Shown here piece after piece: positions 1 through 64,000 of a DNA stretch of 64,000 nt (within the stretch, counting starts at the first letter, position 1; the number at the start of each line of letters is the position of its first letter). The stretch is from an uncultured Acidobacteriia bacterium (GTDB lineage Bacteria > Acidobacteriota > Terriglobia > Bryobacterales > Bryobacteraceae): the NCBI GenBank assembly GCA_903828455.1, contig CAIKMJ010000006.1, forward strand, positions 1-64,000, read 5' to 3'. Under the pieces are notes generated by a model, which did not search any database, was not told the DNA's origin, and worked only from the letters and a program-made list of their open reading frames with translations. Made by a program: the position numbers and the translations under genes.

Positions 1-1240
1 AGGGCGACGGGCCGGTGCGGGCGGGCGGCGGGGGAGCGGCGTGTCTGGCGGGCGCGGGCGCGGGCGCGGCGTACGATGGCGCGGGCGGCGGGGCGACGGG
101 CGCGGGCGCGGGCTGCGAGCCGAGCGAGGCGAGGGCCTCTTCGATGCCGATGAGTTTGCCGGCCTGGATCATCTTGAGCAGTCCGATCTCGAGATGAAAG
201 CGAGGCTGGAGGGAGAACTGAAGATCTTTGAAGAGGTCGAGCGAGAACTGCAGGTACCGCGTGAGATCTTCCTCGCTGAACTGCGCGGCGATGCCGGCCA
301 TTTCGGCGCGTTCGGAGGGGCTGGCGGTGACGAGGCGCGAATCGGAGCCGGCGATTTTGGTAACGAGAAGATTGCGGATGTAGCGGGAGATTTCGCGCGA
401 GAAGTGCTGCGGGCTGCCGCCGTTGCGTTCGAGTTCATCGACGAGCGAGAGCATGGCTGCGCCGTTCTGCTGGGCGATGGCTGTGGTGACCTGCGCCATG
501 GCGTCGAGCGAGAAGGCGCCGAGCAGGGCGCGGACGGCGGCGGCGTCGAGTTTATTGCCGCAGCAGGCGATGGCCTGATCGAGCGCAGAGAGAGAGTCGC
601 GGACGGAGCCTTCGCCGGCCTGGGCGATGACGGCGAGGGCTTCGTCATCGGCCTCGATGCCTTCGGAGGCGCAGATGTTGCGCATGCGGTCGATGAGGTC
701 GTTGAAATCGACGGAGCGAAAGCTGAAGTGCTGGCAGCGCGAGGCGATGGTGGCCGGGATTTTGTGAGTTTCGGTGGTGCAGAGGATGAAGACGACCCAG
801 GCGGGAGGCTCCTCGATGGTTTTGAGGAGGGCGTTGAAGGCCTCGTTGGTGATTTGGTGGGCTTCGTCGATGATGAAGACTTTGAAGCGGTCGCGGGAGG
901 GCTGGTAGCGGACGTTTTCGCGCAGTTCGCGCATTTCGTTGATGCCGCGATTGGAGGCGGCGTCGATTTCGATGACGTCGACGGAGCCGCCGGCCTGGAT
1001 TTCGGTGCAGGAGGCGCAGGTGCCGCAGGGATGGTCGGTGGGGCCGTTGACGCAGTTGAGGCAGCGGGCGACGATGCGGGCTGTGGTGGTTTTGCCGGTG
1101 CCGCGCTGGCCGGAGAAGATGTAGCCGTGGGCGATGCGGTTCTGGGCGATGGCGTTGCGCAGGGTGGTTTTGATGTGCTCCTGATTAAGCACATCGTCAA
1201 AGGACTGCGGGCGGTATTTGCGCGCGATGACCTGATACAT
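1..1240 (-). CDS. dnaX: DNA polymerase III subunit gamma/tau (3' end beyond window)
   Basis: Clamp-loader ATPase subunit of the replicative polymerase. Translating the minus strand from the ATG at 1240 gives MYQVIARKYRPQSFDDV, the hallmark DnaX N-terminus, followed by a Walker A loop SGQRGTGKTT near residue 38, four zinc-binding cysteines (CLNC...CGTCASC), and a Walker B-type FIIDEAH near residue 120. No stop occurs in frame down to position 1, so the gene is cut by the window edge. The distal part becomes Pro/Ala-rich, as expected for the linker before the tau region. The Shine-Dalgarno site is weak. Other ORFs in this interval (for example 41-1393 plus) are GC-driven shadows. The family assignment is very secure. 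Confidence 0.96.
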   Translation of the reverse strand, partial: MYQVIARKYRPQSFDDVLNQEHIKTTLRNAIAQNRIAHGYIFSGQRGTGKTTTARIVARCLNCVNGPTDHPCGTCASCTEIQAGGSVDVIEIDAASNRGINEMRELRENVRYQPSRDRFKVFIIDEAHQITNEAFNALLKTIEEPPAWVVFILCTTETHKIPATIASRCQHFSFRSVDFNDLIDRMRNICASEGIEADDEALAVIAQAGEGSVRDSLSALDQAIACCGNKLDAAAVRALLGAFSLDAMAQVTTAIAQQNGAAMLSLVDELERNGGSPQHFSREISRYIRNLLVTKIAGSDSRLVTASPSERAEMAGIAAQFSEEDLTRYLQFSLDLFKDLQFSLQPRFHLEIGLLKMIQAGKLIGIEEALASLGSQPAPAPVAPPPAPSYAAPAPAPARHAAPPPPARTGPSP

Positions 1241-1382
1241 GGACGGAACTCTATTATCGCGCGTGGGGTCGCGCATGGGGACGGGTGGAGACGGAGGTTG
1301 GGTGTGCCTGGTGGGCGGGGCGGGTTCGGCGAGGGGCGCCGGGAGGTGGGGTGGGTGGTTTTATCCATATTCGGGGGGCGAT

Positions 1383-2075
1383 TTAGAGGGTGAGGCCGGG
1401 AGGGGCGGCGGCGTTTTTCGCGGCTGAAAAAACGAAGCCAATTGAAGAAGCGGGGCTGTGGGCTTCTTCGCGGGGCAGGTAGATGGGCGAGAGGGTGTCG
1501 ATGAATTCGCCGGGTTTATCGGGGTCGGGGTAGCCGAAGCGGATGACGTCGGGGCGCGGAGGTTTGGCGGCGCGGCCGGGGTTGTTGCTGTCCTTTGAGG
1601 GTTTGGGGTGCTGGAGGCGCTGGAGGGTGTCGAGATCTTTGGCGAGGGTGCGGCTGAGGCGCTGTTCGTAGAGGCTGAGGTTGGTGAGGGCGCGGGAATC
1701 GCGGATGAAGTTTTTGGCCTGGGCGAGGGCGTGGGCGACGGGGTCGTCGGAGTGGACGGCGGGTTCGGCTTCGCTGTCGCCGACGGCGAGGATGTTGACT
1801 TCGAGGGTGGAGATGCGGGCGAGGCGGAACATGACGTCGATGATGCGGGAGGCGAGTTCGTGTTCGAGGTCGGAGGTGGCGTTGAAGCCGGGGAGGAGGC
1901 GGACGAAGTAGGCGTCGAAGGCGTCCTGCTCGGGGCCGGTGCGGAGGGAGGCGAGGCCGGTGATGTTGTGGGTGGTGGCGTTGAGGCGGGAGCGGTCCTT
2001 GCCCTCGGGCGTGCGGGGGCCGGTGGATTTTTGGGCGTTGGCGCGGTTGGCGCGGAGCTGGGCGTCGGAAGGCAT
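1383..2075 (-). CDS. Conserved hypothetical protein (ANRANAQKSTGPRTPEGK family)
   Basis: A 230-residue soluble protein of unknown function. The N-terminus carries RANRANAQKSTGPRTPEGK, which I recognise as the opening of a repetitive small-protein family common in Acidobacteria and some other soil bacteria. A central helical region (residues about 45-150) is followed by a Pro-rich tail. The ATG at 2075 is preceded by AAGGA nine bases upstream, supporting this start over the longer overlapping frame to 2161. No signal peptide or membrane segment is visible. Its upstream DNA (2151-2210) closely resembles DNA upstream of the small gene at 7068-7298. No function is assigned. Confidence 0.75.
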   Translation of the reverse strand: MPSDAQLRANRANAQKSTGPRTPEGKDRSRLNATTHNITGLASLRTGPEQDAFDAYFVRLLPGFNATSDLEHELASRIIDVMFRLARISTLEVNILAVGDSEAEPAVHSDDPVAHALAQAKNFIRDSRALTNLSLYEQRLSRTLAKDLDTLQRLQHPKPSKDSNNPGRAAKPPRPDVIRFGYPDPDKPGEFIDTLSPIYLPREEAHSPASSIGFVFSAAKNAAAPPGLTL

Positions 2076-2150
2076 TTGGGTTTTCCTTTCGTATCGTGCG
2101 TAAATGAGATTGGACGCGGCAGCCCGTGAGGGAATGCGCGTTTCCGGCTA

Positions 2151-2210
2151 CGTTGTAGCACGCGGGGAGGGGGATGGGGGCGGAGTGCGGGCGGTAAGTG
2201 GTTGAGGGGG
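2151..2210 (-). promoter_or_regulatory. Duplicated upstream segment, copy A
   Basis: Read on the minus strand this lies about 75-135 bases upstream of the gene at 1383-2075. It contains CTCAACCACTT, then CATCCCCCTCCCCGC, then TGCTACAAC. The same order of blocks occurs at 7343-7400 upstream of another minus-strand gene, with TGCTATACC in place of TGCTACAAC. The TGCTATACC/TGCTACAAC block could be an extended -10 element. No clear -35 is seen, so the promoter reading is inference. Confidence 0.4.
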
Positions 2211-2249
2211 TTGGAGAAAAAATTGAGTGGAGCGCGTGACCGCTCAGCT

Positions 2250-2329
2250 GGTAGTGTCCGCGATTCTGTGTAAATGCTTTGCGGGTTAATTGGCTACGAT
2301 CTGCTCAGGCGTGAGCGTTTTTTCGGCAT
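2250..2329. mobile_element. Possible insertion-sequence debris
   Basis: Positions 2250-2276 read GGTAGTGTCCGCGATTCTG followed by TGTAAATGC, resembling the terminal inverted repeat of IS256-type elements. Just beyond, the minus strand from an ATG at 2329 reads MPK, then after a one-base frame slip TLTPEQIVA, which resembles the first residues of IS3-family OrfA proteins, ending in a stop. No transposase body or second end is present. This is a fragmentary resemblance only; it fits the accessory character of the next 5 kb. Confidence 0.25.
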
Positions 2330-2362
2330 CTTACCGTTACCGAGTCATCTCTGTCTTACAGT

Positions 2363-2491
2363 CTCTCTGTCGGACTGGTACAGAGATAGCCGGTCAGGTC
2401 AAGAGCCTCAAACGCCGGCCCTTGCCCGCCATCCCGCTGAACCCTTCGCTATACTCTCTTTCGGACTGGTACAGAATATCGGTCTGGTCAG
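2363..2491 (+). repeat. Two 22-bp direct repeats (21/22 match), 91 bp apart
   Basis: Copy 1 is 2363-2384 and copy 2 is 2454-2475; both contain TCGGACTGGTACAGA preceded by CTCTCTGT or CTCTCTTT. After each, a GGTCAGGTCA/GGTCTGGTCA block is also shared. The 91-bp spacing puts the copies in different reading frames of the ORF that runs through them, which argues that this stretch is non-coding and that the WD40-TPR gene starts downstream. It could be an operator or repeat-mediated insertion scar. The rest of 2076-2517 holds no gene I can support. Confidence 0.55.
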
Positions 2492-2580
2492 CCGGGACCG
2501 CTAGAATCGACTCGAACTTGCTAAACGCGACGAAGGTTATCAGTTTTCTGATCAAACACGGCATTGGTGCTCCTGGCCCA

Positions 2581-4863
2581 ATGGCGGAAACGCAAGCCAA
2601 AGTGTACATGAAGCTGCGGCAAGCGAATCCCAGCGCCGCCGAAAAAGAGATCCTTCGAGAAATGTTCGTCCAGCGGGCCAAGATCGCGCTGGCCACTGGT
2701 TCGAAGGAGTTGTTTTACCAGATGGCGACCGACCGCGACTGGGTGGACTCCGTCGTCAAGTCCAACCCCGATCTGCTCTCCATGACCATCTATATCATCT
2801 TGTGCGAGCATCCAGAATTACGAAACCAAGACCCGCGAATGGAGACTGCACTGCTCAGGGCCGGTTTAACCCAAGATGACATTTTCCGAGAAGTGATGAA
2901 GACCGTGGCCGACGCGCTGGACAAACACGCACCGAGTTGGAGAAAACATTACGCTGGCGAGATTGACGACCAAGAAGCTAACCCAGCAGCGCGTCGTGAA
3001 GTCAAAGGTGCGGAGGCGGGTGCCCAGGCTGCCGTGCCTCTTCGTTTTGAAGCTCACGAGAAGAGAATTAATTCTGTACTCTTCTTTCCGGACGGTGCGC
3101 GGCTCATTTCGTGCGGTATTGACGGCAGCCTAAAGCTGTGGGACACAAGCGCGCGGCCGATTATGGAGCTAAAGACGACGGGGCCTATAGAGAGCATCGC
3201 TCTTTCACCGGATGCCTCGCTCGTGGCATGTTCAGTGTCTAATACGGTGGAGTTGTGGGACCTCAAGAATGCTCGGAAGGTAGGGACCTATCACGGGCAC
3301 AAGTTAGAGGTCTATACCGTTGGGTTTCATCCGGCCGGAAAGCATGTCTTTTCAGCTGACGAAGATACTATTCGAGCCTGGGACATCGGTACTGGACGCG
3401 AAGTGCATCGCGTCACGTGTGGCGAAGATTTTTTCACGGCTGTGGCATTCTCATCGGATTATCGTTTTGTCGCCGTTAGTGGTGATAGCTGCACGGTGCG
3501 ATGCTTGGATCTGAAGAGCGGCGAGGAATGGTGTTCCTTGGCTGGCCACAGATCAACGGTTACCAGCATCGCGGTTGCGCGAGACGGGCGATTCTTGCTC
3601 ACTGGCTCACTGGATATGACGAGCCGTCTCTGGGATGCCCAAGGCAGACGTGAGACCCGGCGTTATACAGGTTTTGGCCGCCCGATCGCTTCTGTCGCCT
3701 TTTCTCCTCGGTCTGCCGTTGGGCTCATCGCTGGGGACGGGCTAAACGTATGCCTCTGGGACTTGAACACCGGTAACCCGATTGAACTTCTGACGGGACA
3801 ACGCGCCGGAGTCGCAGCAGCGGCTTTCTCTGCTGATGGGCGGCACGTTGTGTCCGGTGCGTGTGACGGAGGCATTTGCCTCTGGACCGTACCACTCGGA
3901 AATGAACCGGCCGGGTGGGAAGTAGTCAAAACCCAGGACGGGCCTGGCGGACAGCTTAAAGTTCCTACTCGTTCCAGTCCTCGTGCGACACCGGCAGATG
4001 CAATACGGCACTATAACGAAGGCGTGGCACTAATAAACTCGGGACGCCGGGAGGGGGCACTCGAAAAGTTTGACCGTGCCTTGGCGCAGTCACCAGATTT
4101 CGAGGAAGCCTGGTTCAACAAAGGAAACGTCCTTCACGGAATGGGACGATATGAAGAGGCGATACTGTCTTACGATCACGCGCCGAGTAGTTTCCAAGCG
4201 TGGTGCAATAAGGGCCAGGCGCTTCGAGCGCTGGGCCGTTACGAGGCTGCGCTTGGATCGTACGAACACGCATTGCGGCTGAAACCAGACGATAAGATCA
4301 CGTGGCTAAATCGAGGTGTGGCCTTGTTGAAGCTGAAAAGAGATCAGGAGGCTCTGGTTTCCTTCGATCGCGCCATCGTACTGGACCAGGGCTACGCCGA
4401 TGCGTGGGTGAATAAGGCAGGGTTACTCGGCCAGCTTAAGCGCTACGACGAAGCCTATAAGTGTTTTGACCGGGGATTGAGCTTGAATCCTTCCGATTTT
4501 CTCGGTTGGTATAGCAAAGGTAATGTACTCGCAGATCAGATGCGGTTGAGTGAGGCAATACTCTGTTACGAGAAGGCATTGGCTCTAAACGGTAACCTCG
4601 ATCAAGCATGGGTCGAGAAGGGGCTCTGTCTAGGAAAACTCGAGCGTCACGACGACTCTTTAAAGTGCTTCAATATGGCTTTGACCCTGAATTTCCAGAA
4701 CCGGCATGCATGGTTGAACAGGGGTGTCGTCATGGTGGTTCGATTTCGAGATTATCGCAAAGGCCTCATCTGCTTTCAGGAAGCTCACCGCCTGGGGCAC
4801 CCGGACGCTGCCTCAATGATATCCACCTGTCGGCAGAAGATGGATAGCGGCGAGTCGTTCTGA
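2581..4863 (+). CDS. WD40 beta-propeller plus TPR repeat protein
   Basis: A large soluble scaffold-type protein of about 760 residues. An N-terminal helical segment of about 140 residues (begins MAETQAKVYMKLRQANPSA) has no recognised domain. Seven WD40-like repeats follow, ending in LKLWD, VELWD, IRAWD, VRCLD, SRLWD, VCLWD and ICLWT, enough for one propeller. The C-terminal third holds about eight TPRs (repeated A..NKG..L..L.RY.EA..S...AL). The frame is open upstream to 2290, but the repeats at 2363-2491 argue against that start; TTG 2518 is another candidate because the sequence after it (KVISFLIKHGIG) looks protein-like. Base composition is visibly less GC-rich than neighbours, suggesting transfer. 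Partner and role are unknown. Confidence 0.85.
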   Translation: MAETQAKVYMKLRQANPSAAEKEILREMFVQRAKIALATGSKELFYQMATDRDWVDSVVKSNPDLLSMTIYIILCEHPELRNQDPRMETALLRAGLTQDDIFREVMKTVADALDKHAPSWRKHYAGEIDDQEANPAARREVKGAEAGAQAAVPLRFEAHEKRINSVLFFPDGARLISCGIDGSLKLWDTSARPIMELKTTGPIESIALSPDASLVACSVSNTVELWDLKNARKVGTYHGHKLEVYTVGFHPAGKHVFSADEDTIRAWDIGTGREVHRVTCGEDFFTAVAFSSDYRFVAVSGDSCTVRCLDLKSGEEWCSLAGHRSTVTSIAVARDGRFLLTGSLDMTSRLWDAQGRRETRRYTGFGRPIASVAFSPRSAVGLIAGDGLNVCLWDLNTGNPIELLTGQRAGVAAAAFSADGRHVVSGACDGGICLWTVPLGNEPAGWEVVKTQDGPGGQLKVPTRSSPRATPADAIRHYNEGVALINSGRREGALEKFDRALAQSPDFEEAWFNKGNVLHGMGRYEEAILSYDHAPSSFQAWCNKGQALRALGRYEAALGSYEHALRLKPDDKITWLNRGVALLKLKRDQEALVSFDRAIVLDQGYADAWVNKAGLLGQLKRYDEAYKCFDRGLSLNPSDFLGWYSKGNVLADQMRLSEAILCYEKALALNGNLDQAWVEKGLCLGKLERHDDSLKCFNMALTLNFQNRHAWLNRGVVMVVRFRDYRKGLICFQEAHRLGHPDAASMISTCRQKMDSGESF

Positions 4864-4868
4864 GCAAG

Positions 4869-5204
4869 TCAAGTGCGCGGCGGGTAGAGTTGCCGCGCGG
4901 CCTGCAGTCGCTCCTCGGCGGTCGCCAGTTCGCTCGAGCTGAAGAGCTGGTCCTTGTAGTCAAGGGAAAGAATAAGGGCTTCCATTGTGAGGTCCGATCG
5001 TCGCATCTGGGACAAGTGATCGAACCCGTAGCTGAAGAAATCGGCGTCGGGCCTGAGGAGTCGGCGGGCGGCCTCCAGGCCACCGTACTGTTCGATCATT
5101 CGGAAGAAAACTGTTGGTTTGTATCCTCCAGCCTCGCGGACAATTCTGCCATACAGTTCGTGCATTGCATCGTTGAATCGGCGTTCAATGGACAATTCGG
5201 ACAC
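4869..5204 (-). CDS. Conserved hypothetical protein (about 111 aa)
   Basis: A small soluble protein without signal or membrane segment. It begins at a GTG at 5204 and shows an amphipathic helical pattern with FNDAMHELYGRIVREAGGY near the start and a central YGGLEAARRLL motif. I recognise this layout from a widespread family of roughly 100-residue hypothetical proteins (motifs GGLE.AR.LL and LT.EALIL) often found in accessory regions. No function is known to me. The gene converges tail to tail with the WD40-TPR gene, only 5 bases between stops. The Shine-Dalgarno signal is weak, so the start could lie a few codons inside. Confidence 0.7.
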   Translation of the reverse strand: MSELSIERRFNDAMHELYGRIVREAGGYKPTVFFRMIEQYGGLEAARRLLRPDADFFSYGFDHLSQMRRSDLTMEALILSLDYKDQLFSSSELATAEERLQAARQLYPPRT

Positions 5205-5251
5205 GGCTTTTGATTAAGATTTCAGTTTAGCAGCGTAAGATGGTCCCTATC

Positions 5252-5425
5252 ATGGCGTACACCGCCGCCGAAGTGCAGGGCTTCGGGCAGGTACTGGCGG
5301 ACTCGATCCGGACACGCATTCAGAGCGGTCAGAACATATACGATCAGTCGGCCGCGCTGTTGAGACCCGGGCTGGCTGGCCGTCGCCGATACCCGATTTC
5401 TATCTTCAATGTCGTCCCGCTGTAA
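5252..5425 (+). pseudogene. Truncated gene fragment, copy 1 (pair with 6131-6340)
   Basis: The plus frame encodes AYTAAEVQGFGQVLADSI, then RTRIQSGQNIYDQSAA and a GRRRYP block before a stop. The second copy at 6131 encodes PYTAVEMRGFAPALADSI, RTRIQSGPNIYEQSAA and GRRGDP. The two are clearly homologous at both DNA and protein level and in the same orientation. Both stop making sense after about 60 residues, so they look like remnants of a longer gene whose 3' part is gone. The parent family is unknown to me; a phage morphogenesis-type origin is possible but unproven. Confidence 0.5.
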
Positions 5426-5441
5426 CAGGCGGCCGCCCGAC

Positions 5442-5819
5442 TTAGTACTGCGGCGATTCAAGCCGCAAACCGTCGATCATGGCAAAGTGCCTGCGGTTTC
5501 TGCTGACGAGTTGGAAGCCCTTCACAATCGCGGTAGCCGCGATCAATGAATCGAAGGTTCGCAGTCCATCCGATTTCGCATACCGCTTGAGAAGGTCGTA
5601 TGCAAGCTGATCGATGGACGCGTCAATGTGGATCACGGGATACGCCGATACCAGCGAGTCGATGCCAGCGACATCCCGCTTGTCCCTTGCTCCGACAATC
5701 AGTTCGTGAGCGGTGATAATTGAAATCGCGGAATCGTTCAGCGAATCAAGGTAGCTGGCGGCGCTTGCGCTGGCGCGAGACACATCGATCATCACATCGG
5801 TGTCGATCAGGGAGACCAT
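5442..5819 (-). CDS. PIN-domain toxin, VapC-like ribonuclease
   Basis: A 125-residue PIN-domain protein. The expected acidic residues of the Mg2+ site are visible: Asp in LIDTDVMID near residue 8, Glu in THELIVGA near residue 40, Asp in FDSLIAATA near residue 90, and a distal SRNRRHF block. Family members are endoribonucleases that cut tRNA or other RNAs when freed from their antitoxin. The partner gene lies 15 bases upstream on the same strand, giving the usual antitoxin-then-toxin order. The pair sits between two homologous gene fragments (5252 and 6131). Target RNA cannot be inferred. Confidence 0.88.
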   Translation of the reverse strand: MVSLIDTDVMIDVSRASASAASYLDSLNDSAISIITAHELIVGARDKRDVAGIDSLVSAYPVIHIDASIDQLAYDLLKRYAKSDGLRTFDSLIAATAIVKGFQLVSRNRRHFAMIDGLRLESPQY

Positions 5820-5834
5820 TTATTTGAGATCGCG

Positions 5835-6059
5835 CTAGCCGCGAGGATTGTCCCTGAGCCGGTTCACGTAATCGACGCCGTCACCGATGTCGGTGCGGTT
5901 CTTCCACATGCCATAAAACGGAAGATCCTTGATGGAGCGCCGCTTGCCAGCCGGTTCCTGTTCTGCCGGAACGAGGACCTCAACGACTGTCCCCTCTTTC
6001 ATCTGCACGATTTCCAGGGGCCGAAATACACCGTTTTCATATTTTGCGGGGATCAACAT
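5835..6059 (-). CDS. Antitoxin, DUF104/AF2212-like, partner of the PIN toxin
   Basis: A 74-residue protein starting MLIPAKYENGVFRPLEIV, the compact beta-strand signature of DUF104/AF2212-like antitoxins (.A.YENGVFRPLE.....G), followed by a polar tail expected to wrap the PIN toxin. The start at 6059 is chosen over the longer frame to 6113 because AGGAG lies eight bases before this ATG and the family begins here. It is the first gene of a two-gene operon with the PIN toxin. Such antitoxins usually repress their own promoter, but no operator can be pointed to here. Confidence 0.82.
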   Translation of the reverse strand: MLIPAKYENGVFRPLEIVQMKEGTVVEVLVPAEQEPAGKRRSIKDLPFYGMWKNRTDIGDGVDYVNRLRDNPRG

Positions 6060-6130
6060 AGCTACGGCTCCTGTGTGCTCACTGTCTACAACAAGTTTAG
6101 GGGTTTCAGGCAAAAGGTAGCAAGCACCTC

Positions 6131-6340
6131 ATGGCGAGATTCCAAACCGTTCTCAAACGCGCGCGCTTCGTCTATGCGCCGTACACCGCGGTGGAAATGC
6201 GGGGCTTCGCTCCGGCGCTGGCGGACTCGATCCGGACGCGCATTCAGAGCGGGCCAAATATCTATGAGCAGTCGGCTGCGCCGGTGAAACCCGGACGGTC
6301 GGGGCGGCGGGGTGATCCCGATTCGATCTCGGCGCCGTTA
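6131..6340 (+). pseudogene. Truncated gene fragment, copy 2 (pair with 5252-5425)
   Basis: Starts MARFQTVLKRARFVYAPYTA and continues through ADSIRTRIQSG and NIYEQSAAPVKPG, then loses resemblance to a protein where it runs into the antisense of the brnA gene at 6338. The 5' part is more complete than copy 1, which lacks the first 14 or so codons. Orientation and order match copy 1, about 0.9 kb away. The frame stays open to 6739 only because it reads through the antisense of brnA and brnT. Confidence 0.5.
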
Positions 6341-6652
6341 CCCCTGGCTTTCGGCGCGCTGAAGGCCTTCATGGACCAGCATCTTCAAGAGAGTCTGGTA
6401 GCCGATGCCCTTGCGTTCGGCGATGGTGCGGGCGCGGGCAAGGTCGGGCGAGGGCAGGCGCAGCGCGATTTGGACGCTTCCGGCGGGGGCAAGTTTTGCC
6501 AGCAGCCTGGAACCGCGCGGTGCGGCAGTGCTGCGCGCCGCCGTTTGCTGCTTCAGGAAGGCGCGGCCCTCGGGGCCGGACCACCACTTCGCTTCAGCCT
6601 GCTCATCGGCAAATTTCGGAATGGCTATTTTTTTTACTTTGGACTTTTCCAT
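6338..6652 (-). CDS. brnA: BrnA/CopG-type antitoxin
   Basis: A 104-residue protein with an N-terminal toxin-contact segment (KIAIPKFADEQAEAKWW) and a C-terminal ribbon-helix-helix (IALRLPSPDLARARTIAERK, then GIGYQTLLKMLVHEGL). This is the layout of the CopG/BrnA antitoxin family, where the C-terminus binds DNA as a dimer and represses the operon. The gene follows brnT on the same strand with about 19 bases between them, the usual toxin-first order for brnTA. The ATG at 6652 is embedded in a short A-rich stretch. Confidence 0.85.
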   Translation of the reverse strand: MEKSKVKKIAIPKFADEQAEAKWWSGPEGRAFLKQQTAARSTAAPRGSRLLAKLAPAGSVQIALRLPSPDLARARTIAERKGIGYQTLLKMLVHEGLQRAESQG

Positions 6653-6671
6653 TTTGCTTCAACCTGTTCTT

Positions 6672-6947
6672 TCAACCTTCCCGTAAGCGGTGCTCGAGGT
6701 AGTCTCGCTTCTGTCCCGCGTCCAAATCGTAGGCCGTAATGACGCGAATCCGTTCGTGGCGCTCGGTGAAAACGACGGCCAGAAGGCGGAGGGCGGCTGT
6801 TTCGCCGTAGTAGACGTAGCGGGACTCGCCGTCAACGTTCTGTTCGTAAATCAACACCGGACTGAGGGAGAGGGCTTCCTCCACTTCCCCGGCGCTGATT
6901 TTATGGGCCCTGATCTTGCGGAGGTTGTGCCGGTCCCATTCGAACAT
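6672..6947 (-). CDS. brnT: BrnT family toxin (ribonuclease)
   Basis: A 91-residue toxin opening MFEWDRHNLRKIRAHKIS, matching the FEWD..K...N..KH start typical of BrnT, a RelE-fold ribonuclease. Later motifs include YYGETAALRLLAVVFTERHE and RIRVITAYDLDAGQKRDY, the expected RVISAR-like strand and terminal helix. The ATG at 6947 with GGA seven bases upstream is preferred to the TTG at 6968, because the family starts at FEWD. It is the first gene of a two-gene operon with brnA. This is the second complete toxin-antitoxin pair within 1.5 kb. Confidence 0.87.
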   Translation of the reverse strand: MFEWDRHNLRKIRAHKISAGEVEEALSLSPVLIYEQNVDGESRYVYYGETAALRLLAVVFTERHERIRVITAYDLDAGQKRDYLEHRLREG

Positions 6948-7067
6948 GCATTTCCATTGTATATGCAACGCATATGCGGTGGGGGGGGGATACCGGCTGC
7001 GCCCGGGGCGGGGGCAGAATCCGCAATTTATGAGGCAATCCGGGCGGTGGGAGGTGGGGTGCGCGGT

Positions 7068-7298
7068 TCAGGGTCTGGTTTTCGGTGGGGCGGGTTCCAG
7101 GAAGAGGTCGAGGGCGCGGAGCCAGTAATCGGGGGCGGGGTTGGGCGGGGGTTCGTCGAGGCGGCAGTGGGAGCGGAGGACGGGGTCGTAATGGTGGATG
7201 GAGGGGTAGCGTTTGTCGGTTTCTTTGACGGGGCCGCGGTCTTTGCGGTCGGCGGGGAGGGCGCGGGCGTTGCTGGAGAAGTAGCCGGAGATGCTCAT
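7068..7298 (-). CDS. Small hypothetical protein (76 aa)
   Basis: Starts MSISGYFSSNARALPADRKD and ends in a Pro-rich DLFLEPAPPKTRP. There is no signal peptide, membrane helix or recognised domain. The ATG at 7298 has AAGG ten bases upstream. Support for its being real comes from the upstream block at 7343-7400, which matches the region upstream of the conserved hypothetical at 1383-2075. Composition is ordinary for the genome. It could still be a chance frame. Confidence 0.45.
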   Translation of the reverse strand: MSISGYFSSNARALPADRKDRGPVKETDKRYPSIHHYDPVLRSHCRLDEPPPNPAPDYWLRALDLFLEPAPPKTRP

Positions 7299-7342
7299 GG
7301 TGGTTGCCTTTGTTCTGCCTTCTGATTTGTGTCTGCAACCAG

Positions 7343-7400
7343 AGGTATAGCAGGCGGGGAGGGGGATGCGGGTGGGGTGGCGAGGAAAGTGATTGAGGGG
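7343..7400 (-). promoter_or_regulatory. Duplicated upstream segment, copy B
   Basis: On the minus strand this reads CCCCTCAATCACTTTCC, then CATCCCCCTCCCCGC, then TGCTATACC, 45-100 bases upstream of the small gene at 7068-7298. It aligns block by block with 2151-2210. TGCTATACC is a reasonable extended -10 (TGnTATAnn), but no -35 is evident. Confidence 0.4.
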
Positions 7401-7464
7401 AAAGGCGGAAATAAATGCCGAGGTGGCGTGACTGGCGCGGGGCGCTGAGGATGAGAGATTATCA

Positions 7465-7563
7465 GGCCCCGGGTAATCCGCGGCACACGGGTTAAACCAC
7501 TACCGTTGCTTCCTTCCGGACCTGGCGGGGTTTGCAGCCGCCCATTGCACGGAGCCCGGAACC
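7465..7563 (-). ncRNA. ffs: Signal recognition particle RNA, small bacterial type (4.5S)
   Basis: The minus strand contains the SRP domain IV core CCAGGTCCGGAAGGAAGCA, essentially identical to the E. coli ffs core that binds Ffh. The 5' end GGTTCCGGG (from 7563) pairs with CCCGGGGCC at the 3' end (to 7465) to close a single long hairpin of about 99 nt with no Alu domain. The RNA guides Ffh-bound ribosomes to FtsY and the membrane. The gene ends are set by the closing helix, so they are good to a few bases. A perfect 13-bp tandem repeat (7575-7600) lies just upstream. Confidence 0.95.
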
Positions 7564-7574
7564 TGAACCTCTAT

Positions 7575-7600
7575 GTTAGCAAGTGCGGTTAGCAAGTGCG
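7575..7600. repeat. Perfect 13-bp tandem duplication upstream of ffs
   Basis: GTTAGCAAGTGCG occurs twice in a row (7575-7587, 7588-7600), in the 60-bp gap between ffs and the M28 peptidase stop. On the minus strand it gives two CGCACTTGCTAAC units directly before the ffs 5' end, so the ffs promoter probably overlaps it. Confidence 0.6.
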
Positions 7601-7622
7601 GGGCGGAGAGTGGCGAGGCGGG

Positions 7623-9053
7623 CTAGCGGCCGGCTTCGCGGTACTGGCCGGCGGCGGGGGAGTCGCTCCAGCGTGGGGGGGCGGGCTGGTTGGCGAGGCG
7701 GAGGAGGCCGAGGGCGAGGGCGCGGTCGACGAGGGCCATGTTGTCGTAGTCGAGCTTGTCGGCGGTGTCGGAGGACAGGTGGTAGTCGGGGAATTCGAAG
7801 GCGACGGCGGCGGTGTGGGCGATGACGCCGTGCTGGGCGAGGGAGAAGTTGTCGCTGCGGTTGAAGTAATCGTCGGCGTCGGGGGGGCGCCAGAGGGAGA
7901 CGCTGGCGGGCGCGGCGGCGTCGGCGAGGATGGCGGGGAGGTTGGAGTAGGAGGGGCCGGAGAGGGCGAAGGAGGCGAGGCGGGGGCCGGTGCGTTCGTC
8001 GGTGCGGCCGAGTTGTTCGAGGTTGAGGTTGGCGATGGTGTCGCGGAGGGGGACGAGGGGGTGGGAGGCGTACCAGGAGGAGCCGAGGAGATCTTGTTCT
8101 TCGCCGAAGAAGGTGATGAAGAGAATGCTGCGGCGGGGGGGCTGGGGGAGGGCGGCGAGGGCGGCGGCGATTTCGAGGACGGAGGCGGTGCCGCTGGCGT
8201 CGTCATTGGCGCCGTGGAAGATGGCGGAGTCGGTGGCGCCGACGTGGTCGTAATGGGCGGTGAGGAGGATGTACTGGTTGCGGAGAGCGGGGTCGGAGCC
8301 GGGGAGGAGGGCGGCGACGTTGCGGAGGGGGACGGGTTCGCGGGTGGATTCGGGGAGATGGAGGGAGAGGGCGAGGGGGCGGGAGGAGCGGAGGAGGCGA
8401 AGGGCGGCGGAGTCGCGGAGGCGGAGGACGGGGATGTGGGGGGAGTCGGCGGGTTCGAGGAAGGAGGGGTCGTTGGGGCGGTGCTCGTCCTGGCCGCGAT
8501 CGGTGACGGTGTTGTGGAGGAGGAGGATGAGGCGGGGGTGGCGGGCGGTGAGTTCGGCGAGGAGGGTTTCGTCGCCCCAGCGGTCTTCGTCGCCGATGAC
8601 GATGGAGTTGGCGACGTTGGGAATTGTGCCGTTGGCGGGGAGGCGGAGGAGGGGGGCGCGGGTGAGGTCGAGGGCGTCGAGGGCGCGGACGTAGAGGCGG
8701 CCGGAGGGGACGGGGAGGGATTTGGAGGCGTCGTGAAGGGTGAGGCGGACGGCGTCGCGGGCGACGGTGATGCGGAGGAAGTTGGCGGTCTGAAAGTAAG
8801 TGCCGGAGGCGGGCGGTTGGAGGCCGGCCTGGCGGAAGCGGGCGGCGATGAAGGAGGCGGCGAGGTCGAGGCCGGGCGAGGGGGTGAGGCGGCCTTGGAG
8901 TTCGTCGGAGGCGAGGAAGGAGACGTCGGCGCGGAGGGCGTCGGGGGTGAGGCGGTCGAACGCCGGTTGTACTGCGGTGGATTGTGCGGCGGGCGGAGGG
9001 GCGGCGTGGACGGTGAAGCAGACAAGCGCGGCGAGGAGGAGATTCGGGCGCAT
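7623..9053 (-). CDS. Secreted M28 family zinc peptidase
   Basis: A 476-residue exported aminopeptidase-type enzyme. A signal peptide (MRPNLLLAALVCFTVHAAPP) is followed by LTPDALRADVSFLASDELQG, the usual lead-in of M28 peptidases. The metal site is visible: HYDHVG (His ligand and Asp), NDDASGTA (bridging Asp), EEQDLLGS (catalytic Glu and Glu ligand) and YHLSSDTADKLDY (distal His). A PA-like insert lies between residues about 130 and 250. Length is normal for bacterial exported M28 proteins. It likely trims N-terminal residues from extracellular peptides; specificity is unknown. No clear Shine-Dalgarno site precedes the ATG at 9053. Confidence 0.9.
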   Translation of the reverse strand: MRPNLLLAALVCFTVHAAPPPAAQSTAVQPAFDRLTPDALRADVSFLASDELQGRLTPSPGLDLAASFIAARFRQAGLQPPASGTYFQTANFLRITVARDAVRLTLHDASKSLPVPSGRLYVRALDALDLTRAPLLRLPANGTIPNVANSIVIGDEDRWGDETLLAELTARHPRLILLLHNTVTDRGQDEHRPNDPSFLEPADSPHIPVLRLRDSAALRLLRSSRPLALSLHLPESTREPVPLRNVAALLPGSDPALRNQYILLTAHYDHVGATDSAIFHGANDDASGTASVLEIAAALAALPQPPRRSILFITFFGEEQDLLGSSWYASHPLVPLRDTIANLNLEQLGRTDERTGPRLASFALSGPSYSNLPAILADAAAPASVSLWRPPDADDYFNRSDNFSLAQHGVIAHTAAVAFEFPDYHLSSDTADKLDYDNMALVDRALALGLLRLANQPAPPRWSDSPAAGQYREAGR

Positions 9054-9179
9054 GGGGCGGGAATTCGCAGGATAACAGGGCGGGCGGGAGAAATGCAGAC
9101 CGCCCGCCCCGGAATGCGCGCCCCTGTTGGCGGGAGCGCGCGCGGAGTGCGAAGGTCGTGCGGCGGTTGTGCGGCCGGA

Positions 9180-10460
9180 TTATTTGCCGGTGCCGGTGAG
9201 GGCGATGGTTTGGGTGCCGGTGGCGTTGTCGCTGACCGTGAGGGTGGCGGTGCGGGTGCCGGTGGCGGCGGGTTTGAAGGTGATGGAGATGGTGCAGGAG
9301 GCGCCGGCGGCGACGCTGGTGCCGCAGGTGTTGGTCTGGGCGAAGTCGGCGGAGTTGGTGCCGGAGAGCGTGAGCGATGTGATGGTGAGGGTCGCGGTGC
9401 CGGTGTTCTTGAGTGTTGAGGTCTGCGCGGTGGCGGTGGTGCCGACGGTGGTGCCGGCGAAAGTGAGCGACGTGGGAGTCAGGGTGACGGCGGGTGCGGC
9501 GGCGACGGCGGTTCCGGTAAGAGAGACGGTTTGGGTGCCGGTGGCGTTATCGGCGACGGTGAGAGTGGCGGTGCGGGTGCCGGCGGCGGTGGGCTTGAAG
9601 GTGATCGAGATGGTACACGATGCGCCGGCGGCGACGCTGGTGCCGCAGGTGTTGGTCTGCGCGTAATCGGCGGAGTTGGCGCCGGAGAGTGTGAGCGATG
9701 TGATGGTGAGGGTCGCGGTGCCGGTGTTCTTCAGCGTGGAGGTCTGGGCGGCGGAGGTGACGCCGACGGTGGTGCTGGCGAAGGTGAGCGACGTGGGCGA
9801 GAGGCTGACGGCAGGGGCGGCGCCGGTGCCGGAGAGCGTGACGGTCTGGGTGCCGGTGGCGTTATCGGCGACGGTGAGGGTGGCGGTGCGGGTGCCGGTG
9901 GCCGAGGGTTTGAAGGTCACGGAGATGGTACACGAAGCGCCGGCGGCGACGCTGGTGCCGCAGGTGTTGGTCTGCGCGTAATCGGCGGAGTTGGTGCCGG
10001 AGAGCGTGAGCGATGTGATGGTGAGGGTCGCGGTGCCGGTGTTCTTCAGGGTGGAAGTGAGGGCGGCGGCGGTGGTGCCGACGGAGGTGCTGGCGAAGGA
10101 GAGCGACGTGGGCGAGAGGCTGACGGCGGGCGCGGGCGGCGCGGCGCCGGTGCCGGAGAGGGCGACGGTCTGCGGCGAGCCGGTGGCGTTGTCGGCCACA
10201 CTCACGGAAGCGGTGCGGCTGCCGGTGGCGGTGGGCTTGAAGGTGACGGTGATGGTGCAGGTGGCGCTGACGGCGAGCGTGACGCCGCAGTTATTGGTCT
10301 GGCTGTAATCGCCGGGGCTGGCGCCGGTGAGGGCGATGGAAGAAATGTTGAGAGGCGCGGTGCCGGGGTTGGAAACGGTGACGGCCTGGCTGGCGCTGGA
10401 GGTGCCGGTGGTCTGGCTGGCGAAGGTGAGCGAAACGGGGCTGAAGCTGAGCGAGGGAGT
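9180..10460 (-). repeat. Four tandem repeats of about 315 bp inside the gene
   Basis: Approximate units are 9180-9500, 9500-9815, 9815-10140 and 10140-10460. The first three (C-terminal in the protein) keep near-identical DNA over long stretches, which implies recent duplication or gene conversion. The fourth is more diverged. Confidence 0.75.
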
Positions 10461-11909
10461 GCCGACGGTGACGGCGACGGCCGCCGAAGTGCTGCCCTTG
10501 AAGCTGGCGTCGCCCGAGTATTTCGCGGTGACGGAGTAGGAGCCGGCGGGAAGAACAGCGGTGCTGGTGACGGAACCGGCAGCGAGCGTGAAGGTCGTGA
10601 TGGCGGTGGCCGGCGCATTGCTGGCGTACAACTGCACGGTGCCGGTGGGAGTTCCGGTGTAGCCGGAGCCGGCGGCGACGGAGATCGAAATGCTTGCGGC
10701 GGCGTTGGCGGCGAGGGTGGTGGGGCTGACGGTAAGTTTGGTGGTGGAGGTTGGGCAGGGGCCGGCGGGCGTGGTGAAGGTGCCGTTGGACGAGTACCAG
10801 CCGTTGACGCCGGATGACGTGGCGTCGTTGTAAAACCAGCTCTTGAAGGCGAGTTCCTGCAGGTGGTAGACGTACGAGGACGGGCTGGTCATGGTGAAGA
10901 TGGTGCCGGTGAGCGGGTCGCCCACTTCGAGATTGGTCTGGCAGCCGGTGACCTGGCCGATGTTGCCCCAGGAGGGCGTGGGGTTGCTGGCGGAAGGATC
11001 GTCGACGAACTCGCCGAGTTCATGGCTCATGGAGGCCACGTCTTTGGTGGCGCCGAAATTGCCGGAGGTATCGAAGTCGGCGATGGCGTAGAGCTGGCCG
11101 TTGTAGGTGCCGTGATAACCGAGGATGCAGCAGTTGGTGGTGGTGGTCTGGTAGAGCACGGTGTTGTAGAGGACGAAGACGGGAAGGCTGGACGAGGCGA
11201 CGCCCATGGAAGAAAGGGCGGGCAGCACGGTGTTCTGCATGTAGGTGCTGAACCAGGTGTACTCCATTTGGCCGAGGCGGCCGCAGGAGGCAGCAACGGT
11301 GGAGCCGCTGGCGGCGGGCACGGTGATGCTGACGGCGGTGAGCTGGGCGGGGCTGAAGAGCAGGTGATAGTTCGGGCTGACGCCGGAGGGGCCGGTGTAC
11401 TGGAAGAAGTTGGCGCGCTGGAAGTAGTCGTGATACTGGGTGCTGCCGAAGCTTGTGGTGCCGGCGCTGAAGCTGTAGTTGGCGAAGAGGGGCGAGGCCT
11501 GGACGAGGGAGACGGGCGACTGGGCGGAGCAGGTGCCGGTGGCGGTGGGGTCGAACTTGTTGCCATCGGAGAAGGTCACGATGAGCGGGATGAGGTTGGC
11601 GGTGATGGTGGTGGTGCCGGCGCCGGCGACGGCGGGGTTGGCGCCCGCCATGGTGTAGCTGTAAGAGCCGTCGGTGCCGGTCCAGGTGGGGATGGTGGAG
11701 GCGACGATGCCGGTGGTGCGGGCGCTGTAGAGGCCGGCGTGACCGCGCGTGGCGGCGGAGGCGGTGTTGGTTTCGATGGGCGGCGCGATGAGGTAGCGAA
11801 CGGGCAGATCGGTCTGCGGCGCTTCCTGCCAGGGCAATTCCTGCTGCGCGAGGGCGGCGCCGGTGACAGTCAGAAGAATGAGAGCGGAGATGTGGCCGAT
11901 CGATTTCAT
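9180..11909 (-). CDS. Large secreted protein: HExxE-type N-domain, Ig-like domain, four choice-of-anchor D repeats
   Basis: A 909-residue exported protein with a signal peptide ending near ALAQQ. Residues about 60-380 form a globular domain with MSHELGEFVDDP, then PSWGNI and NLEVGDPL; the HE..E...DP...W....E..D pattern recalls metallopeptidase-like/EXORDIUM-like proteins, so a metal site is possible but unproven. Residues about 395-480 form a bacterial Ig-like domain (YSGDASFKGST). Four choice-of-anchor D (ASH-type) repeats of about 105 residues follow, each with NTGTATLTITSLTLSG-like, CGTSVAAGASCTI-like and TLTVADNATG-like blocks; the last three are almost identical. There is no C-terminal sorting signal. 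AAGG precedes the ATG by eight bases. Confidence 0.85.
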   Translation of the reverse strand: MKSIGHISALILLTVTGAALAQQELPWQEAPQTDLPVRYLIAPPIETNTASAATRGHAGLYSARTTGIVASTIPTWTGTDGSYSYTMAGANPAVAGAGTTTITANLIPLIVTFSDGNKFDPTATGTCSAQSPVSLVQASPLFANYSFSAGTTSFGSTQYHDYFQRANFFQYTGPSGVSPNYHLLFSPAQLTAVSITVPAASGSTVAASCGRLGQMEYTWFSTYMQNTVLPALSSMGVASSSLPVFVLYNTVLYQTTTTNCCILGYHGTYNGQLYAIADFDTSGNFGATKDVASMSHELGEFVDDPSASNPTPSWGNIGQVTGCQTNLEVGDPLTGTIFTMTSPSSYVYHLQELAFKSWFYNDATSSGVNGWYSSNGTFTTPAGPCPTSTTKLTVSPTTLAANAAASISISVAAGSGYTGTPTGTVQLYASNAPATAITTFTLAAGSVTSTAVLPAGSYSVTAKYSGDASFKGSTSAAVAVTVGTPSLSFSPVSLTFASQTTGTSSASQAVTVSNPGTAPLNISSIALTGASPGDYSQTNNCGVTLAVSATCTITVTFKPTATGSRTASVSVADNATGSPQTVALSGTGAAPPAPAVSLSPTSLSFASTSVGTTAAALTSTLKNTGTATLTITSLTLSGTNSADYAQTNTCGTSVAAGASCTISVTFKPSATGTRTATLTVADNATGTQTVTLSGTGAAPAVSLSPTSLTFASTTVGVTSAAQTSTLKNTGTATLTITSLTLSGANSADYAQTNTCGTSVAAGASCTISITFKPTAAGTRTATLTVADNATGTQTVSLTGTAVAAAPAVTLTPTSLTFAGTTVGTTATAQTSTLKNTGTATLTITSLTLSGTNSADFAQTNTCGTSVAAGASCTISITFKPAATGTRTATLTVSDNATGTQTIALTGTGK

Positions 11910-12312
11910 GCAGGCTACCTTGGCAATTTGAATTTCGGTACTGACCCTAACGTGACAGAAGGCGGGGCGGGCGGAAAGTTAACCGACGGGTACGAGGTAC
12001 ATCGGGAAAAACGGGTGCCGGCGGGGATTTTGCGGCGGAGCGGAACGGAGAGGCAAGCGTGGAAGTGGGAAAAACGCAGTATTTGCAGGGGAGCAGGAGT
12101 GTTTGCAGGATGCGGGGCGGCGCGGCCGAGGGGGCGGGCGGTGAATCTGGCCGGATGGATAGCCGGGCCGGGGCGGAAACCGGCGGGGAGCGGAGCGAGA
12201 CGAAAGTTAGCGGAGGAGGCGGAAAGGGGAACGCTGTCTTGTCGGCGCTGATTCGAGCCGCAGCGCCTGCGAGGGAGCAAACGGAAAGCTCCCTCGCAGG
12301 CAGTACAGAACT
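11910..12312. other. Intergenic region of about 400 bp
   Basis: No gene is supported here; a 147-codon minus frame in it is Arg/Pro-rich and looks like a composition artefact. It holds the upstream region of the repeat protein gene and, at 12265-12301, the hairpin described separately. Confidence 0.6.
12265..12301 (-). terminator. Strong hairpin downstream of glgP
   Basis: A perfect 14-bp inverted repeat, GCCTGCGAGGGAGC and its complement, surrounds a 9-base loop (12279-12287), starting 11 bases after the glgP stop codon. There is no T tract after it on the minus strand, so it is either a terminator lacking a U tail or an mRNA-stabilising 3' hairpin. Confidence 0.6.
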
Positions 12313-14982
12313 CTACGGCATGTAGCTGGAAGTGCCGCCGGCGGCGGGGATGTAGCACTTCATGGTGTAGTCCATGACCATGCGGTCGGCGTTGAAGCGC
12401 CAGCCGAGGGTCTTGATGGTGCGCTTCATGCGGCGGATCCAGCCGCGGGGGAGGCCGTCGGCGTCGCGCTGGTAGTAGAGCGGGATGGTCTCTTCGCGCA
12501 GGGTGCGGTAGAGGTCTTCGGAGTCGCGCTCATCGTGCACATCCATATTGGTATGGGTGCGGCCGGTGCCGATGGCGAAGCCGTTGAGGCCGTCGTAGGC
12601 TTCGGCCCACCAGCCGTCGAGGACGGAGAGATTGAGGCCGCCGTTGAGCACCACCTTCTGTCCGCTGGTGCCGGAGGCTTCGAGCGGGCGGCGGGGGTTG
12701 TTGAGCCAGACATCGACGCCCTGGACGAGATGGCGGCCGACGTTGATGTCGTAGTCTTCGATGAAGACGAACTTGTCGCCGAACTGGCGGTCGCGCATCA
12801 TTTCGGCGATCTGCTGGAGGACGCGCTTGCCGGGCTCATCGTGCGGATGGGCCTTGCCGGCGAAGACGAACTGGACGGGGCGGCGCGGGTCGTTGACCAT
12901 GCCGGCGAGGCGCTCGATGTCCTTGAGCAGCAGGTTGGCGCGTTTGTAAGTGGCAAAGCGGCGGGCGAAGCCGATGGTGAGGGCGTCCGGGCTGAGGACG
13001 CGGCCGAGGCGGTGGAGCGTTTCGGCCGGTTCGCCGCGGCGTTCGGCCTGCTCGATGGCGCGGCGGCGCACGAATTCGATGAGGCGCGATTTCAGGCTGA
13101 GGTGCGTTTCCCAGAGTTCGCCGTCATCGACTTTATCGATGCCTTCCCAGACGCTGGCGCTGGCGCCGGCGCCCTTGTTGAGCCAGTCGGCGCCGAGGTT
13201 GCGTTCGTAGAGGCGGAACATTTGCGGGGCGAGCCAGGTGGGGACGTGGACGCCGTTGGTGATGTGGCCGATGGGGACTTCGTCGCCGGGCTTGCCGGGG
13301 TAGAGGCCGGTCCACATATCGCGCGAGACTTCGCCGTGCAGGGAGGAGACGGCGTTGGCGCGGCGCGAGAGGCGGAGGCCGAGGACGGTCATACAGAAGG
13401 TTTCGCCGTGGTTGCCGGGGTCTTCGCGGCCGAGCGCCATGAGGGAATCGTGCGAGAGGCCGAGGGCGTCGCGCAGGGGGCCGAGGTGCTCTTCCATGAG
13501 GCCGGCGTCGAAGCGGTCGTGGCCGGCGGGAACGGGCGTGTGGGTGGTGAAGACGACTTCGCGGGAGACGCGGGCGACGGCCTGGTGGAAGTCGATGCCC
13601 TCTTCCTGCATGCGGCTGCGGATGGCTTCGAGGACGGCAAAACCGCTGTGGCCTTCGTTGAGATGCAGGACGCCGGGGGTGATGCCCATGGCGCGCAGGG
13701 CGCGGTAGCCGCCGATGCCGAGCAGAGCTTCCTGGCGGATGCGGACGCGGCCGTCGCCGCCATAGAGGCGCGAGGTGAGTTCGCGGTCTTCCTGGGCGTT
13801 GCCTTCCACGTTGGAATCGAGCAGCAGCAGGCTGATGCGGCCCACGCGGATGCGCCAGACTTTGGCGCGGATGACGCCGCTGCGGGTTTCAATCTGCACG
13901 GTGACGGGCTCGCCGCTGGCGCCGATGGCCGGTTCCATGGGGAGCGAGTTGATATCGGTATGCAGGTACTCTTCGTGCTGCCAGCCTTCGCGATTGAGGC
14001 GCTGCGCGAAGTAGCCCTGGCCGTAGAAGAGACCGACGCCGACGAGCGGGATGTCGAGATCGGAGGCACTTTTCACGTGATCGCCGGCGAGCACGCCGAG
14101 ACCGCCGGAGTAGATGGGCAGCGATTCGTGGAGGCCGAATTCGGCGGAGAAGTAACCGACCGGGCGGGGACGGAGGACGCCGGCGTGGACCGAACCCCAG
14201 GTGTCGTCCGATTCCAGATACTCGCGCTGGCGACGCCACGCATAGTTGATGCGGCTGTGCAGCATGAGTTCGCCGGCGCGGCGTTCGACTTCGGCGAGCG
14301 GCATGGCGCCGAGCATGGAGATGGGATTGTGGTTGCTGCGGCGGAAGCGGGCCGGCTCGAGTTCGCGGAAGAGCGTGGTGGAGTCCTGATCCCAGCTCCA
14401 GGCGAGGTTGCGGGCGAGGGCCCAGAGTTTTTCCTGCGACGGCGCGATGAAGCGGGCCACGGTGCGGGCTTCGCTGACGACGGGCGCGACTTCGGCGGCG
14501 GCGTCGGCAAGGGCGCGGATTTCGTGCTCTTCGAAGATGCGCGCGTCGCGGGTCTGCACGACGAGGACGCCCTGGAGGACGCCGCGATCGACGAGCGGCA
14601 CGCCGGCGAAGGACTGGAATTCATCTTCGCCCGATTCCTTGAAGTACTTGAAGCGCGGGTGCGATTTGACCTGCGGGACGGCAAGCGGCAGCACGGTTTC
14701 GGCGACCAGTCCGGCGAGACCTTCGTGCAGGCCGAGGCGCAGGACGCCGATGGCGGTGGGTCGCAGGCCGACGGTGGCGGCGAGAAGCAGACTGGAGCGA
14801 TCCGGTTCGAGCAGATAAGCGGAACAGACGTCGGTGTTGAAGCGCTGGGCGATGAGCGCGACAACGTGCATGAGGGTTTCGGCCGGCTTACCGCCTTCGG
14901 CGGCGAGCACGGCGAGTTCTTCGAGAGTCAAAATGTGTCCGGGATCGGGCTGACCGGTTGGATTGAAGCTGGTTGGGCTCAT
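12313..14982 (-). CDS. glgP: Alpha-glucan phosphorylase with N-terminal GAF domain
   Basis: Phosphorolytic enzyme releasing glucose 1-phosphate from glycogen or maltodextrin. Residues about 15-170 form a GAF domain (LAAEGGKPAETLMHVVALI, later SFAGVPLVDRGVLQGVLVVQ), unusual for this family. From about residue 185 the short-type (DUF3417) phosphorylase follows: LARNLAWSWDQDSTTLF, YFSAEFGLHESLPIYSGGLG, HLNEGHSGF, FTTHTPVPAGHDRF, ITNGVHVPTW. The PLP lysine lies in LEASGTSGQKVVLNGGLNLS, where Gln replaces the usual Met before Lys. Length is about 889 residues. ATG 14982 is chosen although an in-frame start exists at 15030; the nearest GGAGG is 17 bases away, so the start is uncertain. The fused GAF suggests regulation by a small molecule. 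Confidence 0.93.
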   Translation of the reverse strand: MSPTSFNPTGQPDPGHILTLEELAVLAAEGGKPAETLMHVVALIAQRFNTDVCSAYLLEPDRSSLLLAATVGLRPTAIGVLRLGLHEGLAGLVAETVLPLAVPQVKSHPRFKYFKESGEDEFQSFAGVPLVDRGVLQGVLVVQTRDARIFEEHEIRALADAAAEVAPVVSEARTVARFIAPSQEKLWALARNLAWSWDQDSTTLFRELEPARFRRSNHNPISMLGAMPLAEVERRAGELMLHSRINYAWRRQREYLESDDTWGSVHAGVLRPRPVGYFSAEFGLHESLPIYSGGLGVLAGDHVKSASDLDIPLVGVGLFYGQGYFAQRLNREGWQHEEYLHTDINSLPMEPAIGASGEPVTVQIETRSGVIRAKVWRIRVGRISLLLLDSNVEGNAQEDRELTSRLYGGDGRVRIRQEALLGIGGYRALRAMGITPGVLHLNEGHSGFAVLEAIRSRMQEEGIDFHQAVARVSREVVFTTHTPVPAGHDRFDAGLMEEHLGPLRDALGLSHDSLMALGREDPGNHGETFCMTVLGLRLSRRANAVSSLHGEVSRDMWTGLYPGKPGDEVPIGHITNGVHVPTWLAPQMFRLYERNLGADWLNKGAGASASVWEGIDKVDDGELWETHLSLKSRLIEFVRRRAIEQAERRGEPAETLHRLGRVLSPDALTIGFARRFATYKRANLLLKDIERLAGMVNDPRRPVQFVFAGKAHPHDEPGKRVLQQIAEMMRDRQFGDKFVFIEDYDINVGRHLVQGVDVWLNNPRRPLEASGTSGQKVVLNGGLNLSVLDGWWAEAYDGLNGFAIGTGRTHTNMDVHDERDSEDLYRTLREETIPLYYQRDADGLPRGWIRRMKRTIKTLGWRFNADRMVMDYTMKCYIPAAGGTSSYMP

Positions 14983-15107
14983 GTCGGTTGATTTCCGTTC
15001 CTCCGCACGTCTGGCGCGCGCGGTTTCCACTCAACGACAAAGTTGGCCGCGGACAAGGCGGCTCCAGTAGTTTTCAGTTTAGATCACGGGGTGCGGCGGG
15101 GCGAGCG

Positions 15108-15160
15108 CGGGGCGGTGCGAGGCGCGGTGCGGGGCGGTGCGAGGCGCGGTGCGGGACGGG
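15108..15160. repeat. 22-bp tandem repeat, two full copies and a partial third
   Basis: The unit begins CGGGGCGGTGCGAGGCGCGG and runs 15108-15129 and 15130-15151, with a degenerate partial third. It lies in the gap between the glgP start and the TonB receptor stop and is very GC-rich. Function unknown. Confidence 0.6.
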
Positions 15161-15186
15161 CGAGGGGCGGTGCGGAGTGAGCGAGG

Positions 15187-15219
15187 GGATACCGGGTTTC
15201 GTGGCCGAACCCGGTATCC
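15187..15219 (-). terminator. Hairpin downstream of the TonB-dependent receptor gene
   Basis: GGATACCGGGTT (15187-15198) and its perfect complement (15208-15219) form a 12-bp stem with a 9-base loop, 15 bases after the receptor stop codon on the minus strand. No T tract follows, so this is a probable rather than canonical terminator. Confidence 0.6.
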
Positions 15220-15233
15220 GCGCGCCGCATGGG

Positions 15234-17732
15234 TCAGAAGGTTCTGCGTAATCCGAAGCGCATCTGAAACGGTTCGACCGGGTGATAAACGTCGGTGAAT
15301 GCGGGATCGGCTGTTGGCGTGATGCGGGAGGTGTAGGCGTAGTCGATGTCGTGGTCCCTGCGGTTCAGCAAATTCAATGCTTCGACCACGAAGCTCCACT
15401 GTCTGCCGAGCCGATAGCGGACCTCCGCATTGAGTAAAACGGTTGCATTGGACTGATAAATTCCGTCCGAGGTCAGATCGCGCGGGCCAAAGGCGCGCAG
15501 GCGCAGACTGGCCGAGAAGCGCTTGTAGTCGTGCATGGTAGCTCCCGCCGAGGCGACCAAGCCGACCGCTTCGGGAACGCGCTTGCCACCAGGGCTGTTC
15601 GGCGCGGCGTCATCGCCATCGATTGCGGTAAAAAACGCGCGGGAGTCGGCAAGGTCGAAATCGAAAGCCCAGTGTGCGAGTGGCGTGTAATAGTTGGCCC
15701 ATTCGATGCCGTAGCGGTTGCTCGGACTGAACGAAGCAACCGTGCCGCCGGTGTCGCCGGACTGCTGCAGTTCCGACCGGCTGCGGAGATACCAGAGGGA
15801 GAACGTGCTCTGCAGGTGCGGGACGGCTGAGGTTCGCACGCCGATTTCCGCGCCTTTGGTCTGGACCAGGAGCGGTATTTTCGATGTTGCCGCGGGGAAG
15901 GGATTATCGGGCGAAATCGGCTGCACCGTTTGCGTTGCGCCGCGCACGTCATTGCTGTGGAAGCTGAATCCGCCCTGCACGTAGAACTCGGTTTTCGCCC
16001 AGGGGCCGAAAATCAAACTGGCTTTCGGTTCGGGCAGGAACTTCGTGACGGTACCGGAATTGGCGGCCGCAAAGTTGACCACAGGAGCACCGGGCAGTTC
16101 GGTGGCGGTGTACGAGGGCGTCACATTGGTGACGTCGGCGTGGCCCACGTCGCCGCGCATGGCCAGAACGGAGCGGAGTTTTTCCGCCCACTGGATTTTA
16201 TTCTCCACATAAAAGCCGACCATCGTATCGGTGAACTTATTGACATCGGTATCGGCGGGCAGGACGGCGGCGAGGTTGGGATTGGAGTCGCAAGCATCGA
16301 TGGGATCGTCGTTGCAGGCGCTGATATCGTTTTTGCTGGTGCGGATGCGATTTTCGGTGCGGTAGAGGCCGTTGTGGACCCAGTCGTTGCGGACCTGCAG
16401 GCCGAAGGTATTTTCCACTTTGCGGCCGAACCACTGGCTGGCGATGGTGTGGTGTGCGTCGAGGCCGGCCACGAAACGCTTATCCTGCTGCTCGAACTGA
16501 TCGCCCTTGACTGGGTCGTCCAGATAGTAGGTGAAATCGGAAAATAAATCGAGGTCGTAATAAAAGCCGTAGAGCGTGACCTTGGTTTTGGAGTTGCCGC
16601 GTTCGCGATGCCATTCGCTCTGCAGACTGTAACGGCCCGAGTTGCCGCCGTCGGTCGGGTTGAGCGAGCCAAAGAAGCCGACAAGAGGCGCGGCGGTGAC
16701 CGGAATCTGATCGCTGGAATTCCACTTGCCGTGGTAGGCGCGGGCGGTTACGCTGAAGCCGTTGGCGTCGTCGCCCTGGCTGTAGGTTGTCATGCCGTTG
16801 AATTTGGCGAAGCCATCGGGATTCTTCCAGGGGCCGTCATCGTAAAAAGCTTCTCCGCCGAAGAGCAAATTGCCGGAACCGAGCTTTTGCGAGACGCCGA
16901 AAACGGTGCGTGCGTAGCCATTCATGCCGCCTTCCACCTGGAGGAAGTTCTCGGGCAGCGTCTTGAAAAATTCCAGATGGGCCGAGCCGGCTGAGCCAAA
17001 GTTGCCGACGTCGGCGTAATAGGGGCCTTTTTCGTAATTGACGCGCTGCACCAGCTCGGGGATGACGGTGTTCATGTCCGAGTAGCCTTCGCCGTGCGCG
17101 TGAGACGGCAGGTTCAGCGGCATGTCGTCGATGAAAACGGCGAAGTCGGTGCCGTGATCGAGACTGAAGCCGCGAAGAAAATACTGGTTGGCCTTGCCGC
17201 CGCCGGCGTGCTGCGTGATGATGACGCCCGGCACCGTTTCCAGAACTTCGCCCGAACGAAGAATGGGACGATCCTCAATTTCCTTCGCGCCCACTGTTCC
17301 CTCGGTAGCCGAATTGGCAATGCCGATCAGGTCATCCTCACGGCCCTGGACGGTGACGGCGCTGTTTACGGCGCTCAGGGCGAGGGCGATGTGCAGCGGG
17401 CTGGGTGGCGCGGCGGAACGCAGTGTGACGGGGAGTTCGGCGGTAGCGAAATCGGCATGAGAGACCACGAGCCGATAATCGCCCGCGGGGAGTTCGGAAG
17501 TACGGAAGGTGCCGTTCGTGTCGGACTGGGCAGTGGTGAGCACAGTCCCGTTCGCGCCCTGAACCTTGATGTCGGCTCCGGCAATGGCTGCGCCGGACAT
17601 ATCGACGACCGTTCCCGACAACTGAGACGGACGAGAAGGCTTATCGCTCGGGGCGAGCGGCGTCTTGTTCTGCGCGCTCACCAGGAGCGCAGTGAGCATC
17701 ATCGCAAACAGAAAATGAGAAAGAGTTCGCAT
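15234..17732 (-). CDS. TonB-dependent outer-membrane receptor with carboxypeptidase-regulatory-like N-domain
   Basis: An 832-residue outer-membrane transporter. The signal peptide ends near LLVSAQ. Residues about 35-115 form a CarboxypepD_reg-like beta sandwich (LSGTVVDMSGAAIAGADI). The plug follows at about 140-260 with EVLETVPGVIITQHAGG, KANQYFLRGFSLDHGTDFAV and VQRVNYEKGPYYADVGNFGS. The rest is a beta-barrel ending in FQMRFGLRRTF, with the terminal Phe needed for BAM insertion. This architecture is typical of acidobacterial SusC/OAR-like receptors. The ligand is unknown; no adjacent SusD or siderophore gene helps. A 22-bp tandem repeat lies directly upstream. Confidence 0.93.
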   Translation of the reverse strand: MRTLSHFLFAMMLTALLVSAQNKTPLAPSDKPSRPSQLSGTVVDMSGAAIAGADIKVQGANGTVLTTAQSDTNGTFRTSELPAGDYRLVVSHADFATAELPVTLRSAAPPSPLHIALALSAVNSAVTVQGREDDLIGIANSATEGTVGAKEIEDRPILRSGEVLETVPGVIITQHAGGGKANQYFLRGFSLDHGTDFAVFIDDMPLNLPSHAHGEGYSDMNTVIPELVQRVNYEKGPYYADVGNFGSAGSAHLEFFKTLPENFLQVEGGMNGYARTVFGVSQKLGSGNLLFGGEAFYDDGPWKNPDGFAKFNGMTTYSQGDDANGFSVTARAYHGKWNSSDQIPVTAAPLVGFFGSLNPTDGGNSGRYSLQSEWHRERGNSKTKVTLYGFYYDLDLFSDFTYYLDDPVKGDQFEQQDKRFVAGLDAHHTIASQWFGRKVENTFGLQVRNDWVHNGLYRTENRIRTSKNDISACNDDPIDACDSNPNLAAVLPADTDVNKFTDTMVGFYVENKIQWAEKLRSVLAMRGDVGHADVTNVTPSYTATELPGAPVVNFAAANSGTVTKFLPEPKASLIFGPWAKTEFYVQGGFSFHSNDVRGATQTVQPISPDNPFPAATSKIPLLVQTKGAEIGVRTSAVPHLQSTFSLWYLRSRSELQQSGDTGGTVASFSPSNRYGIEWANYYTPLAHWAFDFDLADSRAFFTAIDGDDAAPNSPGGKRVPEAVGLVASAGATMHDYKRFSASLRLRAFGPRDLTSDGIYQSNATVLLNAEVRYRLGRQWSFVVEALNLLNRRDHDIDYAYTSRITPTADPAFTDVYHPVEPFQMRFGLRRTF

Positions 17733-17738
17733 ATCATT

Positions 17739-17804
17739 CTTCTTCAGTGCCGTTCGGTTGCTTCTTCGGTGCCGTTTGGTTGCTTCTCCGGTGCCGTTTG
17801 GTTT
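17739..17804. repeat. Three tandem 22-bp repeats upstream of the TonB receptor
   Basis: Units are 17739-17760, 17761-17782 and 17783-17804, with core GTGCCGTTTGGTTGCTTC. They differ at only one to three positions. They begin six bases before the receptor start codon (in its 5' untranslated direction), so copy-number changes could affect transcription or translation of the receptor. Confidence 0.7.
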
Positions 17805-18116
17805 GCCGGGCCGGAGACTTCCCCCGGATACCGGTCTCTACCGCGAATCGATCGGCCTGGCCTGCACGGCGGCCAGGGGCGGCGCCGGTGCGCCGGATCG
17901 CCAAAAAGCGACCGGACACGACAGCTATCGCCTTGATTCGGGACAGGTTCCTTCTGGTAATACGAATATCAAAAACGTGTTACTTAGGGACGATACCACA
18001 CTGATAGCATGATCCGCAATAAAGTGTTACGAAAATTATTGCGCAGCCAGCGCGCAGTTGGATTGCCGCACCGCGCGAAAAGAACGACGCCAAAGCGACA
18101 TCAGGCGTTAGCGGTC

Positions 18117-18318
18117 GCGAGCGTCGGTTTTCCGGCGAGACCGTAGCGAAGGCCGAGGCGCGGGACTGCGATGGCGGCCAGCAGCAGGCTGGCGCGATCC
18201 GGTTCGAGCAGATCACGGAGCAGACGCGGGTGTTGAAGCGGCGAGCGAAGAGCGCGACGATGTGCCTGACGGTTTCGGGCGGCTTGCCCCCTTCGGCGGC
18301 GAGCACGGCGCATGGCAA
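18117..18318 (-). pseudogene. Decayed GAF-domain fragment resembling the glgP N-terminus
   Basis: The minus strand reads VLAAEGGKPPETVRHIVALF then ARRFNTRVCS, matching LAAEGGKPAETLMHVVALIA and QRFNTDVCS of the glgP GAF domain. After a frame slip the neighbouring frame continues LLEPDRASLLLAAIAVPRLG, matching LLEPDRSSLLLAATVGLRPT. DNA identity with 14760-14930 is also obvious by eye. There is no phosphorylase body, no start and a frameshift, so this is a remnant of a duplicated GAF segment (from glgP or a paralogue such as PtsP). Confidence 0.7.
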
Positions 18319-18383
18319 AGCCGCCGGGTATGAACAGAGATGCGGCGGAGCGCGCGACCTGCTGTAATCGGCAGGTGAGGGGA

Positions 18384-19184
18384 ATGCGATATTCGGCGGC
18401 GATGGCGGCAGTCTGTTGTTGCGCCGCGGCGCAGACGGTGCCGGATCCGGCGGCGCTGATCAAAGAAGTGCAGGCGCACCAGCAGGCGGTGGAGCAGATC
18501 CGGGAGAATTTCACGTTCCACGAAGCGATCCGGACCGAAGAGCTGAACGGCGACGGCTCGGTGCACAGCGTGACGAGCGAGGATCGCGAAGTGTTTTTCG
18601 TCAACGGGCGGCGGGTTTATCGCGTGCTGAAGCGGAATGGCACGGAACTGAACGCCGCGGAGGCGAAGGCGGAGCAGGCGCGGGTGAAGAGAGTGGTGGA
18701 GAGCGACATGAAGGCTCCGCCGCCGGCGACGCGGACGGGCACGCGTCTCATCAGCCAGATTCTGGCGGTAACGAAGCTTTCCAATACGCGCGTGATTACG
18801 CTGCATGGCAGGGAGACGCTGCAGTTCGATTTTGCCGGCGACCCGGGGGCAAAGGCGCACGGCATCGAACAAAATGTGGCGAAGAAGCTGACGGGTACGA
18901 TCTGGGTGGACCGGGCGGACCGGCAGGTGGCGCGCGTGGAAATTCACGTCGCCGATGATTACAAGCTGGCCGGAGGGCTGCTCGGCAACATCCGCAAGGG
19001 CTCACAGCTGACGGTGGAGCAGGCGCCGGTGGGCGACGGGTTGTGGCTGCAGACGGCGACGGAAGAGCATGTGACGGCACGGCTGCTGCTGAAGAGCGAG
19101 CGGCAGAACGTCCATATCAAAGACTTCGATTTTCAGCGGTTCGACGTGGGGATGCTGCAGAACATCGGCGCGCCACCGCAATAG
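18384..19184 (+). CDS. Secreted hypothetical protein, possibly LolA-like fold
   Basis: A 266-residue exported protein. The ATG at 18384 with GAGGGGA just before it is preferred to the in-frame ATG 18312, because it begins the signal peptide MRYSAAMAAVCCCAAAQT. The mature part starts with a helix (LIKEVQAHQQAVEQIRENFT) followed by alternating beta-rich sequence such as TEELNGDGSVHSVTSEDREV and TGTIWVDRADRQVARVEIHV. The latter resembles outer-membrane lipoprotein sorting-type proteins (LolA/LolB fold), but I cannot confirm it. It converges with bshC, five bases between stops. Confidence 0.72.
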   Translation: MRYSAAMAAVCCCAAAQTVPDPAALIKEVQAHQQAVEQIRENFTFHEAIRTEELNGDGSVHSVTSEDREVFFVNGRRVYRVLKRNGTELNAAEAKAEQARVKRVVESDMKAPPPATRTGTRLISQILAVTKLSNTRVITLHGRETLQFDFAGDPGAKAHGIEQNVAKKLTGTIWVDRADRQVARVEIHVADDYKLAGGLLGNIRKGSQLTVEQAPVGDGLWLQTATEEHVTARLLLKSERQNVHIKDFDFQRFDVGMLQNIGAPPQ

Positions 19185-19189
19185 ACGAA

Positions 19190-20767
19190 TTACAGGGTGA
19201 CGAACTGGTGGTCGGGGCAGCCAAGCTGCGTCGCCGAAGAGATGTCGTCGATGAAGCCCATGCCGAATTTGGCGAGGAACGGGAGCGCGGAGTAGTAGCG
19301 TTCCTGCAAATGCCTGGCCGGGAAGACGAAGCCGCTGAGTTCGCGGGCGTGGCGGGCGGCCTGCTCGTCGCGTTCGTAAATGCGGCGGGTGGTTTTGGCG
19401 ACGATGCGACCGGCCTGGTATTCGATCTTCTTTCGGCTGTTGGCGAGGGCGGTGACGAGCGAGGGGTCGAGCTTCGCGAGGTCACCTTCGAGAGCGTCGA
19501 GGGCGACGGTGAAGGCGGATTGCGTCTGGTCGAGGCTGCGTTTCAGCGGCGGGGGAACGAGGCGGCGGCAGATGGCGTCGGCGAGCGTGCGTTCCTCGGC
19601 GAAGAGATCGGCGGCGGCGAGACCGTAGCGGCGCATGTGTTTGGCGGACTTCGCGTCGAGGACGGTGAAGCCGGCGCGGGGCATGGCGACGGGCTGGCGG
19701 CCGAGGAGATTGCGGTAGAGGACTTCGGACTGGGCGAAGTAGGCGAGTTCACCGGGACCGCCGATGTAGGCCGCGGTGGGGAACAGGTAGTCCTGCAGGA
19801 CCGGGCGGAGGAGCGCGTTGGGGGAGAGCTGGTGGGCGCGGGCGGCGAGGTCGGCGGCGGAAAATTTGTGCGAGCCGGCGGCGAAGGTGGTGCCGGTGCG
19901 GCGCAGGGCGTAGCGGTGACCGCTTTCGAGGAGGAAGGCGAGAGAGGTGTGGGCGTCGACGAGGACCTGGGCGTGGTAGCCGCGTTCGACCAGTTCCTTT
20001 GAGCGGGCGATGAGGGAGTCGGCGAGTTCCGGCATGCGCTCGACCGCCTCGCGCATGAGCGGCGCGGCGATTTCGCGGAGGGCGGGCGTCATGGGGTCGA
20101 CGAACAGCAGGTTGAACGGGCGGAAGATTTCCGAGAGCAGGCGGGCGAAGGCCGAACCCATGGTGACTTCGCCCTGGCAAGAGCGTTCGACGAGAGCGAC
20201 GGTTTCTTCGGCGAAGGGCAGACCGGCGAGGGCGGCGCGGAGTTCGGCAATCGGCAGGTCGCCGGGGACGATGCCGCCGACGGGACGGGAGCCGGTTGGT
20301 TCGGTGGCAGCGACGCGGAGCGTGACGGGCTGGTGGTCGGCGCCGAAGACGTGGACGTGGTTGACCTCGGCGAAATCGTGATCTTCAGTGGCCATCCAGA
20401 AGACGGGGACGGCGGGAGTTCCGAGTTCGGAGAGCTGGCGGGCGGTCTGGATGGCGGTCAGCGCCTTATAGATGGTATAGACAGGGCCGGAGAAGAGGCC
20501 GACCTGCTGGCCGGTAATGATGGCGACGGTGCCGGGGCGGGCGAGAAGGTCGAGCGAGGGGTTGCCGGGGTTGAGCGGGGCGAGGGCGCTGACGAGGGCG
20601 GCGCGGCGTGCGTCGGGGAATTCGAAGGCGGCGGCCTGGGCGACGGCTTCGAGGCTGTTGGGACGGTGGGGGTAGAGGTCGCTGACGCGGTCGAAATTAT
20701 AAACGAGGTCGGCAAAGAGCCTGGACGTACCGGGGACTTCTGTCTGACGCAGACATGTGCTCTCCAT
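19190..20767 (-). CDS. bshC: Putative cysteine ligase BshC (bacillithiol synthesis)
   Basis: BshC adds cysteine to glucosaminyl-malate to complete bacillithiol. Recognisable motifs are PGTVAIITGQQVGLFSGPVY and KALTAIQ near residue 80-105, PVFWMATEDHDFAEVNHVHV near 120-140 and SVFPTAAYIGGPGELAYFAQ-like sequence (LFPTAAYIGGPGELAYFAQS) near 340, all typical of this family. Length 525 residues is normal (about 520-540). A coiled-coil stretch follows near 420-460. It is the last gene of a same-strand dxr-rseP-bshC run; bshA and bshB are not in the window. A low-molecular-weight thiol of the bacillithiol type is implied. Confidence 0.93.
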   Translation of the reverse strand: MESTCLRQTEVPGTSRLFADLVYNFDRVSDLYPHRPNSLEAVAQAAAFEFPDARRAALVSALAPLNPGNPSLDLLARPGTVAIITGQQVGLFSGPVYTIYKALTAIQTARQLSELGTPAVPVFWMATEDHDFAEVNHVHVFGADHQPVTLRVAATEPTGSRPVGGIVPGDLPIAELRAALAGLPFAEETVALVERSCQGEVTMGSAFARLLSEIFRPFNLLFVDPMTPALREIAAPLMREAVERMPELADSLIARSKELVERGYHAQVLVDAHTSLAFLLESGHRYALRRTGTTFAAGSHKFSAADLAARAHQLSPNALLRPVLQDYLFPTAAYIGGPGELAYFAQSEVLYRNLLGRQPVAMPRAGFTVLDAKSAKHMRRYGLAAADLFAEERTLADAICRRLVPPPLKRSLDQTQSAFTVALDALEGDLAKLDPSLVTALANSRKKIEYQAGRIVAKTTRRIYERDEQAARHARELSGFVFPARHLQERYYSALPFLAKFGMGFIDDISSATQLGCPDHQFVTL

Positions 20768-20848
20768 AGGTTTGCAGGCGGCGGTTTGCAGGCGGCGGCT
20801 TGTGTCAGGTTACCAGATGAAAGTGAAATCGCGATGGCTTCGGAAATT

Positions 20849-22216
20849 TTACCGGAGTAAAGAGCTGATCCGGACGGAGGGGAGCAGCAGACCGGGGGTG
20901 AAGCGCTTGGCGATGTCGTTATAGATAACGAACACGACGAGCATCATCAGGAAGACGAAGCCGATCCGGAGCATGGCTTCCTTGACGCGAAGGCTGAGGT
21001 CGCGGCCCATGATCATTTCGACGAGGAGGGTGACGATGACACCGCCGTCGAGAATCGGGATGGGCAGCAGATTGAAGATAGCGAGGTTGAGGCTGACGAC
21101 GCTCATGAGGGCGAGGAAGGGTCCGGTGCCTTCGTCGGCGGCCTGTTTGGCGTACTGAGCGATGCCGATGGGGCCGGAGAGATTCTTCGCCGACATGCGT
21201 CGCTGGACGATGCCCTGGAGGAAGCCGACGATCATATAAGCGTTGCGGCCGTTCTGCACGAGCGATTCATGCAGAGCATCAGGAAAAGACAGTTTCAGAC
21301 TCTGGATATTGAGCTTAACGCTCGATTCGACGCCGATCATCCAGCGGGCGGTACCGTCGGGATTCTTGTAGACGGGCTTCAGGGTGGCGGTCTGGTGAGC
21401 GCCGTCGCGGATGTAGTCGAGGGTGACTTCCCTGCCTCCGCTGGTGCGGATCATTTCGGGCAGGGTGAAGCGGGAGTGGATGGGAACGTTGTTGATGCGG
21501 GCGAGGATGTCGCCCTTGCGGAGGCCGGCTTCGGCGGCGGGCATGCCGGGGGTGACGCCGCCGACCTGGATTTCATTCTGGCCTTCCCAGCCGGCCGAGC
21601 CGAGGCCTTCCTTCTCATCGAAGACGGGGGTGACCGAGAGCGGGATCTGGTGGCCGGCGCGTTCGACGGTGAGGGTCAGGTGGCGGTCGGCGCCGGAGAT
21701 TTCGGCGGAGATGATTTCGTCCCAGTCGGGATTGTCCTTGCCGTTGAGGCGGACGATTTTGTCGCCGGGGAGGATGCCGGCTTTGGCGGCGGGCGAGTTG
21801 GGCATGACGTGGCCGACGAGGGCGCCGCCTTCATCGACAACCTTTTCGTACTTCACCATGTACATGCCGGTGAGGACAGCGATGGCGAGGAGCACGTTCA
21901 TGAGCGGGCCGGCGGCGGCGATGATGAGGCGCTGCCAGCGGGGCTTGCGGAGAACGCTGCGGGGGTCGTCGGCTTCGGGGTCGCCGAGCTGCTCGCCGGC
22001 CATTTTGACGTAGCCGCCGAAGAGGATGGCGGAGAAGCGGTAGTCGGTCTCGCCGCGGCGGAAGCCGAAGAGGCGGGGGCCGAAGCCGAAGCTGAAGACT
22101 TCGACTTTGACGTCAAAGGCGCGGGCGGCCCAGAAGTGGCCGGCCTCATGGACGAGAATCATGACGCCGATGAGAACCAGCAACCACCAGACGTTCTGCA
22201 GAAAAGAGAGTGCCAT
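20849..22216 (-). CDS. rseP: RIP metalloprotease RseP (site-2 protease)
   Basis: Inner-membrane intramembrane protease of the M50 family, which cleaves anti-sigma factors and remnant signal peptides. It begins with a membrane helix holding the zinc motif HEAGH near residue 24, followed by FSFGFGPRLFGF and FGGYVKMAGE. Two PDZ domains lie at about 120-190 and 205-290 (GHVMPNSPAAKAGILPGDKI; GGVTPGMPAAEAGLRKGDIL). The third ligand is in LPIPILDGG near 390, then two more membrane helices. Length 455 is typical. GGGGGA lies seven bases before the ATG at 22216. It follows dxr by 52 bases, the common gene order. Confidence 0.97.
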   Translation of the reverse strand: MALSFLQNVWWLLVLIGVMILVHEAGHFWAARAFDVKVEVFSFGFGPRLFGFRRGETDYRFSAILFGGYVKMAGEQLGDPEADDPRSVLRKPRWQRLIIAAAGPLMNVLLAIAVLTGMYMVKYEKVVDEGGALVGHVMPNSPAAKAGILPGDKIVRLNGKDNPDWDEIISAEISGADRHLTLTVERAGHQIPLSVTPVFDEKEGLGSAGWEGQNEIQVGGVTPGMPAAEAGLRKGDILARINNVPIHSRFTLPEMIRTSGGREVTLDYIRDGAHQTATLKPVYKNPDGTARWMIGVESSVKLNIQSLKLSFPDALHESLVQNGRNAYMIVGFLQGIVQRRMSAKNLSGPIGIAQYAKQAADEGTGPFLALMSVVSLNLAIFNLLPIPILDGGVIVTLLVEMIMGRDLSLRVKEAMLRIGFVFLMMLVVFVIYNDIAKRFTPGLLLPSVRISSLLR

Positions 22217-22268
22217 ATATACGTCCCCCGCGATCGTTATGCGTTCATCCTCATCCTATGCATTGTGG

Positions 22269-23471
22269 TTACACATGGATGTTATTCATTGCAAACTGCT
22301 TTGCGTGTGTATCCATCACCCCGCGCGCGACCTCGCGGGCGGCGCGGTCAACTTCCAGAATATCCCCGACGCCCGAAGGCTCCTTATAGGGCATGCGGTC
22401 CAGCGTTTCGCGAACGACTTTGGCGATGGCGGTGAAACGGATGCGGCCTTCAAGGAAAGCCCCGACGGCGATTTCGTCGGCTGCATTGAGGACGCAGGTG
22501 GCGGTGCCGCCGTTGCGCTGGGCTTCGTAGGCGAGGCCGAGGAGCGGGAATTTGGCGTAATCGGGAGCGGCGAAGTCCCATTGGCGGGCCTGCGACCAAT
22601 CGATTTTCGGAACGGGCGCGCTGGCGCGTTCGGGCCAGGTGAGGGCGTACTGGATGGGCATCCGCATGTCGGTGGCGCAGACCTGGGCGACGACGGAACC
22701 ATCGTTGTACTCGACCATGGCGTGGACGGTGGACTGGGGGTGGACGACGACTTCCACATCGTCGGGCGCGAAGTCGAAGAGCCAGCAGGCTTCGATGACT
22801 TCGAACCCCTTATTCATGAGGGTGGCGGAATCGATGGTGATGCGGTTGCCCATCTTCCATGTTGGATGATTCAGGGCCTGCGCGGGAGTCACGGTTTCCA
22901 GAGATTCGGCGGGCGTGTTGCGGAAAGGACCGCCCGAGGCGGTGAGGATGAGCTTGGTGGCTTCCGAACGGCGGCCGGCGCGGAGGCACTGGTGGGCGCC
23001 GTTGTGTTCGGAATCGACCGGAATGAGTTCGCAGGAGTGGCGGGCGACGGCGTCCATGACGAGTTTGCCGCCGGAGACGAGGACTTCCTTATTGGCGAGG
23101 CCGACGCGCTTGCCGCGGCAGACGGCTTCGTAAGTCGCTTCGAGGCCGGCGACGCCGACGATGGAGGACATTACGGTATCGGCTTCGGGGGCGACGGCGA
23201 TGCGGACGAGGGCTTCGGGGCCGCTGAGGAGTTCGGGGAGAGGAATTCCAAAATCGGAAATCAGAGCGCGGAGGGGGTCGAGGTCGGCGGCTTCCTGGAG
23301 GACGACGACTTCCGGCTTAAACTCTTTTATTTGTTTGGCTAAGAGAGAGATATTACGCCCTGCGGCGAGGGCGAAGATGCGGAAGCGGTCGGGGTTCTGA
23401 CGGACGACGTCGAGCGTGTTGGTTCCGATGGAACCGGTGGAACCGAGAACCGTGAGGTGGCGTAGGAGCAT
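22269..23471 (-). CDS. dxr: 1-deoxy-D-xylulose 5-phosphate reductoisomerase
   Basis: Second step of the MEP isoprenoid pathway, converting DXP to MEP with NADPH. The Rossmann start MLLRHLTVLGSTGSIGTNTL identifies it, and the ATG at 23471 is chosen on this basis over a GTG at 23504. Further family motifs: VGVAGLEATYEAVCRGKRVG, LANKEVLVSGGKL, PVDSEHNGAHQCL (metal and substrate site), LTASGGPFRN, HPTWKMGNRITIDSATLMNKG and VVHPQSTVHAMVEY, all in order. Length of about 400 residues is normal. It heads dxr-rseP-bshC. The C5 units it helps make feed the hopanoid operon 6 kb away. Confidence 0.98.
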   Translation of the reverse strand: MLLRHLTVLGSTGSIGTNTLDVVRQNPDRFRIFALAAGRNISLLAKQIKEFKPEVVVLQEAADLDPLRALISDFGIPLPELLSGPEALVRIAVAPEADTVMSSIVGVAGLEATYEAVCRGKRVGLANKEVLVSGGKLVMDAVARHSCELIPVDSEHNGAHQCLRAGRRSEATKLILTASGGPFRNTPAESLETVTPAQALNHPTWKMGNRITIDSATLMNKGFEVIEACWLFDFAPDDVEVVVHPQSTVHAMVEYNDGSVVAQVCATDMRMPIQYALTWPERASAPVPKIDWSQARQWDFAAPDYAKFPLLGLAYEAQRNGGTATCVLNAADEIAVGAFLEGRIRFTAIAKVVRETLDRMPYKEPSGVGDILEVDRAAREVARGVMDTHAKQFAMNNIHV

Positions 23472-23772
23472 GGTCGCAGGGCAGGAACATCCCGATGATA
23501 TCACGGGCGCAACGAGGTTCAGCTTGGATTTGGCGAGGATTTACTTGAGCTTAGGATGAAAGAAGAACTTTTTAACTCTGTCACTTTGCGAAAGACCCAG
23601 ACCCTTGCGGGCGCCGGGGAGGTTGCTTCAGGGGTCTTTCAGTTTAGAGGTTAGTCTCGCTTTGGTGGGAGTAACTAATGTCCTCCCCGGCTTAATTCCA
23701 ATACTAGTAGATTTCGGATTTGGAATCAACCAAATTCTGTATCCAAAATTTGGATGCGGGCTATAACGTACG
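23472..23772. other. Intergenic region of about 300 bp upstream of dxr
   Basis: No gene is supported. It contains an inverted repeat GAAAGACCC (23590-23598) and GGGTCTTTC (23632-23640) around a GC-rich 33-base interior, and an AT-richer stretch (23690-23770). The hairpin could lie in the dxr leader. The decamer TTCAGTTTAG here also occurs near 5222 and 15074, in each case upstream of a minus-strand gene, but no promoter is claimed. Confidence 0.4.
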
Positions 23773-24681
23773 TCAGCCTTTGACCTCGACGCCGGCCCAA
23801 TCCTCTAAGACTTTGATTGTAGAGCAGATATCTTCCTCTCCGCGGCCGGTGGAGATGGCGGCCTGGAAGATTTGGCGGGTGAGGGCGGTGAGCGGGAGGG
23901 GGACGTTGAGCTCCTGGGCGGATTCGAGCATGAGGCCGATGTCCTTGTGCATCCACTTTACGGAAAAGTTGGTGACGAAGTCGCGGCGGAAGATGTAGGG
24001 GGCTTTGTAGTCGATGAGGCCGGATTTGGCGGCGCTGTTGGCGAGGATGTCGAGCATGAGGGTGGGGTCGACGCCGGCTTTGGTGCTTAAGACGATGCCT
24101 TCGTTAAAGGCCTGCATCAGGTTGGAAAGAATGAGGTTTTGGCTGAGCTTGGCGTGGAGCCCCATGCCGGGGCCGCCACAGAAGTAGAGCTTCTTGCCCA
24201 TGATTTCGAGGAAGGGGCGGACGCGATCGAAGACGGCGGGATCGCCGCCTATCATAAAGGTCAGGGTGCCGTGGATGGCGCCGGGGGTGGAGCCGGTGCA
24301 GGGGGCGCCGAGGAAGTCGATGGCAGATTTGGCGAGTTCGGCGTGGACGCGGCAACTGGAGGAGGGGCTGACGGTGCTGGCGTCGACGATGACGAGGCCG
24401 GGGCGGGCGCCCGCGCGGAGGCCGTTGGCGCCGAGAATGACGGCTTCGGACATGGCGGAATCGCCGACGCAGAGGAAGACGCAGTCGGAGAGGGCGGCGA
24501 CTTCGGCGGGGGTGGAGCAGTCGGTGGCGCTGGCGGCGCCGAGGGCCTCGGCTTCGCGGGCGAGGGCGGCGGCTTTGCCGGCACCGTGGGACCAGAGGGC
24601 GACGTCGTGGCCGGCCTTCATGAGGTTGCGCGCCATGTGGGCGCCCATGAGGCCGAGGCCGAGGAAACCGAGTTTAGCCAT
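23773..24681 (-). CDS. NAD(P)-dependent oxidoreductase, 3-hydroxyisobutyrate dehydrogenase family
   Basis: A 302-residue beta-hydroxyacid dehydrogenase. The Rossmann motif is MAKLGFLGLGLMGAHMARNL at the start (ATG 24681; the frame extends upstream but without protein character). The substrate-binding signature FLGAPCTGSTPGAIHGTLTF lies near residue 120 and the catalytic lysine region GMGLHAKLSQNLILSNLM near 170. Family members reduce or oxidise small beta-hydroxyacids or aldehydes such as 3-hydroxyisobutyrate, tartronate semialdehyde or succinic semialdehyde. The precise substrate cannot be told. It stands alone on the minus strand. Confidence 0.9.
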   Translation of the reverse strand: MAKLGFLGLGLMGAHMARNLMKAGHDVALWSHGAGKAAALAREAEALGAASATDCSTPAEVAALSDCVFLCVGDSAMSEAVILGANGLRAGARPGLVIVDASTVSPSSSCRVHAELAKSAIDFLGAPCTGSTPGAIHGTLTFMIGGDPAVFDRVRPFLEIMGKKLYFCGGPGMGLHAKLSQNLILSNLMQAFNEGIVLSTKAGVDPTLMLDILANSAAKSGLIDYKAPYIFRRDFVTNFSVKWMHKDIGLMLESAQELNVPLPLTALTRQIFQAAISTGRGEEDICSTIKVLEDWAGVEVKG

Positions 24682-24846
24682 AAAGAGAGATTGTACAGCG
24701 AGGCGGAGGGGGCGGTGGGGGAAGTTGGAGGGAGTTGGGGCGGAAAGATGCGCGGAGGGGGCGACGGGCGTTGGGACGGGACGAGATAGACCGAGGCGGG
24801 GCGGAAGAGGGCGACGGCGGGTGCCAACGGGCGACGAAATCAACGG

Positions 24847-25167
24847 TCAGGCGAAGGTGATGTTGTAGTTGAGACCTGTTTCGCCGGCGCGGTCGAGCAG
24901 GCGAAGGAGCGCGACGCGCTCATCTCCGCGGGTTCGGCGTCTGATGACAATGACAATGCCGTGGTGCGGGCGGGTGGCGGCGAGATGAAGAAAATCGTCG
25001 CGATTGCAGGTCAGGAGTATGGAGCCGGTCTCATGCGCAAGGCAGAGAACAGCTTCATCGGAGGAATCGCGAGGCAGGGACTTACGCAGCAAAGTGACTT
25101 CGTGACCGAGCTCGTTCAGCAGATAGCTCAGATCATCGGGGACGTCGTGATCGAGCAGAAACTTCAC
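24847..25167 (-). CDS. DUF5615 family PIN-like protein (probable toxin)
   Basis: A 106-residue protein starting MKFLLDHDVPDDLSYLLNEL, the signature of DUF5615/Mut7-C-like PIN-related proteins, with conserved acidic residues (LDHDV, SSDEAVLCLA, LLTCNRDDF) that could form a metal-dependent nuclease site. It is paired with a DUF433 gene, its usual partner, and overlaps it by four bases (ATGA), so the two are translationally coupled. Action as a toxin is inferred from genetic context; I know of no firm biochemistry for this subfamily. Confidence 0.83.
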   Translation of the reverse strand: MKFLLDHDVPDDLSYLLNELGHEVTLLRKSLPRDSSDEAVLCLAHETGSILLTCNRDDFLHLAATRPHHGIVIVIRRRTRGDERVALLRLLDRAGETGLNYNITFA

Positions 25168-25427
25168 TCGGAAGCCGGGGCCATCTGCCGGGCAACGAGC
25201 AGATCGATTTCGCCCCGGTGATCTTCATAGTAGGCGAGGCATTCGTAAATCCGGGATCTGGTGAGTTGCGGAAAGCAGTTCGCCTGGAGGGTGTCGATGG
25301 TCTCGCCGTTCTGAAGCAGGCCGATGACGTCGTGCACGGCGATGCGGGTGTTTTCGACGATTGGGTTGCCGCCGCGCACGTCCGGCAAACGGACGATGTA
25401 ACGATATGTTTCGGAAACCGAATCCAT
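25164..25427 (-). CDS. DUF433 domain protein (probable antitoxin)
   Basis: An 87-residue protein with VRGGNPIVENTRIAVHDVIG and LTRSRIYECLAYYEDHRGEI, the classic DUF433 helix-turn-helix layout (GG.P.I.GTRI.V..I). Start ATG 25427 is preferred to TTG 25433. DUF433 proteins are commonly encoded just before DUF5615 proteins and are treated as DNA-binding antitoxins. The stop codon overlaps the start of the next gene. Confidence 0.82.
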   Translation of the reverse strand: MDSVSETYRYIVRLPDVRGGNPIVENTRIAVHDVIGLLQNGETIDTLQANCFPQLTRSRIYECLAYYEDHRGEIDLLVARQMAPASE

Positions 25428-25577
25428 ACTCAAATGGTATGGTTCGGCTTCGGGAGAGTCAACCGCCGCAGCCTGCCCGCTTTTGACTGGCGGCGCGGGG
25501 AGTCATCCGGCCGGGCGGGGTGGCGCGGATCGGTTCGTCATTTTGATTTCCGGCGTAAATCGCCGACACTGGAACGA

Positions 25578-26588
25578 ATGGCAACTGCGACCGAGACAAC
25601 GACGAAGGCGGCGGGCGGGATCAACTTCATGCGCTGGTGGAAGGCGTATGTCATCACGTTTCTGGTGATCTGGGTGGTGCTGGTGGCGGGGTTCGGCCAC
25701 TGGGAGGGCGTGAAGACGCACTGGCAGATGGCGATTGTGATGATTATGGGGTCGCTGGTGGCGGGGTCGACGCCGATGGGCGGGGGGACGGTGGCGTTTC
25801 CGATTCTGGTGCTGGTGTTCGGGCAGCCGGCGGCGAATGCGCGGAATTTCGGGCTGATTATTCAGGCGCTGGGGATGACGTCGGCGATGATTTTCATACT
25901 GGGGCGCAAGGTGCCGCTGCCGTTCCGGGTGCTGGCGGGGTCGACGGCGGGCGCGGCGGTGGGCTTCCTTTTCGGGCAGTACGTGCTGGGGCCGCATGTG
26001 CCGCAGCCGCTGGTGAAGCTGCTGTTTTCGTGCCTTTGGATGAGCTTCGGGCTGCTGACGCTGGCGAAGAACGGGGAGATCTGCGGGCTGAAGGGGCGGG
26101 TGCCGGATCGGGCGTCGGTGGGACTGGTGGGGCTGGTGGCGGGGCTGATCGGGGGGACGATCGCGTCGATGATCGGGGTGGGCGTGGAGATGATGGTGTA
26201 CACGGTGATGGTGCTGGTGTACCGGAGCGATCTGAAGATTGCGGTGCCGACAGCGGTTTCGGCGGCGGCGCTGGCGTCGATTGAAGGGGCGCTGCTGCAT
26301 CTGAAACTGGGGGACATTGACCGGAACGCGTTTTACAACTGGCTGGCGGCGGGGCCAATTGTGATTTTCGGCGCGCCGACCGGGACATGGCTGGTGAGCG
26401 TGCTGCCGCGGATGAAGGTGCTGTATTTCGTTTCGACGCTGTGCGTGCTGCAGTTTGTGTGGACGCTGCAGCAGACGGCGCATTCGGCGACGGAGTGGAT
26501 TTTTGTGGCGGTGGCGATGGCGGTGGCGGTGGCGGTGCTGATGACGCTGTACGGGACGGGGAAGAAGGCGGCGGGAGCGGGCGCGTAG
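25578..26588 (+). CDS. TauE/SafE family sulfite exporter-like membrane protein
   Basis: A 336-residue integral membrane protein with about eight hydrophobic helices. The family glycine motif appears as STPMGGGTVAFPIL near residue 64 and again in the second half as GLIGGTIASMIGVGVEMMVY near 195. TauE/SafE proteins move sulfite, sulfonates or other organic anions; the substrate here is unknown. ATG 25578 has GGAA just upstream; the longer frame to 25218 is antisense to the DUF433 gene. Ends in a Lys/Ala/Gly tail. Confidence 0.88.
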   Translation: MATATETTTKAAGGINFMRWWKAYVITFLVIWVVLVAGFGHWEGVKTHWQMAIVMIMGSLVAGSTPMGGGTVAFPILVLVFGQPAANARNFGLIIQALGMTSAMIFILGRKVPLPFRVLAGSTAGAAVGFLFGQYVLGPHVPQPLVKLLFSCLWMSFGLLTLAKNGEICGLKGRVPDRASVGLVGLVAGLIGGTIASMIGVGVEMMVYTVMVLVYRSDLKIAVPTAVSAAALASIEGALLHLKLGDIDRNAFYNWLAAGPIVIFGAPTGTWLVSVLPRMKVLYFVSTLCVLQFVWTLQQTAHSATEWIFVAVAMAVAVAVLMTLYGTGKKAAGAGA

Positions 26589-26589
26589 C

Positions 26590-26638
26590 GGGAGAGCGCA
26601 ACGGGAGAGCGCAACAGGAGAGCGCAACAGGAGAGACG
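26590..26638 (+). repeat. Tandem GGGAGAGCGCAAC repeats before the radical SAM gene
   Basis: Three near-identical units of about 14-15 bases (GGAGAGCGCAAC plus two or three bases) and a fourth degenerate one (GGAGAGACGCG) fill the whole gap between the transporter stop and the radical SAM GTG start. Each contains a Shine-Dalgarno-like GGAG; the last is correctly spaced to act as the ribosome binding site. Confidence 0.65.
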
Positions 26639-26639
26639 C

Positions 26640-27536
26640 GTGCGATGGAGGATTGACCGGGCGGAGGCGCGGTCGATACTGAGTCCGGTGACGGGCTTCC
26701 TGCGAGAGGCGGGGTTTACGCACTCGCTGACGCCGGCGCGGAACTGCACGTTCGGATGCAGCTATTGCTACGTACCGACGATGCGGGTGCAGGCGGGGCT
26801 GAAGCCGGAAGACTGGCGGCACTGGGGCGAGGGGACGACCTTTAAGAGCAATGCGGCGGAGTTGCTGCGGCGGGCGCTCGGGCGGGGGCCGGGGCAGCGG
26901 ATTTATTGTTCACCGCTGACCGATCCTTACCAGCCGGCGGAAGAAGAAGGGAGGGCGATGCCGGCGATTCTGGAGGCGGTGGCGGAGCGGGCTCCGGCGG
27001 TGTTCGTGGTGCAGACGCGGGGGCCGCTGATTTTGCGGGATGTGGAGCTGCTGCAGAAGGCGGCGCGGGGGACGCGGCTGCGGGTGAGTTTTTCGGTGAC
27101 GACGGATCGGGAGGAAGTGCGGCGGATTTTCGAACCGCATTGCGCGCCGCTGGCGCAGAGGTGGGAGACGATCCGGGCGCTGCGGGCGGCGGGGATTGCG
27201 GTGACGGCGACGCTGGCGCCGCTGCTGCCGTGCGATCCGGAGCGGCTGATGCGGCGGGCGCTGGAGGAGACGGAGGGCGCGGTGGTAGCCGATCCGCTGC
27301 ATGTGCGGGCGGTGAAGCAGCGGGGGGCGACGACGCGGGAGGCAGCGGCGGGGATCTGCGCGCATTACGGCTGGATGGAGTGGCTGGATCCGGAGCATCA
27401 GGGCGCGGTGCTGGGGCGGATGGCGGAAGTGGCGCGCGAGGCGGGGCGGGAGTTCGGGCACGGGCCGGCGGGGTTCGGGTTGCTGGGGCGGGACGAACGA
27501 GGCGGGAACTTCCCGGCGCGTCGCGGAGTCCTATAA
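26640..27536 (+). CDS. Radical SAM protein, spore photoproduct lyase-like (SplB family)
   Basis: A 298-residue radical SAM enzyme. The 4Fe-4S motif is NCTFGCSYCYVPTM (CxxxCxxC) near residue 40, followed by IYCSPLTDPYQPAEEE near 88 and VQTRGPLILRDVELL, both typical of the Rv2578c/SPL-like COG1533 group. Members of this group are often annotated as DNA repair photolyase-like, but most have no proven reaction. The GTG start has AGGAG six bases upstream. Its TAA stop overlaps the ATG of the next gene (TAATG), so it is coupled to the sigma factor. Confidence 0.9.
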   Translation: MRWRIDRAEARSILSPVTGFLREAGFTHSLTPARNCTFGCSYCYVPTMRVQAGLKPEDWRHWGEGTTFKSNAAELLRRALGRGPGQRIYCSPLTDPYQPAEEEGRAMPAILEAVAERAPAVFVVQTRGPLILRDVELLQKAARGTRLRVSFSVTTDREEVRRIFEPHCAPLAQRWETIRALRAAGIAVTATLAPLLPCDPERLMRRALEETEGAVVADPLHVRAVKQRGATTREAAAGICAHYGWMEWLDPEHQGAVLGRMAEVAREAGREFGHGPAGFGLLGRDERGGNFPARRGVL

Positions 27537-28246
27537 TGTGGGATCAGTTCAAAGGCGAAAACTTGAGCGGCTCAAACACGCTGGACACAGGTTCGCTGCA
27601 TCTGCTGACGGGGCTGAGCTCCGAGCAGGAAGCGGCGCTGGAAGATCACCGTCTGCTGTGCCGGCTGCAGGCCGGCGAAGAAGCCGCGTATGAGCAGCTG
27701 ATCCGGAGATTTCAGGCACCGGTTTACAACCTGGCGTACCGGCTGCTGAACGATCCGGCGGACGCAGGCGATGTGCTGCAGGAAGTGTTCCTCAAGATTT
27801 TCCGGAATGTGGATTCGTTCCGCGGCGAGAGCAGCCTGAAGACGTGGGTCTACCGGATTGCCGTCAATGAAGCGCATAACCGGCGGCGGTGGCTGTTCCG
27901 GCACCGGCGCGGGGAGACGGGCATCGAGGAATCGTACGAGGATTCGGACGTGCGGGAGCGGGCGCTGCAGGACCAGACGGAATCGCCGTTCGAGTTCACG
28001 ATGAACCGGGAGGCGCAGATGCTGCTGGAGGAAGGGCTGGCGGCGCTGAATCCGGCGTATCGGGCGGCGGTGCTGCTGCGCGAGGTGGAAGAGATGAGTT
28101 ACGAGGAGATTGCGGCGATCCTCGAGGTTTCGATCGGCACGGTGAAGTCGAGAATCGTGCGGGGCCGTGAAGGGCTGAGGAAGTATCTGGCGACGCGGCT
28201 GAGTCCGGCGCCGGCAATGCAACTGGCGCCGCGGTGCGCCAAATGA
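27536..28246 (+). CDS. ECF (RpoE-type) RNA polymerase sigma factor
   Basis: A 236-residue sigma-70 family factor. After an N-terminal extension of about 45 residues come region 2 (YEQLIRRFQAPVYNLAYRLL, DVLQEVFLKIFRNVDSFRGE, LKTWVYRIAVNEAHNRRRW) and region 4 (LNPAYRAAVLLREVEEMSYE, EIAAILEVSIGTVKSRIVRG). This two-region build marks an ECF sigma factor. The ATG overlaps the preceding stop, hence coupling to the radical SAM gene. A zinc-finger protein gene follows and is the obvious candidate anti-sigma factor. The stimulus is unknown. Confidence 0.94.
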   Translation: MWDQFKGENLSGSNTLDTGSLHLLTGLSSEQEAALEDHRLLCRLQAGEEAAYEQLIRRFQAPVYNLAYRLLNDPADAGDVLQEVFLKIFRNVDSFRGESSLKTWVYRIAVNEAHNRRRWLFRHRRGETGIEESYEDSDVRERALQDQTESPFEFTMNREAQMLLEEGLAALNPAYRAAVLLREVEEMSYEEIAAILEVSIGTVKSRIVRGREGLRKYLATRLSPAPAMQLAPRCAK

Positions 28247-28302
28247 GTTCGCGTTAGGTGAGGGCCGGTGCCATGAAGGCAGGCCCGATGCAAGGAAAAG
28301 CG

Positions 28303-28989
28303 ATGATGCAAACGCTCAATTGCCGTTCCGTACGCGGCAGACTTTGGGAATACGTGGCCGGGACGCTGCGGGAGACCGAGCGGGGTCCGGTGGCAGTACA
28401 CCTGCACGATTGTGAGGACTGCGACAGGCTGCGGGCGGAGTACCGTTCGGTGCGGCTGGGGCTGAAGAGCCTGCCGGCGAAGAAGCCGTCGCCGCTGCTG
28501 GAGACGCAGTTGCGGGTGGTGGCGTCGCGGGAGCGGGCGCGGCGGCTGCAGCGGATGGATTTTGCGGGTTGGATGAAGGAGCTGCGGATCGAGCTGCGGC
28601 TGGCGTTCGATAACGTTCTGCGTCCGCTGGCGGTGCCGGCGGCGGGCGGGGTGCTGGCATCCTGCCTGTGTTTCGGGATGATTGTGGACACGCTGCATCT
28701 GCATGCCGCCGAAGCGAAGGATGTGCCGACGGCTCTGTTTGCGCAAGCCACGATTGAAACTCTTTCGCCGTTCACGGTGGGCGAGAAGGACACGATGGTG
28801 ATGCTGCGGGTGGATGAGAACGGCAGGGTGACGGACTTTTCAGTGCCGCGGGGCCGTGCGACGGCGGATGAACTGAGCCAGATCGGCAACTTGGTTTTGT
28901 ACAGCACTTTCCTTCCGGCCCGCGCGTTCGGGCAGCGGGTGAGCAGCAATATGCTGGTGGAGATCCAGCATATGGACGTGAAAGACTGA
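28303..28989 (+). CDS. Membrane-anchored zinc-finger protein, probable anti-sigma factor
   Basis: A protein of about 228 residues with an N-terminal zinc-finger helix (HLHDCEDCDRLRAEY, an HxxxCxxC motif of anti-sigma factors), one hydrophobic segment (VPAAGGVLASCLCFGMIVDT) and an extracytoplasmic C-terminal domain (MVMLRVDENGRVTDFSVPRG), which recalls TonB C-terminal-like folds. It directly follows an ECF sigma factor gene, so a role in sequestering it is likely. ATG 28303 has AGGA seven bases upstream; in-frame starts at 28258 and 28273 are alternatives. Confidence 0.82.
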   Translation: MMQTLNCRSVRGRLWEYVAGTLRETERGPVAVHLHDCEDCDRLRAEYRSVRLGLKSLPAKKPSPLLETQLRVVASRERARRLQRMDFAGWMKELRIELRLAFDNVLRPLAVPAAGGVLASCLCFGMIVDTLHLHAAEAKDVPTALFAQATIETLSPFTVGEKDTMVMLRVDENGRVTDFSVPRGRATADELSQIGNLVLYSTFLPARAFGQRVSSNMLVEIQHMDVKD

Positions 28990-29012
28990 TGCCGCATGAT
29001 GGCTGAGCTTTG

Positions 29013-29789
29013 ATGGCGCGGCAGAAGCTCGGGCAGCACTTCCTCATTTCCGGAAAAATACTGGAGCGGATCGCGACGGCGGCGTGCGGCGAACACACGG
29101 CGCTGGCGGTGGAGATCGGGCCGGGGCGCGGGGCGCTGACCGAGCATCTGCTGGCGCATGCGGACCGGGTGGCGGCGATCGAACTGGATCCGGAGCTGGC
29201 GCAGCATCTTCGTGAAAGATGGTGGCAGGAGCAGAGTCCGGAGGAGTCGCGGCTGGAGATGCTGGAAGGCAATGCGCTGGAGGCGGACTGGTCGCAGTGG
29301 GGCGCGGGGGTGCTGGCGGGCAATCTGCCGTACTATGTGGCGACGCCGATTATTTCGCGTTATGTGCGGGAACCGGGGAAGCTGAGTTCGGCGACGTTTC
29401 TGATCCAGAAAGAAGTGGCGGAGCGGATTTGCGCGAAGCCGGGCGGGAAAGAGTACGGCTACTTTTCGGTGGAGTGCCAGTATTTCGCGAAGGCGGAGTA
29501 TTTGTTCACGGTGCCGCCGGGCGCGTTTCGTCCGCCGCCGAAGGTGGACTCGGCGGTGATCCGGCTGACGCCGATTGACGGGGCGGGGCTGGACGGCATG
29601 GCGCGGGACGAGGCGGAGGGGTTTCTGAAGTTCGTTTCGGCGTGCTTCCGGCAGAAGAGAAAGACGCTGCGGAATAATCTGGCGGGGCTTTATGCGGCGG
29701 AGAAGATTGCCGGGCTGGGGCAGAGGGCCGAGCAGCTGAGCGTGAAAGAGCTGGTGGAGTTGTACCGGTCGCTGACGGCAGAGGGCTAG
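29013..29789 (+). CDS. rsmA: 16S rRNA (adenine1518/1519-N6)-dimethyltransferase
   Basis: Dimethylates two adjacent adenines in the helix 45 loop of 16S rRNA, a late ribosome assembly step. The start MARQKLGQHFLISGKILERI, the SAM motif VEIGPGRGALTEHLL, acidic loop AAIELDPELA and the catalytic NLPYYVATPI motif are all present, as are FLIQKEVAERI and VPPGAFRPPPKVDSAVIRL. Length 258 is normal. The annotated start omits an upstream in-frame TTG at 29010. The last three bases overlap the stop of the convergent hpnD gene. Confidence 0.97.
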   Translation: MARQKLGQHFLISGKILERIATAACGEHTALAVEIGPGRGALTEHLLAHADRVAAIELDPELAQHLRERWWQEQSPEESRLEMLEGNALEADWSQWGAGVLAGNLPYYVATPIISRYVREPGKLSSATFLIQKEVAERICAKPGGKEYGYFSVECQYFAKAEYLFTVPPGAFRPPPKVDSAVIRLTPIDGAGLDGMARDEAEGFLKFVSACFRQKRKTLRNNLAGLYAAEKIAGLGQRAEQLSVKELVELYRSLTAEG

Positions 29790-30640
29790 ATCCAGCCCAT
29801 GGCGGCGCGGCAGACGATCCAGAGTTTTTCGGTGGTGGAGAGCGAGATACGGCGCAGAAGCACGTCGTAGTGCGCTTCGGCGATGTGATCGAGCAGGTTC
29901 GAGTAGATCTCAATTAAGGCCCAGAGCGAGGGGCGCGAGCGCGGCTCGATGAGCTGGAGGAGCGGAGCGGATTCGTCGTAGTAACGGCGCGCGCGGGCGA
30001 GTTCGAATTCCATCAGACGGCCGAATTGCTCGGTGCGCAGAGCTTGCTTCAGATCATCGGCGGAGACGCCGAAGCGTTGCAGATCTTCCGACGGCAGATA
30101 GACGCGGCCGAGTTCGGCATCCTCCTTCACATCGCGAAGAATGTTGGTGAGCTGAAAGGCGATGCCGCACTTTTCGGCAAGCGGCAGAGCATCGGGCGAG
30201 GTGAAACCGAAGATGTGGATGGTGGTGAGTCCGACGACGGAGGCGACCTGGTAGCAGTAGCGGTAGAGTTCGTCGAAGGTGCGGATGACGCGGGGTTCGA
30301 GATCGGACTCGACGCCGGCGATCATGTCGTGAAAGTACTGGTGGGGGATGTTGTAGCGCGCGACGGAATCGAGAAAAGCGGGCCACATGGGGTGGTCATC
30401 GCCGGGATTGGCGGGGCCGCCGGCGAGCGCGGTGGTGAGGGCGGCGCGCCAGCGATCCATGGCGGAGTGAGTGGCGCCGGGTTCATCGCTGAGGTCGTCG
30501 CAGTAACGCATGAAGGCGTAGACGGCGCACATGGCGTTCTTCTGCTCGGGCGGCAGAAGGATGAAGGAGTAATAGAAATTGCGGGCGCGCGCTTTGGCGA
30601 CGGCCTGGCAGTGGGCGTAGGAGTCGGTCAGCGAAGTCAT
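29786..30640 (-). CDS. hpnD: Presqualene diphosphate synthase HpnD
   Basis: Squalene/phytoene synthase family enzyme that condenses two farnesyl diphosphates to presqualene diphosphate. Motifs: RNFYYSFILLPPEQKNAMCA, FMRYCDDLSDE (first Asp-rich motif), IAGVESDLEPRVIRTFDEL, YRYCYQVASVVGLTTIHIFG and FQLTNILRDVKEDAELGRVY (second Asp-rich motif). Length 284 is typical. It is the last gene of the hopanoid operon; its start overlaps the hpnC stop by four bases. Assignment as HpnD rather than HpnC rests on the canonical NILRDVKED motif and gene order. Confidence 0.94.
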   Translation of the reverse strand: MTSLTDSYAHCQAVAKARARNFYYSFILLPPEQKNAMCAVYAFMRYCDDLSDEPGATHSAMDRWRAALTTALAGGPANPGDDHPMWPAFLDSVARYNIPHQYFHDMIAGVESDLEPRVIRTFDELYRYCYQVASVVGLTTIHIFGFTSPDALPLAEKCGIAFQLTNILRDVKEDAELGRVYLPSEDLQRFGVSADDLKQALRTEQFGRLMEFELARARRYYDESAPLLQLIEPRSRPSLWALIEIYSNLLDHIAEAHYDVLLRRISLSTTEKLWIVCRAAMGWI

Positions 30641-31584
30641 GCGGCGCGGGGGAACGTGAAGGCAACGCGGGCGAGAGTGCCGAGGAGAAGGCCGACGCGC
30701 TCGACTTTGGAGATACGGGGGCGGCGGGAGAGGACGTCGTAATCCTGCTGCTCGATTTTGTCGAGCACGCACATGCCGCCGCGGCTGAAGAGTTCGAGGT
30801 CGACGGCGAGGCGCTTGTTGACCATGCGGTTGAGCGGCAGGCCTTCGAGGAAGAGGTCGCGGGCGCGGGTGACGGCTTCGCGCATGATGAGGCGGAAGCG
30901 GTCGTCGAAGCGGTGGGCGAAGAGGTCGTCGACGGTGTAGTTGTGGCGGGCGAGGAGGTCGAGCGGGAGGTAGACGCGGTCCTTGAGCTGATCGACGGTG
31001 ACGTCCTGCCAGAAGTTGGCGAGCTGGAGGGCGGTGCAGGTGGCGTCGGAGAAGCGCTGGCGTTCGGGGTCGGAGTAGCCGCAGAGGTAGAGGACGAGGT
31101 GGCCGACGGGGTTGGCGGAGCGGGTGCAGTAGTCGAGGACGCCGGCCCAGTCGGGGTAGCGGGTGACGGTCTGATCCTGAATGAAGGCGCTGATGAGGTC
31201 GGCGAAGGGCTTTTTCGGGATGCCGTAACGCTTTGCGGTGCCCTCGAGCGCGACGAAGACGGGGTGCTGCGCTTCGCCATGATCGTACATGCGGTCGAGT
31301 TCGCGCGACCACCAGGCGAGGAGTTCGAGGCTCTTCGAGGTGTCGCCGATTTCGTCGCCGAGGTCGTCGGCCCAGCGGCAGTAGGCGTAGACGTTGTAGA
31401 AATCCTGATGCAGATGTTTGGGCAGCAGGAAGCTGACGACGTGGAAGTTTTCGTAGTGGTGGGTGGCGAGCCAGCGGGTGTAGGTTTCGGCTTCGGCGTG
31501 CGACCAGGTGCGCGCGAGAGCGGCGGGGTTGAGCACGAAGTCGCGGGGCATCAACCGGGGCAGCAACTGATCGGGGGCAGGCAT
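30637..31584 (-). CDS. hpnC: Hydroxysqualene synthase HpnC
   Basis: Second squalene-synthase-like enzyme of the hopanoid route, converting presqualene diphosphate to hydroxysqualene. It shows NFHVVSFLLPKHLHQDFYNV, YAYCRWADDLGDEIGDT and the variant second motif LQLANFWQDVTVDQLKDRVY; the NFWQDV form is characteristic of HpnC. Length 315. It starts two bases after the preceding dehydrogenase stop and overlaps hpnD by four bases, so all three should be translated from one message. Confidence 0.94.
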   Translation of the reverse strand: MPAPDQLLPRLMPRDFVLNPAALARTWSHAEAETYTRWLATHHYENFHVVSFLLPKHLHQDFYNVYAYCRWADDLGDEIGDTSKSLELLAWWSRELDRMYDHGEAQHPVFVALEGTAKRYGIPKKPFADLISAFIQDQTVTRYPDWAGVLDYCTRSANPVGHLVLYLCGYSDPERQRFSDATCTALQLANFWQDVTVDQLKDRVYLPLDLLARHNYTVDDLFAHRFDDRFRLIMREAVTRARDLFLEGLPLNRMVNKRLAVDLELFSRGGMCVLDKIEQQDYDVLSRRPRISKVERVGLLLGTLARVAFTFPRAA

Positions 31585-31586
31585 GG

Positions 31587-32630
31587 CTACGGGATGATGG
31601 CGGTCTTGAGCGAGCCGCCGCCTTCCATGAGCTGCAGGAGGACCTGCGGGAGATTTTCGAGCGGCTCTTCGGCGTGGACGAAGTCTTTGGCGGTGACGCC
31701 GCCGCTTTCAATGATGTCGAGGGCTTGGCGGAAGGCGCGCGGGGTGTGGTGGAAACTGGCGAGGCAGGTGAGTTCGGAGTAGTGGAGGAGGTTGGTGTCG
31801 AGATCGACGTGGGTGCCGCTGGGCGGACCGCCGAAGAAGTTGACGACACCGCCGCGGCGGAGCATGGAGACGGCCCATTGCCAGGTGGCGGGGAGGCCAA
31901 CGGCTTCGATGACGACGTCGGCACCGCGGCCGCCGGTCAGCGCGCGGACGGCGTCCACGGCATCGGGAGATTCTTCGGTGGCGACGATATGGTCGGCACC
32001 GAGCCGGGTGGTGAATTCGAGTTTGGCGCGGCGGCGAGCGATGGCGATGACGCTGGCGCCGCGCAGTTTGGCGAGGCGAACGAACATGGAGCCGATGGGG
32101 CCGACGCCGAGGACGGCGATGGTGTCGCCGGGTTTGATGCCGGTATCGTCGAGGCCCTTGACGACGCAGGCGAGCGGTTCGGCGAGGGCGGCATCCTGAT
32201 AAGAGAGATGCGGGGCGAGCGGCCAGGTGTTGCGTTCGACGATGCGCGCGGGGATGCGGATGAATTCGGCGTAGGCGCCGTTATTGAAGAGGAGATCGTC
32301 GCAGAGATTGGGCTGATCGCGTTTGCACCAGAAGCATTCGAGGCAGGGAGCGGAGTTGTTGGCGACGACGCGGTCGCCGATTTTAAAGCGGGTGACGCCT
32401 TCGCCGAGAGCGACCACGTCGCCGGCTAGTTCGTGACCGAAGACGGCGGGCGGGACGAGCATCTTCGCGTGATAGCCGCGGCGGAAGACTTTGACATCCG
32501 TGCCGCAGGTGAGGGCGGCGCGGACGCGGACGAGGATGTCGCCGGGGCCGAGAGCGGGCACGGGGATGCGTTCGAGCTGAACGTGTTCCTTGCCGTAGAG
32601 GACTGCGGCGAGCATGTTCTGATCCGGCAT
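31587..32630 (-). CDS. Zinc-dependent alcohol dehydrogenase family protein (operon copy 1)
   Basis: A 347-residue medium-chain dehydrogenase. Catalytic zinc ligands sit in LTCGTDVKVF and FGHELAGDV; the structural zinc cysteines are CLECFWCKRDQPNLC; the NAD site is IAVLGVGPIGSMFVRLAKL. It most resembles threonine/sorbitol dehydrogenase-like members. Its place between hpnG and hpnC, one base from the next dehydrogenase gene and two from hpnC, ties it to hopanoid or isoprenoid metabolism, but its substrate is unknown. It is about 30% similar by eye to its neighbour, so this is an old duplication or two recruited genes. Confidence 0.9.
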   Translation of the reverse strand: MPDQNMLAAVLYGKEHVQLERIPVPALGPGDILVRVRAALTCGTDVKVFRRGYHAKMLVPPAVFGHELAGDVVALGEGVTRFKIGDRVVANNSAPCLECFWCKRDQPNLCDDLLFNNGAYAEFIRIPARIVERNTWPLAPHLSYQDAALAEPLACVVKGLDDTGIKPGDTIAVLGVGPIGSMFVRLAKLRGASVIAIARRRAKLEFTTRLGADHIVATEESPDAVDAVRALTGGRGADVVIEAVGLPATWQWAVSMLRRGGVVNFFGGPPSGTHVDLDTNLLHYSELTCLASFHHTPRAFRQALDIIESGGVTAKDFVHAEEPLENLPQVLLQLMEGGGSLKTAIIP

Positions 32631-32631
32631 G

Positions 32632-33717
32632 TTACGCGTTCGTTTCTTTCCCCTGAGCTTCCTGCGGGCGCACGATGATCTTCAGCGGGTTCTCGGCGGG
32701 GAACTCGCCGGGGTGCGTGGCCAGGCGGAAGGCAAAGTCGATCTTATCAAGCGGAACGCGGTGCGAGATGAGCAGGTGGAGGGGGAGTTTGCCGCTGAAG
32801 ACGAGGTCGGCGCCTTCCTTCTGCACGTCGACGGATGCGCTGTAGGAGCCGCAGAGCTGGCGTTCGCCGACGCAGATGCTGGCGCCGGAGAGTTCGATGC
32901 GTTCCTTGTCGGATGTCTGGGCGAAGAGCATGATGCGCGCGCCGGGGCGGGAGCAGCGGATGGCTTCTTCGACGAGGCCTTTGACGTTGGTGGCGACGAA
33001 GACCATGTCGACGCCGCGGCCTTCGGTGAGTTGTTTGATGGTACCGGCGACGTCGTCGGTGCGGGGATCGAGCGCGAAGGCCGCGCCGCACTGGCGGGAG
33101 AGTTCAAGGCGAAGCGGGATGGTGTCGGTGGCGAGGATGGTGCAGCCCTTCAGCTTCAGGAGCATCGTGAAGATGAGGCCGATGGGGCCCTGGCCCTGAA
33201 CGAGGACGACGTCGCCGGGACGGGGGTCGAACTGTTCAACGGCTTTGACGCAGGTGTTGACGGGTTCGACGAAGGAGGCGACTTCGAAGGAAACGCCGTC
33301 GGGGATGAGTTCGACGCCGCGTTCGACGATCCAGTCCATGACGCGAACGTATTGCGCGAAGCCGCCGCCGGCGGGTTCGAAGCCCGCGGTGACGCCCACC
33401 TTTTTGTAGACGGGGCACTGCGCGTAGAGTTTGCGCTGGCAGTAGAAGCAGTCGCCGCAGGGGATGTGATGGAAGACGATGACGCGGTCGCCGGGTTTGA
33501 ATCTGGTGACGCGGCTGCCGACCTGGGCGACGACGCCGGAGGTCTCGTGCCCGAAGATGCGCGGGGGCGGAAGGAGGTTGTACTCGATCTTCTTGAGATC
33601 GGTGTGGCAGACACCGCAGGCTTCGACGCGGATGAGAATTTCGCCGTCGCCGATGGCGGGCGTTGCGACTTCGTCGACGGACACAAGGCTTTCGCCGCGG
33701 TAGACGGCGGCGCGCAT
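32632..33717 (-). CDS. Zinc-dependent alcohol dehydrogenase family protein (operon copy 2)
   Basis: A 361-residue medium-chain dehydrogenase. Catalytic zinc ligands are in CGVCHTDLKKIEYN and FGHETSGVV, structural zinc cysteines in CGDCFYCQRKLYAQC, and the nucleotide-binding motif is VVLVQGQGPIGLIFTMLLKL, with Gln replacing a usual Gly. ATG 33717 (MRAAVYRGESLV) is the family start. It lies 13 bases after hpnG and one base before the next dehydrogenase gene. Possible jobs include oxidation or reduction of an isoprenoid or hopanoid side-chain alcohol; this is inference from the operon only. Confidence 0.9.
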   Translation of the reverse strand: MRAAVYRGESLVSVDEVATPAIGDGEILIRVEACGVCHTDLKKIEYNLLPPPRIFGHETSGVVAQVGSRVTRFKPGDRVIVFHHIPCGDCFYCQRKLYAQCPVYKKVGVTAGFEPAGGGFAQYVRVMDWIVERGVELIPDGVSFEVASFVEPVNTCVKAVEQFDPRPGDVVLVQGQGPIGLIFTMLLKLKGCTILATDTIPLRLELSRQCGAAFALDPRTDDVAGTIKQLTEGRGVDMVFVATNVKGLVEEAIRCSRPGARIMLFAQTSDKERIELSGASICVGERQLCGSYSASVDVQKEGADLVFSGKLPLHLLISHRVPLDKIDFAFRLATHPGEFPAENPLKIIVRPQEAQGKETNA

Positions 33718-33730
33718 GCTGGCTGGAACT

Positions 33731-34426
33731 TCAGAAAGTGCAGTTGGCAAGAAAGTCTCCCAGATTTTTTGCAGCGAGGTCGGTACGCTGCTTGAGAACG
33801 ATGAGTTCGCGGAAGCGCTGCAGCGGGCTGGCGCAGGCTCCGGCGAGGATGCGCGGCAGGCTGAAGCGGCCGTCGGGGCGAAGGGCGGCGTTGAAGTCGT
33901 TGTGAAGATCTTCGCCGGCGAGGTCGCTGACGGCGCGGACGCAGTAGAACGGAACGTTGAGCGCGGCGGCGGCGCGGGCGGCGCCGGCGGCTTCCATCTC
34001 GACAACAAGGGCGCCGGCGGAGCGGAGTTCGCGCTTTTCGCGGGCGGTGCGGGCGATGTGATCGATGGAAGCAAGCGGGCCGGAGCGGGCGGGCGGGCCG
34101 GCGGGGCGCTTTGCAGCCGAGGCCGACGCGCCGTTGCGAACTTCGGTGGCGATGAAGACGTCGCCAGGATGCAGAGAGGAATCGAGCGCGCCGCAGAAGC
34201 CGATGTTGCAGACGGCGGAGACGGGGGCGGCGGCTTCGACGGCGGCGCGGGCGCGTGCGGGGCCCGCTCCGTTGGCGATGGCGAGGACGGGGCGGCCGTT
34301 CCAGTTCCCTGCCCTCGACCAGTGGACAGGCAGCGAGAGCGGGCGGAGGTCGGTCCAGTGGGCGATCCAGTGGGTCAATTCGCGCGGTTCGGCGGCGAGG
34401 AAAAGCAGCGGGGCGGGCGCGCTCAT
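33731..34426 (-). CDS. hpnG: Hopanoid-associated nucleoside phosphorylase HpnG
   Basis: A 231-residue MTA/SAH nucleosidase-like protein. Family motifs: ANGAGPARARAAVEAA, VCNIGFCGALDSSLHPGDVF and LVVEMEAAGAARAAAALNVP (the purine-binding VEMEAA). In hopanoid producers HpnG removes adenine from adenosylhopane to give the ribosyl form. Its position right after hpnA with a four-base overlap supports HpnG over a general MTA nucleosidase. ATG 34426 is used; the frame extends upstream only inside hpnA. The usual partner HpnH (radical SAM) is not in the window. Confidence 0.9.
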   Translation of the reverse strand: MSAPAPLLFLAAEPRELTHWIAHWTDLRPLSLPVHWSRAGNWNGRPVLAIANGAGPARARAAVEAAAPVSAVCNIGFCGALDSSLHPGDVFIATEVRNGASASAAKRPAGPPARSGPLASIDHIARTAREKRELRSAGALVVEMEAAGAARAAAALNVPFYCVRAVSDLAGEDLHNDFNAALRPDGRFSLPRILAGACASPLQRFRELIVLKQRTDLAAKNLGDFLANCTF

Positions 34427-35445
34427 GCGGAGCGGCCTCCGGCGTGCGCGGGTGGCGGTTGGTTGAGGCGGGTTTGTTCGAAGTACGCGACGGCATCGGC
34501 AAGCGCGGCGCGGGCGGGGCGAGGCGAGTAGCCGAGTTCGCGGGCGGCCTTTTCGTGCGTCACCCACATTTTCTTTTTGGCCATGCGGACGGCTTCGAGC
34601 GGGGCGCGCGGCGGGATGCCGGTGAGGCGGGCCAGAGCGGTGGTGACAACGCCGGCGGTCCAGGCGACGAAGTAGGGGAGTTCGACGGTGGGCGCTTTGC
34701 GTCCGGTGAGGGAAGCGAGTTCGCGGAGGATCTGGCTCAGGGTGAGGTTTTCCGAGCCGAGGATGTAGCGTTCGCCGATGCGGCCGCGCTCGCAGGCGGC
34801 GAGATGGCCGGCGGCGACGTCGGCAACGTGAACCACGTTGAGGCCGGTGTCGATGAAGGCGGGAATCTGGCCGGTGAGGAAGTCGAGCACGATCTGCCCG
34901 GTGGGGGTGGGTTTGAAATCGTGATCGCCCATGGGGGCGGTGGGGTTGACGATGACGACGGGGAAGCCGGAGGCGGCGAATTCGAGAGCGACCTGTTCGG
35001 CCTGGAATTTGGAGAGCTTGTAGTCGCCGGCCATGGTGGCGGCGGAGACGGGGCGGGCTTCGTCGCCGAGGCCGCCGTTGACGCCGGCGGGCGGGATGTC
35101 GATGCAGCCGACGGTGCTGGTGTAGACGAAGCGTTCGACGCCGGCGGCGCGGGCGGCGGTGAGCATGTTGCGGGTGCCGCCGACGTTGGAGTCGTAAAGC
35201 TCGGCGGGGTTCTTCGACCAGAGGCGATAGTCGGCGGCGACGTGGAAAACGAGGCCGCAGCCGGCGACTGCGCGTTCGAGCGAGGCGGGGTCGCGAAGGT
35301 CGCCGGTGACGCGTTCGACGTCGAGTTCAGGGATGACGCTCGCGCTGCGCACGAGGGCGCGGACTTTGTGGCCGCGTTCAGCAAGAAGCCGCGCGACGTG
35401 CCAGCCGACGAAGCCGGATGCGCCGGTGACGAGGGTGGGCTTCAC
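34423..35445 (-). CDS. hpnA: Hopanoid-associated sugar epimerase HpnA
   Basis: A 340-residue extended short-chain dehydrogenase/NAD-dependent epimerase. The Rossmann motif VTGASGFVGWHVARLLAERG is at the start; the active-site pair is YTSTVGCI and GDYKLSKFQAEQ (YxxxK), and NVVHVADVAAGHLAACERG follows. The YKLSKF form and the FHVAADYRLW block are characteristic of HpnA. The gene begins with GTG at 35445, preceded by AAGAGG. Its exact substrate in hopanoid side-chain synthesis is not established. It lies 21 bases after shc and overlaps hpnG. Confidence 0.94.
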   Translation of the reverse strand: MKPTLVTGASGFVGWHVARLLAERGHKVRALVRSASVIPELDVERVTGDLRDPASLERAVAGCGLVFHVAADYRLWSKNPAELYDSNVGGTRNMLTAARAAGVERFVYTSTVGCIDIPPAGVNGGLGDEARPVSAATMAGDYKLSKFQAEQVALEFAASGFPVVIVNPTAPMGDHDFKPTPTGQIVLDFLTGQIPAFIDTGLNVVHVADVAAGHLAACERGRIGERYILGSENLTLSQILRELASLTGRKAPTVELPYFVAWTAGVVTTALARLTGIPPRAPLEAVRMAKKKMWVTHEKAARELGYSPRPARAALADAVAYFEQTRLNQPPPAHAGGRSA

Positions 35446-35466
35446 TGCGGCCGGCCTCTTCTTTGC

Positions 35467-37410
35467 CTACCGCCGCTCGGCGGTCTGGCACTTCACGAAA
35501 GTTGCCAGCGCCAGCAGCGGGAAGTAAAGGCGGTAGTAGTGGTAATTGAGGTAAAAGACTTTGGGGAAGCCGGTGCCGGTGGCCAGCGCTTCATTCCAGG
35601 AGCCATCTTCGAGCTGCGATTCGATCAGATACTCGATGCCGTGCAGCACGCTGGAACTGTAGGTATCGCCGCCGGCCATGAGACCCATGAGGGCCCAGGC
35701 GGTTTGCGAGGGCGTGCTTTCGGCGGGAGTGTAGACGTCGTTATCGTAGCTGGCGCAGCTTTCGCCCCAGCCGCCATCGGAGTTCTGGATGGAACGCAGC
35801 CACTCGTTGGCGCGCTGGATGTAGTGTTCGTGATCGTCCTCGCCCATGGCGCGCAGGCCGCGCAGGGCGAAGCAGGTGCCGTAGATGTAGGCAACGCCCC
35901 AGCGGCCGTACCAGCTGCCGTCGGCGAGCTGCGTGCGGATCAGGTAGTCGATGGCGCTCTTTGCGGCGGGGTGATCGCGTTTGAAGCCGTTGGCGGCGAG
36001 CGATTCCAGGGTGCGGCCGGTGATATCGGCGCAGGTGGGATCGAGCATCGCGTTGTGATCGGCGAAGGGAACGTGGGTGAGGATCTGCCAGTTGTTATCG
36101 ACGTCGAAGGCGGCCCAGCCGCCGTCGGAGGACTGCATGGCGAGCAGCCAGTCGATGGCGCGGGCGCGGGTGGCGGCGAAGGCGGCCGGATCGGAGGCCG
36201 TCATGTGCGGCATGGCGAGCGTCACCATGGCGGTGTCGTCGATATCGGGATACCAGTCGTTCTGAAATTCGAAGGCCCAGCCGGAGGGTTCGGTATCGGG
36301 GCGCTTCTGGGACCAGTCGCCTTTGCGGCGGATTTCGCGGGCCTGGAGCCAGTCGGCGGCCTTGCGGAGAGCGGGCGAGTGGCCGAAGCCGGCTTCGCCG
36401 AGGGCGTAGGCGCCGATGGCGGTGTCCCAGACGGGGGAGAAGCAGGGCTGGAAGAAGAGCGTTTTGCCGTCATCCACCATGAGGCTTTCGAACTGGCGGA
36501 TGGCTTCGACGCGCAGCGGATGGTCTTTGGCGTAACCGAGAACGTCCATCGCCATGATGGAGTACTGCATGGGCGGATAGATGGCGCCGAGGCCGTCGGC
36601 GTGGCGCATGCGTTCGAGCATCCAGTGCTCGCACTTGCGGATGGCGTCCTTGCGGATGCGGTTGTAGCCGTACTTTTCCCAAAGCTTGAGAATCTTGTCG
36701 GAATTGATGAACGTGCGGCGCCAGCTGAGCCAGGAGTCTTCGACCGAGAAGCCGGTGCTCTTGCCGGGGATGAGAAGCTCATCGAGATTGAAGCCGGCGG
36801 GCACGGGGCGCTGCGGGTCGTGGGCGTGGACGATGGCGAGCGAGACGATGATGGCGCGCGTCCAGCTCGACATCTGGTAGAGCAGTTTGCCGGGCAGCAG
36901 CAGGACTTCGGGCGGGATGCTGGGCGTGCCTTCACGCGGGTAGAGGCCGAAGAGGCTCAGGTTGACCTTGGTATAGCTGTTGGCCGACTGGAGGCCGCCG
37001 AGTTCGAGGATGCAGTCGCGCAGTTTCACCATGCGCGGGTCGTCCGCGGGGAGGCCAGCGACTTTCAGGGCGAAGTAGGCTTTGACGGAGGCGCTGATTT
37101 CGCTGGGGCCTTTGACGTAAATGTTGAAGCCGCCGTCGGGGAGCTGTTGCGAGAGGATGCGATCGACGGCGCGGCCGATCTGCGCGCGGTTGGGCGGATT
37201 CCAGACTCCGGCTTCGGGGCCTTCGGAGGCCGGAGGATGGAGCCAGAGCTGGAGGAGAATGTAGTCCGATTCCAGAGTGGTGTCGGCGGTGAGAAGGGCG
37301 CACCAGTAGCCGTCGTCGTGCTGGAGCGAGAGAAGATGGTCGGCGGCACGCCGGATTTTATTTTGTGCAGCCCCAAGCAGGGTATCGCTGATCTGGAGAA
37401 CGGAACTCAT
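35467..37410 (-). CDS. shc: Squalene-hopene cyclase
   Basis: Cyclises squalene to hopene and hopanol at the membrane. The catalytic acid motif DIDDTAMVTLAM (DxDD) is near residue 390, and QW repeats are abundant (QLPDGGFNIYVKG, QSSDGGWAAFDVDNNW, QLADGSWYGRWGVAYIYGT, QNSDGGWGESCASY, QLEDGSWNEALATG). Length 647 matches bacterial SHCs (about 630-680). It follows ispH by 21 bases and precedes hpnA by 21, in the hopanoid operon. The product strengthens membranes; related acidobacteria are known hopanoid makers. Confidence 0.98.
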   Translation of the reverse strand: MSSVLQISDTLLGAAQNKIRRAADHLLSLQHDDGYWCALLTADTTLESDYILLQLWLHPPASEGPEAGVWNPPNRAQIGRAVDRILSQQLPDGGFNIYVKGPSEISASVKAYFALKVAGLPADDPRMVKLRDCILELGGLQSANSYTKVNLSLFGLYPREGTPSIPPEVLLLPGKLLYQMSSWTRAIIVSLAIVHAHDPQRPVPAGFNLDELLIPGKSTGFSVEDSWLSWRRTFINSDKILKLWEKYGYNRIRKDAIRKCEHWMLERMRHADGLGAIYPPMQYSIMAMDVLGYAKDHPLRVEAIRQFESLMVDDGKTLFFQPCFSPVWDTAIGAYALGEAGFGHSPALRKAADWLQAREIRRKGDWSQKRPDTEPSGWAFEFQNDWYPDIDDTAMVTLAMPHMTASDPAAFAATRARAIDWLLAMQSSDGGWAAFDVDNNWQILTHVPFADHNAMLDPTCADITGRTLESLAANGFKRDHPAAKSAIDYLIRTQLADGSWYGRWGVAYIYGTCFALRGLRAMGEDDHEHYIQRANEWLRSIQNSDGGWGESCASYDNDVYTPAESTPSQTAWALMGLMAGGDTYSSSVLHGIEYLIESQLEDGSWNEALATGTGFPKVFYLNYHYYRLYFPLLALATFVKCQTAERR

Positions 37411-37431
37411 CTTTCAAATTACGCTTGCGAA

Positions 37432-38445
37432 TTACGCCTGGGTGGCCTGCGCGGGTGAAATGCCCTGCAGTTGCGTGAGTCCGCGGCCGGCCAGTTCCGG
37501 CGGCAGGGAGAAGCGGACGTCTTCTTCCACCATTTCGACTTCTTCGAGATTTCTGTAGCCGCGGTCGCCGAGGGCGGAGACGATTTCTTCGACCAGGTGC
37601 TCGGGGGCCGACGCGCCGGCCGTGACGCCCACGCTGGTAACGCCTTCGAGCCATGCGGGATTGACTTCGCCCCAGTCATTGACCAGATACGATTTCAGGC
37701 CGTAGTTCTGACCGACTTCGACGAGGCGCTTGGAGTTGGAGCTGTTGGCGGAGCCGACGACCAGGATGAGGTCGCAGAACTGCGAGACGCCTTTCACTGC
37801 CATCTGGCGGTTTTCGGTGGCGTAGCAGATGTCCTGGGATTTGGGTCCGCGGATCATGGGGAATCTCTCTACCAGACGCGCCATAATGTCGCGGGTTTCA
37901 TCGAGACTCAAAGTCGTCTGGGTGAGGTAGGCGACGCGCGTGGGGTCGGCGATGTTGAGGGCGTCGACGTCTTCGACCGATTCGACGAGAATCATTTTCG
38001 ACGGGGCTTCGCCCAGGGTGCCGATGACTTCGTCGTGATTCTTGTGGCCGATGAGGACGATGGTGTAGCCTTCACGGGCGAACTTGACGGCTTCGAGGTG
38101 AACTTTGGTGACCAGCGGGCAGGTGGCGTCGATGATGGCGAGATCGCGTTCCTGGCCCTGGCGGCGCACTTCGGGGGAGACGCCGTGCGCGCTGAAGATG
38201 GCGCGGGCGCCGGCGGGAACTTCTTCCAGCTCCTCGACGAAGATTGCACCCATGTTGCGGAGCTCGTCGACCACGTGCTTGTTGTGGACGATTTCCTTGC
38301 GGACGTAGACGGGCGGGCCGTAGAGATCGAGGGCGATCTTGACGACGTCGATGGCGCGAACCACGCCGGCGCAGAACCCGCGGGGCTTCAGCAGGTAAAT
38401 CTTCTTTTCACCGCTGGTGTTGGCGGTAATCGGTTTGAGCGGCAT
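37432..38445 (-). CDS. ispH: 4-hydroxy-3-methylbut-2-enyl diphosphate reductase
   Basis: Last step of the MEP pathway, a 4Fe-4S enzyme yielding IPP and DMAPP. The three cluster cysteines are in PRGFCAGVVRAID, DATCPLVTKVH and FCDLILVVGSANSSNS; other landmarks are FSAHGVSPEVRRQ, LIGHKNHDEVIGTLGE, LTQTTLSLDE, ICYATENRQMAV and VGVTAGASAPEHLVEEIV. Length 337 with a C-terminal extension of about 30 residues. ATG 38445 is chosen from the family start. It is the first gene of the hopanoid operon, so precursor and product genes are co-transcribed. A divergent oxidoreductase gene starts 65 bases away. Confidence 0.97.
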   Translation of the reverse strand: MPLKPITANTSGEKKIYLLKPRGFCAGVVRAIDVVKIALDLYGPPVYVRKEIVHNKHVVDELRNMGAIFVEELEEVPAGARAIFSAHGVSPEVRRQGQERDLAIIDATCPLVTKVHLEAVKFAREGYTIVLIGHKNHDEVIGTLGEAPSKMILVESVEDVDALNIADPTRVAYLTQTTLSLDETRDIMARLVERFPMIRGPKSQDICYATENRQMAVKGVSQFCDLILVVGSANSSNSKRLVEVGQNYGLKSYLVNDWGEVNPAWLEGVTSVGVTAGASAPEHLVEEIVSALGDRGYRNLEEVEMVEEDVRFSLPPELAGRGLTQLQGISPAQATQA

Positions 38446-38510
38446 AGTGTTCGGGGGGTGAACTATCGAGTATATCATTTGGATGGCAGCAAACTGCGGA
38501 GGGTTGCGTA

Positions 38511-39518
38511 ATGAAAGCATGGCGTTTCGACGAGGAATTTCGTTTAGAAAACCTTAAGATTGTTGAAGTTGCAGAGCCGGAGCCGGGTCCGGGCGAGGCG
38601 CTTGTGCGGGTGCGGGCCTGTTCGCTGAACTATCGCGACCTGGTGGTGGCGCGCGGGATGTACGGCGGCGGGGTGCGGGCACCGCTGGTGCCGCTTTCCG
38701 ACGGCGCGGGCGAGGTGGTGGCGGTGGGGGCAGGCGTCACGCGGGTCAGGCCGGGCGACCGGGTGGCGGGAATCTTCATGCAGAAGTGGCTGGAAGGGGC
38801 GCCGGATGAGGCGAAGGCCGCCTCGGCACTGGGCGGCGCGATACAGGGGATGCTGGCGGAAAAGGTTTGCCTGAGCGCCGACGGACTGGTGCGGTTTCCG
38901 GCGCATATGACGTTTGAAGAGGCGGCGACGCTGCCGTGCGCGGCGGTGACGGCGTGGAATGCGTTGTTCCGGTCAAGCGAATTCCGGCCTGGGCAGACGG
39001 TGCTGGTGCTCGGTTCGGGCGGCGTTTCGGTGTTTGCGCTGCAGATGGCGAAGCAGGCGGGGGCGAGGGTGATCGCGACGTCGAGCAGCGACGCGAAGCT
39101 GGAACGGCTGCGGATGATGGGCGCCGACGGGCTGGTGAATTACAAGACGACGCCGGAGTGGGACAAGCCGGTGCGGGCGCTGACGGGCGGCGAAGGCGTA
39201 GACCACGTGGTGGAAGTTGGCGGGGCGGCGACGCTGCCGCTTTCGATGAAGTCGGCGCGGCGGGGCGGGCATATTGCGCTGATCGGGGTGCTGGGCGGCG
39301 GCGGGCAGATCGACCCGCGGATGCTGTTTGCCAGGCAACTGAAGCTGCACGGGATTTTTGTTGGCTCGCGGGACATGTTCGAAGAAATGAACCGGTGGAT
39401 GGAACTGAGCGGGATGCGGCCGGTGGTGGATTCGGTGTTCGAATTCGACGAGGCGGCGAAGGCGTACGAGTATATGGCGAGCGGGGCGCACTTCGGCAAG
39501 ATCTGCATTCGCGTGTGA
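38511..39518 (+). CDS. Zinc-type MDR alcohol dehydrogenase/quinone reductase family protein
   Basis: A 335-residue medium-chain reductase. It has the LNYRDLVVARGMYGGGV and LSDGAGEVVAVGAGVTRVRP blocks, AATLPCAAVTAWNALF, the NAD(P)-binding VLVLGSGGVSVFALQMAKQA and a VGGAATLPLSMKSARRGGHI block. It lacks the structural-zinc cysteine cluster, as in quinone oxidoreductase-like members. It is divergent from ispH, sharing a 65-bp promoter region, and monocistronic. Substrate unknown. Confidence 0.9.
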   Translation: MKAWRFDEEFRLENLKIVEVAEPEPGPGEALVRVRACSLNYRDLVVARGMYGGGVRAPLVPLSDGAGEVVAVGAGVTRVRPGDRVAGIFMQKWLEGAPDEAKAASALGGAIQGMLAEKVCLSADGLVRFPAHMTFEEAATLPCAAVTAWNALFRSSEFRPGQTVLVLGSGGVSVFALQMAKQAGARVIATSSSDAKLERLRMMGADGLVNYKTTPEWDKPVRALTGGEGVDHVVEVGGAATLPLSMKSARRGGHIALIGVLGGGGQIDPRMLFARQLKLHGIFVGSRDMFEEMNRWMELSGMRPVVDSVFEFDEAAKAYEYMASGAHFGKICIRV

Positions 39519-39654
39519 GGCCGGGCGGGAGCCTGAAAACAGCGGTTGTAACCGCGTGCCGGCGGGCCGCGTCCAGCTAACCGACGGGCCGTTTCCGGCC
39601 CGCGTCATTTCCTCCGGCAGCGTTATACTGGAAGGCAGGAGTTACACGGCTTCA

Positions 39655-40683
39655 ATGACACCGCTCACCGCGATCCGCAGATGCCGCCGGCACGCCGCCG
39701 GACTTGCGCTCGGCGCGATGCTCGTGCCCGCGGTGTTCGCTCCGCTGGCGCTGGCGGCGGATAAGAAGAAAGACCCGGACGAGATCGGCAATCGCGATGT
39801 CGGCAAGGGCGTGAACTTCTACTCGATCGAAAAAGAGATTGCTCTCGGCAAGCAGATGGCGCAGGAAGTGGAGCGCCAGGCGCGGATTGTGGACGACCCG
39901 ATTGTGGCGGAGTACGTGAACCGGGTCGGGCAGAATCTGGTGCGGAATTCGGATGCAAAGGTTCCGTTCACGATCAAGGTGATCGATTCCGATGAGATCA
40001 ATGCGTTTGCGCTGCCGGGCGGTTTCTTTTTCGTCAACACGGGAATTCTGCTGAATGCCGACAACGAAGCCGAGATGGCGGGCGTGATGGCGCATGAGAT
40101 CGCGCACGTGGCGGCGCGGCATGGCACGCGGCAGGCGACGCGCGGCGAACTGGTGAATTACGGCTCGATTCCGCTGATCTTCCTCGGCGGCTGGACCGGT
40201 TATGCGATCCGGCAGAGCATGGGCCTCGCGATTCCGATGGGCTTCCTGACGTTCTCGCGCGGCTTTGAATCCGAGGCGGACATGCTGGGCCTCGAGTACA
40301 TGTACAAGGCCGGGTATGATCCGACCAGCTTCGTGGATTTCTTCGAAAAAGTGCAGTCGCAGGAAAAGCGCAAGCCGGGGACGATGTCGAAGGTGTTTTC
40401 GTCGCATCCGCCAACCGATGACCGCATCAAAGCGGCGCAGAAGAATATCCAGGAACTGCTGAAGGCGAAGCCCGAGTATGTGGTCACGACCAGCGAATTC
40501 GCGGACGTGAAGACGCGCGTGCTGGGGATGCACAATCGCAAGGTGGCGGATACTTCTAAAGACGCCAACTCGGGGCGGCCCACGCTGCGGCGCAATCCGA
40601 ACGGAACGATCGACGCCAATGGCGACGAGAAGGCTCCGCAGACGGATTCGGAAGACCGGCCCACGCTGAAGCGCCGCGATTAG
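39655..40683 (+). CDS. Secreted M48 family zinc metallopeptidase
   Basis: A 342-residue exported protease. A signal peptide (LGAMLVPAVFAPLALA) is followed by the M48 domain: NAFALPGGFFFVNTGIL, the zinc motif MAHEIAHVAARHG near residue 145 and the third ligand in SRGFESEADMLGLEYM near 200. This is the BepA/LoiP-like group that degrades or assists outer-membrane proteins. The C-terminus is unusual, with two short basic repeats GRPTLRRNPNG and DRPTLKRRD. ATG 39655 fits the signal peptide; AGGAG lies 13 bases upstream, further than ideal. Confidence 0.92.
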   Translation: MTPLTAIRRCRRHAAGLALGAMLVPAVFAPLALAADKKKDPDEIGNRDVGKGVNFYSIEKEIALGKQMAQEVERQARIVDDPIVAEYVNRVGQNLVRNSDAKVPFTIKVIDSDEINAFALPGGFFFVNTGILLNADNEAEMAGVMAHEIAHVAARHGTRQATRGELVNYGSIPLIFLGGWTGYAIRQSMGLAIPMGFLTFSRGFESEADMLGLEYMYKAGYDPTSFVDFFEKVQSQEKRKPGTMSKVFSSHPPTDDRIKAAQKNIQELLKAKPEYVVTTSEFADVKTRVLGMHNRKVADTSKDANSGRPTLRRNPNGTIDANGDEKAPQTDSEDRPTLKRRD

Positions 40684-40739
40684 CCGCGCACCATTCGGCG
40701 GGCAGAGGCGTCCGGCCGGTAACACGATAAAATAAACGG

Positions 40740-41954
40740 ATGTCCACCCCCCTGCCCCGTCTGCGCGGCGATCTGGATTTTATGCCATCGCCGGTGGAAG
40801 ACCGGCCGGGTTTGCTGATTCGCGATTCGCGCCGCTACTCCGATTCGGTCCTCATCATTCCGCCGCCGCTGGTGCAGTGCCTCGCCTGCTTCGACGGCGA
40901 ACAGAGCGACCTCGATCTGCGGGCCATGCTGGTGGAGATCACCGGCGACCTGCAGGTGGGGCACCTCGAAGAACAACTGACGGAGGCGCTGCGCGAGAGC
41001 GGCTTTCTGGAAGAAGAAACGTACTTCCGGATGCGCGAGGCGAGCGAGAAGGCATTCGCGGAGGCGCCGCTGCGGGAGGCGGCATTCGCGGGGTCGGCTT
41101 ATCCGGAACAGCCGGATGAACTGCGGCAGGTGATGGATGAATGGGTGGGCAGCAGGAAGCCGGCCGCGGGACTGGTGGGGATTGCGGCGCCGCATGTGAG
41201 TCCGCAGGGTGGATATGAGTCGTACCGGGCGGCATACGGGTTGCTGGGCGAGGAGTATGCGGACCGCACGTTTGTGATTCTGGGGACGTCGCATTACGGG
41301 GCGGCGGACAAGTTCGGACTGACGCGGAAGCCGTATGTGACGCCGTTCGGGGCAGCGGAGACCGCGACCGGGCTGGTGGAAGAGCTGACGCGGCTGGCGC
41401 CGGGGGCGATCGGCACAGAGGACTACTGCCATGCGGTGGAGCACTCGATTGAGTTCCAGGTGATGTTCCTGCAGTCGCTGTTCGGGCCGAAGATCCGGAC
41501 GCTGCCGATTCTGTGCGGATCGTTCGCGAAAAGCATTTATTACGGCGGCAAACCGGAAGACAACGACGATGTGAAGCGGTTTTTCGGCACGCTGGGGGAG
41601 ATGGCGGCGCGCGAGGGCGACCGGCTGCTGTGGGTGCTGGGCATCGATATGGCCCACATGGGGCGGCGCTACGGGGATGAGTTCGACGCGGAGGCGGAGG
41701 CGGGGGAGATGCTGGCGGTGGGCGGGCGCGACCGGCAGCGGATGGAGCGCGTGGCGGCGGGAGATGCGGCGGGCTTCTGGGGGATGGTGCAGGAGAATCG
41801 CGACGAGCTGAAGTGGTGCGGGTCGTCGCCGCTCTACACGTTTCTGAAGACGATGCCGCGGGCGCGGGGCACGGTGGAACGGTACGAGCAGTGGAACATC
41901 GACCCGCAGAGCGTGGTCAGCTTTGCCGGGATGTCGTTTCGCGCGGCCGATTAA
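40740..41954 (+). CDS. AmmeMemoRadiSam system protein B (MEMO1 family) with extra N-terminal domain
   Basis: A 404-residue protein. The MEMO core starts near residue 115 (AFAGSAYPEQPDELRQVMDE) and shows AAPHVSPQGGYESYRAAYG, VILGTSHYGAADKFGLTRKP, EHSIEFQVMFLQSLFG and VLGIDMAHMGRRYGD, including the His/Asp residues that resemble class III dioxygenase metal ligands. The first 110 residues form a separate domain (DRPGLLIRDSRRYSDSVLII, later EEQLTEALRESGFLEEE) like a small winged-helix/PqqD-type unit. The AMMECR1 and radical SAM partners are not adjacent. Its stop overlaps the convergent CZB gene by four bases. Function in bacteria is unknown. Confidence 0.88.
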   Translation: MSTPLPRLRGDLDFMPSPVEDRPGLLIRDSRRYSDSVLIIPPPLVQCLACFDGEQSDLDLRAMLVEITGDLQVGHLEEQLTEALRESGFLEEETYFRMREASEKAFAEAPLREAAFAGSAYPEQPDELRQVMDEWVGSRKPAAGLVGIAAPHVSPQGGYESYRAAYGLLGEEYADRTFVILGTSHYGAADKFGLTRKPYVTPFGAAETATGLVEELTRLAPGAIGTEDYCHAVEHSIEFQVMFLQSLFGPKIRTLPILCGSFAKSIYYGGKPEDNDDVKRFFGTLGEMAAREGDRLLWVLGIDMAHMGRRYGDEFDAEAEAGEMLAVGGRDRQRMERVAAGDAAGFWGMVQENRDELKWCGSSPLYTFLKTMPRARGTVERYEQWNIDPQSVVSFAGMSFRAAD

Positions 41955-42640
41955 CGGTACGAATCGAGCAGTTCCGGAGATTCGGCGAGCGTGATCTCAC
42001 GGGCCAGACTCTTCAGCTGGCCGGTAAAGGCGGCGGAGACCATGGCGAAGTCGGGATTGATTTCGAGTTCCGCCCGCGCTTCCTCGCGGCGGCCGCGCAC
42101 GGCGAGCGTGAGGATGCGGCCGACTTCGCGATGGAAATCGTCGTGAATTTCGCGGATTGTCTGGTGGCGCACGGAGGTGGGGCTGAGCAGCGCGCCCATG
42201 GGGCACTTTTCGGCCTGTGTGGTCTCCGGCGTGAAGACGGTGCGGCCGGTTTCGATGGCGCAGCGGAGACGGATGTTCCAGCGGCCGTGGGCGGCAATGG
42301 CGTGATCGATGGCTTCGAGGGTCAGGGCTCCGTTGTCGTCGGGCTCGGAATCGAAATCGTCGTTTCCGGCAAAATCGTTTCCGGCAAAATCGGGGGCGGC
42401 AAAACGGGGCGATGCGCCGGGCATGGCGTCGTTGAGCATGGCATTGTCCAGCAGCGGCTCGGCGGCCTGCGGCGCGGACGCAGTCACGCGTGCCTCGGCA
42501 ACAGCGGGTGATGGTTCCGACGCCGCCGGCGCCGTGCTGTTCCGCCCTTCGGGATTCGGGGTGACGCCGTTCAGGGTGACGTTTTGCCGGGTGTCGTTTT
42601 CGGTAAGACTCGCTCTGCGGCGATTTTCAGCGTGGCTCAT
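41951..42640 (-). CDS. CZB (chemoreceptor zinc-binding) domain protein
   Basis: A 229-residue soluble protein. The first 110 residues are low-complexity and Ala/Pro/Asn-rich, including DFAGNDFAGNDDFDSE. The C-terminal half matches CZB: IDHAIAAHGRWNIRLRCAIE, then EKCPMGALLS (Cys-x-x-Gly), IREIHDDFHREVGRIL and FTGQLKSLAREI, giving the 3-His/1-Cys zinc set. CZB domains usually end chemoreceptors or diguanylate cyclases and sense zinc or hypochlorite; a stand-alone one is less common. GGAG lies eight bases before the ATG. It lies 16 bases downstream-to-upstream of the glycosyltransferase stop on the same strand, so the two may form an operon with CZB second in sequence but first in transcription. 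Confidence 0.8.
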   Translation of the reverse strand: MSHAENRRRASLTENDTRQNVTLNGVTPNPEGRNSTAPAASEPSPAVAEARVTASAPQAAEPLLDNAMLNDAMPGASPRFAAPDFAGNDFAGNDDFDSEPDDNGALTLEAIDHAIAAHGRWNIRLRCAIETGRTVFTPETTQAEKCPMGALLSPTSVRHQTIREIHDDFHREVGRILTLAVRGRREEARAELEINPDFAMVSAAFTGQLKSLAREITLAESPELLDSYR

Positions 42641-42656
42641 GGCTCTGCTCCGTGCC

Positions 42657-43895
42657 TTACTCTGTGGGGCACTCTGCGGCGGGACTGTGCGCCGCGGGGT
42701 TTTGGCCCGTCAGAATTCCATCCAGTATACCAGGTATTTCGAAGACCGCGCGGTTGCGCTGCGCGCGAACGCGTTCGACGAATGAGGCGCGGGCGGCGGG
42801 GTCGATCATGCGGCGAACGGCGGCGGTGATTTCCTTCTTAAAACTGCGCACGGAGATGCCGACGCCCTGCTCTTCGGTCCACACGGCGTTGTAGCGTTCC
42901 TGCGGCAGCGTCCAGTTGTTGCACTCAATGATGACCGGAAGGCCCATGGCGACGGCCTCGCTGATGCTGCCGGGGCCGGGTTTGCCGATGAAGAAATCGG
43001 CGAGGCGCATGAAGCGGGGAACTTCGCGGGTGAAGCCGGTAACGTGCATCCCGATGCGCCATTTGGCGGCGCGCATGGCGGCTTCGAGCTTCGCATTTTT
43101 GCCGCAGATGGCGATGAGCTGGATGTCGAGGCCGCTGGCGTCGAGTTGGCGGGCGATCTGCATCATGACGGGCGAGCCTTCGCCGCCGAACATCATAAGA
43201 GCAACGGGACGGGCGGGATCGAGGCCGAGTTCAGCGCGGGCGTCGGCACGGGCGGCTTCGTTGTCGCCGCCGGCGGGAAGCGAATCGTAGAAACGGGGGC
43301 TGAGAATCATGCCCGAGGTGAGGAAGACGCGTTCGGGCGGGTGGCCCATGTCGAGCGCCTGGCGGCGGGCGCGTTCGGTGCCACAGATCAGATACTGGCT
43401 TTCGCGTTCGATCCAGAAGTGCGGCGGGTAGTCGGCCATATCGGTGAGGATGGTGACGACGGGCACGCCGGGCAGGGCTTTTCGCGCCGCGTCGCAGAGC
43501 GCGCGATTGAAGTTGGGGATGAGGGACACCACCATGTCAGGGCGGCGTTTGCTCCAGTAATCGCGGAGCATTTTCACCTGCTGGCCGTGGAAGAGACGGA
43601 TGACGGCGTGCATGCCTTTGACGAGGGTGGGCGAGCCGAGCGTCCAGCCGCGGCGGAGCATCAGGTTGTAGATATCCTGCAGACGGATGCCGGTGAGCTT
43701 GCGGAAGACATCCATCTCATCGAGCAGCTCCTGGAGATTCATGAGCTGCATGTCCCAGGGGCGATCTTCGCGCCGGGTGACTTCGGAGAGAGCGTTGGCA
43801 GCGGCGCGATGACCGCCGCCGGCGTCGAAAAAGACCAGTTCCAGAGTCTTTTGGGCTGGCGAGGGCGGGCTGGAGGCGCTGGGGTCGGCGGTCAT
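42657..43895 (-). CDS. MGDG synthase-like glycosyltransferase (GT28 type)
   Basis: A 412-residue glycosyltransferase of the monogalactosyldiacylglycerol synthase/MurG-like class. The N-terminal glycine-rich acceptor loop is FFDAGGGHRAAANAL; the middle has VVTILTDMADYPPHFWIERE; the donor-binding half has ALMMFGGEGSPVMMQIARQL, ICGKNAKLEAAM and FFIGKPGPGSISEAVAMGLP. These are the classic lipid galactosyl/glucosyltransferase motifs. It probably transfers a hexose from a UDP- or GDP-sugar to diacylglycerol. No transmembrane helix is visible, so it should be membrane-peripheral. The start at 43895 has no strong ribosome binding site. Confidence 0.87.
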   Translation of the reverse strand: MTADPSASSPPSPAQKTLELVFFDAGGGHRAAANALSEVTRREDRPWDMQLMNLQELLDEMDVFRKLTGIRLQDIYNLMLRRGWTLGSPTLVKGMHAVIRLFHGQQVKMLRDYWSKRRPDMVVSLIPNFNRALCDAARKALPGVPVVTILTDMADYPPHFWIERESQYLICGTERARRQALDMGHPPERVFLTSGMILSPRFYDSLPAGGDNEAARADARAELGLDPARPVALMMFGGEGSPVMMQIARQLDASGLDIQLIAICGKNAKLEAAMRAAKWRIGMHVTGFTREVPRFMRLADFFIGKPGPGSISEAVAMGLPVIIECNNWTLPQERYNAVWTEEQGVGISVRSFKKEITAAVRRMIDPAARASFVERVRAQRNRAVFEIPGILDGILTGQNPAAHSPAAECPTE

Positions 43896-44046
43896 GAAGG
43901 ATTGGACTTGCGGTTCAGAAAAGAACGCAGCAACCCACGCAGGCCGTGGGTTCTCCGAAGCGCCAGAATAGCACGGAAAACGGGCGCTCTCTGTTACAGG
44001 CGTGTGTCGAAAATCAGAAGTTGTTTGCGCAATTCGGACGGCGCGA

Positions 44047-44102
44047 ATCAGAAGTTAAGAATCAGAAGTCGCGTATCAGAAGTCGCGTATCAGAAGTAAT
44101 GA
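44047..44102. repeat. Four tandem 14-bp ATCAGAAGT repeats at the hupE 3' end
   Basis: Units start at 44047, 44061, 44075 and 44089, each ATCAGAAGT followed by five variable bases (CGCGT twice). A further ATCAGAAGT lies near 44012. The last unit supplies the TGA stop codon of the HupE-like gene on the minus strand. Confidence 0.7.
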
Positions 44103-45100
44103 TAGCTGGCGACGCGCTCGACAAACCAGACCGCGCCGGCAAGAGCGATGCCGACCGATGCCACCTTGACCAGACGGCCGCCGAGTACGGGATTGCGGCG
44201 GCTGATGTAGTTCAGGGTGGGGATGGTGGCCAGCACGATGGTGGCCTGCGCGATTTCCACGCCAACGTTGAACGAGGCGAGCGACCAGGCCAGCGCCTGC
44301 TTCGGAAGACCGACTTCGGCCAGCGCACCGGCAAAACCGAAGCCGTGGAAGAAGCCGAAACTGAACGCCATCCAGGCGCGGATCTCCTGATACGAACCGA
44401 GCTTCAGCAGGTTTTCGACGCCCACGGCCACAATGGAGAGCGCGATGACCGGCTCGACGAAACGCGGCGCCATGCTGGAGACGCCGAGAACGGTGAGCGT
44501 CAGCGTGATGCTGTGCGCAATGGTGAAGGCCGTCACCACAGTGAAGAGTTGCCGCAGCGTTCCGCCGACGAGGATGAGGCCCATCACAAACAAAATGTGA
44601 TCGGGACCGCTGAAGATGTGCATGATGCCCATCTGGATGAAGCGGATGACGACGGTGAAGTGATCTTCGCCGACAACGGCCTGGGGATGGGACGGAGTGA
44701 GGGTGGCGCGGTCCACCTGGACGCCGTCGCGATAGACGAGCACGACGGTGGTGTCGGCCTCAACTTCCGGGAAGACGGGGCTGTCGACCTGAACGGAGGA
44801 AGGCGTGCCCTCCTGTTCGGCCGTCCATGTCGTGAGGTCGAGCTTGGGATCGTTTTCGATCTTGACGTTGGTGGGCTGAAAGGGCTTGCCGCCGAGGCGC
44901 AGCTTGAGGCGCTGCGGGATGGCGACCTTCGGGTCGGCGCCGTTCAGCAGGGGGTTGTGAACGAGGACGAGAACGTTCGCTTTGTTGTTCTCGATTTTGA
45001 CCGAGACGCCGGTGATCTGGACCGAATGGGCCGAGGCCGGAACGCAGGCGAGCAGAAGCGCCGCGGTCAGCAGGCAGCGAACGAACAGTGAACGAAGCAT
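44090..45100 (-). CDS. HupE/UreJ-type membrane protein
   Basis: A 336-residue protein with a signal peptide (LLTAALLLACVPASAHS), a periplasmic beta-rich domain of about 150 residues, and then six to seven membrane helices. The HupE/UreJ_2-type signature is IMHIFSGPDHILFVMGLILV, followed by FTIAHSITLTLTVLG and FHGFGFAGALAEVG; the spaced His and Asp residues in these helices are proposed nickel or cobalt ligands in the family. The periplasmic part suggests a receptor or accessory role. ATG 45100 is preferred to an in-frame TTG at 45115. No hydrogenase or urease gene is near, so metal transport is uncertain. Confidence 0.85.
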   Translation of the reverse strand: MLRSLFVRCLLTAALLLACVPASAHSVQITGVSVKIENNKANVLVLVHNPLLNGADPKVAIPQRLKLRLGGKPFQPTNVKIENDPKLDLTTWTAEQEGTPSSVQVDSPVFPEVEADTTVVLVYRDGVQVDRATLTPSHPQAVVGEDHFTVVIRFIQMGIMHIFSGPDHILFVMGLILVGGTLRQLFTVVTAFTIAHSITLTLTVLGVSSMAPRFVEPVIALSIVAVGVENLLKLGSYQEIRAWMAFSFGFFHGFGFAGALAEVGLPKQALAWSLASFNVGVEIAQATIVLATIPTLNYISRRNPVLGGRLVKVASVGIALAGAVWFVERVASYHYF

Positions 45101-45146
45101 GGTTGGAATTCGCAAGGCGGATAATCAGGCGGCCGCGGAGATTGGC

Positions 45147-46142
45147 TTACCGATGCTGGCTGGCATCGGGAGCAGTTCCGCCGCGCACCGCACGAACGTG
45201 AAGTTTATCAGTTTTGTTATTGTAACTGACCACGCCGTAGGTAAAACTGACGGTCCAGGCGCGTTCGCCGTGGCGGGCGAGCGAGGTCGATGTCCAATAG
45301 AGTGCGTTGGGGGTGCCGGGGAAGGCCTCGGTGTCGATGGTCGGCCGGACGGTGTAGGCGCTGGAGATCGATTCGAGTTCCCGCACGTTGGGCAGGCGCC
45401 AGTCGTTATGGCCGCCGAGGTTGAGCGTGGCCACGTACTGCAGGGCTTCTTCCCAGGTTGCCGCGGCGAGGCCTTCGGTCTTCTGCCAGGTCAGGCCGGT
45501 GTGGTTGTCGGTGACGGTGCCGTCGCCGCCATCGGTGTAAGGCTTGTCGCCGGGCTTGCTGAGTTCGGCGCCGCGCACGCAGCGGGCGTGGTAGCGGGCG
45601 TCGCCGCCGGAGCTGATGGTTTCGGCCTTGGGATGAGCGCCTTCGCCGCCGCCGGCGTTGGTGGCCCAGGCGTATTCGGGATTGCCGGCGCGTTCTTCAC
45701 TGGCCCACCAGTATTGGGCGTTGGTCTTGGTGAACGCCGTGGTGTCCATGGCCGGGAATCCGGTTTCGTGCATGGCGATGCTGAAAAGTTCGTGGACGTA
45801 GGGAAGGCGCCAGTCTTTTTTGCCGCCGAGGTCGAGAGCCTTGCAGTAGGCCACGCCGGCCGCCCAGGCCATTTCGCCGCCATCGGTCTGCTGCCACTGA
45901 AGGCCGGTGACCAGATCGTTGACGGTGCCATCGCCGTTCACTTTGTAGGAAGGCGGATTGATGGTGTAGAAGCTGTCTTCGCCGGGAGTCTGGGTGTAGC
46001 GTGTCGTCTGGCCGGTATCGGGCAGGCGGAGCATAGTCCAGGGAGTGGAGGTCCGGGCGGTTTGGGCGGATGCGGAGAAGGTGCCAACGAGAGCGAGTGC
46101 GGCGAGCGAGATTCCGATGCGAGCGGTATGGAAAAAGGTCAT
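45147..46142 (-). CDS. Exported DUF1566 (Lcl C-terminal-type) protein
   Basis: A 331-residue protein with a signal peptide ending near FSASAQ. Two copies of the DUF1566 module follow: DLVTGLQWQQTDGGEMAWAA with KKDWRLPYVHELFSI, and DNHTGLTWQKTEGLAAATWE with HNDWRLPNVRELESI. The second copy ends SFTYGVVSYNNKTDKLHVRA. These fold like C-type lectin/formylglycine-type units and are often carbohydrate- or surface-associated. AGGAG lies 13 bases before the ATG. It sits on the same strand between the HupE-like and YHYH genes, with a terminator hairpin just upstream. Confidence 0.85.
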   Translation of the reverse strand: MTFFHTARIGISLAALALVGTFSASAQTARTSTPWTMLRLPDTGQTTRYTQTPGEDSFYTINPPSYKVNGDGTVNDLVTGLQWQQTDGGEMAWAAGVAYCKALDLGGKKDWRLPYVHELFSIAMHETGFPAMDTTAFTKTNAQYWWASEERAGNPEYAWATNAGGGEGAHPKAETISSGGDARYHARCVRGAELSKPGDKPYTDGGDGTVTDNHTGLTWQKTEGLAAATWEEALQYVATLNLGGHNDWRLPNVRELESISSAYTVRPTIDTEAFPGTPNALYWTSTSLARHGERAWTVSFTYGVVSYNNKTDKLHVRAVRGGTAPDASQHR

Positions 46143-46172
46143 GAAAGCGAAAAAACTCCTGTGCAGACAAAA

Positions 46173-46246
46173 ACTGCGCCGGATCAGCTCCGGCGCAGTC
46201 TCAACTCCAGTTTAGCTGTCGGCCCCGGGTTTGGCCCGGGACCGAC
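46173..46246 (-). terminator. Twin hairpins downstream of the YHYH gene
   Basis: Two stem-loops in a row follow the YHYH stop codon on the minus strand. The first met is 46218-46246 (12-bp stem, one mismatch, 5-base loop). The second is 46173-46199 (perfect 11-bp stem ACTGCGCCGGA, 5-base loop) followed on the minus strand by TTTTGTCTG, a good Rho-independent arrangement. Confidence 0.75.
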
Positions 46247-46258
46247 TGTAAAACTTTG

Positions 46259-47503
46259 TTATTTGGTCACGGTCACGATGGCATCGTCGGCCACGGTCTT
46301 TTCACCGTCGCTGACTGTGATCGTGTACTTGTACGTGTAGCCAACCTGGCAGGCTTTGGCGGGGATGTGGGCCGCGCCGAACTTGCCGCTGATTGCCGCA
46401 TACGGGCCGCTGGTGATGCCGCAGCCGTCGGAAGCAACCGGGTTATCCGGCTTCTCGTTGTTGGTGCTCTTATAAACCTGCACCGACGTCGAGGCCGTCT
46501 TGGCCATGGTGTGACCCCACGAATAGAGCACGTCCTGACCGGCGGCAACCTTCACGTTGGCCGCGTTGTTGGCATTGAGATAGCCGGAGAGACGCAACTG
46601 ACCCTTGGTGTAGGTCTCGCTCGTCTTCTTGCCAGCCACATCGATGAAGTTAAAGGTCCAGCTGCCGTCCATGTTCTGCTCGTAGTTCACGTAGCCGTGC
46701 TTGGCGCCGATGGCGTAGTCGAGCGAGTACTTGTTCGGACCGGGCCAGGTGAAGCCGACGATTTTGGCTCCCTGCAGCGGCATCAGCCAGTGGCGGAGAC
46801 CGGTGGTGAAGGGCTGGGGAACGATGGCGTCTTTTTCCACCTTCACGTTGCCGTGCTCGCCACCGTTGAGGTAGGGGAACGTCTTGGTGGAGTGGTAGTG
46901 ATAGTTGCCGTTCACGGTGTGGCCGTTGAGGTCGTCAAGGCCGGTGACCGCGGAGCCATCCGGTTCGGTGTAGCCGTAGATCGGGTAGCCGTCGAGACCG
47001 TAGGCAATGGGGTTTTCCTTGCCGATCGTGTCGATCAGGAAGGTCGGGGGCATGTGGTAGTGATAGTCGTCGCCACGGCCGCAGTGGGCGCCGAAGTCGT
47101 CGAGTTCGCCGGCGACGAAGGTGTCCGTTTTGCCGTCGTTCTTGATGACGTTGAAGATCGGAATACCGTTCACGGCCACGGCGATGGCGCCGCTATAGAG
47201 GGCGGAGCGAACGTTCACCGGATGTTCGGCCGGGATCGGATGTTTCGGAATTCTCCATGCGTTGTCGCCCGTGTACGGCTGCGGGATCGGCACCTGCTGT
47301 TGCCAGGCGGTGATACCGACCATCATCTTGTGGGTCGGCATGCCGTTGGCTTCGATGTAGAAATAATCGGCGTCCTCGTGCCAGCTGAAATAGGACGTGT
47401 GAGCCTTGCTCTTCTGAGGAGAGGCGACGATCAGCATAGCCAGCAACGAAGTTCCCGCCGCCGCGCGCAGCAGGGTCGCCCTGGTGAACAAGCGTTTTTT
47501 CAT
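46259..47503 (-). CDS. Exported YHYH domain protein
   Basis: A 414-residue secreted protein. A long signal peptide (LLRAAAGTSLLAMLIVASPQ) precedes the mature part. YHYH motifs occur twice, in GRGDDYHYHMPPTFL and NGNYHYHSTKTFPYL, with AYGLDGYPIYGYTEPDGSAV between them, exactly as in the YHYH family found in marine and soil bacteria. The C-terminal quarter (VGYTYKYTITVSDGEK and so on) looks like a beta-sandwich. The His/Tyr clusters could bind metal, but no reaction is known for the family. GAGGG lies 11 bases before the ATG. Confidence 0.85.
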   Translation of the reverse strand: MKKRLFTRATLLRAAAGTSLLAMLIVASPQKSKAHTSYFSWHEDADYFYIEANGMPTHKMMVGITAWQQQVPIPQPYTGDNAWRIPKHPIPAEHPVNVRSALYSGAIAVAVNGIPIFNVIKNDGKTDTFVAGELDDFGAHCGRGDDYHYHMPPTFLIDTIGKENPIAYGLDGYPIYGYTEPDGSAVTGLDDLNGHTVNGNYHYHSTKTFPYLNGGEHGNVKVEKDAIVPQPFTTGLRHWLMPLQGAKIVGFTWPGPNKYSLDYAIGAKHGYVNYEQNMDGSWTFNFIDVAGKKTSETYTKGQLRLSGYLNANNAANVKVAAGQDVLYSWGHTMAKTASTSVQVYKSTNNEKPDNPVASDGCGITSGPYAAISGKFGAAHIPAKACQVGYTYKYTITVSDGEKTVADDAIVTVTK

Positions 47504-47860
47504 AAGTTGTGATCCCTCATTCTGCTTCCAAAAATAAACCCGTGCCGCCGGATTCGCGGCGTCTCTGCTGTCGCACCCCCGAAACGGGATACCGGTTCGG
47601 GAACCACACAGCGCTGCACAAGACAAAGCGAATATAACACCACCGGAAGATGGCAATGTTAGGGTTTGGTGAGAGATCCGCCGAAACAGGTAAAACCCCT
47701 GAATACCTTTACATAAGCTGAAGAAACGGCCGGTAAAGAGGGCGGAAATACCAGCCGGCGGACCCCGTAAAACACACAGGGCGGGAGCTCCGCCGGATGT
47801 TGATCCGACGGGCACCCGCCCTGTTGCTGCTGCCCGGTTTCGAGTCTCTGAAGCCGGCTG
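47504..47860. other. Intergenic region of about 360 bp
   Basis: No gene is supported. It holds the leader of the YHYH gene and, at 47777-47823, the terminator of the upstream metallophosphoesterase gene. An AT-richer section at 47600-47720 probably carries the YHYH promoter; no box pair could be set with confidence. Confidence 0.55.
47777..47823 (-). terminator. Terminator of metallophosphoesterase paralogue 1
   Basis: CAGGGCGGG (47777-47785) pairs with CCCGCCCTG (47815-47823), and an inner imperfect stem (CCGCCGGAT / ATCCGACGG) extends it. On the minus strand it is followed by GTGTGTTTTAC. It lies 38 bases after the stop codon at 47861. Confidence 0.7.
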
Positions 47861-49432
47861 TTACTTTGCCGCTTTGCCGGGCTTGACGGTGTACGAGTAG
47901 GCCAGTTCGCCCTGCTTGTGCTCAGGAGTTTCGTCCTTCGGCATCCAGGAGCGGATGTAATCGACCTTGGCGCCGGTGGGGCTGACGGTCACGCGGAGGT
48001 GGCCGGAGGCCGGAAGGTAGTCGCCGGTCTTATAGGCACTGCGCCAGCCGCCGGCGGTGTCCTCATAGAAGGGATTGCCGGGATTGGGAGTTTCCTGGTA
48101 GACGATGCCGTCCTTTTCCTGGCGCACGAAGATGTGATCGTGGCCCTGGAAAAAGATGGAAACGCCGTACTTCACCATCAGCTGGTGGATGGGCATCTCC
48201 CAGCCCGGGCGGCGCTTATCGAATTCCCATTCGCCCTGCATGTTGCGGCCGCCCCACTCGAACTGGTCGGCCATTTCGACGGCGCCGCGGTTGGTGCCGA
48301 GAACGTGGTGGGCGAACATGAACTTGTACTTGGCCTTGCTTTCCGAAAGCGTCTTCACGAGCCAGCGGTACTGTTCTTCGCCGTGGGTGATGTCCCACAT
48401 GTCGCGGGTCTGACGGTCGCCGCCGAGGTTGCCGCCGGCCTTCTTGCCATCGGCTGTAGCTTTGCCCTCGGCATTCTTCTTGCCGCCGCCCGGTTCCTTG
48501 CCGATGCCGCCGCCGGTGCCGGGCAGGACGGTATCGACGGGAATCTTCGAGTGCCAGTAGGGATCCATGGTGATGAAGAGCGCGTCGCCCCACGTCCAGG
48601 CGTAGAAGTCGCGCAGGTGGCCGATGTACTGAACCTGCTCGGTGTCGCCGGTGTAGAAGCCATCGGGCTCGGGCAGTTCGTAATAACGGTTGCGCGCGTT
48701 GCCAACCCAGACGGCGGCATTGTTCGGTGTGCCATCGAGCAGATAGCGGCCGCCCTGCTCGTGGCCGCCGGCGACGAGGAAGATCGGGGTGGAACTGCCG
48801 TCCATGCCGAGATACTTGCGCTGATTGATGTAGACCTGCGAGACCACCTGCGGGGTGACGGTCTTGTTGAGCTGGTCGACGCTGAAATCGTCACCGAGGG
48901 TGATGTAGAAGTCCGGCTTTTCCTTGCGGACTTCGGCCATGGTGGCGGCGTAGAGGCTGGCCTCGAACATGTTCTTGCGTTCGGGGTGGGAATCGGCCTG
49001 CACCGCGAAGGTGAAGGTGCTGCCCGGGGGGCGCTGCGTGTGGAAGCTGTATTCGGCTGCCGGTTTGAATGCGCCGGTGGCGGTTTCGCGATACTGCACG
49101 CGGTAGTAGTAAAGAGTGTTGGACTTGAGCTTATCGATGGTGACATCGAAAGGCGTGTGGCCCTTGGACTTTACCGGCGCCGTCTTGCCGTTGTACTTGC
49201 CCGGCGCGGTGCCGTATTCGACGTAAGCTTCCAGATCGTTCGGAGCGAGAACGCTGAGACCGATGGAGTGGTCCGTGGGACGGCCGAGCACCTGAGTCAT
49301 GCCGTCGACGGTGGTCTGCGAATCTACATCGGTGGCGTCCTGCTGGGCCACCGAATGCGCCGCCCATAAACACAAACACAGGACTGCGCCGCCTGCGATG
49401 CGCCATTTCAACTGTTTCGAAATCAGCTTCAT
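47861..49432 (-). CDS. Secreted metallophosphoesterase, PAP-type N-domain, paralogue 1 (GGHE variant)
   Basis: A 523-residue exported protein. Signal/anchor segment 10-30; purple-acid-phosphatase-type fibronectin-like domain at about 45-135 (QVLGRPTDHSIGLSV, VEYGTAPGKY, LYYYRVQYRE); then the metallophosphoesterase core with motif DSH near 147, GDDF near 180, GGHE at 222-225 in place of GNHE, AHHVLG near 360 and GHDHIF near 420. The true-PAP tyrosine ligand (GDxxY) is absent. A Gly/Lys-rich insert (about 290-330) is unique to this copy. AGGAG lies five bases before the ATG. It is divergent from the beta-propeller gene at 49692. Substrate unknown. Confidence 0.88.
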   Translation of the reverse strand: MKLISKQLKWRIAGGAVLCLCLWAAHSVAQQDATDVDSQTTVDGMTQVLGRPTDHSIGLSVLAPNDLEAYVEYGTAPGKYNGKTAPVKSKGHTPFDVTIDKLKSNTLYYYRVQYRETATGAFKPAAEYSFHTQRPPGSTFTFAVQADSHPERKNMFEASLYAATMAEVRKEKPDFYITLGDDFSVDQLNKTVTPQVVSQVYINQRKYLGMDGSSTPIFLVAGGHEQGGRYLLDGTPNNAAVWVGNARNRYYELPEPDGFYTGDTEQVQYIGHLRDFYAWTWGDALFITMDPYWHSKIPVDTVLPGTGGGIGKEPGGGKKNAEGKATADGKKAGGNLGGDRQTRDMWDITHGEEQYRWLVKTLSESKAKYKFMFAHHVLGTNRGAVEMADQFEWGGRNMQGEWEFDKRRPGWEMPIHQLMVKYGVSIFFQGHDHIFVRQEKDGIVYQETPNPGNPFYEDTAGGWRSAYKTGDYLPASGHLRVTVSPTGAKVDYIRSWMPKDETPEHKQGELAYSYTVKPGKAAK

Positions 49433-49691
49433 TACTTCTCCTGAATTAGTTCCCCTGCCGCGCGTTGCCTGAATTGCCGGATCCGGTCATCTCGACTCGC
49501 TTTTGCAGAGAGCCTGCACACCGCGTAAAACTGCGGGGGCACGGATCACCACTGTATTATGCCGGACTGCGGGATGCAACGCGCGACGGACCGTGATGCG
49601 GCGATCTAACCGCTTTCTAACATTGCTGTGCCAAACTGCGGTCGGCATCAAGTATGGTTCGGCCAACTTAGAGTGCCGGCGGGAGTCATCC

Positions 49692-50681
49692 ATGCGAACC
49701 AGGTTCACCGGTCGAGTTCTTGCGACAAGCTGTTGCGCTCTGGCAGTAGCGGTGGCGATGCCGGCGACGGCATACCCGCAGTCACGGCAACTGGTCGTAC
49801 TCAATAAAGAGGGCACGGTTTCATTCATCGATGTCGCGACCCAGAAAACGGTCGCAAAATCGAAGACCGGCGACGGGCCGCATGAGTTGGTGGTAACCGG
49901 CGACGGCAAGTACGCGGTGGTCTCGAATTTCGACGAGGGGCGAACGCTTTCGGTCATCGACACGGCAGCGCATAAAGAAGTGCACCGGGTGGATCTCTCG
50001 CCGCTGAGCCGCCCGCACGGCTTATTTGCCGCCGACGGCAAGGTTTACTTTACAGCGGAGGGCAGCGGGGCGATCGGCCGCTACGATCCGGCGACCAACC
50101 GCGTGGACTGGACGATGAAGAGCCGGCAGGAAGGCACGCACATGATCGTGGTGAGCCGCGACCGGAACCGTATTTTTACGGCGAATACCGAATCCGGCTC
50201 CGTCACGATTTTTCAGCGGCCCGGAAGTTCGGGCGAGGACTGGCATTTAACGAATGTTCGGGTGGGCAACGGGTCGGAGGGCTTCGATCTGTCCCCGGAC
50301 GAAAAACAATTGTGGGTGGCGAATGGAAACGACGGAACGGTTTCCATCGTCGACGTGGTAACGGCGAAAGTCATCGGAACCATTCATGTCGGAACTGAGC
50401 GATCCAACCGGCTGAAGTTCACGCCGGACGGGAAACGGGTGCTGGTTTCCGATCTGGGCAGCGGCGATCTGTTGATTCTCGATGTCGCCTCGCGCCAGTT
50501 GATTAAGAAAATTCGCGTGGGACACGGGCTGGCGGGACTGCTGATCGACGCCGACGGATCGCACGCCTACGCCGCCGCGACCAGCGATAACTTCGTTGCG
50601 GTGGTGGATCTGCAGCGACTGGAAGTAACCGGGCACATCCCGACAGGCCGGGGGCCGGACGGCATGGACTGGCTGCATTGA
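49692..50681 (+). CDS. Exported YVTN/YncE-type beta-propeller protein (1)
   Basis: A 329-residue secreted protein with a signal peptide (RVLATSCCALAVAVAMPATA). Six to seven propeller blades are visible, for example RQLVVLNKEGTVSFIDVATQ, VVTGDGKYAVVSNFDEGRTL, LWVANGNDGTVSIVDVVTAK and VLVSDLGSGDLLILDVASRQ; these are YVTN-type repeats. Such proteins are surface or periplasmic and often act as scaffolds or binding partners. GGGAG is seven bases before the ATG at 49692; the longer frame to 49503 lies in the promoter region. It lies head-to-head with metallophosphoesterase paralogue 1. Confidence 0.88.
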   Translation: MRTRFTGRVLATSCCALAVAVAMPATAYPQSRQLVVLNKEGTVSFIDVATQKTVAKSKTGDGPHELVVTGDGKYAVVSNFDEGRTLSVIDTAAHKEVHRVDLSPLSRPHGLFAADGKVYFTAEGSGAIGRYDPATNRVDWTMKSRQEGTHMIVVSRDRNRIFTANTESGSVTIFQRPGSSGEDWHLTNVRVGNGSEGFDLSPDEKQLWVANGNDGTVSIVDVVTAKVIGTIHVGTERSNRLKFTPDGKRVLVSDLGSGDLLILDVASRQLIKKIRVGHGLAGLLIDADGSHAYAAATSDNFVAVVDLQRLEVTGHIPTGRGPDGMDWLH

Positions 50682-50741
50682 CAGCTCTGACGCGCCTGGC
50701 GGATGCGGATGGAAAGCTATAGTTTTTAGAGAGGCGCATGG

Positions 50742-52103
50742 ATGAAGTTGAATGACGCGATGACCCCGTTTACCCGAAAAAGATTACTGATTGCCGCGGC
50801 CTGTCTGCTGCCGGCCGCCTGCCTGCTGCGATCGCAGGACACGCCGACGTTTTCGAGCGGAGTGCAGGTGGTGAACCTGGACGCGACGGTACGGGACAAG
50901 AGCGGCAAATTTATCGGCGACCTGACCAAAGAAGATTTCAAGCTGGAAGTGAAGGGCAAGGCGACGCCGATCACTTACTTCTCGCGCGCCGCGGACCGGC
51001 CGATGACGCTCGGGCTGCTGCTGGACACGAGCGGGAGCGTGGGCCGAATTCTGAATCAGGAAGTCACCGCCAGCCGCAATTTTTTTCACAGCGTGCTGCG
51101 CGAGGATCGCGATCAGGCGTTTGAGCTGCACTTCGACAGCGTTGCAGAACTGCTGCAGGACATGACGCCGTCGCTGGCGAAGCTGGATGCGGGACTCGAT
51201 AAGGCGACGGCGGCCCCCACGCGTGGCGGTGGTGGTGGCGGTGGTGGTGGAGGACGCGGCGCGGGCGGTGGTGGCGGAGGTGGTGGTAAGCGCGGCGGCG
51301 GAGGCGGTGGCCAGGGCGGCGGCGGCGGACAGGCCGGCGCGGGCGGCGGCGGGACCGTGCTTTACGATTCCCTGTATCTGGCGGCGAACGCCATGCGGGA
51401 TCTGCACCGTTACGTGGAGACCACGAAGAGAGATACAGGAACGAAAGCGCTGCTCATCCTTTCCGACGGTTTGGATCGCGGCAGCAAAGTAACGCTTAGC
51501 ACGGCAATCGAGACGGCACAGCGCGCCGATACACCGGTGTTTTCGATCTTCTACGAGGACGCACTGGTGGCCAGCGCGGCGAGCGCCAGCGCATCGAAGG
51601 GGATTAGCGACGATCGGGTCCTGATCGGATCCGGAAACGGCGGCGGCGGCGGAGAAAGTGGCGGCGGAGGCGGTCGCGGCGGCGGCGGTGGCGGCGGCGG
51701 TCGCGGTGGTGGTGGTGGCGCTGGAGGTGGTGGCGGGGGAGGTGGTGGCGGGGGAGGTGGTGGCGGAGGCCGCGGTGGTGGTGGCGGCGGTGGCGGTGGC
51801 GGTGGCGGATTTGGGGGAGTTGCCGGTCCCGTCCCCGCAGCAAGCAATGCCGGATACAGCGCGGCGGTGAATGGCCGGCAGGTTTTGCAGCGGATCGCCA
51901 AAGAGACCGGCGGGACATTCTTCGAGGTTTCCGCGAAGCATCCGCTGACCGAGATCTACGCGCAAATTGAAGATGAACTGCGCCAGCGTTATAGCATTGG
52001 ATTCAGTCCGGAAACAGGAGTGAAGGGCTTCCGGAAGATTCAGCTCACCGCCAAACCAAAAGGTCTGACGGTGACGGCTCGCGAAGGCTACTTCGCCGAG
52101 TAA
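50742..52103 (+). CDS. Acidobacterial VWFA-related protein with two glycine-rich inserts
   Basis: A 453-residue exported protein. Signal peptide (LLIAAACLLPAACLLRSQ), then an N-terminal beta domain (VQVVNLDATVRDKSGKFIGD, DLTKEDFKLEVKGK) and a von Willebrand A domain with the MIDAS motif DTSGS at 95-99. The build matches the acidobacterial VWFA-related family (TIGR03436-like), including the C-terminal GGTFFEVSAKHPLTEIYAQI and LRQRYSIGFSP. Two near-pure glycine stretches, residues about 161-204 and 296-365, interrupt the A domain; they are not part of the usual family. Start 50742; an in-frame ATG at 50760 is an alternative. It probably binds ligands in a metal-dependent way. Confidence 0.88.
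   Translation: MKLNDAMTPFTRKRLLIAAACLLPAACLLRSQDTPTFSSGVQVVNLDATVRDKSGKFIGDLTKEDFKLEVKGKATPITYFSRAADRPMTLGLLLDTSGSVGRILNQEVTASRNFFHSVLREDRDQAFELHFDSVAELLQDMTPSLAKLDAGLDKATAAPTRGGGGGGGGGGRGAGGGGGGGGKRGGGGGGQGGGGGQAGAGGGGTVLYDSLYLAANAMRDLHRYVETTKRDTGTKALLILSDGLDRGSKVTLSTAIETAQRADTPVFSIFYEDALVASAASASASKGISDDRVLIGSGNGGGGGESGGGGGRGGGGGGGGRGGGGGAGGGGGGGGGGGGGGGGRGGGGGGGGGGGGFGGVAGPVPAASNAGYSAAVNGRQVLQRIAKETGGTFFEVSAKHPLTEIYAQIEDELRQRYSIGFSPETGVKGFRKIQLTAKPKGLTVTAREGYFAE
51222..51360 (+). repeat. GGN codon tract 1 within the VWFA gene
   Basis: Imperfect GGT/GGC/GGA repeats encode about 44 residues, almost all Gly with a few Arg, Lys, Gln and Ala. Codon choice varies (GGTGGTGGCGG mixtures), so this is selected or slipped low-complexity DNA rather than a simple uniform microsatellite. 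Confidence 0.85.
51636..51835 (+). repeat. GGN codon tract 2 within the VWFA gene
   Basis: A longer run encoding about 65 residues, nearly all Gly with occasional Arg, Glu, Ser and Ala. Internal short duplications such as GGAGGTGGTGGCGGG appear more than once, pointing to slippage or local duplication. Confidence 0.85.
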
Positions 52104-52127
52104 GTAATTGCAGGGAGAAGAGACGTG

Positions 52128-52979
52128 ATGGTTACGAATTGGATCGTTAGTCGAGCTGGCCTGACGAGGAACTTTATGATCTGCGCCGTTCTGGCGGCTG
52201 CCGGAGTGCCGGCGCACGCGCAGTGGCTGGGTTATCTGCCGCCGGGAACTCCGCTGACGGCCGAGGGAAAGGCCGACATGACCGCGAAGGCGCCCCGCAC
52301 GCCGTGGGATACGCCCGACCTCACCGGCACATACCATATTGCGAGGACGGCCCGCGATATTGCGGCGCGCGCGGAGACGAAGGGTTTATCGCCGGTGGAG
52401 TCCTACACCGCCAATATCTTCCGCGACATTAAGCCGGAGGAAATTCCGGAAACGGAAGCAGGAAAGAAGGTTCGGCTGGCGCGCACCGGAAATGGCAAGA
52501 GAGCCGATCCTTCAGTGTTTTGTCTGCCGATGGGAATTCCGCTGAACAACACGTTCAACGAGGTGACGAAATTCGTCCAGGCGAAGAACATTCTGATGAT
52601 CCTGTTCGAAGTGGATGGGACCTACCGGCAGGTTTACCTCGACGGGCGCAAACTGCCGGAAGATCCGTCTCCGGCGTGGATGGGCTATTCGACGGGACAC
52701 TGGGAAGGCGACACGCTGGTGGTGGAAACGGCGGGCTTCAACGATAAGTCATGGCTCGACATGGCGGGGCACTCGCACAGCGAACAGTTGCACGTCACCG
52801 AACGCTACCATCGCCGCGATTTCGGACACCTCGATGTGGAAGTGACGCTGAACGATCCGGTGATGTACAGCAAGCCGTTCAAGATTCAGTTCACGCACAC
52901 GCTGCTGCCGGATTCGGACATCCTCGAAAGCTACTGCAACGAAAATGAAAAGGACCGGCAACATCTGGGCCTGAACTAA
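52128..52979 (+). CDS. Exported hypothetical protein (PWDTPDLTG family)
   Basis: A 283-residue secreted protein of an uncharacterised family that is strongly expanded in acidobacteria. Signal peptide (NFMICAVLAAAGVPAHA). Family landmarks I recognise: PWDTPDLTGTYHI, CLPMGIPLNNTF, ILFEVDGTYRQVYLDGRKLP, WMGYSTGHWEGDTLVVETAG, FNDKSWLDMAGHSHSEQLHV and TERYHRRDFGHL. The conserved GHWEGDTLV.T.GFND and GH.HSE segments suggest an enzyme-like or binding site, but no function is known to me. ATG 52128 follows a GTG and an AGGGAGAAGAG stretch. It lies 24 bases after the VWFA gene, so co-transcription is likely. Confidence 0.82.
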   Translation: MVTNWIVSRAGLTRNFMICAVLAAAGVPAHAQWLGYLPPGTPLTAEGKADMTAKAPRTPWDTPDLTGTYHIARTARDIAARAETKGLSPVESYTANIFRDIKPEEIPETEAGKKVRLARTGNGKRADPSVFCLPMGIPLNNTFNEVTKFVQAKNILMILFEVDGTYRQVYLDGRKLPEDPSPAWMGYSTGHWEGDTLVVETAGFNDKSWLDMAGHSHSEQLHVTERYHRRDFGHLDVEVTLNDPVMYSKPFKIQFTHTLLPDSDILESYCNENEKDRQHLGLN

Positions 52980-52988
52980 ACGAATTCA

Positions 52989-53034
52989 AATCCGGCCGTC
53001 CGCGCGCGCAAGAGTAAGCGTGGGCGGCCGGATT
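52989..53034 (+). terminator. Hairpin after the PWDTPDLTG-family gene
   Basis: AATCCGGCCGTCC (52989-53001) pairs with GGGCGGCCGGATT (53022-53034), 12 of 13 positions, with a 20-base loop; it is followed by CTCCTCCTTCG on the plus strand. A probable terminator separating this unit from metallophosphoesterase paralogue 2. Confidence 0.65.
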
Positions 53035-53257
53035 CTCCTCCTTCGCTGTTCCAGTCTTTCCTTCTCAGCTCTTAAGTTCTCCGCCTCACTTCCCTTCCCC
53101 CGACTAACGGCCGCAGGAACCAGCGAGTTCCCGCTGCTGCGTTGTGTTAGTATTTTCTTGCTTAACGATTTCCTCACAATTGTCGTCCGAAACCGCGTAA
53201 GCGCGGCCTTGCCAGGCCGGAAATCAATCAGTTTCCTCACGGAAGGGATCTATCAAG

Positions 53258-54748
53258 ATGAAGAAGTTGTCGAGCCAGGTGAAATGGCGGCTAGCGGGCG
53301 GCGGGGCAGTGTTTGTCTGCCTCTGCGCAGCTTTACTCACGGCGCAGCAGGCGCAGGAGAGTTCGGACGCTGCAACCACGGTGACGGGACTGACACAGGT
53401 TCTGGCGCAGCCGACCGATCACTCGATTGTGCTGAACGTGCTGGCGCCGAACGATCTGGAATCGTACGTGGAATTTGGCACGGCACCGGGCAAGTATACG
53501 GGCAAGACGGCGGTGGCAAAGTCGAAGTCGCACACGCCGTTTGAGGTGGTGCTCGACAAGCTGAAGGCGAATACTCATTACTACTACCGGCTGCAGGCGC
53601 GCGAAACGGGCAAGACCGCGTACACGGCCGGCGACGAGTACAATTTCCAGACGGCGCGGCCGGCCAATACGCCGTTCGTGTTCGACGTGCAGGCGGATTC
53701 GCATCCCGAGCGCGTGAAGAACATGTTCGACGCCGATCTCTACATGCGGACGATGAAGAGCGTGCAGAAAGACAAGCCCGACTTCTACATCACGCTGGGC
53801 GACGACTTCAGCATCGACCAGGGAATGGCGCAGGTTACGCCGGTTTCGGTGGCGCAGGTCTACATCAATCAGCGCAAGTATCTGGGGATGGGCGGTTCCG
53901 GGGTGCCGGTGTTTCTGATCAACGGCGGGCATGAGTCGGCGGCGGGGTATCTGCTCGATGGCACGCCGAACAATCCGGCGGTGTGGGCCGGTACGTCGCG
54001 GAATCGTTACTTCTCGCAGCCGGCGCCGAACAAGTTCTACTCGGGCGATGCGGAGCCGATTGAATATGTTGGGCTGCCGCGCGATTACTATGCGTGGACA
54101 TGGGGCGATGCGCTCTTCATCACACTCGATCCGTACTGGCATTCCAAGGTCATGTTCGGCACCGGCAACGGGCTGGGCAAGGACAAGGATTCCAAAAAGG
54201 TCAAAGACATGTGGGACATCACGCACGGCGAGGCGCAGTACAAGTGGCTGAAGAAGACGCTGTCGGAGAGCAAGGCAAAGTATAAGTTCATCTTTGCGCA
54301 TCATGTGCTCGGTACCGACCGCGGCGGCGTGGAAATGGCCGAACTGTACGAGTGGGGCGGCAAGACGCATGAGGGTGTGTGGGAGTTCGACAAGAAGCGG
54401 CCGGGCTGGGAGATGCCGATTCATCAGCTGATGGTGAAGTACGGCGTTTCGATCTTCTTCCAGGGGCACGATCACGTTTTCGTCCGCCAGGAAAAGGACG
54501 GCGTGGTGTATCAGGAGACGCCCAATCCGGCGAGTCCGTTCGAGACCGATCCGCAGAATGGCGGCTGGCAGGATGCGTATAAGTCGGGCAAGCTTCTGCC
54601 GCCTTCGGGGCATCTGCGTGTGAGTGTGACGCCGGCGGAGACGAAGGTGGACTACGTGAAGTCGTGGCTGCCGAAGGATGAGACACCCGAGCATAAGCAG
54701 GACCAGGTGGACTTCACCTACAGCGTGAAGGCGCGGCCGAATCAGTAA
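53258..54748 (+). CDS. Secreted metallophosphoesterase, PAP-type N-domain, paralogue 2 (GGHE variant)
   Basis: A 496-residue paralogue of the 47861 gene. Signal peptide about 10-30 (GGGAVFVCLCAALLTAQ). The PAP-type beta domain has QVLAQPTDHSIVLNV and HYYYRLQARE. Core motifs: ADSHPE, GDDFSID, then NGGHES in place of GNHE, AHHVLGTDRGG and FQGHDHVFVR. The GGHE substitution is shared with paralogues 1 and 4. The core sequence is close to paralogue 3, which starts 32 bases after the stop, so the two are a tandem pair probably on one transcript. GGAAGG precedes the ATG. Confidence 0.88.
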   Translation: MKKLSSQVKWRLAGGGAVFVCLCAALLTAQQAQESSDAATTVTGLTQVLAQPTDHSIVLNVLAPNDLESYVEFGTAPGKYTGKTAVAKSKSHTPFEVVLDKLKANTHYYYRLQARETGKTAYTAGDEYNFQTARPANTPFVFDVQADSHPERVKNMFDADLYMRTMKSVQKDKPDFYITLGDDFSIDQGMAQVTPVSVAQVYINQRKYLGMGGSGVPVFLINGGHESAAGYLLDGTPNNPAVWAGTSRNRYFSQPAPNKFYSGDAEPIEYVGLPRDYYAWTWGDALFITLDPYWHSKVMFGTGNGLGKDKDSKKVKDMWDITHGEAQYKWLKKTLSESKAKYKFIFAHHVLGTDRGGVEMAELYEWGGKTHEGVWEFDKKRPGWEMPIHQLMVKYGVSIFFQGHDHVFVRQEKDGVVYQETPNPASPFETDPQNGGWQDAYKSGKLLPPSGHLRVSVTPAETKVDYVKSWLPKDETPEHKQDQVDFTYSVKARPNQ

Positions 54749-54779
54749 GGAGCAGGAGATAGTTTTCCGAGGACGCAAG

Positions 54780-56276
54780 ATGAAGCAAATATCCAAACAG
54801 ACGAAGTGGCGGATCGCGGGCGGGACCGCGGTGGCGGCGTGCCTTTGTGGAGCGCTGCTGACAGCGCAGCAGGCACAGGAAAGCGCGGACGCGGCGACGA
54901 CGGTGACGGAACTGTCGCAGGTGCTGGGACGGCCGACGGATCACTCGATTACGGTGAATGTGCTGGCTCCGAACGACCTCGAATCGTATGTGGAGTACGG
55001 TACGGCAGCCGGGAAGTATTCGGGCAAGAGCGCCGTGGCGAAATCGAAGGCAAAGACTCCGGTTGAAGTCACGATGGATAAGCTGAAGCCGAACACGCAT
55101 TACTACTACCGGCTGCGCTATCGCGAGAACGGCAAGGGTGCCTACGCCACGGGAACGCAGTACGAGTTCCAGACGCAGCGGCCGCCGGGCAGCACGTTCG
55201 TTTTCGACGTGCAGTCCGATTCGCACCCCGAGCGACTGGTCCGTATGTTCGACGCCGAACTTTATGCGCGGACGATGGCGAGCGTGCGGAAAGACAAGCC
55301 CGATTTCTATATCACGATGGGCGACGATTTCAGCGTGGACGAAATGAAGGAGCCGCTGACGCCGGTCAATGTGGCGCAGATCTACATCAACCAGCGCAAG
55401 TATCTGGGGATGGACGGCAGTTCGACGCCGATCTTCCTCGTGAACGGCAACCACGAACAGGCGGCGAAGTATCTGCTGGACGGCACACCGAACAATGTTG
55501 CGGTATGGGCAGGCAATGCGCGCAACCGTTACTATCCGAATCCGGCTCCGGACAGCTTCTATACGGGCGACGCGGAGCCGCCGGTGCAGTTCATCGGCCA
55601 GTTGCGCGATTACTATGCGTTCACGTGGGGCGATGCGCTGTTCATCGGCATCGATCCGTACTGGCATTCCGATGACGTGGTGGATAACCGGCTGGGCGAA
55701 GGTCCGAACGCCGGGCAGAAGAAGGAAGGGCCGCGGGTTCGCGACCAGTGGAAGATCACGCACGGCGAAGCGCAGTACCGCTGGCTGCAGAAGACGCTTT
55801 CCGAAAGCAAGGCGAAGTACAAGTTCATGTTCGCGCACCACGTGCTCGGCACCGGGCGCGGCGGCACGGACATGGCCGAACTGTTCGAATGGGGCGGAAA
55901 GAATCAGCAGGGCGTTTGGGAGTTTGACAAGAAGCGCCCGGGCTGGGAGCTGCCCATTCACCAGATGATGGTGAAGTACGGGGTTTCGATCTTCTTCCAG
56001 GGCCACGATCATCTGTTCGTGCGGCAGCAGAAGGATGGCGTGGTGTATCAGGAGACGCCGACGCCGGCCGATCCGAATTACGCCAGTCCGAATGACAACC
56101 AATACAAGGGCGGCGATCATTTCCCGGCCGCCGGGCACATCCGCGTGACGATTTCTCCGCAGAATGCAAAAGTGGAGTACGTGCGGTCGTGGATGCCGAA
56201 GGATGAGAAGAACGGGCATAAGCAGGACGAAGTGGCCTTCGCTTATACCGTGGCGCCGGGCAAGGCGAACCAGTAA
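54780..56276 (+). CDS. Secreted metallophosphoesterase, PAP-type N-domain, paralogue 3 (canonical GNHE)
   Basis: A 498-residue paralogue. The N-terminus (TKWRIAGGTAVAACLCGALL) is a signal peptide; the beta domain carries QVLGRPTDHSITVNV and HYYYRLRYRE. Core motifs are SDSHPE near 148, GDDFSVD near 181, NGNHEQ at 222-227 (canonical Asn present), AHHVLGTGRGG and FQGHDHLFVR. Of the DSH-type copies it alone keeps the full metal set, so it is the likeliest active enzyme of the paralogue 1-3 group. GAGG lies seven bases before the ATG. Confidence 0.9.
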   Translation: MKQISKQTKWRIAGGTAVAACLCGALLTAQQAQESADAATTVTELSQVLGRPTDHSITVNVLAPNDLESYVEYGTAAGKYSGKSAVAKSKAKTPVEVTMDKLKPNTHYYYRLRYRENGKGAYATGTQYEFQTQRPPGSTFVFDVQSDSHPERLVRMFDAELYARTMASVRKDKPDFYITMGDDFSVDEMKEPLTPVNVAQIYINQRKYLGMDGSSTPIFLVNGNHEQAAKYLLDGTPNNVAVWAGNARNRYYPNPAPDSFYTGDAEPPVQFIGQLRDYYAFTWGDALFIGIDPYWHSDDVVDNRLGEGPNAGQKKEGPRVRDQWKITHGEAQYRWLQKTLSESKAKYKFMFAHHVLGTGRGGTDMAELFEWGGKNQQGVWEFDKKRPGWELPIHQMMVKYGVSIFFQGHDHLFVRQQKDGVVYQETPTPADPNYASPNDNQYKGGDHFPAAGHIRVTISPQNAKVEYVRSWMPKDEKNGHKQDEVAFAYTVAPGKANQ

Positions 56277-56299
56277 GTATCAGTCAGAAACGGGACTGC

Positions 56300-56345
56300 G
56301 CGAGGCTGAATCGACCTGCGACGTTGCGGGCCGGTTCAGCCTCGC
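56300..56345. terminator. Bidirectional hairpin between convergent genes
   Basis: GCGAGGCTGAA (56300-56310) and its perfect complement (56335-56345) form an 11-bp stem with a 24-base loop, between the paralogue 3 stop (56276) and the amidohydrolase stop (56360). T tracts are weak on both sides. Confidence 0.6.
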
Positions 56346-56359
56346 TGCATTTCCGGCGG

Positions 56360-57322
56360 TCAGAGCTTCAGCAGGTTTTCGGCATTGCGGTGGGTGAGCT
56401 TCGCCATATCATCCGGGCTGATGGAGAGGCCGTCGAGAAATTTTCGCCCCTGATCGTTGGAACTGAACGGGTAGTCGACGGAGAAGAGGATGCGGTCGAT
56501 GCCCACCACCTGCAGGGCGCACAGAAACGGCGGGTTGGTGAAGTAACCGCTGGTGGTGATCCAGAAGTTATCGCAGAAGTATTCCGAGATGCGGCGCTGC
56601 AGACTGGGGTTTCCCCGGCCCATGGCCATTTCGGCGCGGGCGATGGAGAACGGCAGGTTCTCGCCCATGTGGCCGATGATCATTTTCAGGCGGGGGAAGC
56701 GATCGAACAGGCCGGTGACAATCATACGCAGACTGTGCATGCCGGTCTCCACGTGCCAGCCCCAGCCGGAGGTGGCGAGGAAGAAGCCGAGCGCGCCGGG
56801 CAGTCCGCTGTAATAGGCCTCCATGACGGCGGGCGGCGGCGGGGCGGGGTGAAGGTAGACCGGAACGTCGAGCGCCTGAGCGGCTTCGAAGACCGGGGAG
56901 AAGCGGGGATCGTCGAGAAACCGGCCGTTAAAGGTTCCGCTGAGCATCAGGCCTTTGGCGCCCAGTTGGCGGACAGCGCGTTCCAGTTCCGCGGCGGCCT
57001 TTTCGGGTTCGTGCAGCGCCACGGTGGCGAAGGCGGCAAAGCGGCCGGGATGGGCCTGGACGGCGGCGGCCATGCGGTCATTGGCGTCGCGAACCAGCGC
57101 ATTGGCAGCGTCGGAATCGAGGCGGTCCACCGTGTTGGCGGAAAGAGAGAGCACCTGGAGATCGATCCCTGCCGCGTCCATATCGGCAATGCGCCCATCG
57201 CCCACGTCGAGAAGCTTCGCGCCGAGACTGCGCAGGTAATCGGAAGCCGGGGTGCCGGGCATCCGCGCGGCGGCCGCTATATCGGGCGTGGTGATGTGTT
57301 CTTCGAGTGCAATGATGCGCAT
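56360..57322 (-). CDS. Amidohydrolase family protein (Amidohydro_2, ACMSD-like)
   Basis: A 320-residue TIM-barrel hydrolase/decarboxylase. Metal-site motifs are ALEEHITTP near the start, PVYLHPAPPPP near 170, IIGHMGENLPF near 225 and LFSVDYPF near 280, as in the PF04909 family (ACMSD, gamma-resorcylate decarboxylase and relatives). No signal peptide, so cytoplasmic. Members act on aromatic carboxylates; the substrate here is unknown. ATG 57322 is chosen over an in-frame TTG at 57337. It is the only minus-strand gene inside the metallophosphoesterase array. Confidence 0.88.
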   Translation of the reverse strand: MRIIALEEHITTPDIAAAARMPGTPASDYLRSLGAKLLDVGDGRIADMDAAGIDLQVLSLSANTVDRLDSDAANALVRDANDRMAAAVQAHPGRFAAFATVALHEPEKAAAELERAVRQLGAKGLMLSGTFNGRFLDDPRFSPVFEAAQALDVPVYLHPAPPPPAVMEAYYSGLPGALGFFLATSGWGWHVETGMHSLRMIVTGLFDRFPRLKMIIGHMGENLPFSIARAEMAMGRGNPSLQRRISEYFCDNFWITTSGYFTNPPFLCALQVVGIDRILFSVDYPFSSNDQGRKFLDGLSISPDDMAKLTHRNAENLLKL

Positions 57323-57440
57323 TCGCACATGATACAAAACACTGACCTGAAACGGGATGCGCCACGTTTTGTCGACGAAACTTTACACGGCCGAAGCGCC
57401 TCCCGTAACCCGATTTATGATACATTCTGGCGAGATACCT

Positions 57441-58871
57441 ATGACCAGGACCACACGCTGTACCGCCGCAGGCGCCGCGCTGCTTGCAGCCGCATTGGCA
57501 TTTGCACAGACCGGCCTCGGCACGCATACGCGGGCCACGAACGATCCGGTGTTTATCGCGCAGGAGATGCTCGGCCGGCCGACGGATACGACGGTGACGA
57601 TCAATGCGTCGTCGTTTAAGAATCTGGAAGTCTATTACGAATACGGCACGAAATCGGGTGAATACACCGGCAAGACCGCGATAGCGAAAGCGACCGGCGG
57701 CGAACCGCTCAACGTTCTGGTCGACAAGCTGAAACCGAACACACAATATTTTTACCGGATGCGGTATCGCGAAGCCGCCGCCGCGACGTTCAGCACGCGC
57801 GACGAGCACACCTTCCATACAGCGCGCCCTGCCGGGAGCACGTTTACTTTTGTGGCCCAGTTCGATCCGCATCTGGACGATAACACCGACGATGCGACTT
57901 ACAAACTAAGTTTGCAGAACATGGTGCAGGACAAGCCGGATTTCATCATCGACGACGGCGACAACTTCTTCGTCGACAAACTTAACCCGCTGACCAGAGA
58001 GAATGTAGAGAAACGAATTCAGCTGCAGCGTTCTTACTACGACATTCTGACGCACTCGACTGCGATGTTTCTCGCGCTGGGCGGGCATGAAGGCGAGACC
58101 AACCGCCGCCTGAACGGAACCGCGGAAAACCTGGCCGTGTGGGACACGGTGCTGCGCAAAAAGTACATTCCGAATCCCGACCCCAACGGCTTCTACACCG
58201 GCAGCACGAAGGATTATCCGTTTGTCGGCGTGCGTGAAGCCAACTATGCCTGGACGTGGGGCGACGCGCTCTTTATCGTGCTGGATCCTTACTGGAACGC
58301 ACCCCAGGCTCCGGAGCAGGCCGGCGACTGGTCGCTGACGCTGGGCAAGGAACAATACGACTGGCTGAAGAAGACGCTGGAGACGAGCAACGCGAAATTC
58401 AAGTTCGTGTTTTCGCACCATCTCGTCGGTGGACGCCAGATGGAAGGCGGCGCACGCGGCGGCATTGAAGTCGCGAAGTATCTGGAAAACGGCGGTTACA
58501 ATCTTGACGATACGTGGGGGTTCGACAAAGCTCGTCCGGGCTGGGGCAAGCCGATTCACCAGTTACTGGTGGATAACAAGGCGACCATTTACTTCCACGG
58601 TCACGACCACACTTATGCGAAGCAGGATCTGGACGGACTTGTGTACCAGGCTGGTCCCCAGCCGAGCGCAAGCAAGACAGGCCTCGGCGACCGCGCCAAA
58701 ATTTATAACTACACGCACGGGACCGTGCTGGGTTACACCGGCTATCTGCGCGTCACGGTTTCGCCCGCTGATGTGAAGGTGGACTATGTGACGACATGGC
58801 TGCCGTCACTCGAAAATGCCACGCAGAAGAACCGCATGGTTGCGGATACTTACACAATCAAGGCCCGCTAA
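57441..58871 (+). CDS. Secreted metallophosphoesterase, PAP-type N-domain, paralogue 4 (GGHE variant)
   Basis: A 476-residue paralogue with the signal peptide CTAAGAALLAAALAFAQ. The beta domain has EMLGRPTDTTVTINA, VYYEYGTKSGEYTGK and QYFYRMRYRE. Core motifs: QFDPHLD (DPH form), DDGDNFFVD, LGGHEG in place of GNHE, SHHLVGG and FHGHDHTYAK. It belongs by sequence to the DPH subgroup (paralogues 4-6), yet shares the GGHE change with 1 and 2, so that change has arisen or spread in both subgroups. ATG 57441 fits the signal peptide. It heads a four-gene plus-strand run. Confidence 0.87.
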   Translation: MTRTTRCTAAGAALLAAALAFAQTGLGTHTRATNDPVFIAQEMLGRPTDTTVTINASSFKNLEVYYEYGTKSGEYTGKTAIAKATGGEPLNVLVDKLKPNTQYFYRMRYREAAAATFSTRDEHTFHTARPAGSTFTFVAQFDPHLDDNTDDATYKLSLQNMVQDKPDFIIDDGDNFFVDKLNPLTRENVEKRIQLQRSYYDILTHSTAMFLALGGHEGETNRRLNGTAENLAVWDTVLRKKYIPNPDPNGFYTGSTKDYPFVGVREANYAWTWGDALFIVLDPYWNAPQAPEQAGDWSLTLGKEQYDWLKKTLETSNAKFKFVFSHHLVGGRQMEGGARGGIEVAKYLENGGYNLDDTWGFDKARPGWGKPIHQLLVDNKATIYFHGHDHTYAKQDLDGLVYQAGPQPSASKTGLGDRAKIYNYTHGTVLGYTGYLRVTVSPADVKVDYVTTWLPSLENATQKNRMVADTYTIKAR

Positions 58872-58893
58872 TACAATCTGCCGAGGAAAGCAC

Positions 58894-60525
58894 ATGACAA
58901 GTCGACAAACAGTTGGAGTCGTGACCGGAAGTCTGCTGGGCATTACCGTAATCATGTGGGCGCAGTCAATCGATCCGAAAAATAAGGCGCAGTTTCCTTA
59001 CAAAGAGGCAGCGGACCCGAAGTTGGTCATCGAACCGTATCACGGTGAAGGCAACATTACGCCGGGTGCCGGGAAGGGCGGCGATGAAGGGAAAAAGGGC
59101 GGCGACGCCGGCAAGAAGGGCGGCGGCGGGCAAGGTGGTGGCGAAGCCAGTCGCATGGGCTCGCGCGATCCGCTGTTCGTAGCTCAGGAAATGTTGGGGC
59201 GGCCAACCGATTCTGCCATCACGGTCAATGTGTCGGCGCGCAAAGATCTGGAAGTTTACTACGAATACGGAACACAATCGGGAAGCTATACGGCCAAAAC
59301 AACGGCGGCAACGCACCCGGGGGGCGAACCGTTCAACGTGCTCGTCGATAAGTTGAAGGCGAATACGGAATACTTTTACCGCATGCGCTACCGTGAGCCC
59401 GGAGCGGCGGAATTTGCTTCACGTCCCGAACATTCCTTCCACACCGCGCGACCCGCGGGCAGTACGTTCACCTTTGTTGCTCAGTTCGATCCGCATATGG
59501 GCGGAGACAGCAACACGGATGCCTATAAGCTGACGCTGAAGAAGATGCTGGCGGATCACCCGGACTTTATGATTGATCTCGGCGATAACTTCCAGTCCGA
59601 CAGAATGCGGCCGCCGACGAAACCCGGCGTAGAAGCACGGGTTCAGTTACTCCGCTCTTACTATGACCTGATCAACCATTCCGTCCCGTTGTATCTGGTG
59701 ATGGGCAATCACGAAGGCGAATGGGGCAGGAATCTGGATGGTACGGCGGAAAATGTGGCGATTTACGATACGCTGGCGCGCAAACGGTACATTCCGAATC
59801 CGGAAGCGAACGGCTTTTACAGCGGCGGTGGCAAGCCCGAGCCGCTGGTCGGCTTGCGGCAGGCTTACTACGCATTCCAGTGGGGCGACGCGCTCTTCGT
59901 AGCGCTCGATCCTTACTGGTACCGCCCGCAGGGTGCCGAACAGGCCGGCGACTGGACCACCACGCTGGGCAAGGAACAGTACGAGTGGCTGAAGAAGACG
60001 CTGGAGTCGAGTCACGCAACTTATAAGTTCATCTTCTCGCACAATCTCATTGGCGGCCTCGACATGCGGGGCCAGATGCGTGGCGGAATCGAAACGGTTA
60101 AGTATACCGAGATGGGCGGCTACAATTACGACGGCACGTGGGGCTGGGACAAAGCGCGGCCGGGTTGGGCGATGCCGATTCATCCGATGCTGGTGGCCAA
60201 TAATGCGAGCATCTGGTTCCACGGCCATGACCACCTGTATGCCAAGCAGGACCTCGACGGCATTGTCTATCAGGAGGGTCCGATGCCCGCGCGGGAAGGG
60301 CTCTTCGATGTGGCACCGACGCAGAAATACTACAATTATCTGCACGGTACTGTTCTCGGCGGCAGCGGTTACATTCGCGTGCGGGTATCTCCCGGTGATG
60401 TGAAGGTCGATTACGTCCAGACTTATCTGCCGAGCGAGGAAGATGCTAAGCACAAAGATGGCATGATCGCCGATACTTACACGATTAAAGCCCGGAAGTC
60501 GAATCCCGCGGCGATGGCACATTAG
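58894..60525 (+). CDS. Metallophosphoesterase, PAP-type N-domain, paralogue 5 with Gly/Lys linker
   Basis: A 543-residue paralogue. The N-terminus has one hydrophobic segment (VVTGSLLGITVIMWAQS) that could be a signal anchor, then a conserved SIDPKNKAQFPYKEAADPKL stretch, then a Gly/Lys/Asp-rich linker (about residues 50-80). The PAP-type domain and core follow: EMLGRPTDSAITVNV, QFDPHMG, LGDNFQSD, MGNHEGEWG (canonical), FSHNLIGG, HGHDHLYAK. GAGG lies seven bases before ATG 58894. It lies 22 bases after paralogue 4. Confidence 0.88.
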   Translation: MTSRQTVGVVTGSLLGITVIMWAQSIDPKNKAQFPYKEAADPKLVIEPYHGEGNITPGAGKGGDEGKKGGDAGKKGGGGQGGGEASRMGSRDPLFVAQEMLGRPTDSAITVNVSARKDLEVYYEYGTQSGSYTAKTTAATHPGGEPFNVLVDKLKANTEYFYRMRYREPGAAEFASRPEHSFHTARPAGSTFTFVAQFDPHMGGDSNTDAYKLTLKKMLADHPDFMIDLGDNFQSDRMRPPTKPGVEARVQLLRSYYDLINHSVPLYLVMGNHEGEWGRNLDGTAENVAIYDTLARKRYIPNPEANGFYSGGGKPEPLVGLRQAYYAFQWGDALFVALDPYWYRPQGAEQAGDWTTTLGKEQYEWLKKTLESSHATYKFIFSHNLIGGLDMRGQMRGGIETVKYTEMGGYNYDGTWGWDKARPGWAMPIHPMLVANNASIWFHGHDHLYAKQDLDGIVYQEGPMPAREGLFDVAPTQKYYNYLHGTVLGGSGYIRVRVSPGDVKVDYVQTYLPSEEDAKHKDGMIADTYTIKARKSNPAAMAH

Positions 60526-60563
60526 TACTTCCCGGAACGACAGTAGAAAGGAAATTATCAGGT

Positions 60564-62213
60564 ATGACAAATGGACAGAAGCTGGGAATCGCAGCCGGCG
60601 GCGTGCTCTGTGTCGCAGCATATTTAGGCGCGCAGGCAATCGATCCGAAAAACACATCGCAGTTCGCTTACAAAGAAGCTGCCGACCCGAAGCTGGTGAT
60701 TGAGTCCTACCATCCGGTGGGCAATCTCAACGTGGGCGCTGGCAAGAAGGGCGAGGCTGCAGGCAAAAAGGAAAAAGGCGCGGACGGAGGAAATAATGGC
60801 GACGGCGCCGGCTTCCCTTACGAAGGCAACGATCCCAAGACGCTGGGCGCGATCGATCCCTTGTTCTTTGCGCAGGAGATTCTGGGACGCCCGACCGGCG
60901 ACTCAATGACCATCAATCTGGCGGCGCACAAGAATCTGGAAGTTTATTGCGAATACGGCACCAAGGCGGGAAGTTACACGGCCAGGACCACTCCCGCTAC
61001 ACACCCTGGCGGCGAGCCGTTCAATGTTTTGATCGAAAAACTGAAGCCGAACACGGAATATTTTTACCGTGTGCGCTACAAGGAACCCGGCGCGAAGGAA
61101 TTTTCCGTGCGCCCCGAACATTCCTTCCACACGGCACGCGCCGCAGGCAGCACATTTACGTTCGTGGCTCAGTTCGACCCGCATCTGGCGGCAGGTAACG
61201 ATCTGGATGCTTACAAGCTGACGCTGAAGAAGATGCTGGCCGATAAGCCGGACATGATGTTCGATCTGGGCGATAACTTCCAGTCCGACAGAATGCGTCC
61301 GCCGACGAAGACCGGCGTCGAAGCGCGCGTGCAGTTACTTCGCTCTTACTACGATCTGATCAACCATTCGGTGCCGCTGTATATGGTGATGGGTAACCAC
61401 GAAGGGGAGTGGGGCCGGAATCTGAACGGCACGCCGGAAAACGTGGCGATCTATGACACGCTGGCCCGCAAGCGCTACATCCCGAATCCGGAAGCCAACG
61501 GTTTTTACACTGGCGGCGGCAAGCCGGAGCCGCTGGTGGGACTGCGGCAGGCTTACTACGCTTTCGAGTGGGGCGACGCGCTGTTCGTGGCGCTCGATCC
61601 GTACTGGTATCAGCCGCAGGGCGCCGAGGCGAAGGGCGACTGGCAAACAACGCTGGGCAAGGAACAATACGACTGGCTGAAGAAGACTCTGGAATCGAGC
61701 CACGCGACTTATAAGTTCATCTTCTCGCACAACCTGATCGGCGGCCTGGATATGAAGGGTTCCATGCGGGGCGGCATCGAAACGGTGAAGTACACCGAAA
61801 TGGGCGGTTACAACTACGACGGTACGTGGGGCTGGGACAAGGCTCGTCCGGGCTGGGCCACGCCGCTGCATCCGTTGATGGTGGCCAACAACGCCACGAT
61901 CTGGTTCCATGGCCACGATCATCTTTATGCGAAGCAGGATCTGGACGGCATGGTTTATCAGGAAGGCCCCATGCCGGCCCGCGAAGGCAAGTTCGATGCC
62001 TCGCCGACGGCGAAGACTTACAACTACCTGCACGGCACGGTCCTGGGCGGCAGCGGATACATTCGCGTCCGCGTTTCGCCGGGCGATGTGAAGGTCGATT
62101 ACGTCCAGACGTATCTTCCCCGCGAGGAAGATGCAACGCACAAAGACGGCATGATCGCCGACACTTACACGATTAAGGCGCGAAAGACCAATCCGGCAGT
62201 GGCTGCGCGATAA
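60564..62213 (+). CDS. Metallophosphoesterase, PAP-type N-domain, paralogue 6 with Gly/Lys linker
   Basis: A 549-residue paralogue very close to paralogue 5. Hydrophobic N-terminal segment (LGIAAGGVLCVAAYLGAQA), then AIDPKNTSQFAYKEAADPKL, a Lys/Gly/Glu-rich linker, EILGRPTGDSMTINL, QFDPHLA, LGDNFQSD, MGNHEGEWG, FSHNLIGG and HGHDHLYAK. Whole segments after residue 200 are identical to paralogue 5, so this is a recent tandem duplication. A single Cys in VYCEYGTKAG replaces Tyr of paralogue 5. It lies 38 bases after paralogue 5 and 33 before the next propeller gene. Confidence 0.88.
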   Translation: MTNGQKLGIAAGGVLCVAAYLGAQAIDPKNTSQFAYKEAADPKLVIESYHPVGNLNVGAGKKGEAAGKKEKGADGGNNGDGAGFPYEGNDPKTLGAIDPLFFAQEILGRPTGDSMTINLAAHKNLEVYCEYGTKAGSYTARTTPATHPGGEPFNVLIEKLKPNTEYFYRVRYKEPGAKEFSVRPEHSFHTARAAGSTFTFVAQFDPHLAAGNDLDAYKLTLKKMLADKPDMMFDLGDNFQSDRMRPPTKTGVEARVQLLRSYYDLINHSVPLYMVMGNHEGEWGRNLNGTPENVAIYDTLARKRYIPNPEANGFYTGGGKPEPLVGLRQAYYAFEWGDALFVALDPYWYQPQGAEAKGDWQTTLGKEQYDWLKKTLESSHATYKFIFSHNLIGGLDMKGSMRGGIETVKYTEMGGYNYDGTWGWDKARPGWATPLHPLMVANNATIWFHGHDHLYAKQDLDGMVYQEGPMPAREGKFDASPTAKTYNYLHGTVLGGSGYIRVRVSPGDVKVDYVQTYLPREEDATHKDGMIADTYTIKARKTNPAVAAR

Positions 62214-62246
62214 CTTTCGCTAAAAGTCTGAACAGAGGAAAAACCA

Positions 62247-63338
62247 TTGAAATCAATTTACGCTGCTTCCGCACTTGGGCTTGCAATGTTCGCCAGCGCG
62301 GGCCAGGCTCAGCAGGGCCCTTACAAGATCGTCCAGACCGCCAAAACCGGCGGCCTGGGCGCCTTCGACTACATCAGTGCAGACGAGGCCGGACGCCGTC
62401 TGTACATTCCACGTAAAGCGGCGCAGGGCGCCGATGCAGCTCCGGCGCGCATTACCGTGTTCGATCTGGACACGCTGGCGCCGGTCGGTGAGATTCCGGG
62501 CGTCAGCTCGAACGGGGCGGTCGTGGACTCGAAATCGGGACACGGCTTTGCCGGCAGCAAGCCGGTCACGATGTTCGACTCGAAAACGCTGGCGGTGATC
62601 AAGAAGATCGATGTGGATCCGAAGATCGCGCCGGACGGTATTCTGGACGATCCGTATAATCAGCGCGTTTACATTTTCAGCCGCCAGACCGGGCAGGCGG
62701 TGGTGATCGACGCAAAGGAAGGAACGGTTCTAGGAACGATAGAGTTGGGCGGCGCTCCGGAAGAAGCCGTTACCGACGGCAAAGGCCGCGTGTTCGTTGT
62801 AATTGCGGATATGGCGAACATTGCGGTGATCGACGCGAAGACCATGAAGGTCACGACGCGTTACGATTTCACGGGCAAGGCCAACCGCTGCAACGGACTG
62901 GCGATGGATGTGAAAAACCACGTTCTGTTCACGGCCTGCGGCCAGGGTGCGGAAGCGGCCGACAGTCCGGCGCAACCCACTATGCTGGTTCTGAATTCGG
63001 AATCCGGCAAGGTCATTACGTCGCTGCCGCTGGCCGGCAATTCGGACGGCGCTGTTTTCAACCCGAAGACGATGGAGGCCTTCAGCACACACGCCAACGG
63101 CACCCTGACGATCGTGAAGGAAAACAGTCCGACCAGTTTCGTGGTGGAGCAGAACCTGCAGACTGTTGACGGCGCCAAGACGCTGACGCTGGATGGCAAG
63201 ACGAATCGCATCCTCACGATGACGGCTGAATTCGGGCCGGCACCGGCCGCAGATCCAAAGAAGGACGCACAGAAGGGCGGTCGCGGACGCGGTCAGGTGA
63301 AGCCTGATACGTTTGTGATCCTCGCAATCGGCAAGTAG
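62247..63338 (+). CDS. Exported YVTN/YncE-type beta-propeller protein (2)
   Basis: A 363-residue secreted protein with the signal peptide SALGLAMFASAGQAQ. Propeller blades are visible: GAFDYISADEAGRRLYIPRK, VFDLDTLAPVGEIPGV, VYIFSRQTGQAVVIDAKEG, VFVVIADMANIAVIDAKTMK and TMLVLNSESGKVITSLPLAG. The C-terminus has a short Lys/Gly/Arg linker (QKGGRGRGQVKPD) like those of paralogues 5 and 6. Translation starts at TTG 62247 with GAGG eight bases upstream. It follows paralogue 6 by 33 bases, so it is probably in the same transcript, and a strong terminator follows. Confidence 0.87.
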   Translation: MKSIYAASALGLAMFASAGQAQQGPYKIVQTAKTGGLGAFDYISADEAGRRLYIPRKAAQGADAAPARITVFDLDTLAPVGEIPGVSSNGAVVDSKSGHGFAGSKPVTMFDSKTLAVIKKIDVDPKIAPDGILDDPYNQRVYIFSRQTGQAVVIDAKEGTVLGTIELGGAPEEAVTDGKGRVFVVIADMANIAVIDAKTMKVTTRYDFTGKANRCNGLAMDVKNHVLFTACGQGAEAADSPAQPTMLVLNSESGKVITSLPLAGNSDGAVFNPKTMEAFSTHANGTLTIVKENSPTSFVVEQNLQTVDGAKTLTLDGKTNRILTMTAEFGPAPAADPKKDAQKGGRGRGQVKPDTFVILAIGK

Positions 63339-63363
63339 ACTTCCCCGCAGCGAGGGAAACCTG

Positions 63364-63408
63364 GCGCGGGCGCAGCGTTTTCGAACGCGCGCCCGCGCTT
63401 TCTTTTTC
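63364..63408 (+). terminator. Rho-independent terminator of the paralogue 4-6/propeller run
   Basis: GCGCGGGCGC (63364-63373) pairs perfectly with GCGCCCGCGC (63389-63398), with a 15-base loop, followed directly by TTTCTTTTTC. This is a canonical intrinsic terminator 25 bases after the propeller stop codon. Confidence 0.9.
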
Positions 63409-63563
63409 AGGACGCGGAAGCGGATTTCAGTACGTGCCGGCGTTTTCCGGATGTGCCGGCGGACAGCGCAGAGACGTCACGTGGGCGCTTACGGTGTACG
63501 CACAGCGAACTCACGTTCCTCATTAGAGTCCATTCGGGGCAACGACCGGGGCACTGCGGGGAC

Positions 63564-63605
63564 AAACAGAAAAGCCCGGCTGCCTCGTTGCTGAGGCGGC
63601 CGGGC
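63564..63605 (-). terminator. Rho-independent terminator of the cytochrome c gene
   Basis: On the minus strand a 13-bp stem (63593-63605 with 63574-63586, one G-T type mismatch) with the 6-base loop 63587-63592 is followed by TTTTCTGTTTGT. It starts 23 bases after the cytochrome stop codon. Confidence 0.9.
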
Positions 63606-63628
63606 CGATGATCAAGCGATAGCTGAAA

Positions 63629-64000
63629 CTACTTCTTCGCCGCGGGCGGTCCGTAGTTGATGTCGTTCCACGACGTCGGGTGAACAGCGGCCCGATGGCA
63701 GGTGTAGCAGGTGACTTCCTGCTTACCCTTCGGATAAACGCCGGTGCCAGGGAACTGCGCATTGATTTCGCGAACCATCAGGATCATCTGGCGGGCGATT
63801 TCCTTGCGAGGATTTACGTCGGCTTCAAACGGCTTGCCGCCGCCATGGCAGTAGGCGCATTCCACGGTGAGGGAATCGCGGTAATCTTCCATGACAGAAC
63901 CTTCGCCGTGCACCTGCGTGTCGGGCGGCAGAACCTTCAGCGCCACACCCGGCGTGGGAGCCGGCGGCGTGTTGCCGAGCGATTCATTGCGGTTGTAAAA
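63629..64000 (-). CDS. Reaction-centre-type cytochrome c family protein (5' part beyond window)
   Basis: The C-terminal 123 residues of a c-type cytochrome; the frame is open to the window edge. Two haem-attachment motifs are present, CAYCH (in VECAYCHGGGKPFEADVNPR) and CYTCH (in EVTCYTCHRAAVHP). The spacing, the KEIARQMILMVREINAQFPG helix between them and the N-terminal LPPDTQVHGEGSVM segment match the photosynthetic reaction-centre cytochrome c subunit family (CytoC_RC), which is widespread in non-phototrophic acidobacteria. Role is likely periplasmic electron transfer. A strong terminator follows the stop. Confidence 0.88.
   Translation of the reverse strand, partial: FYNRNESLGNTPPAPTPGVALKVLPPDTQVHGEGSVMEDYRDSLTVECAYCHGGGKPFEADVNPRKEIARQMILMVREINAQFPGTGVYPKGKQEVTCYTCHRAAVHPTSWNDINYGPPAAKK

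Follow-up and report, generated by a model that had tools for sequence, protein, structure and literature searches.

Two sister types of putatively exported PAP/PhoD-fold metallophosphoesterase, paired across phyla and clustered as six genes in an uncultured Bryobacteraceae bacterium

The described enzymes nearest in fold to the proteins considered here are PhoD and the purple acid phytases, as judged by Foldseek with a structure model of one of our paralogues (paralogue 3; pTM 0.91, pLDDT in Table 1). PhoD carries one Fe(III) and two Ca(II), and the purple acid phosphatase (PAP) fold is also found in Plasmodium GAP50, an anchor that acts as a binding / structural module. According to the accessible part of PMC4223295, a tyrosine ligand of the iron is common to PhoD and the PAPs, with the calcium of PhoD being bound through Asp and Asn.

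Our window is a stretch of 64,000 nucleotides from an uncultured acidobacterium (positions 1 to 64,000 of contig CAIKMJ010000006.1), for which an earlier note, made from the letters alone, had described an array of six metallophosphoesterase (MPE) genes. All six reading frames are open at the positions claimed (Table 1), the list of open reading frames (ORFs) also holding longer versions of paralogue 4 (from 57357) and paralogue 5 (from 58816). The forward-strand members run in the order A, A, amidohydrolase gene, B, B, B, where ‘A’ and ‘B’ are the two types described below. In a full-length alignment of the six, identity to paralogue 1 ranges from 39 to 68%; paralogues 5 and 6 are 79% identical to each other. 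The proposed MPE core is recovered by Pfam, with PF00149 scoring above its 21.5-bit gathering cut-off in five of the six and reaching 20.1 bits in paralogue 4. The PAP-type N-terminal domain emerges less clearly: PF16656 exceeds 30 bits in paralogue 6 (31.0) and lies between 24.4 and 29.9 in the other five; PF09423 is above cut-off in two of the six. Of the signal or anchor segment that the note had also proposed, we see a hydrophobic N-terminal stretch by eye, and a helix spanning residues 4–39 in one structure model; going by these features, the six proteins are probably exported.

Table 1. Positions of the MPE paralogues and of neighbouring genes within the window
Feature	Coordinates	Strand	Remarks
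HupE/UreJ_2 membrane protein (PF13795)	44090..45115	-	downstream of the Lcl_C gene
Lcl_C protein (PF07603)	45147..46142	-	downstream of the YHYH gene; recurrent MPE neighbour
YHYH protein (PF14240)	46259..47437	-	same strand as paralogue 1, downstream; recurrent MPE neighbour
A-type MPE paralogue 1	47861..49432	-	523 aa; motif III GGHE, Asn ligand gone
Small protein without Pfam match	52125..52979	+	relatives near MPEs in L059, L065, L068
A-type MPE paralogue 2	53258..54748	+	496 aa; motif III GGHE, Asn ligand gone
A-type MPE paralogue 3	54780..56276	+	498 aa; ligand set complete; structure model pLDDT 91.8
B-type MPE paralogue 4	57441..58871	+	476 aa; motif III GGHE, Asn ligand gone
B-type MPE paralogue 5	58894..60525	+	543 aa; ligand set complete
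B-type MPE paralogue 6	60564..62213	+	549 aa; ligand set complete

Turning to the metal site, the tyrosine of the PAP motif GDxxY is absent from all six proteins, as had been claimed, with Ser, Phe or Gln in its place; the GDNFY of TRAP aligns with GDDFS of an MPE paralogue. The missing tyrosine is accompanied by a histidine in motif I (DxH), the usual non-PAP MPE arrangement—Mre11 aligns there—in keeping with the view that these are not classical PAPs. In motif III, GGHE replaces GNHE in half of the array, and is likewise present in the G769 orthologue of paralogue 2 (L102), which is 84% identical. The residue set D-H / D / N-H / H / H-H is complete in 3/6 window paralogues and in 19 of the 26 copies found in the genome as a whole, the motif-III Asn being lost (Gly or Ser instead) from 3/6 and 7/26, respectively; amongst the 137 rows that come from other named genomes, 128 keep every ligand. 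A different loss is seen in seven aligned rows, in which the B partner lacks three ligands and in each case adjoins an A gene, the latter being ligand-complete in six of the seven and shortened by the gene call in the seventh. Raw pN/pS is 0.13–0.28 for the Asn-less copies vs 0.07–0.24 for the others (six pairs each, some sequences being common to several pairs and two being within-genome pairs; pS near saturation), and on this measure the Asn-less copies still look constrained.

The two subgroups previously recognised correspond to separate clades, A and B, each with an SH-aLRT of 100 in a tree that used 50 of the 137 rows from other named genomes; rows shorter than 320 aa were left out, as were L103, L105, L107 and L118, duplicates of other loci. 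The ‘DSH/DPH’ label given to the subgroups separates A from B in this genome but fails outside it, DSHLD being common amongst the B-type proteins there; our own A/B profiles call some long B copies A (L067, L073, L076).

Genome-wide there are 26 members (12 A, 14 B; N-terminal pieces L027 and L028 excluded), such that the proposal of a single expanded, probably exported enzyme family stands but was incomplete, the array holding six of these. Both the GGHE motif in three paralogues and the 20 further copies in the genome had been overlooked. In the stretches seen, nine of the 12 contigs with copies carry one type only, A or B (C2, C12, C19, C25, C30, C41, C50, C69, C70). Five of 18 congeners have a few members and 13 have no strong match; 12 of 18 genomes of family f3 have a single strong match, and the four loci inspected there (L077, L078, L080, L081) are solo B. 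A class-wide search with an A2 query gave further strong matches to the MPE region in G405 (same family), G066 and G361; its counts were set aside because the TIGR03437 C-terminal domain dominated the scores and only two candidates were scored per genome.

Beyond this genome, the two types are largely found together. Of 79 named loci from many phyla, selected as the top-scoring hits of an A query, 68 contain A as well as B, and in 66 the two are fused or lie on the same strand within 4 kb; since the simple codon-usage caller missed MPE genes in L116, L146 and L179, pairing was recounted on six-frame ORFs. A draw of 396 genomes by phylum, blind to pairing, returned adjacent or fused A and B in 8/8 positives besides the genome itself, the A partner being atypical in one (L203) and four loci sharing contigs with the 79 (L202=L139, L204=L144, L205=L129, L208=L146). 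A–B fusions recur in both orders, with fusion ORFs in L112, L115, L128, L161, L173 and L206 and giant ORFs in L145 and L165. Carriers of the pair include the isolates Inhella proteolytica and Sapientia aquatica, and the Ca. Chlorohelix allophototropha plasmid NZ_CP128401 (L201) is an example with one A and one B. Over 48 loci the A and B distances correlate (r 0.746; permuted maximum 0.166), as is expected anyway of neighbours inherited together. The pairing is not obligate: there are the one-type contigs described above, and a complete Phycisphaerales chromosome (G772; L106, L119) has two A genes, with no B detected. The sequences show A and B to be two sister families, an old pair whose members are fused or adjacent in most of the loci sampled, over many phyla; the earlier interpretation, sound in its expansion of one probably exported family, its two subgroups and its non-PAP character, had missed this pair.

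Working outwards to the neighbouring genes, we do find the VWA (TIGR03436) and propeller genes that had been reported around the array, a propeller gene lying near MPEs at 4/13 loci in the genome (the window, L066, L067, L068), and for the reported ‘cytochrome’ (63629, reverse strand) two CxxCH motifs can be seen by eye; other phyla, however, have other recurrent neighbours. By raw count over 105 loci, at least two pairs of which are the same place (L071/L107, L072/L118), these are genes for YHYH, Lcl_C, PEBP, sulfatase and arylsulfotransferase proteins, together with a two-component system and a family without annotation, n0, for which one protein query gave no match in the genome of the window. 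The same domains recur as fusions: YHYH, PEBP, Lcl_C, FGE-sulfatase and arylsulfotransferase (ASST) are all found joined to A or B, as is TIG, with A-B-FGE-sulfatase-ASST contained in a single ORF of 3537 aa and A-fn3-PEBP-YHYH in one of 1829 aa. In G769 YHYH forms one protein with an A-type MPE, as Lcl_C does with B-type MPEs in G770 and G771; in a congener (G009, L071) the start of an A-type MPE is overlapped by a single gene whose BLAST matches are first the HupE and then the YHYH protein of the window. Relatives of the small protein lie near MPEs in G770 (31–35% identity). A structure model of YHYH was discarded (pLDDT 42).

The reading we tentatively prefer, and place only a little short of an even chance, is that the six genes encode an exported phosphoesterase module of PAP/PhoD fold with a dinuclear metal site, represented by three A and three B copies and amplified here. 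A and B would act together, as a heteromer or in consecutive steps, and the module would cleave phosphoesters in organic matter outside the cell, which might be sulfated as well; copies within the genome may differ in substrate, and those lacking the Asn could hold the second metal differently, or serve as non-catalytic / specialised partners. It is also quite conceivable, if doubtful, that A and B are neighbouring paralogues that act independently of each other, each an exported phosphatase or phosphodiesterase with its own substrate (one cleaving diesters and the other monoesters, for example), and that the expansion is ordinary duplication for phosphorus scavenging. The solo B genes of family f3, the A-only chromosome and the one-type contigs all fit such independence, as does the fact that PhoD and phytase release phosphate; the repeated A–B fusions in both orders do not, nor do B partners that are three ligands short yet still adjoin an A gene. 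Regulation counts against this alternative too, as it does against the preferred reading, in that a clear Pho-box or PhoB signal was not found amongst 20 genes of the genome and one regulator. Upstream of those 20 genes 8–10 of the 14 Pho-box positions are matched, a score of 10 being reached in 3/20 as against 10 or more in 12/300 random stretches; the genes thus score slightly higher, but without a strong site we do not take the scan as evidence for phosphate control. The regulator, an OmpR-type protein beside the L142 pair, resembles RpaB, MtrA and PhoB but falls below the cut-off of each of the best 25 of 99 models.

We consider it improbable that the MPE fold serves mainly as a non-catalytic binding or structural module, e.g. 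in adhesion or mineral binding. Copies without metal ligands are retained (7/26 in the genome, plus the seven aligned B rows), GAP50 (3tgh) is amongst the fold matches of the paralogue 3 model, and TIG, fn3 and Lcl_C fusions would suit such a role; the retention of all ligands in 19/26 and 128/137 proteins, however, means that selection for binding alone is no sufficient explanation. Membership of PhoD or of the true bacterial PAPs, suggested by the likeness in fold and by the PF09423 scores, is largely contradicted by the sequences and most unlikely: scores for the PhoD equivalog NF058638 (NCBIfam) do not exceed 20.8 bits, its cut-off being 1000 (paralogue 2 being absent from the matches listed), motif I carries the DxH histidine, and the tyrosine that the accessible part of PMC4223295 describes as common to both families is missing. 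An assembly or binning artefact, in which scattered orthologues had been brought together, is scarcely credible; the genome is split into 80 contigs (98.6% complete), but the compared pairs are distinct genes of 39–79% identity, the copies are spread over 12 contigs with contamination at 0.85%, and G769, G770 and G771 hold near relatives of individual paralogues.

A broader version of the paired-module reading, unlikely as it stands but worth setting out, is that A and B are the two subunits of one exported phosphoesterase, a heteromer carried across many phyla, one subunit having repeatedly become a pseudoenzyme or altered its metal site; that this operates alongside YHYH, PEBP and sulfotransferase modules in an undescribed extracellular phospho-/sulfo-ester pathway; and that it is amplified here into a combinatorial set. 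Given a widespread pair of exported phosphoesterases with recurrent partners, the YHYH, Lcl_C and bacterial YbhB/PEBP proteins, all poorly understood, would gain a common biochemical context, and the family would offer a system with several losses of a catalytic metal ligand in paired enzymes. The 26 genes that this bacterium devotes to what is apparently a single extracellular chemistry may also be relevant to how organic phosphorus is turned over.

How, then, does the array compare with known systems? The earlier note had allowed for a close homologue of known single role, such as PhoD; no characterised close homologue was found among solved structures or NCBIfam models. PhoD of Bacillus subtilis (PDB: 2yeq) is the first-ranked Foldseek match (E 3.2e-21, TM 0.58/0.55) but is 15% identical, and the window MPEs lack the tyrosine ligand at the TRAP-aligned position; set against the Asp/Asn positions through which PhoD binds calcium (accessible part of PMC4223295), the window family keeps the His and, in its full-ligand members, the Asn motif residues. 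PAPs and phytases (wheat 6git/6gja, human TRAP 2bq8) are alike in fold, with weak profile matches and PF16656 near its cut-off, and differ in the GDxxY tyrosine and in motif I. The Solibacter domain TIGR03437 (Soli_cterm) is present in the one long MPE copy tested from this genome (L067:8315-10648), as a separate C-terminal module; a word search of PMC3174227, on Solibacter duplications, found none of ‘metallophosphoesterase’, ‘phosphoesterase’, ‘sulfatase’ or ‘TIGR03437’. The non-PAP MPEs Mre11, Rv0805 and GpdQ—the first aligning with the window MPEs over motifs I–III, the other two appearing amongst the fold matches—share with the full-ligand paralogues the pattern DxH ... GD ... GNH ... H ... 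GHxH, to which the window family adds a PAP-like N-terminal domain, the A/B pairing and its fusion partners.

The array of six metallophosphoesterase (MPE) genes that the earlier note had described is real: all six genes are intact and can be aligned along their length. Its division into two subgroups is also borne out, with motifs in the alignment separating paralogues 1-3 (DSH...GDDF...FQGHDH; ‘A-type’) from 4-6 (DPH...GDNF...FHGHDH; ‘B-type’), and a 126-row tree, computed under LG+G4 with a short search and the motif-III column masked, placing them in two clades with an SH-aLRT of 100 apiece: A, of 55 rows, and B, of 71. What had been read as the dense expansion of one family stands as an array, now seen as a dense stretch within a set of 26 copies from two families; of the two Pfam families suggested for it, PF00149 is matched and PF16656 matched weakly. 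Absent from that note is a difference at motif III, which reads GGHE (Asn lost) in paralogues 1, 2 and 4 and GNHE (Asn present) in paralogues 3, 5 and 6. On the minus strand paralogue 1 is followed by YHYH, Lcl_C and HupE genes in turn, so that the region of interest extends left to 44090. The window also encodes a VWA protein (TIGR03436) with very long glycine-rich stretches and, running off its end, the C-terminal part of a multihaem cytochrome-like protein with two CxxCH motifs.

The main new point is the frequent pairing of A and B genes across phyla. A scan of genome contigs with an A-type query (best 80 kept) gave 79 named loci as best matches, with titles spanning Acidobacteria, Planctomycetes, Verrucomicrobia, Lentisphaerae, Chloroflexi, Armatimonadetes, Proteobacteria, Actinobacteria and others, and with many isolate names that read as lake-metagenome. 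Six-frame ORFs place both A and B in 68 of these 79 best-match loci, the nearest pair being a fusion in 6, two genes of one strand no more than 1 kb apart in 50 and no more than 4 kb apart in 10, and genes on opposite strands in 2; several of the 11 loci without a pair lie at contig ends. In a second sample of 396 genomes, drawn from the phylum regardless of pairing (at most four candidates scored per genome), nine genomes, our own included, gave E <= 1e-50; in all eight of the others A and B are adjacent or, at locus L206, fused, with an atypical A partner in one (L203), although only four of these eight places are new, because the contigs of L202, L204, L205 and L208 equal in size those of L139, L144, L129 and L146. 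Across 48 one-pair loci the distance matrix of A tracks that of B (r 0.746, against a highest value of 0.166 in 2000 permutations), which shows joint inheritance, not interaction. Exceptions to the pairing are real: of the 12 own-genome contigs with copies, 9 show a single type only; L077, L078, L080 and L081 are solo B loci; L130 holds an A gene without a nearby B, its genome having both on another contig (L137); and one complete Phycisphaerales chromosome has two A genes (L106 and L119), with no B found there.

Neighbour clustering over 105 loci, with Pfam run on cluster representatives, gave a recurrent set of partners (raw counts out of 105 loci): the n0 family 29, OmpR-type regulator 24, histidine kinase 21, YHYH 19, sulfatase 18, arylsulfotransferase 12, PEBP 10 and Lcl_C 9, with a second YHYH cluster (tested member PEBP + YHYH) at 8. 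Several of these families are tied together by fusions (see table), and on the Ca. Chlorohelix allophototropha plasmid regulator, kinase, n0, YbhB, A and B are consecutive; phage records gave no matches. For YHYH, zinc binding and a hydrolase role have been predicted (PMC7824862). At L071 a single gene matches the HupE and then the YHYH of the window by BLAST and shares 11 bases with the beginning of an A-type MPE gene; in the window HupE and YHYH are encoded separately, again with an A-type MPE nearby. The n0 family, 36 unannotated genes beside MPE pairs at 29 loci, has a recurring FCPERHGTYFGGFYMKD-like motif; a Pfam search with one member returned only PKD and sub-threshold LTXXQ matches, and an NCBIfam search with two members returned none.

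Positions of window genes, fusions and partner genes (L, loci with MPE matches; L201, the Ca. Chlorohelix plasmid)
Place	Position	Strand	Length	Feature
Window	44090	-		HupE
Window	45147	-		Lcl_C
Window	46259	-		YHYH
Window	47861	-		Paralogue 1
Window	50742-52103			VWA protein
Window	53258	+		Paralogue 2
Window	54780	+		Paralogue 3
Window	57441	+		Paralogue 4
Window	58894	+		Paralogue 5
Window	60564	+		Paralogue 6
Window	63629-64000	-		Cytochrome-like, partial
L071	7608-9437			HupE and YHYH, one gene
L109	12114-13448			n0
L113	5936-7255			n0
L201	9284-10870			n0
L145	4206-14846		about 3,540 aa	Giant ORF, A and B MPEs fused
L165	5442-16055		3537 aa	Single ORF: A, B, FGE-sulfatase, ASST (arylsulfotransferase)
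L200			1829 aa	TIG, A, fn3, PEBP, YHYH
L188, L195				Lcl_C joined to B

The own genome spans 4.40 Mb in 80 contigs, with 98.6% completeness and 0.85% contamination. A profile built from the six matched 28 rows in it; as two of these are N-terminal pieces of genes already counted, the set comes to 26 genes on 12 contigs (12 A, 14 B). Among 60 relatives searched, strong matches (E <= 1e-30) occur in 5 of 18 congeners (G003, G005, G009, G014 and G017; 2 to about 5 genes apiece), in none of 18 family members outside the genus and, one apiece, in 12 of 18 genomes of sister family f3; a wider class search showed strong matches in at least one more member of the own genome's family (G405). Most named genomes reached via the loci (23 of 26) hold 2-6 rows each, the others being G769 (Acidobacteriia MAG VK_bin-3395; 11 rows), G770, a 2.2 Mb genome labelled Gammaproteobacteria, with 16 rows read as 14 genes, and G771, a 1.9 Mb genome labelled Proteobacteria, with 15 rows read as 13 genes. 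One A and one B subclade take in 21 of the 26 own genes: the former (support 95) has 17 rows (own 9, G769 4, G770 2, G771 2), the latter (support 98) 29 (own 12, G770 7, G771 5, G769 5). We take this to mean that a large share of the expansion is common to the four genomes and predates their separation, or the transfer between them. The G770 and G771 copies (L181-L196 and L199, in MAGs of about 2 Mb) are interleaved with acidobacterial ones in the tree, implying either large-scale transfer or wrong record labels. Some duplications look recent, such as that of 58894 and 60564 (79% identity), and the four longest own copies (contigs C2 and C12) cluster with long copies retained in congeners; TIGR03437 is present in the one long own copy tested.

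Among the aligned rows, the complete set D-H-D-N-H-H-H-H (motif III His counted) is kept by 19 of the 26 own genes, by all 16 congener/order rows and by 128 of the 137 others; two of the nine that depart from it have alignment gaps. Gly replaces the Asn in six own genes and Ser in one. The Asn state requires at least four changes on the tree, three N-bearing rows inside an Asn-less A group leaving room for reversals or extra losses; G769, G770 and G771 also have Asn-less relatives. Decay is not evident from pN/pS (Asn-less pairs 0.13-0.28, n=6, versus Asn-bearing 0.07-0.24, n=6), with pS near saturation and the pairs non-independent. The divalent-metal site of purple acid phosphatases (PAPs) is given as His2-Asp-Asn (PMC4223295); losing the Asn would thus cost that site a ligand, and may affect catalysis. 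Seven B-type rows (L131, L150, L153, L156, L158, L159 and L167; mostly Verrucomicrobia/Opitutae records) carry three substitutions: Asn for the motif-II Asp, Val or Thr for the Asn, and Asn for the last His. Each adjoins an A gene, and the altered partner is a candidate pseudoenzyme subunit. Judged by motif, two further such B partners occur at L152 and L154. Where PAPs have their Tyr, A proteins mostly carry Ser and B proteins Met, Phe, Gln or some other residue; the DxH of motif I aligns with Mre11, its His presumably standing in for the PAP tyrosine.

These MPEs are phosphoesterase-like and probably exported; any further function would have to be inferred. Searches of the open-access literature, covering PAP/MPE heterodimers, MPE pseudoenzymes, YHYH and its links to HupE, sulfatase or MPE, arylsulfotransferase with MPE, acidobacterial PAP expansion and Solibacter paralogues, yielded nothing on this system. 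The fold and superfamily are already known, the pairing, fusions and repeated metal-ligand change being new. A confident structural model of 54780+ finds its nearest solved folds in Bacillus subtilis PhoD (2yeq), wheat purple acid phytase, lupin PPD1 and the human PAP TRAP (2bq8), followed by GAP50, Rv0805 and GpdQ, all at 11-16% identity; PDB profile searches likewise retrieve TRAP-type and wheat PAPs, with Mre11 added when a six-sequence profile is used.
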